This document shows, piece after piece, positions 1 through 16,623 of a DNA stretch of 16,623 nucleotides. This DNA is from an uncultured Helicobacteraceae bacterium (GTDB taxonomy: Bacteria > Campylobacterota > Campylobacteria > Campylobacterales > Sulfurimonadaceae). The DNA lies in NCBI GenBank assembly GCA_903903705.1, contig CAIUZU010000327.1:1-16623 (forward strand), given 5' to 3'. Within the stretch, counting starts at the first letter, position 1; every line of letters starts with the position of its first letter. The notes under the pieces are model-generated. The model did not search any database, had not been told where the DNA came from, and saw only the letters and a list, made by a program, of their open reading frames with translations. Both the position numbers and the translations under genes were made by a program.

Positions 1-1479
1 CTTAACGGACATGAGCTTATAGAGATACTTATAGATACGGGGAAGATCAAAACACTAGATGTAATTTTTATAACCACACCCATAAATACAAAAATCATAT
101 CAAAAAAAATCAGTGAAAATATCAAAGGAGTTATCTATAAACCTTTTAGTGCCGAGAGTTTTTCTGATTTTTTTAATAATTTAGAAATGGACCATGAAAG
201 AAAAATCCAAAATCAGAAAAAAATAAAATCAGATCATGCCAAACAGATTAAATATATCAGAACATGGGTTCAAAACTATTGTGATGAAGATAAAATCGAT
301 ATTCAAACAGAAATATTAGAGACTCTTATCCACAGTGAATTTGATCATTTTTATGCTATTGATGCAGATGAGTTGTACATGACATGTCAAATTGTTTTAG
401 AAAACTATATAAAAAGCATAGATAATTCTCTAGTAGTAAATAGTTTACTCATGGAAAAAGTTTACAATATATGGCGTCATCCTGAAAAATATAAAACACT
501 CGGTATGCGTGAAAACTTTCATGGTATTATGTTAAACGCAGAAGCCTTCTCAAACAGTATGCCGGTAAAAGAGCATCTTAAATATTCATTTATTTTGCCG
601 CTTAACCGTCTTTTAACAAAGGTAAGAGATATGGCAAAAGATAAACAAAAACTTTTGCATGATGATTTTACGCCATATTTAGATAAATTACTGGATACAT
701 TTCTTGAAATAGATCCTAACTATAAAAATATGGAAGTTTTATCAATTTTAAATCATATTAAAGAGATTGATAAATTTCAAGAAGAGTTAAAACCTTTGTT
801 GGAGAAGTCCAATTTAATTGAAAAATTTGTTTATTTAAAAGATGATCCGGATATATTGGAGGATGTAGAAAAACATATCAGCACATGTATAAAGTATATC
901 TCACAACAGATAATTCCTTATTATGTATTTAAAGCAAATGATCTGGCATGGCAAAATGCAAAAAGATCGTCTAAAATCATCTGGTATTTAAAGAGTAATT
1001 TGAAGTTTAAGATGATTAATACTCACAATTTATTGCATCAGAGTGGTGTAATCGATAGAAATGAGATAAAAAAATTTCAAAAATATGATAAAGAAAAAAT
1101 AGTTTTGGCAACAAGAGATTTGGAGACGCTTGAAGCGTTTAAGAAAAAGCTGACACTCGACATGCCACCGCTTGAAATATTGATATTTAAGAGTGTCTCA
1201 ATACTGAAAAATGAACTTGAAAAACATAGCTACAAAAGAGTTATTGTAGATTTAAGCTTTGCAAACGCCATATTCGACAACGGATACTTGCTTGTAAAAC
1301 TGCTTAACAAAAGATTTCCGGAGTTTGAAAAAATCGTAGAAAGAGGCGAACTTTATTTTCTGGCTACATCTGCGCAAAAAGAGCTGTTAGAGAAGAGTAA
1401 AATTAAATTTAAGTATAAAATATTTTTAAAACCTCTGGATAATAGAAAAATATTTGAGCGATTTTATCTGGAAAACTGA
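1..1479 (+). CDS. Response-regulator-like protein, 5'-truncated by the window edge
   Basis: The frame is open from base 1, so the ATG at 187 is probably internal and the true start lies left of the window. The first ~60 residues visible read like the second half of a receiver domain: a beta4 strand ending in a conserved Thr (VIFITT), then a beta5 strand with the Lys-Pro pair (GVIYKPF) and an amphipathic last helix. The phospho-acceptor Asp would be upstream and is not visible. A long, mostly helical middle of no recognised family follows (window residues about 65-360). The last ~125 residues again have a receiver-like alternating beta/alpha pattern, with an Asp at the end of a strand (RVIVDLSF, codon at 1249) and a Lys-Pro (IFLKPLD) near the end, but no N-terminal acidic pair, so this second domain looks degenerate. 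No HTH, GGDEF or kinase output motif is seen. It is probably a signalling adaptor; the partner is unknown. Confidence 0.65.
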   Translation, partial: LNGHELIEILIDTGKIKTLDVIFITTPINTKIISKKISENIKGVIYKPFSAESFSDFFNNLEMDHERKIQNQKKIKSDHAKQIKYIRTWVQNYCDEDKIDIQTEILETLIHSEFDHFYAIDADELYMTCQIVLENYIKSIDNSLVVNSLLMEKVYNIWRHPEKYKTLGMRENFHGIMLNAEAFSNSMPVKEHLKYSFILPLNRLLTKVRDMAKDKQKLLHDDFTPYLDKLLDTFLEIDPNYKNMEVLSILNHIKEIDKFQEELKPLLEKSNLIEKFVYLKDDPDILEDVEKHISTCIKYISQQIIPYYVFKANDLAWQNAKRSSKIIWYLKSNLKFKMINTHNLLHQSGVIDRNEIKKFQKYDKEKIVLATRDLETLEAFKKKLTLDMPPLEILIFKSVSILKNELEKHSYKRVIVDLSFANAIFDNGYLLVKLLNKRFPEFEKIVERGELYFLATSAQKELLEKSKIKFKYKIFLKPLDNRKIFERFYLEN

Positions 1480-1550
1480 TTAAATTTAAGCATAAAGATT
1501 TTTTACCCGCTTTTAACAAATAATAGCCTAAAATTCGACAACTATTTCAC

Positions 1551-1555
1551 AAAGG
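1551..1555 (+). promoter_or_regulatory. Ribosome binding site of gltX
   Basis: AAAGG lies 7 bases before the ATG at 1563 and supports that start. A TAAAAT hexamer at 1529-1534 could be the -10 box of a gltX promoter in the 83-base gap after the previous gene, but the -35 region is not recognisable. Confidence 0.45.
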
Positions 1556-1562
1556 CTTTTTT

Positions 1563-2951
1563 ATGGTTGTTACTCGTTTTGCTCCAAGCCCTACGGGCTA
1601 TTTACATATCGGCGGTTTAAGAACTGCCCTTTTTTCCTATCTCTGGGCTAGAAAAAACGGCGGCAAATTTCTTCTTCGCATCGAAGATACCGATAAGGCG
1701 AGAAACTCACAAGAAGCAGCTGAGGCAATCGTAAAAGCGTTTCATTGGCTGGGCTTGGAACATGACGGAGAGATAACATATCAGTCGCAAAGAGATGATA
1801 TTTACGCAATTTACATAAAACAGCTTTTAGATAGCGGCAATGCGTACAAATGCTACATGTCAAGAGAGGAGCTTGATGCCCTCAGAGAAACGCAGATGGC
1901 AAACAAAGAGCGTACAAAGTATAACGGCAAATATCGTGATTTTACAGGTACTGTGCCAGAGGGTATAGAACCGGTTATCCGCATAAAAGCACCTCTTAGC
2001 GGAGAAATCATCGTTAGAGACGGCGTTAAAGGCGATATCTCTTTTCAAGCTGAAGATATTTTGGATGATTTCGTTATTGCCAGAGGCGACGGCTCTCCGA
2101 CTTACAACTTTGTCGTAGCGATTGATGACCATTTGATGGGCGTTACCGAGGTTATCCGCGGCGATGATCACCTCTCAAATACACCTAAGCAGATTGTGGT
2201 TTATGAAGCACTCGGGTTTGATGTGCCGAAGTTTTACCATGTGCCGATGATTCATAACCATGAGGGCAAAAAACTCTCTAAACGTGACGGTGCGACCGAT
2301 GTTATGGCATATAAAGAGATGGGCTATACTCCCGAGGCACTTTTGAACTTTTTGGTGCGTCTTGGCTGGAGTCACGGAGATCAAGAGATCTTCTCCATGG
2401 ATGAGATGCAAGAACTTTTCAATCCTAAAGATATCAACAAATCCGCATCTATCTACAACACCGAAAAACTTGACTGGCTTAACGCTCACTATATCAAAAA
2501 TATGCCAAACGGCAAGCTTGCAGATCTGCTTGAAGAGCATGGTTTGTTGCTTGCTTCACATGATAAAAAAGAGATTTTGCTTGATGCTCTAAAAGATCGT
2601 GCAAAGACTATTAAAGAGATGGCTTTACTCGTAAATGAGATTATTGTTGCTCCTGTTTCTTATGATGAAAAAGCGATTGCGAAATCGTTTAAGAGCGATG
2701 CGGTAGAGGTTTTAAATGCTTTTGCGGCAAAAATAGCTACATGCAGCGAGCTTCATCTTCCGAGCGACTACCACCACCTGATGCAAGAGGTAGTGGATGA
2801 GATGGGGATAGGTTTTGGAAAAATCGGGCAACCTCTTCGCCTCGCACTTTTGGGAAAAATGAGCGGTCCGGGACTTGATGCTGTTATGGCGATAATCGGC
2901 AAAGATGAGACGATTGCGAGGATAGATAAGGCAATAACAGCCCACTCTTAA
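1563..2951 (+). CDS. gltX: Glutamyl-tRNA synthetase (GltX1 type)
   Basis: Class I aminoacyl-tRNA synthetase that attaches glutamate to tRNA in the cytoplasm. The Rossmann fold opens with the FAPSPTGYLHIGG motif (HIGH-type signature, H15-IGG), followed by the family's LRIEDTD block. The KMSKS-type loop is KLSKR at residues 237-241. EVIRGDDHLSNTPKQ is the conserved catalytic-fold segment before it, and the C-terminal half is the helical anticodon-binding domain. At 462 aa it is full length. As I remember them, the sequence is much closer to the epsilonproteobacterial GluRS1 than to GluRS2. Campylobacterota typically lack GlnRS and carry two GltX: GluRS1 charges tRNA-Glu, while GluRS2 mischarges tRNA-Gln for amidation by GatCAB. 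By that assignment this copy should be the discriminating tRNA-Glu enzyme. It appears to be transcribed alone and ends facing the convergent HD-GYP gene. Confidence 0.97.
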   Translation: MVVTRFAPSPTGYLHIGGLRTALFSYLWARKNGGKFLLRIEDTDKARNSQEAAEAIVKAFHWLGLEHDGEITYQSQRDDIYAIYIKQLLDSGNAYKCYMSREELDALRETQMANKERTKYNGKYRDFTGTVPEGIEPVIRIKAPLSGEIIVRDGVKGDISFQAEDILDDFVIARGDGSPTYNFVVAIDDHLMGVTEVIRGDDHLSNTPKQIVVYEALGFDVPKFYHVPMIHNHEGKKLSKRDGATDVMAYKEMGYTPEALLNFLVRLGWSHGDQEIFSMDEMQELFNPKDINKSASIYNTEKLDWLNAHYIKNMPNGKLADLLEEHGLLLASHDKKEILLDALKDRAKTIKEMALLVNEIIVAPVSYDEKAIAKSFKSDAVEVLNAFAAKIATCSELHLPSDYHHLMQEVVDEMGIGFGKIGQPLRLALLGKMSGPGLDAVMAIIGKDETIARIDKAITAHS

Positions 2952-2958
2952 ATATAAA

Positions 2959-2984
2959 TATGCAAAGATTATACTCTTTGCATA
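2959..2984. terminator. Inverted repeat between convergent genes (candidate terminator)
   Basis: A perfect 10-bp inverted repeat (TATGCAAAGA / TCTTTGCATA) with a 6-base loop fills the 52-base gap between the converging gltX and HD-GYP genes. Neither side has a clean T-run; on the minus strand it is followed by TTTATATTT. Its position suggests bidirectional termination, but the stem is AT-rich and weak. Confidence 0.45.
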
Positions 2985-3003
2985 GCATTAAACCTCCGCA
3001 TAT

Positions 3004-4395
3004 TTATACTGATAAATCACTATGCAGCTGCACATAATCATCAATATTTTCAAGCAATATATCTACTAGTTTCGGCTCAAAATGCTTACCTCTTTGCTCT
3101 TTGAAAAAGGCGATAACATCTTTTGTCGACCATGGTTCTTTATATACCCGTTTGGAGAGCAGAGTATCAAAAACATCGACAATCGCAACAATGCGGGCAT
3201 AGATAGTTATCTCTTCGCCCCTTAGCCCTTGCGGATAACCGGTTCCGTCATATTTTTCATGATGTTCATAAGCAATATCAGCTGCAGTTTTTAGTATCTC
3301 TCGTTTAGAATTTTTTAAAATGTTATATCCGAAAAGAGAGTGGGATTTAATAATATTAAACTCATCTGGTGTCAATTTGCCCGGTTTATTTAAAACAGCA
3401 TCGGCAATTCCGACTTTTCCAATGTCATGAAGAGGCGATGCTATCTCTATGAGTTTTATCTGCTCATCGCTCAATCCGTACTCTTTTGCGATTATTGTGC
3501 TTAATATGGCAACCCGTTTGGTATGCTGACTTGTAGAGTTTGAACGAATCTCCTCTATTTTTCCTATCGCAAGCATAGTCTCTTTTAGAGTTGATTCTAT
3601 CTCTTCATTTAAAAGTTGAAGTTGTTTATTTTTATATTTTAGTTCATTCTCTTTTTCTATAACGGTTTTGTTAAAATTATTTACGCTTAATGCAACATCT
3701 TCAAACTCTTTACTTTCATACTTATTGCTGTCTATGTTTTTATGTAAAAAATAAGCATCTTTAGTTTCATCGATAATATTTAAAAGAGGCCTGCTTATAT
3801 AACGCTCAATGACATGAAACATATTAAACACTACAACTAAAGCAAACAAAAGCAGAGCCGCAATAATCACATAACTGTTTTTTATGACAAAGTTCTGGTA
3901 TGCATCAATCTCCATCTCAATATCTACAGCGCCCAAAACCGTACCTTCTTTGACATGATGACACTGCAGACAGTCTGAATTTGCGATATAAGGAACAACC
4001 GATTTAACACTGCCTTGCATATCTCTCCACTCTACATATACCTCTTTTTTTTCTAAAATTGCTCTAAGGTTACTGTTTAGTTTCTTTTCTGACAAGGTTG
4101 ACTCGCCATACTCTTTTATGACCGCATCCCCACGAATAATTTTAATAGTTTTTATATCATGAACCGAAGATATTTCATCCAAGAAATAATCTCGTTTATC
4201 CATTATCCCGGCTTTCATGTGCGATGTAAGACCGGCTTTTATAATTTCTGAAATTGAATGGATTTTATTTTCTACTATAAACTGAAAAAAACTTCTGTAA
4301 CTTAAAAGAACTATAGAGACTATAACCAATGTAGCAACTATAAAAACCTGCAGTAATCGGGTTACGGTAATTACTTTAATGCTTCTCTTTTCCAC
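3004..4395 (-). CDS. Membrane HD-GYP protein with a haem-c-type periplasmic sensor domain
   Basis: Predicted cyclic-di-GMP phosphodiesterase of 463 aa. TM1 (about residues 13-34) and TM2 (about 174-191) flank a ~140-residue periplasmic domain, followed by a HAMP-like linker and a coiled coil (about 192-285) and a cytoplasmic HD-GYP domain. The HD-GYP signatures are complete: HDIGK with H323-D324, the HH pair at 378-379, and GTGYP at 384-388, so the protein should be able to bind metal and hydrolyse c-di-GMP. The periplasmic domain contains SDCLQCHH, a CXXCH haem-c attachment motif (C142, C145, H146), directly before GTVLGAVDIE. Such a motif next to a strand of this kind is known from haem-c sensor domains that respond to redox or small gases; the ligand here is not predictable. 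The start is GTG at 4395, with AAAAAGG 7 bases upstream. It is divergent from the hydrolase gene and probably monocistronic. Confidence 0.9.
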   Translation of the reverse strand: MEKRSIKVITVTRLLQVFIVATLVIVSIVLLSYRSFFQFIVENKIHSISEIIKAGLTSHMKAGIMDKRDYFLDEISSVHDIKTIKIIRGDAVIKEYGESTLSEKKLNSNLRAILEKKEVYVEWRDMQGSVKSVVPYIANSDCLQCHHVKEGTVLGAVDIEMEIDAYQNFVIKNSYVIIAALLLFALVVVFNMFHVIERYISRPLLNIIDETKDAYFLHKNIDSNKYESKEFEDVALSVNNFNKTVIEKENELKYKNKQLQLLNEEIESTLKETMLAIGKIEEIRSNSTSQHTKRVAILSTIIAKEYGLSDEQIKLIEIASPLHDIGKVGIADAVLNKPGKLTPDEFNIIKSHSLFGYNILKNSKREILKTAADIAYEHHEKYDGTGYPQGLRGEEITIYARIVAIVDVFDTLLSKRVYKEPWSTKDVIAFFKEQRGKHFEPKLVDILLENIDDYVQLHSDLSV

Positions 4396-4428
4396 TCTTG
4401 TACCTTTTTCTATAATTTTTTAATTTTG

Positions 4429-4434
4429 ATTATA
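4429..4434 (-). promoter_or_regulatory. Candidate -10 box for the HD-GYP gene
   Basis: A perfect TATAAT on the minus strand sits 33 bases before the GTG start at 4395, in the 138-base divergent gap. The -35 region is poor, as is usual for Campylobacterota vegetative promoters, which rely on AT-rich periodic upstream DNA. Confidence 0.45.
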
Positions 4435-4472
4435 GAGTTCTTTAGCTTATCCGATTCTTTTGTCATATTTGG

Positions 4473-4478
4473 TATACT
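4473..4478 (+). promoter_or_regulatory. Candidate -10 box for the hydrolase/ABC-F unit
   Basis: TATACT lies 55 bases before the GTG start at 4534, in the same divergent gap and preceded by T-rich DNA. No clear -35 is seen. It would drive the hydrolase gene and, by read-through, the ABC-F gene. Confidence 0.3.
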
Positions 4479-4533
4479 TCCACTAAAATTGGCATAGGTT
4501 CAGTTGACTTGGCAATTTTAACAGGAATATAGA

Positions 4534-5067
4534 GTGAAACAAAGAGTTTTGATTTTGCACGGCTGGGGCGGAAGCGATTTTCCTCACTGGCAGAATTGGC
4601 TTGCCGCAGAGGTTGCAAAAGACTACGGGTGTGTAAGTTTCTTCAAGTTTAGCAATTTTGATTTCCCACAAAAAGATGTGTGGATGAGCGAGTTGGCTAA
4701 AGAGCTTGAAGAGTTTAAACCAGATATAGTGGTTTGCCACTCTATCGCAAATATTCTCTGGTTTCACATCTGTAACGAGATAAAACCAAAAGATGTAGAG
4801 AGACTTTTTCTAGTTGCCGTACCGAGTTTGGCATGTGATATCGAAGAGTTAAAGAGCTTTTTTCCATGTGAGATACCTAAAAATCTCCATGCAAAAGAGT
4901 CCTTGCTCATCACATCGACGAATGATCCCTACATGACACAAGATGAAGCTTCAGAGCTTCAAAAAGCACTTGGTATAGAGATGAAGGTTTTAGAAAACGC
5001 AGGGCATATCAACGTCTCAAGCGGTTACGGCGAGTGGCATTGGATATTAGAAAAGATAAAAAGGTAA
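4534..5067 (+). CDS. RBBP9/YdeN-like small alpha/beta hydrolase
   Basis: A 177-aa single-domain serine hydrolase-like protein, cytoplasmic (no signal peptide). It opens with the family pattern LILHGWGGSDFPHWQNWL. The nucleophile elbow reads VCHSIAN with Ser70, and the likely remaining triad members are Asp131 (TSTNDPYM) and His158 (NAGHINV). In the usual family motif the elbow is G-H-S-x-G; here both glycines are replaced (Cys68 and Ala72), as happens in some members. The physiological substrate of this family in bacteria is mostly unknown. The start is GTG, with AGGA 7 bases upstream. The stop lies only 10 bases before the ABC-F ATG, so the two genes are probably co-transcribed. Downstream function is not inferable from context. 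Confidence 0.85.
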   Translation: MKQRVLILHGWGGSDFPHWQNWLAAEVAKDYGCVSFFKFSNFDFPQKDVWMSELAKELEEFKPDIVVCHSIANILWFHICNEIKPKDVERLFLVAVPSLACDIEELKSFFPCEIPKNLHAKESLLITSTNDPYMTQDEASELQKALGIEMKVLENAGHINVSSGYGEWHWILEKIKR

Positions 5068-5077
5068 AAAATAAAAT

Positions 5078-6910
5078 ATGATACAACTAATAAATATATC
5101 AAAAAATTTCGGCAAACAAGAGCTTTTTAGCAATCTTAGTTTCAAACTAAACTCTGGCAATAAAATGGGGCTTGTAGGTCGTAACGGAAGCGGAAAGTCG
5201 ACTCTTTTTAAACTTATACTAGGTGAAGAGACACCTGATCTCGGTGAAGTTCTTATACCAAAAGGGTACAAAATAGGAACGCTAAAACAGTATTTGGTAT
5301 TTACTGAGGGCACTTTAAGAGAAGAGGCGGCACTTGCACTTGAAGAGGACATGAAGTATGATGTTTATAGAGTCGAGAAGATTCTTTTTGGTTTAGGTTT
5401 TACGCAAGATGATTTAGAGAAAGATCCGCTCTCATTTTCAGGCGGATATCAGATCCGTATAAATCTTGCAAAACTGCTTGTGACAGAACCGAATCTGCTC
5501 CTTCTCGATGAGCCGACAAACTACCTTGATATCCTTTCGCTTAGATGGCTAAAAACTTTTTTAAAGGCATTTGAGGGCGAAGTTATTTTAATCACTCACG
5601 ACCGTGATTTTATGGATGCCGTGGTAACCCACACGATGGGAATTGTACGCAAAAATCTAAGAGTTATTGCAGGAGATACTCACAAGTACTATGAACAGCT
5701 AAGATCAAGCGATGAGCTGCATGAAAAACAGAAGATTTCACAAGATAAAAAGGTAAAAGAGCTTGAAGATTTCATCGCCCGAAACAAAGCTCGTGCTTCT
5801 ACTGCGGCTTTGGCACAGTCCAAAGTAAAACAGCTGGAGAAGATGGACTTGCTTGATGATTTGGATTACGATTCAACACTGGAATTCAATTTTAACTACA
5901 AAGAGACGCCTGCAAAAGTTCTGATTGACGTTAAAAATTTGAGTTTTGGATATACACCTGAGAATATACTCTTTAAAAATATCTCATTTGTACTTGAAAA
6001 AGGGGAACGACTCGGGATTATCGGAAAAAACGGCAAAGGTAAATCAACCCTCTTAAATACTATTGCAGGCGAGCTAAAAGCAGTGGAGGGCGAAGTCCAC
6101 ATGCATCCAAGTACGGCTTTTGCACACTTTGGTCAAACAAATATTGCAAGACTGCATCCGACAAGTACTGTTTTGGATGAGATTCACTCGGCCAACACTA
6201 AGCTTTCAGCCCAGACTATCAGAGGCATAGCAGGGGCGATGATGTTTAGCGGAGACAGTGCGGACAAAAAAGTTTCGCTTCTCTCAGGTGGAGAGAAAAG
6301 CCGTGTTATGCTAGGGCAGATTTTAGCTAGGGAAGTTAATGCCCTTTTCCTTGATGAGCCGACAAACCACCTTGACATGGACTCTATCGAAGCGCTTACA
6401 AAGGCTATCGAGAACTATGACGGTTCGGTTATCGTAGTAACCCACTCCGAAGAACTTTTACGCCGTGTATGCGATAGACTTATAATCTTTACAAGAAACG
6501 GTGCAGAGTATTTTGACGGCGGTTACGACCTTTTCTTAGAGAAAATGGGCTGGGAAGAGGAAGAAGAGGATAGAGTTAAGCAAAAACCAAAAAGCTCTTT
6601 CAAAGATAACAAAAAAGCAAAAGCAGACCTTATTCGAGACAAAAATAAGATTATTTCGCCGATAAAGAAGAAGATTGAAAAGCTTGAAGTATCCATCATA
6701 AAGTCTGAAGAGACTTTGGCTTCTCATCAAAAGAAACTGCTTGAAGCCTCAAACAAGGGCGACACTTTTAAGATTATTGAGTTTTCAAAACTTGTTTCTC
6801 TTGAGCAAAAAGAGGTTGAGAAGATGTTTGAACTTTTAGAGATATTGCAGAGCGAGTTTGATGAAATCTCTCAAGATTATGATAAAAAGATAGCAGAGAT
6901 TGTGGATTAA
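5078..6910 (+). CDS. ABC-F family ATPase (Uup/YdiF-like, ribosome-associated)
   Basis: A soluble 610-aa protein with two ABC ATPase domains in tandem and no membrane segments, which defines the ABC-F class. Domain 1 has Walker A GRNGSGKST (34-42), a signature that reads SFSGGYQ (119-125), Walker B ending DEP (144-146) and the H-switch His174. Domain 2 has Walker A GKNGKGKST (316-324), canonical LSGGE (402-406), DEP (426-428) and His456. Both Walker B motifs run into the ABC-F hallmark DEPTNxLD. The interdomain linker (about 205-270) is charged and helical, as expected of the P-site tRNA-interaction motif. Residues about 490-610 form an acidic then basic coiled-coil tail like that of Uup-type members. 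ABC-F proteins act on the ribosome to relieve stalling or confer antibiotic protection; the exact subfamily cannot be fixed by eye. A SD-like AAAAGG overlaps the end of the hydrolase gene. Confidence 0.93.
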   Translation: MIQLINISKNFGKQELFSNLSFKLNSGNKMGLVGRNGSGKSTLFKLILGEETPDLGEVLIPKGYKIGTLKQYLVFTEGTLREEAALALEEDMKYDVYRVEKILFGLGFTQDDLEKDPLSFSGGYQIRINLAKLLVTEPNLLLLDEPTNYLDILSLRWLKTFLKAFEGEVILITHDRDFMDAVVTHTMGIVRKNLRVIAGDTHKYYEQLRSSDELHEKQKISQDKKVKELEDFIARNKARASTAALAQSKVKQLEKMDLLDDLDYDSTLEFNFNYKETPAKVLIDVKNLSFGYTPENILFKNISFVLEKGERLGIIGKNGKGKSTLLNTIAGELKAVEGEVHMHPSTAFAHFGQTNIARLHPTSTVLDEIHSANTKLSAQTIRGIAGAMMFSGDSADKKVSLLSGGEKSRVMLGQILAREVNALFLDEPTNHLDMDSIEALTKAIENYDGSVIVVTHSEELLRRVCDRLIIFTRNGAEYFDGGYDLFLEKMGWEEEEEDRVKQKPKSSFKDNKKAKADLIRDKNKIISPIKKKIEKLEVSIIKSEETLASHQKKLLEASNKGDTFKIIEFSKLVSLEQKEVEKMFELLEILQSEFDEISQDYDKKIAEIVD

Positions 6911-6944
6911 GCCACAGATTTTAGAGTGAACTAAAATCTGTGGT
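6911..6944. terminator. Perfect 13-bp hairpin between converging units (candidate bidirectional terminator)
   Basis: CCACAGATTTTAG (6912-6924) and its exact reverse complement CTAAAATCTGTGG (6931-6943) flank a 6-base loop; G6911/T6944 adds a possible wobble pair on the plus-strand transcript. It begins 1 base after the ABC-F stop and contains the stop codon and last five sense codons of the convergent HD-GYP gene. There is no T-run on either side, so it could instead protect 3' ends. Confidence 0.6.
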
Positions 6945-8891
6945 AACCTCGTCAATGCTCTGTGGCGGAAGCAGTTTTTCTGCATATTCCAGATATAGTC
7001 CTGAGTTGTAGAAAAACTTTACTATCTCTCTGTCAAGCTCATCGTCTTTTGCCATAAAGTACATGATCTTCATAGCCGAAGAGAGCGGATTTCCTTTTTT
7101 GTACGGTCTATCGCTTGCCGTTAAGGCTTCAAAGACATCAGCTACGGCTAAAATACGTGCTTCAAAGCTTATCTCATCTCCCTTGAGTCCCAGCGGATAC
7201 CCTTTGCCGTTGATTTTCTCATGGTGATTTCCTGAAATCTGCGGGATCTCTTTATACTTTTTAGGGAAAGGGAGTTTGTTTAAGATGTCGATGCTTATTT
7301 TTGCATGGTCGTTTATAATCTCACGCTCTTCTGTTGTGAGAGTTCCTTTTTGCACGCTTAGATTGTAGGCTTCATCCTCATTTAAAATATGGTAACTCAC
7401 ACCCTCTATTACCCAAGGCTCACTTGCGATTTTTTGGATTAGAGCTATCTGCTCATCTTTTGTAAACTCAGTCCCTTTGTTGCTTGTCTCGATGCATGCA
7501 AGGTAACTATCCAAAGTAGCAAGGCTTTGGATAAATTTATTCTCCGACTGCTCTATACACTCGGTATCTCCATCGCTTATTAATTTTATTTTTTGGTTTA
7601 AAAGTTCTACATGAAGCGCTTTTTTGATAATCTCTATGCGACCTCTAACAACTTCTATGCGATCAAAGATAGTCTCAAGTTTTGTCGATTTATCTACTAT
7701 CTGCTCAGGAGTTGCCAACTTTCCTATGTCATGCATAAGTGCGGCAAAGTTTATCTGCTTAATCTCTTGGATGCTGAAGTGCTTATCTTTGTAGGCTGTC
7801 TCATCTTTGTTTATCGCCTCGGCAATCATTACGCTCAGTTTTACCATACGCTCAATATGTCCTGCGGTATATGGAGATTTTCTACTGATGGCAAAAATAA
7901 TACTTTGTAAAAATGCCTCAAGTAGTGTTTCTAAACCTTGAATTAGAGTGGTATTGGTAATCGCAACTGCCGCTTGCGAGGCTAGGGATAGTGTGAGATC
8001 TTCATCCTCGGCGTCAAAAGCTATCGTTTCATCCGTATCACTGTCATGTTTATTTAGAAGTTGCAGTACTCCGATAATCTCAAATTCATGGTTTTTAAGC
8101 GGGATTACCAACATCGATTTTGAGCGATAACCTGTGCCTGCATCGAACTTTTTAGTTCCATCAAAAGAGAAACCTATTGCCTCATAAACATCTGGAATAT
8201 TGATAAGCCTGTCTTCAAGTGCACAGGTTGCGGCAACCATTTTTTTATTCGGAGAGCCGTCTTCAAGGTAGAGCGGAAGCGGAGGCCATGTGATAGCGCC
8301 GCTTGTTCCTCCCATTTTTATGCCCAGCGAATCGGTTTGCGCAACTTTAAAGTGCAGATGTCCCTCATCCAAAATATATAGAGTCCCTGCATCGGCGTTT
8401 GTAAGCATTTTTGCTTCGGAGACTATTATCTCCAAAAGAGCATCTAGGTTGTTTTCAGCCGAGAGGGCAGTTCCTATTTTGTTGAGCTTTTGAATCTTTT
8501 GTTGCGTCGTGTAGTGTGAAGATGTACGCTTAAGCAAGCCATTATTTAAAGAGATCTGCTCTCCGTCTTGAAGAATTTGATTTTCAGAGATTCCTAACTC
8601 TTTTAACTCAGATACGATTTGAGAGTTATAAAAAGGCTTAAGATGATTTATATAGATTTTGATATCTTTACGCTCTAGCTGTTGCAATTCTTCATGTAAA
8701 AACTGCGGAGTAAGATGCTTGCTTACTTCGGCAATTTTTGCGAACTTGTTTGGAAAAGAGACATCTATGATTAGTGCTTTAATGGAGTTATGTTTGTTTA
8801 TAAAATCCCATAATTCGCTGTTTTTAAACGTGTCGCCTGAAAATAAAATAGCGCCTTCGCTGTTTTGTATCAGATAGCCGCAACATGGCAC
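6921..8891 (-). CDS. C-terminal fragment: end of MBL domain, NKFDE-type GAF domain, HD-GYP domain (after the TGA)
   Basis: This is 656 aa from a GTG at 8891, which has no visible SD; the frame is open back to 9029. The first ~120 residues finish the MBL fold (SGDT D20, NHLKP H83), so this cannot be the natural N terminus. The GAF domain (about 130-315) has GTGYRSKSMLVIPL and then NK (280-281), F292 and DE (296-297), which fits the NK-Xn-F-X3-DE motif of cAMP/cGMP-binding GAF domains. The HD-GYP domain has HDIGK (H387, D388), an HH pair at 556-557 and GKGYP (562-566), so c-di-GMP hydrolysis is plausible. A ~115-residue, mostly helical insertion (about 401-515) separates the HD part from the GYP part, whose spacing is 55 residues in the other HD-GYP protein here. 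Expression without read-through would need internal initiation. Confidence 0.7.
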   Translation of the reverse strand: MPCCGYLIQNSEGAILFSGDTFKNSELWDFINKHNSIKALIIDVSFPNKFAKIAEVSKHLTPQFLHEELQQLERKDIKIYINHLKPFYNSQIVSELKELGISENQILQDGEQISLNNGLLKRTSSHYTTQQKIQKLNKIGTALSAENNLDALLEIIVSEAKMLTNADAGTLYILDEGHLHFKVAQTDSLGIKMGGTSGAITWPPLPLYLEDGSPNKKMVAATCALEDRLINIPDVYEAIGFSFDGTKKFDAGTGYRSKSMLVIPLKNHEFEIIGVLQLLNKHDSDTDETIAFDAEDEDLTLSLASQAAVAITNTTLIQGLETLLEAFLQSIIFAISRKSPYTAGHIERMVKLSVMIAEAINKDETAYKDKHFSIQEIKQINFAALMHDIGKLATPEQIVDKSTKLETIFDRIEVVRGRIEIIKKALHVELLNQKIKLISDGDTECIEQSENKFIQSLATLDSYLACIETSNKGTEFTKDEQIALIQKIASEPWVIEGVSYHILNEDEAYNLSVQKGTLTTEEREIINDHAKISIDILNKLPFPKKYKEIPQISGNHHEKINGKGYPLGLKGDEISFEARILAVADVFEALTASDRPYKKGNPLSSAMKIMYFMAKDDELDREIVKFFYNSGLYLEYAEKLLPPQSIDEVTTDFSSL

Positions 8892-9029
8892 GGAGTGGTT
8901 TGCAGGAATTGGAGTTAGAAAAATTCCATTTTCGATTTCATAGCGTTTATAAAATTCAAGTTCAACATAGATTACGGCAGGAGATTCGCTTTGAGTTAGA
9001 TTGATTTCACTAAAATCAGGCCAAATTTC

Positions 9030-9317
9030 TCAGTTGAAAATATGCGTTTTAAGTGCTTTTATGGTCTGCGGAAGTCCATAGAGATAAAGAGGCTCAGTAC
9101 GGTTTGCGAAGCTGTTGTCTATCAAAAAAGCACTATCTACAATGTGATCCAAATGTGCATGCGAAAAAAATATTTTGTTGATATGGCTTGCTTTTTCGCC
9201 AAGAGCATGCATGATGTTTCCTGCATCGATAAGCGTGTTCTGTGTAACTTGAATACATGTCGTAAAAGCATTCTCAGATCTGCTTCCCTGTGCTCCTAAT
9301 ATCGTAATTCCATCCAT
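9030..9317 (-). CDS. N-terminal fragment: class II cyclic-nucleotide phosphodiesterase-like MBL domain (before the TGA)
   Basis: If the TGA is real, this 95-aa peptide would be made from the ATG at 9317, which has a good SD (AAAGGA, 6 bases away). It carries the N-terminal strands of the fold and SHAHLDHI, which fits the class II PDE signature HxHLDHxxG except for the last Gly, then GLPQTIKALKTHIFN, also typical of class II PDEs such as yeast PDE1. It lacks the later metal ligands and cannot be an active enzyme by itself. Confidence 0.6.
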   Translation of the reverse strand: MDGITILGAQGSRSENAFTTCIQVTQNTLIDAGNIMHALGEKASHINKIFFSHAHLDHIVDSAFLIDNSFANRTEPLYLYGLPQTIKALKTHIFN

Positions 9318-9320
9318 TTT

Positions 9321-11537
9321 TTATCCTTTGCTTGTATGTACAAAAACACCGTTAAAATTTTGCGGCGGCATCTCTATGTAGTGTAAACATCTCTCACGGT
9401 AAATTGCGTAAATCGTCCGGTTTGTTTTATCCTCTTTTGCGTCAAGCTCTTCAAATATCTTTAAAGCCTCTTCAAACAAACCTTTTTTATAGAGTGCAAT
9501 ACCCTCATGATAGCGTTCTAGCTCTTTTTCTAGCTCCTCTTTTGAGACGTCATAAAGGGGAATCGGCATTGCTCTGTCGTAGTCATGTATCTGCCAGATT
9601 TCGATTGGTTCGCTCTTTCCTTTTACGGTAACAAGATCTAGAAAACGAAAAATATATTTACCCTCAAGCTGCTCTTTTGTGAAATTTGAAATATTGAGTT
9701 TTGAAGAGTAGTATTTACAGAGTGATTCAAGGCGAGAACCAAGGTTAATGGGGTCTCCGATAACGGTATAGTCGCTTCTGCTGCTTGAACCCATCTCTCC
9801 AACGATGGCTATACCCGTGTTGATCCCGATACCGATATCTATGATGGGGACACCTTTATTATCGGACATGGTAACGGCATTTTTAAATTCCGGAGATAGT
9901 CTAAGCTCGGCATTTAGATCTCTTAGGTGGTGCAGCTGTTCCAGTGCCGCTGATACCGCTTTATCTGCATGATTATCCACATGCAGCGGAGCATTCCAGT
10001 ATGCCATGATGGCATCGCCGATAAATTTATCTACCGTTCCGCCTGTTTTTATAATGATATCCGTCATCGGGTCCATATAGGCATTCATCAGATGAATCAA
10101 ACTCTTTGGATCTCCCATAGCTTCAGAGAGGTTGGTAAAGTTACGCACATCCGAGAAGAAGACCGTAATCTCCTTTTCTCTTCCCGAGAGAACATCGCCT
10201 TCGGTTGATAAGATGTCGTTCATAACGGCAGGGCTGACTTTACTCGCAAATTTGCCTTTAATCATCTCTTTTTGTTTGATTTCTAAAAAGTAGTTTATAG
10301 CCTGACCGAGAACAAAAAGAATATTTGCACTTAAGAGAAGAAGAAATGTATGAAATATAATTCCCTCATAAACCATAAAATAGTAGTGAGATCCGACAAT
10401 AATCGAATTTAGCAGAACAAGTGAGAGAAAACTAAAAATGGCAGAGGGAAGAAGAAGGATAGTAAAAGTCAGCAACGCCGCAATCGCAATTGCCGCCATA
10501 TCAACACCTACCGCCCAAATCGGTTTAGCGATAAAGTTTTTGTTTATAATATTATCAAGAGCGTTGGCGTGTACTTCAACCCCTGGGAAAACACTCTCAA
10601 ATGGCGTGCTTCTAAGATCTAAAAGCCCTGCTGCGGAAGTTCCAAGGAGTGCGATTTTCCCTTTTACATGTGAAACATCGGCGGTTTTATTGTAGATATC
10701 AACAGCGGAGATATAGCGGTAACTCTTACTTCCGCCTCGGTAATTAACCATCATTCGACCGAAAAAATCCGTAGGAATAGCAATGTCGCCCAACTCTATC
10801 TGCTCTATCCCTCTTTCGTCATATACGATGGAAATCTTTTTTTGATCCAGCATAATGCGTATCATCTCGAGGCTTAGGGCAGGGTAGGCAATGCCGTCAT
10901 ACTGCATAACCAAAGGGATACTGCGAACAACTCCGTCGTTGTCTGGGATAGTGTTAAAGTAGCCGCTGGAGTAGGCATTTTCTTGAATGGCTGGTATATT
11001 TAAAATGGTTCGGTATGGTTTGATGAGAAATGAATTTTCCGGTCTGTTTTTCTCAACTATGATAGCATTTGATTTTGGAGCCGCTTCAGGTGCAATTCCG
11101 TCATTTGAGAGAGCAAAAACATACCCGACTATCGTAGGCGTATCGCCTATCGTTTGGGCTAAAAGCGCATCATAATCCATAACATTTTCAGAAGGGAGTC
11201 CAAGCTTTTGAAATACTTTTTTAGGAGAGCTGTTGTCGGGTTCTGCAAAAACGATATCAAGCCCTACAATCCCGACTTCATACTCTGCAAGATTTTGCAG
11301 AAGCGTAGAAACCGTGTCTCTGCTCCAAGGCCACTGCCCGAGTGCTTTTAGACTTTTTTCATCTATATCGATTATGACAATATTTTCATCGCCTTTAACC
11401 TCGCCTCTGGCTTTAAACATAAGGTCTTTAAGCTTATGCTCAAAAGGGAGGTACAGCTCAGAAAGATGCAGATAGAGCGTCGTAGTAACTATGGCTATAA
11501 AAAGTGCGACAATAAACTGAACTAGGGTTTTGCGCAT
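9321..11537 (-). CDS. CHASE2-domain class III adenylate cyclase
   Basis: A 738-aa inner-membrane sensor cyclase predicted to make cAMP. An N-terminal TM (about 5-24) is followed by an extracytoplasmic CHASE2 domain (about 30-335, with IVIIDIDEKSLKALGQWPW, GLDIVFAEPD and FPGVEVHANALDNI as hallmarks), three clustered TMs (about 341-413) and a cytoplasmic cyclase domain (about 450-650). Catalytic residues are present: metal-binding D463 (FFSDVRNFT) and D508 (FIGDA), adenine-selecting K504 (VDKF) and T591 (DYTVIGD), and N598/R602 (INLGSRLE). Lys plus Thr is the class IIIb adenylate-type pair; family members are often bicarbonate-responsive. The C-terminal ~70 residues hold one TPR-like hairpin. 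The stop of the upstream outer-membrane gene is 1 base before the ATG and no SD is seen, so translational coupling is likely. The phosphodiesterase-like gene begins 3 bases downstream. Confidence 0.93.
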   Translation of the reverse strand: MRKTLVQFIVALFIAIVTTTLYLHLSELYLPFEHKLKDLMFKARGEVKGDENIVIIDIDEKSLKALGQWPWSRDTVSTLLQNLAEYEVGIVGLDIVFAEPDNSSPKKVFQKLGLPSENVMDYDALLAQTIGDTPTIVGYVFALSNDGIAPEAAPKSNAIIVEKNRPENSFLIKPYRTILNIPAIQENAYSSGYFNTIPDNDGVVRSIPLVMQYDGIAYPALSLEMIRIMLDQKKISIVYDERGIEQIELGDIAIPTDFFGRMMVNYRGGSKSYRYISAVDIYNKTADVSHVKGKIALLGTSAAGLLDLRSTPFESVFPGVEVHANALDNIINKNFIAKPIWAVGVDMAAIAIAALLTFTILLLPSAIFSFLSLVLLNSIIVGSHYYFMVYEGIIFHTFLLLLSANILFVLGQAINYFLEIKQKEMIKGKFASKVSPAVMNDILSTEGDVLSGREKEITVFFSDVRNFTNLSEAMGDPKSLIHLMNAYMDPMTDIIIKTGGTVDKFIGDAIMAYWNAPLHVDNHADKAVSAALEQLHHLRDLNAELRLSPEFKNAVTMSDNKGVPIIDIGIGINTGIAIVGEMGSSSRSDYTVIGDPINLGSRLESLCKYYSSKLNISNFTKEQLEGKYIFRFLDLVTVKGKSEPIEIWQIHDYDRAMPIPLYDVSKEELEKELERYHEGIALYKKGLFEEALKIFEELDAKEDKTNRTIYAIYRERCLHYIEMPPQNFNGVFVHTSKG
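9324..9329 (-). promoter_or_regulatory. Ribosome binding site of the MBL-GAF-HD-GYP gene
   Basis: AAAGGA on the minus strand, 6 bases before the ATG at 9317 and overlapping the last codons of the cyclase gene. It fixes the start of the interrupted gene upstream of the TGA. Confidence 0.7.
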
Positions 11538-11538
11538 T

Positions 11539-12834
11539 TTAAAAACTTAATATTGCATTTGCCAGAACAGTAACCTTGTCATAGTTGAACGGATCATGGT
11601 TAGAGTGATTTTTAGCATAAGAGAATGCGGTATTTAGCATTATATTATTGCTAATGCCGTATCCTAAACCAAGCTCATACTCATCTCTGGTATCTGAGCG
11701 TTTTGTCCCAAAAAGAGCATCCACCATCTCATAATCGGTAGAACTTCCTGTGTAGCCGATAGATGTTCTGATACCGTTTGTAAACTTTTTAGCTATCTCC
11801 GCACCGTAGCTATAACCACTACTCTCGATATCCGTACGATCGCTATTTATGGCAGAAGTAGATGTGTAGCTTGAGTTTAGAGAGAGCATAATCGGGTTTG
11901 TGCCAAATGCTTTTTTGTAAGAAGCGACAAATGTATTGCTTGTGCTGTCTTGCGATTCATCGTCGTCGTAATATCCTCTTTTATATATATATCCGCCATC
12001 GATTGCAGAAGTTGCATCTAGCATGTATGTACCTCTTATGCCTGAGCTTAGATTGTAGAGGTATCCCTTTTCATCCAAAAATATACGGTCATAGGTAATC
12101 GGGAAAGAGAGTCTGTAGCTGTCTTCACTCCAAGTAGGTGCCATGCTTAGCGAGAAAAGTGCCAAGTTGTTATTGCTGTACTCTTTGCTTATTTTGCTAT
12201 ATGTAACAAAACTATTATCTAGCGTCCACCCTTTTCTATCCCCAAAATCATAGCTGTGGTTAAGTACGAGTGTTGCAAAAACATTGCTGTCACTTACCTC
12301 TTCATTACCCATAATAGGGATATTAAAAGATGGGATGATAAACTCTTTGCGTCCGATGTCATTGTTTGCATTGCTGTCATACCCAGCGCCGATGATAAAT
12401 GCACCGCCGAAAGTATGGCGTTTCATCTGCTCATTAATTCTTGTTTTAAAAGCAATAGCCACATCCCGAACATTATCAGGGAGATTTTCTTTGAGTACGG
12501 TATCTAGTTCTGATTGTGCCAGCTCAAACTGCTGTGTCTCAAAGTAGAGACGTGCCAACTCCATGTGAGTTCGTGTATGAGATGGGTTTAGCATAAGAAC
12601 ACGATCAAATGCCGTAAGTGCTTCATCATACTTTTTTAGCTCTAGGGCAGAGCGACCTAAAAGAAAATTATACTCCGCATTTTCAGGCGACTTTTCACTA
12701 AGCTCTTCAAAAAGAGTATAAGATTTTTGAAAATTTTTAGCATTGTAACTTTGCTGAGCTTCTTTGTAGGTAGGTTCATTTGCAAAGAGATCTATAGCTA
12801 ACAATAATATAAACGCTATATATGAAAATTTCAT
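11539..12834 (-). CDS. SLAM-like outer-membrane protein: signal peptide, TPRs, DUF560-type beta-barrel
   Basis: A 431-aa protein. Residues 1-18 are a Sec signal peptide with probable cleavage after LFA. Residues about 20-135 form three TPR-like helical hairpins (for instance YNFLLGRSALELKKYDEALTAF). From about 140 the sequence becomes alternating, aromatic and glycine-rich strands, starting with FGGAFIIGAGYDSNANND and ending with a terminal Phe (AILSF), as in outer-membrane barrels. The TPR-plus-barrel layout and the GYDSNANN-type strand match SLAM/DUF560 proteins, the translocons of type XI secretion, which move TbpB-type barrel cargo across the outer membrane. It is somewhat short for SLAM (about 480-500 aa). 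Its ATG overlaps the TGA of the upstream FecR/TbpB-like gene by 4 bases, with AAGGAG 10 bases upstream, so the two are translationally coupled. A generic TPR porin is the alternative. Confidence 0.75.
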   Translation of the reverse strand: MKFSYIAFILLLAIDLFANEPTYKEAQQSYNAKNFQKSYTLFEELSEKSPENAEYNFLLGRSALELKKYDEALTAFDRVLMLNPSHTRTHMELARLYFETQQFELAQSELDTVLKENLPDNVRDVAIAFKTRINEQMKRHTFGGAFIIGAGYDSNANNDIGRKEFIIPSFNIPIMGNEEVSDSNVFATLVLNHSYDFGDRKGWTLDNSFVTYSKISKEYSNNNLALFSLSMAPTWSEDSYRLSFPITYDRIFLDEKGYLYNLSSGIRGTYMLDATSAIDGGYIYKRGYYDDDESQDSTSNTFVASYKKAFGTNPIMLSLNSSYTSTSAINSDRTDIESSGYSYGAEIAKKFTNGIRTSIGYTGSSTDYEMVDALFGTKRSDTRDEYELGLGYGISNNIMLNTAFSYAKNHSNHDPFNYDKVTVLANAILSF

Positions 12835-15800
12835 GGTATTACTACTCCTTGTTTAGTTGCTTTAAATACGCCAGTTCCGCTTAGGGTATTGCTGTTAAAT
12901 GTTCCCTTCCAAGCACCGCCTATAGCCTCTGCATTTGGTCCGAAGAATTTGCCTTTAAGATCTAAAGCCGTGCTGCCATCGGCTGCAGAACCGGAAAATG
13001 TATTTCCCGATATTGTACTTGCAGATGTTACAAGTGTCTCAGTTATAGATACCGAACCTAAATCCATAGTATTAAATTTCATCTCTGTAATCGTTATAGG
13101 ATTGGCTGCTCCGAATTCTATACTTGCTTTAAAAGAGTTATCTATATCCAGTTTTATAGGAGTAGCCAATGTTCCGTTTGTTACAGTGCCTAAAACATGA
13201 CCGTTGTAGTTATATACTGTATTTACAGGTATCGTTACATTGATATCAATAGGGGATTCGTATCCTGCAACCCAATATCCTTGTGCGTAAGAGTCGCCTG
13301 CCGTAGGTGCTTTTTCCGTCGCAACCCAATAACCCCATGAGGTGTAGTCATTTTGATAACCGTAGATGCCATCTATTACATTATCGGGCAGTGTTGCCAT
13401 AGCAAAATCATACGTTTTGCCATTTATAGTTTTACTCTCAATAATCATAGCTTGCATATCTTCCCCTAAGAAAGATGCACTCGGTATAGCTTCAGCGGCA
13501 TCTGTTTGAGTTAACCCAGCCATAGAGAGAGGTGTAGCAATTGTTAAATTATTCTCTGCCGATGTAATCGTTAATATTCCTCTTCCACCGCTGGCATTTG
13601 TATCAAAAGCGGAAATATCTCCCATCCAAACATTTATAGATGTATCTTCTCCTATCATGAAACCGGACATTGAGCCTGTAGCAAAAGAGGTGTTGTAATC
13701 TAAAGATGTAAAAAGAGATGTATCGCTGCTATCGGCTACTTTTTTCATTAAGTTAATATTTGCCGCTTCGGATGTAGTTGCATTGATCTCTTCATGTGCT
13801 ATCCAATTGTATTTGGTATCTGTATCACTCTGATTATTGTCTAGTCCTCCGTTATTCGCATTGATAAATTGAGAGTTTTCATTAAATAGATAAAAACCGT
13901 GAGTAGTTCCATAGTCCGTAGTGGAGTCTGTTGTAATGACGCCGCCTATGGTATCAAAATGTTTTAAGATGATTTTATTGCTTGCATTTGTGTCTGAAGA
14001 TACGACTCTACCTGTTGTTATAGACCCCGTGAAATAATTTTTAACAATAGATAAGTTAGAATCTTTTTCTTGTAAAACATCAAAATAACTCTCCATCATT
14101 ATGCCATCGCTATCTGTAGGAAATTTGATAAATGCTCCGGTTTTAGATGTTTTGCTAAAATTTCGGTCATTTAAATCTGATGTATAATCGCTATATAGAT
14201 AAATAAGATTATTTACGGGTTTATCATCCCATACCGCTTTTTCTATAGCCAGTTTGCGATAATCACTTCCTGTTTGAGGAAGAATACTTATATTTAAACT
14301 ATTAGGTGTAATGCCCTCGCTATAGCTTATACTATTTCCACTCGCAGGTGTCGGAAGAGTATCATTATCTAAAAGCGGATTGTCTATCGGACCTGAGAAA
14401 TATGTACCGTTTTGTAAGTGAAAATTTACATATAGATTTAGAGGATTGCATGTAAGAGGATTTACTAGTTTGCCGTTTCTTGAATCTGTTATCAATGTAC
14501 CATTTTCATCTATTTTATAGAAGAGATAGACATTTTGTTGATTTTCTTCAAGAGCGTGATAGTAGACAATATTAGATCCATCGACAGTTACATAGTCTGT
14601 ATTAATCTTTAAAAAGTGATTATTTACCCAGTTAAACATATCATTAGAAATGCTGTTGAAATTTTTGATGCTGTACATCTCTTTATATCCACTTTTATTT
14701 ATAGTAAAAATAGGATAAGCAGCACCCTGACTAGATGTTTTCATAAAAGGCACATACTCACCTGAAGTGCTAACCGCATCCGTTATTGGCAGATCTCCGT
14801 AGACATTAACGGTAGTAGAGAAATAAGGATTGGTTTTATCGTACGTAAAATACCATTTGCCACCATCTGCAAGAATCCCGTAGTTTTTGAGACTTTGATT
14901 TGCATCAGGTGTGCCGTGGATATAGAAATTCATATATGGATTTGACTGATTGCTAATTAGTGTAAGTATGGAAGATTGGTATGTTGTGTTAGAATCTGAG
15001 ATATCGTTGTAGAGTGCCGCAAAGTTTTTTGAAATAAACCATTCAGACTCTTGATAATGATACTCTTGAAAGAGTTTTAAACTAGAAAGATATTCCCATT
15101 TTCTAGTATCATATTGACTGTTCTGCTCATATTTTATAGCATACGAATATTCATTCATAACACTCTTAACGCCGGTTACCAATTCATAATGAGTCGATGC
15201 GATTGGATTAAGCCCTGAAACACCGCTTAAGTATCCGCTTGCATTTGAGTCGGTAGGAAAAGATTTAAACAAAACAGGATTATATGATTGTGTTAAATCC
15301 TTAACATACATTGTCTGAGTACCGCTAAGTTCATTGATATAGCTGAAATTTCCATCTGTAGAAGTAACTACATACGCATTGTCGCTTGATTTCCATAATC
15401 CGTTTGTTGCATCAAAAACCATTGTCTTTGTTGTTTCATCAGGAAAAAAAACTGTTGTGTTTGCACCGTCTGAAGCAGACATATCTGAAAATAGTGTTGT
15501 ATATGATGTTGTTTGAGGCGGTATATCAACACAATTGGGATAAGTTCCCGTTGTTCCGCTAGGGCAGCTTTGTACAACTTCCCCGCCACCACCACCGCCG
15601 CCGCTTGGAGGAGGAGTAATCGGATCAGTCGGTGGAATCACGGGAACAGTCGGCGGAGGAGTGACCGGATCAGTGGGTGGCGGGGTAATCGGATTAGTTG
15701 GTGGAGTCACCGGATCAGTCGGAGGAGTGATAGGACTCCCTGAAGCAATCTGCTGTTGTATCTCTTCAACCGGAACACCCAACTCACCAGCCACATCTTG

Positions 15801-16623
15801 AACAACAACTCCTTGAGTTAAATTTTGTAGATTTGTTTGCTGTGCAGCCGTTGCTGCAGTCGGCACAAATGTTTGAGGTTGAGGTATATATGGTGCCGGC
15901 GCAGGAGGTGCAGGAGGTGCTTCATCCATCCTCATAGACATAGGCGCGTTCGGAGCGTTATCGCTGCTTGAAGGAGCTGTTGTAGATGCGGTACCGCTAT
16001 TTTCTTGTGTTGTAGTGCCGCTGTTGCTTTGGCTTTGAGAAGACGTACCGCTTTGCGTGGTTTGAGAGCTTGAACCTTCGGCAGGCGCAGGAGGCGGAGG
16101 TGTTCCTAAGCTTTGGTTAAATTGTTGAATATCTTGTGGCGTTGTTTGCCTTGGAGGGGCAGGTGGAGCATTTAAAGGAACAACGGTCATTGTTCCTGTC
16201 GGAAGATTAACCGTAATTCCTGTTTGACGGGATGTAGCCGTAATCTTTCCGCCTAAACAAAAGATAGTATCGGGAGCCGATGAAGATGGCGGTGGTACAA
16301 CACCGCCTATAACAGTTCCCCTGATACCGATTGTAGCCGTTTTGGTTTCAAGGGTAAAGTTCTCAGGTGCCGTTTTGCCGATTTGTCCCGTAATAGTTTT
16401 AAAAACACCTTGATTAAATTTGAATTTTGCTTTAGGTTTTGTAGTTTCGCTGAGATACTCTTCGACCTTAAATTCGCTCTCGCTTCCTAACGTAATAACA
16501 GTTTTATCTTCAAAGATAAGCTGTATCTGAGCATCTTTAGAGGTGCGAATAGTATCTTTCTCTTCGATACTTACACCATTTTTTAATCCCAACTTCTGCC
16601 CTGATCTTTCTAAGAAAGCTTCA
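12831..16623 (-). CDS. Giant FecR-domain surface protein with a TbpB-like C-terminal barrel (5' end outside window)
   Basis: The frame is open to the right edge, so the protein exceeds the 1253 residues counted from the TTG at 16592; that TTG is not a credible start because the FecR fold begins before it (EAFLERSGQKLGLKNG). Residues about 1-140 (counted from the TTG) are a FecR domain, with DTIRTSKDAQIQLIFED and the hallmark ATIGIRGTV. Residues about 141-330 are rich in Pro, Ser, Thr and Gln, end in repeated PPT-D/N-P-V/I-T units and a run of seven Gly. A CPSGTTGTYPNC element follows (about 343-354), then ~750 residues of beta-rich sequence of no recognised family. The last ~150 residues resemble the TbpB/FhbP-type lipoprotein barrel: FSG-rich strands, then GKFFGPNAEAIGGAWKG (1214-1230). 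It overlaps the SLAM-like gene by 4 bases, making it the obvious cargo candidate. Signal peptide or lipobox would lie outside the window. Confidence 0.8.
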   Translation of the reverse strand, partial: EAFLERSGQKLGLKNGVSIEEKDTIRTSKDAQIQLIFEDKTVITLGSESEFKVEEYLSETTKPKAKFKFNQGVFKTITGQIGKTAPENFTLETKTATIGIRGTVIGGVVPPPSSSAPDTIFCLGGKITATSRQTGITVNLPTGTMTVVPLNAPPAPPRQTTPQDIQQFNQSLGTPPPPAPAEGSSSQTTQSGTSSQSQSNSGTTTQENSGTASTTAPSSSDNAPNAPMSMRMDEAPPAPPAPAPYIPQPQTFVPTAATAAQQTNLQNLTQGVVVQDVAGELGVPVEEIQQQIASGSPITPPTDPVTPPTNPITPPPTDPVTPPPTVPVIPPTDPITPPPSGGGGGGGEVVQSCPSGTTGTYPNCVDIPPQTTSYTTLFSDMSASDGANTTVFFPDETTKTMVFDATNGLWKSSDNAYVVTSTDGNFSYINELSGTQTMYVKDLTQSYNPVLFKSFPTDSNASGYLSGVSGLNPIASTHYELVTGVKSVMNEYSYAIKYEQNSQYDTRKWEYLSSLKLFQEYHYQESEWFISKNFAALYNDISDSNTTYQSSILTLISNQSNPYMNFYIHGTPDANQSLKNYGILADGGKWYFTYDKTNPYFSTTVNVYGDLPITDAVSTSGEYVPFMKTSSQGAAYPIFTINKSGYKEMYSIKNFNSISNDMFNWVNNHFLKINTDYVTVDGSNIVYYHALEENQQNVYLFYKIDENGTLITDSRNGKLVNPLTCNPLNLYVNFHLQNGTYFSGPIDNPLLDNDTLPTPASGNSISYSEGITPNSLNISILPQTGSDYRKLAIEKAVWDDKPVNNLIYLYSDYTSDLNDRNFSKTSKTGAFIKFPTDSDGIMMESYFDVLQEKDSNLSIVKNYFTGSITTGRVVSSDTNASNKIILKHFDTIGGVITTDSTTDYGTTHGFYLFNENSQFINANNGGLDNNQSDTDTKYNWIAHEEINATTSEAANINLMKKVADSSDTSLFTSLDYNTSFATGSMSGFMIGEDTSINVWMGDISAFDTNASGGRGILTITSAENNLTIATPLSMAGLTQTDAAEAIPSASFLGEDMQAMIIESKTINGKTYDFAMATLPDNVIDGIYGYQNDYTSWGYWVATEKAPTAGDSYAQGYWVAGYESPIDINVTIPVNTVYNYNGHVLGTVTNGTLATPIKLDIDNSFKASIEFGAANPITITEMKFNTMDLGSVSITETLVTSASTISGNTFSGSAADGSTALDLKGKFFGPNAEAIGGAWKGTFNSNTLSGTGVFKATKQGVVIP
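12845..12850 (-). promoter_or_regulatory. Strong ribosome binding site of the SLAM-like gene, inside the preceding gene
   Basis: AAGGAG on the minus strand lies 10 bases before the ATG at 12834, inside the last codons of the FecR/TbpB-like gene. With the ATGA overlap at 12834-12831 it points to coupled synthesis of the two proteins. Confidence 0.6.
15582..15734 (-). repeat. Pro/Thr repeat linker and poly-Gly run inside the FecR/TbpB-like gene
   Basis: About six imperfect repeats of a PPTDPVTPP-type unit (residues 287-329 from the TTG at 16592) are followed by seven consecutive glycines (331-337). This is a stiff extracellular spacer of the kind found in surface proteins. The DNA copies differ by base changes as well as by whole codons, so the array is not freshly duplicated, but it could vary in length between strains. 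Confidence 0.8.

Follow-up and report, generated by a model that had tools for sequence, protein, structure and literature searches.

The FecR domain is familiar from FecI-FecR-FecA systems, in which it relays the state of the outer membrane. It is also found beside CHASE2 sensors. For instance, in the BiofilmReg operon of Burkholderia, a LysM-FecR protein adjoins a CHASE2 histidine kinase that is accompanied by a response regulator, with no barrel or cyclase described in the passages of PMC5192318 on this operon; the natural ligand of CHASE2 is described there as unknown. In Sinorhizobium meliloti, signalling through CyaK requires NsrA (PMC7529298, PMC13001267), which has been called a receptor for a protein signal (PMC7529298). 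In several species of Campylobacterota, a CHASE2 adenylate cyclase, a cAMP phosphodiesterase, a FecR outer-membrane protein and a TPR protein are reported to be clustered (PMC9239204, mBio 2022). Finally, a gene for a TPR-barrel protein that adjoins one whose product ends in a TbpB-like domain is the arrangement seen in Slam, or type 11, secretion, for which unlipidated cargo has also been noted (PMC12282271). FecR and CHASE2 are absent from the main texts of PMC12282271, PMC8406197 and PMC5449769, the last of which reports no Slam-related sequence in Campylobacter.

The locus described here lies in a window of 16,623 nucleotides, which is the whole of one contig (C327) of a 429-contig assembly, 79% complete, from an uncultured Helicobacteraceae bacterium. 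As in the Campylobacterota cAMP cluster, the four parts stand side by side, with gene 4 interrupted and gene 1 cut by the contig end. Thus, the system is not undescribed, as the first-pass annotation had it. The section of PMC9239204 on the cluster names no barrel family, TbpB-like end or fused HD-GYP domain, and the order and membership of the cluster, reported below, vary. The role in export considered here for the FecR/TbpB-like protein and the TPR-barrel seems to be new. The locus differs from FecI-FecR-FecA in that neither a FecI sigma factor nor a TonB receptor was found among the eight window frames scanned by profile, and in that FecR follows a signal-peptide-like N-terminus in the orthologue at L044. 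Adjoining cyaK in S. meliloti is a gene, by its position taken to be nsrA, that encodes a single chain of 1190 aa that resembles genes 1 and 2 fused, with FecR at residues 66-160, TPRs within 378-587, a weak C-terminal barrel match and no TbpB match. No phosphodiesterase gene is listed beside it (L130), in contrast to the window.

Parts and layout of the locus

All four genes are on the minus strand: gene 1 (16622-12831; FecR and TbpB-like, no start in view), gene 2 (12834-11539; TPRs and barrel), gene 3 (11537-9321; CHASE2 and class III cyclase) and gene 4 (6921..9317; phosphodiesterase, GAF and HD-GYP, interrupted in this assembly). These parts, as first annotated, are all supported by domain matches or, for the barrel, by weak barrel matches, and the junctions of -4, +1 and +3 bases were reproduced when the coordinates were recomputed. 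For the further claim that the genes form one transcription unit, the support is their spacing: over both strands, promoter-like sites (29 seen, 26.7 expected) and terminator-like sites (7 seen, 7.6 expected) are at chance level and decide nothing. The operon's head is out of view, since gene 1 runs off the end of the contig. An Rfam scan gave no match, and two frames outside the profile scan (1563-2951 and 5078-6910) appear by eye to encode a tRNA synthetase and an ABC-F protein.

The part of gene 1 in view (1263 aa, its N-terminal start cut off) consists of a FecR domain (16302..16556, minus strand; E 1.5e-11 in the genome search and 2.6e-10 in the domain scan), a Pro/Thr-rich spacer with up to 20 Pro per 40 residues (approximately 15590..15730, minus strand), a long variable region and a TbpB_B_D-like C-terminal domain (12852..13232, minus strand; E 1.6e-10, above cut-off). 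Judged by sequence, this C-terminal end is the type of domain found in type 11 secretion cargo; the NCBIfam model slam_lipo also matches gene 1, at E 2.3e-7 and below its own cut-off. The L044 orthologue (1248 aa) has a hydrophobic, signal-peptide-like N-terminus and, by pattern, no lipobox, and none was found in 122 FecR frames (pattern over the first 40 residues, with start codons not curated and the window's own start missing). The putative cargo thus differs from that of type 11 secretion in its N-terminal FecR domain, its adjoining receptor cyclase and the lack of a lipobox among FecR proteins. A TbpB-like end is carried by 29 of the 44 FecR proteins beside a barrel versus 3 of 38 others (p 6e-8), which leaves 15 barrel-adjacent proteins without it; at named loci the counts are 3/11 and 0/23 (p 0.03). 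In a structure model of the FecR-TbpB protein at L141, the FecR part is the usable one, and residues 218-393 have a pLDDT under 50.

Gene 2 appears to encode a divergent barrel of the Slam/type 11 secretion kind. Slam-type outer-membrane proteins consist of N-terminal TPRs and a 14-stranded barrel, and the model of gene 2 (pLDDT 85) has N-terminal TPRs and, by count, 14 strands. The domain scan gave TPR matches and weak ones, below cut-off, to the barrel families OMP_b-brl and BBP2_2. The window's barrel scores 20.4 bits for SlipAM (PF04575), against a cut-off of 22, and is not listed for SlipAM in the domain scan at E up to 0.01; the matching genes of G061 and G090 score 29.4 and 33 bits. Within the barrel family, SlipAM is matched in 7 of 31 members (best 5.1e-14) and TPR_Slam in 8. 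Over 119 genomes, own included, 20 of 21 SlipAM places are beside a FecR domain. Gene 2 thus probably encodes the translocon through which the FecR/TbpB-like protein would pass.

Gene 3 combines a CHASE2 domain (10467-11480, minus strand; E 3.9e-63) with a class III cyclase domain (Guanylate_cyc, about 9588-10181, minus strand; E 7.9e-19). The signature of class III adenylate cyclases comprises a metal-binding Asp pair, a Lys, an Asn and an Arg, and gene 3 carries it as D463, K504, D508, N598 and R602, invariant in nine aligned sequences. CHASE2, which had no match among solved structures at E 0.01, is probably the reader of the FecR/TbpB-like protein.

Variation among genomes

CHASE2 occurs in 65 of the 119 genomes, FecR in 61 and both in 58 (Fisher p 4e-22), and 65 of 105 FecR places are within 6 kb of CHASE2. 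Around the 64 CHASE2-cyclases found in 80 loci, the same distance includes FecR in 45 cases, the phosphodiesterase part in 32, FecR together with the barrel in 26 and all four parts in 13, while another 13 have no partner, some loci being cut by contig ends. At the 80 named loci, FecR lies within 8 kb in 34, of which 25 are within 200 bases; 31, some also cut by contig ends, lack all three of FecR, barrel and MBL over that distance. These counts do not agree with a fixed four-gene operon. The first-pass annotation had suggested a survey for conservation of all four genes in this order; the clustering is supported, and only L032 and L044 among L031-L129 match the window in order and strand.

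The annotation had also named a surface pair and a cyclase pair at unrelated loci as the finding that would count against it, and this is seen in part. Of the stretches fetched, 14 (L111, L113-L120, L123-L126 and L128) show a surface pair and no CHASE2, L111 and L113 being truncated at contig ends; CHASE2 lies 28 kb from L120 and 16 kb from L124, and the FecR gene at L128 adjoins that of a non-CHASE2 protein. G072 has its cyclase and GAF-HD-GYP gene on one contig (L061) and its surface pair on another (L125). The complete genome G032 gave no CHASE2 match; the gene after its surface pair encodes a HAMP-GGDEF-EAL protein that matches CHASE8 weakly, below cut-off. Among named relatives, L136 is the closest (67%); it has cyclase and phosphodiesterase and neither FecR nor barrel in 7.8 kb upstream. 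A lone cyclase with the surface pair elsewhere occurs in G009, G036, G041, G043, G066, G075, G091 and G094, and such an arrangement within one genome speaks for linkage in trans; in G008, G078, G085 and G102, no complete surface pair was seen away from the lone cyclase. G040 was dropped as a FecR genome without CHASE2, its FecR gene ending at a contig end. The output also varies while FecR stays, being a cyclase, HD-GYP (7 of 8 with FecR) or PAS-SpoIIE (L077). The own genome has one cNMP-binding protein (604 aa), which by eye is not CRP-like; because all ten chosen relatives have 3 to 6 cNMP-binding places each, the lack of a CRP-like cAMP receptor may reflect incompleteness of the assembly.

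Pairwise distances at 79 loci correlate more strongly between FecR and CHASE2 (r 0.85) than between FecR and the cyclase half (r 0.61). The respective partial correlations of FecR are 0.77 and 0.24, both exceeding all 500 shuffles of this set. The preference for CHASE2 shrinks in controls, to rank values of 0.28 versus 0.23 in 26 relatives with a barrel and, once CHASE2 was trimmed to 90 columns, of 0.55 versus 0.48 at 36 named loci. FecR distances also correlate with those of the barrel (r 0.82).

A candidate trans-envelope module

From these sequence comparisons, we lean towards a trans-envelope module, in which an export or surface sensor would feed cAMP production, with cross-talk to c-di-GMP. 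The FecR/TbpB-like protein would enter the periplasm by Sec, and its TbpB-like C-terminal domain would engage the Slam/T11SS-like TPR-barrel for export. The N-terminal FecR domain would stay, or be held, in the periplasm and contact CHASE2; the activity of the inner-membrane cyclase could then depend on ligand contact or on the state of export. The class III domain very likely makes cAMP, as its family suggests strongly; by family likeness, the metallo-beta-lactamase domain of gene 4 would remove cAMP and its HD-GYP domain c-di-GMP, tying the two messengers together. The whole would resemble NsrA-CyaK, except that cargo and barrel would be separate proteins instead of a single outer-membrane one. 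Attachment, the example of an output given by the first-pass annotation, would be a candidate; the one biofilm link in the literature covered is that of the Burkholderia operon, a different one, with its CHASE2 histidine kinase. If true, export or pulling of a surface protein would set cAMP and, via the fused phosphodiesterase, c-di-GMP; the CHASE2 sensor domain would gain a concrete partner; type 11 secretion would reach beyond nutrient binding and adhesion into signalling, and into Campylobacterota; and cross-talk would be directly testable, as a fused cAMP/c-di-GMP phosphodiesterase lies beside the cyclase. A more specific form, in which type 11 secretion is itself the signalling device, FecR being a direct CHASE2 ligand that is kept periplasmic on its Pro-rich tether through or at the barrel with the C-terminal part outside, is an unlikely and speculative extension.

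It is somewhat less doubtful, if still improbable, that the outer-membrane receptor is the barrel itself, as described for NsrA, with FecR as periplasmic relay and no export. The single FecR and TPR chain next to cyaK, the barrel-free forms with a short FecR protein (L091-L101, L103 and L106) and the FecR-barrel correlation would all suit such a receptor. Nevertheless, it would leave the SlipAM similarity and the TbpB-like cargo end unexplained, and FecR proteins vary in length between 139 and more than 2500 aa and carry adhesin-like domains in Bradyrhizobium. Near two Bradyrhizobium genes of this adhesin-like kind, exporters were searched for: L179 has one ABC exporter-type protein, and no exporter gene was found among the frames scanned at L159. 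The TPR-barrel would instead be an exopolysaccharide porin of the BcsC/PelB/PgaA type, and the module a control of polymer export, if the fold search were followed at its first rank (BcsC) and tenth (PelB); however, ranks 2-9 are CymA, members of the barrel family match SlipAM, no polymer-synthesis gene is among the eight window frames scanned, and the 14 strands of the model compare with 16 in BcsC-type barrels, which makes this very improbable. Least credible of all is that two independent modules are adjacent by chance. Surface pairs and cyclases do lie apart in several genomes, and L136 lacks an adjacent surface pair, but the co-occurrence of FecR and CHASE2 in genomes, their proximity at named loci and their co-variation all argue against it.

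The interrupted phosphodiesterase gene

The two pieces of gene 4 together match PDEase_II (E 3e-9), GAF (E 3.5e-12) and HD_5 (E 1e-39), which suggests a class II cAMP phosphodiesterase of metallo-beta-lactamase fold joined to GAF and HD-GYP domains. The HxHxDH motif accompanies the PDEase_II match in the interrupted frame. The HD-GYP domain (approximately 7023..7904, minus strand) has the motifs HDIGK and HHExxxGxGYP; the phosphodiesterase motifs HD(I/V)GK and HHExxxGxGYP are present in 12 of 12 aligned sequences, with HDIGK in 10 and HDVGK in 2. The first piece (9317-9030) closes at an in-frame TGA (9030..9032, minus strand), and the listed frame restarts at 8891. Recoding of TGA as selenocysteine or Trp was rejected, since 11 relatives vary at this site and none of them has Cys or Trp there.

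That the module is decaying in this strain, with gene 4 truly broken and the removal of cAMP and c-di-GMP lost, is a real possibility that we nonetheless tend to doubt. The site of the stop is open in all 11 aligned relatives with the same domain order, as decay would have it. However, over the 700 codons compared downstream of the stop, identity to L044 is 79%, dN is 0.15 and synonymous change is saturated; therefore, the frame has been kept, and the stop could equally well be a recent mutation or an error of assembly.

The NKFDE motif marks GAF domains that bind cAMP. Its presence in 7 of 29 members versus 13 of 609 frames of at least 300 aa, some being the same proteins, was rejected as grounds for assigning cAMP binding, and the match may serve as a weak lead for such a domain in the window's branch. 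The phosphodiesterase parts are arranged as MBL-GAF-HDGYP (12, the window's piece included), as GAF-HDGYP-MBL (12) or as separate genes.

The putative signalling module and its recurrence

The window is a complete contig, and four genes on its minus strand encode a FecR/TbpB-like protein, whose gene is cut and lacks its start, a TPR-barrel protein, a CHASE2 class III cyclase, and a protein with metallo-beta-lactamase (MBL), GAF and HD-GYP domains. The frame coordinates bear out the junctions of -4, +1 and +3 bases noted in the first-pass annotation. The same annotation had called the system undescribed, which does not hold, as the four parts have already been reported to cluster in Campylobacterota (PMC9239204). 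The same study mentions that ECF sensors cluster with cAMP or c-di-GMP enzymes, with the NsrA study as its reference 52. The putative signalling module is real and recurrent, and it is already known in outline; the additions made here, namely a type 11 secretion reading, a relation to a split NsrA and a dual phosphodiesterase (PDE), are all putative.

Among 119 genomes (the window's own included), CHASE2 is found in 65, FecR in 61 and both in 58. The window and L031-L109, annotated like all the relatives' loci by profiles grown from the window, make up 80 loci that cover 82 of the 98 CHASE2 places found in these genomes; 16 places lie outside them, 7 of which are strong (E 2e-42 to 1e-37). Of the 40 FecR places with no CHASE2 within 6 kb on the same contig, 21 fall in L110-L129 (20 loci). 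The 80 loci hold 64 CHASE2-cyclases, with FecR within 6 kb of 45, a PDE part beside 32, FecR and barrel beside 26, and all four parts in 13, these positive counts being lower bounds because of contig ends; 13 have no partner within 6 kb. The window's gene order and strand recur only in L032 and L044 among L031-L129. A compact, barrel-less form, with a short FecR, the cyclase, and GAF-HDGYP and MBL either fused or split, is seen in L091-L096, L098-L100 and L106.

In some loci, the FecR protein and barrel (the surface pair) occur alone or adjoining other genes. In L128 (G032), barrel and FecR are followed after 18 bases by a HAMP-GGDEF-EAL protein (7021-9906) that weakly matches CHASE8; CHASE2 was looked for in this complete genome, with no match. 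In L123, a 2193-aa protein filled with RCC1 repeats (442-7023) has a 4-base overlap with the FecR gene, and in L118 the surface pair is beside a 1750-aa protein that matches Ig-like domains weakly.

Named records were surveyed through the best 80 of at least 591 matching stretches (at least 584 confirmed). Within 8 kb in these best 80, FecR is found in 34, the barrel in 13 and an MBL gene in 18, while all three are absent in 31. The FecR gene is at most 200 bases away in 25 of the 34. Among the FecR carriers are Alpha-, Beta- and Gammaproteobacteria, together with single records under the titles Elusimicrobia, Omnitrophus and Myxococcales. The closest named relative among the matches listed (L136, 67%) has the cyclase and a whole PDE gene, with neither FecR nor barrel in the 7.8 kb upstream, and this speaks against the proposal that the four genes form one fixed unit. 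A FecR gene is labelled directly beside the cyclase in four of five annotated plasmid regions; in the L132 plasmid region, a TPR gene lies between them, and a sixth region carries no annotation. In L131 and L132 (Shinella and Ensifer plasmids), FecR and CHASE2-cyclase are beside NHLP-type export genes, another exporter in this setting, and a cyclic nucleotide-binding protein.

Co-variation of FecR with CHASE2 and the NsrA comparison

CHASE2 and cyclase are parts of a single protein, yet they differ in how their pairwise distances correlate with those of FecR across 79 loci (r 0.85 for CHASE2, 0.61 for cyclase). The partial correlations with FecR are 0.77 and 0.24, respectively, and neither was reached in 500 shuffles; related loci are non-independent data points in such correlations. 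FecR prefers CHASE2 in five of five sets, whether raw, by rank or with CHASE2 cut to 90 columns, with a small margin by rank in the 26 relatives with a barrel (0.28 vs 0.23) and in the 36 named loci with CHASE2 cut to 90 columns (0.55 vs 0.48). The barrel, at 0.36 vs 0.22, has a weaker preference than FecR. The FecR-CHASE2 distance correlation suggests, but does not prove, that FecR may touch CHASE2 directly. FecR-adjacent CHASE2 carries a cyclase, HD-GYP (L076, L086) or PAS-SpoIIE (L077).

In Sinorhizobium meliloti, the gene with a one-base overlap onto cyaK is one that we take to be nsrA, from its position. In its 1190-aa product, FecR occupies 66-160, the TPRs fall within 378-587 and residues 1103-1167 weakly match a barrel; a domain scan of it found no TbpB. 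In layout, this protein resembles a fusion of the window's genes 1 and 2. Because its FecR precedes the TPRs, this domain should be periplasmic. The NsrA barrel is placed at 600-1200 in PMC7529298.

In the Bradyrhizobium loci L159 and L179, the genes directly upstream of the CHASE2-cyclases encode adhesin-like FecR proteins (1781 and 1382 aa) that contain cadherin, LamG or Ig-like domains.

The barrel and the TbpB-like end

The structure model of gene 2 has eight helices and 14 strands (mean pLDDT 85.1). Among 31 proteins of its family, 7 match SlipAM and 8 match TPR_Slam, both Slam/type 11 secretion families; the window's own SlipAM match is 1.6 bits below the cut-off and has no listing in the window's domain scan. 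Across the 119 genomes, SlipAM was matched at 21 places, spread over 20 genomes; FecR lies within 5 kb of 20 of these places, and the remaining one (G085) adjoins a CHASE2-cyclase. The TbpB-like C-terminal end, a domain found in type 11 cargo, is present in 29 of 44 barrel-adjacent FecR proteins vs 3 of 38 others in the window and L031-L129, and in 3 of 11 vs 0 of 23 in the named loci (best 80 of at least 591 stretches). FecR joined with "type 11 secretion" was not found in the literature searched, where one paper, apparently on a Lysobacter siderophore, names FecR, Slam and TbpB together. In L069 (G009), the FecR/TbpB-like protein beside barrel and CHASE2-cyclase is at least 2569 aa long (3753-aa open frame).

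Gene 4 and the paired putative phosphodiesterase domains

An in-frame TGA interrupts gene 4 in the window; the site is open in all 11 aligned relatives with its domain order. The HxHxDH, HD(I/V)GK and HHExxxGxGYP motifs are kept in these relatives and, on either side of the stop, in the window's gene. Over the 700 codons past the TGA, amino-acid identity to L044 (same order and strand) is 79% and synonymous change is saturated; thus, either the reading frame was maintained up to recent times or the TGA is an assembly error.

Across the window and L031-L129, 12 frames, one of them the window's second piece, have the order MBL-GAF-HDGYP and 12 have GAF-HDGYP-MBL; stand-alone genes number 10 for MBL, the window's first piece among them, and 5 for GAF-HDGYP. 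That the domains are fused in either order argues that cAMP removal would be coupled to that of c-di-GMP.

Outside the operon, the window encodes a second HD-GYP protein (3004-4395, minus strand; 463 aa) that has a membrane part at its N-terminus and carries a CxxCH motif, which is possibly haem-binding.
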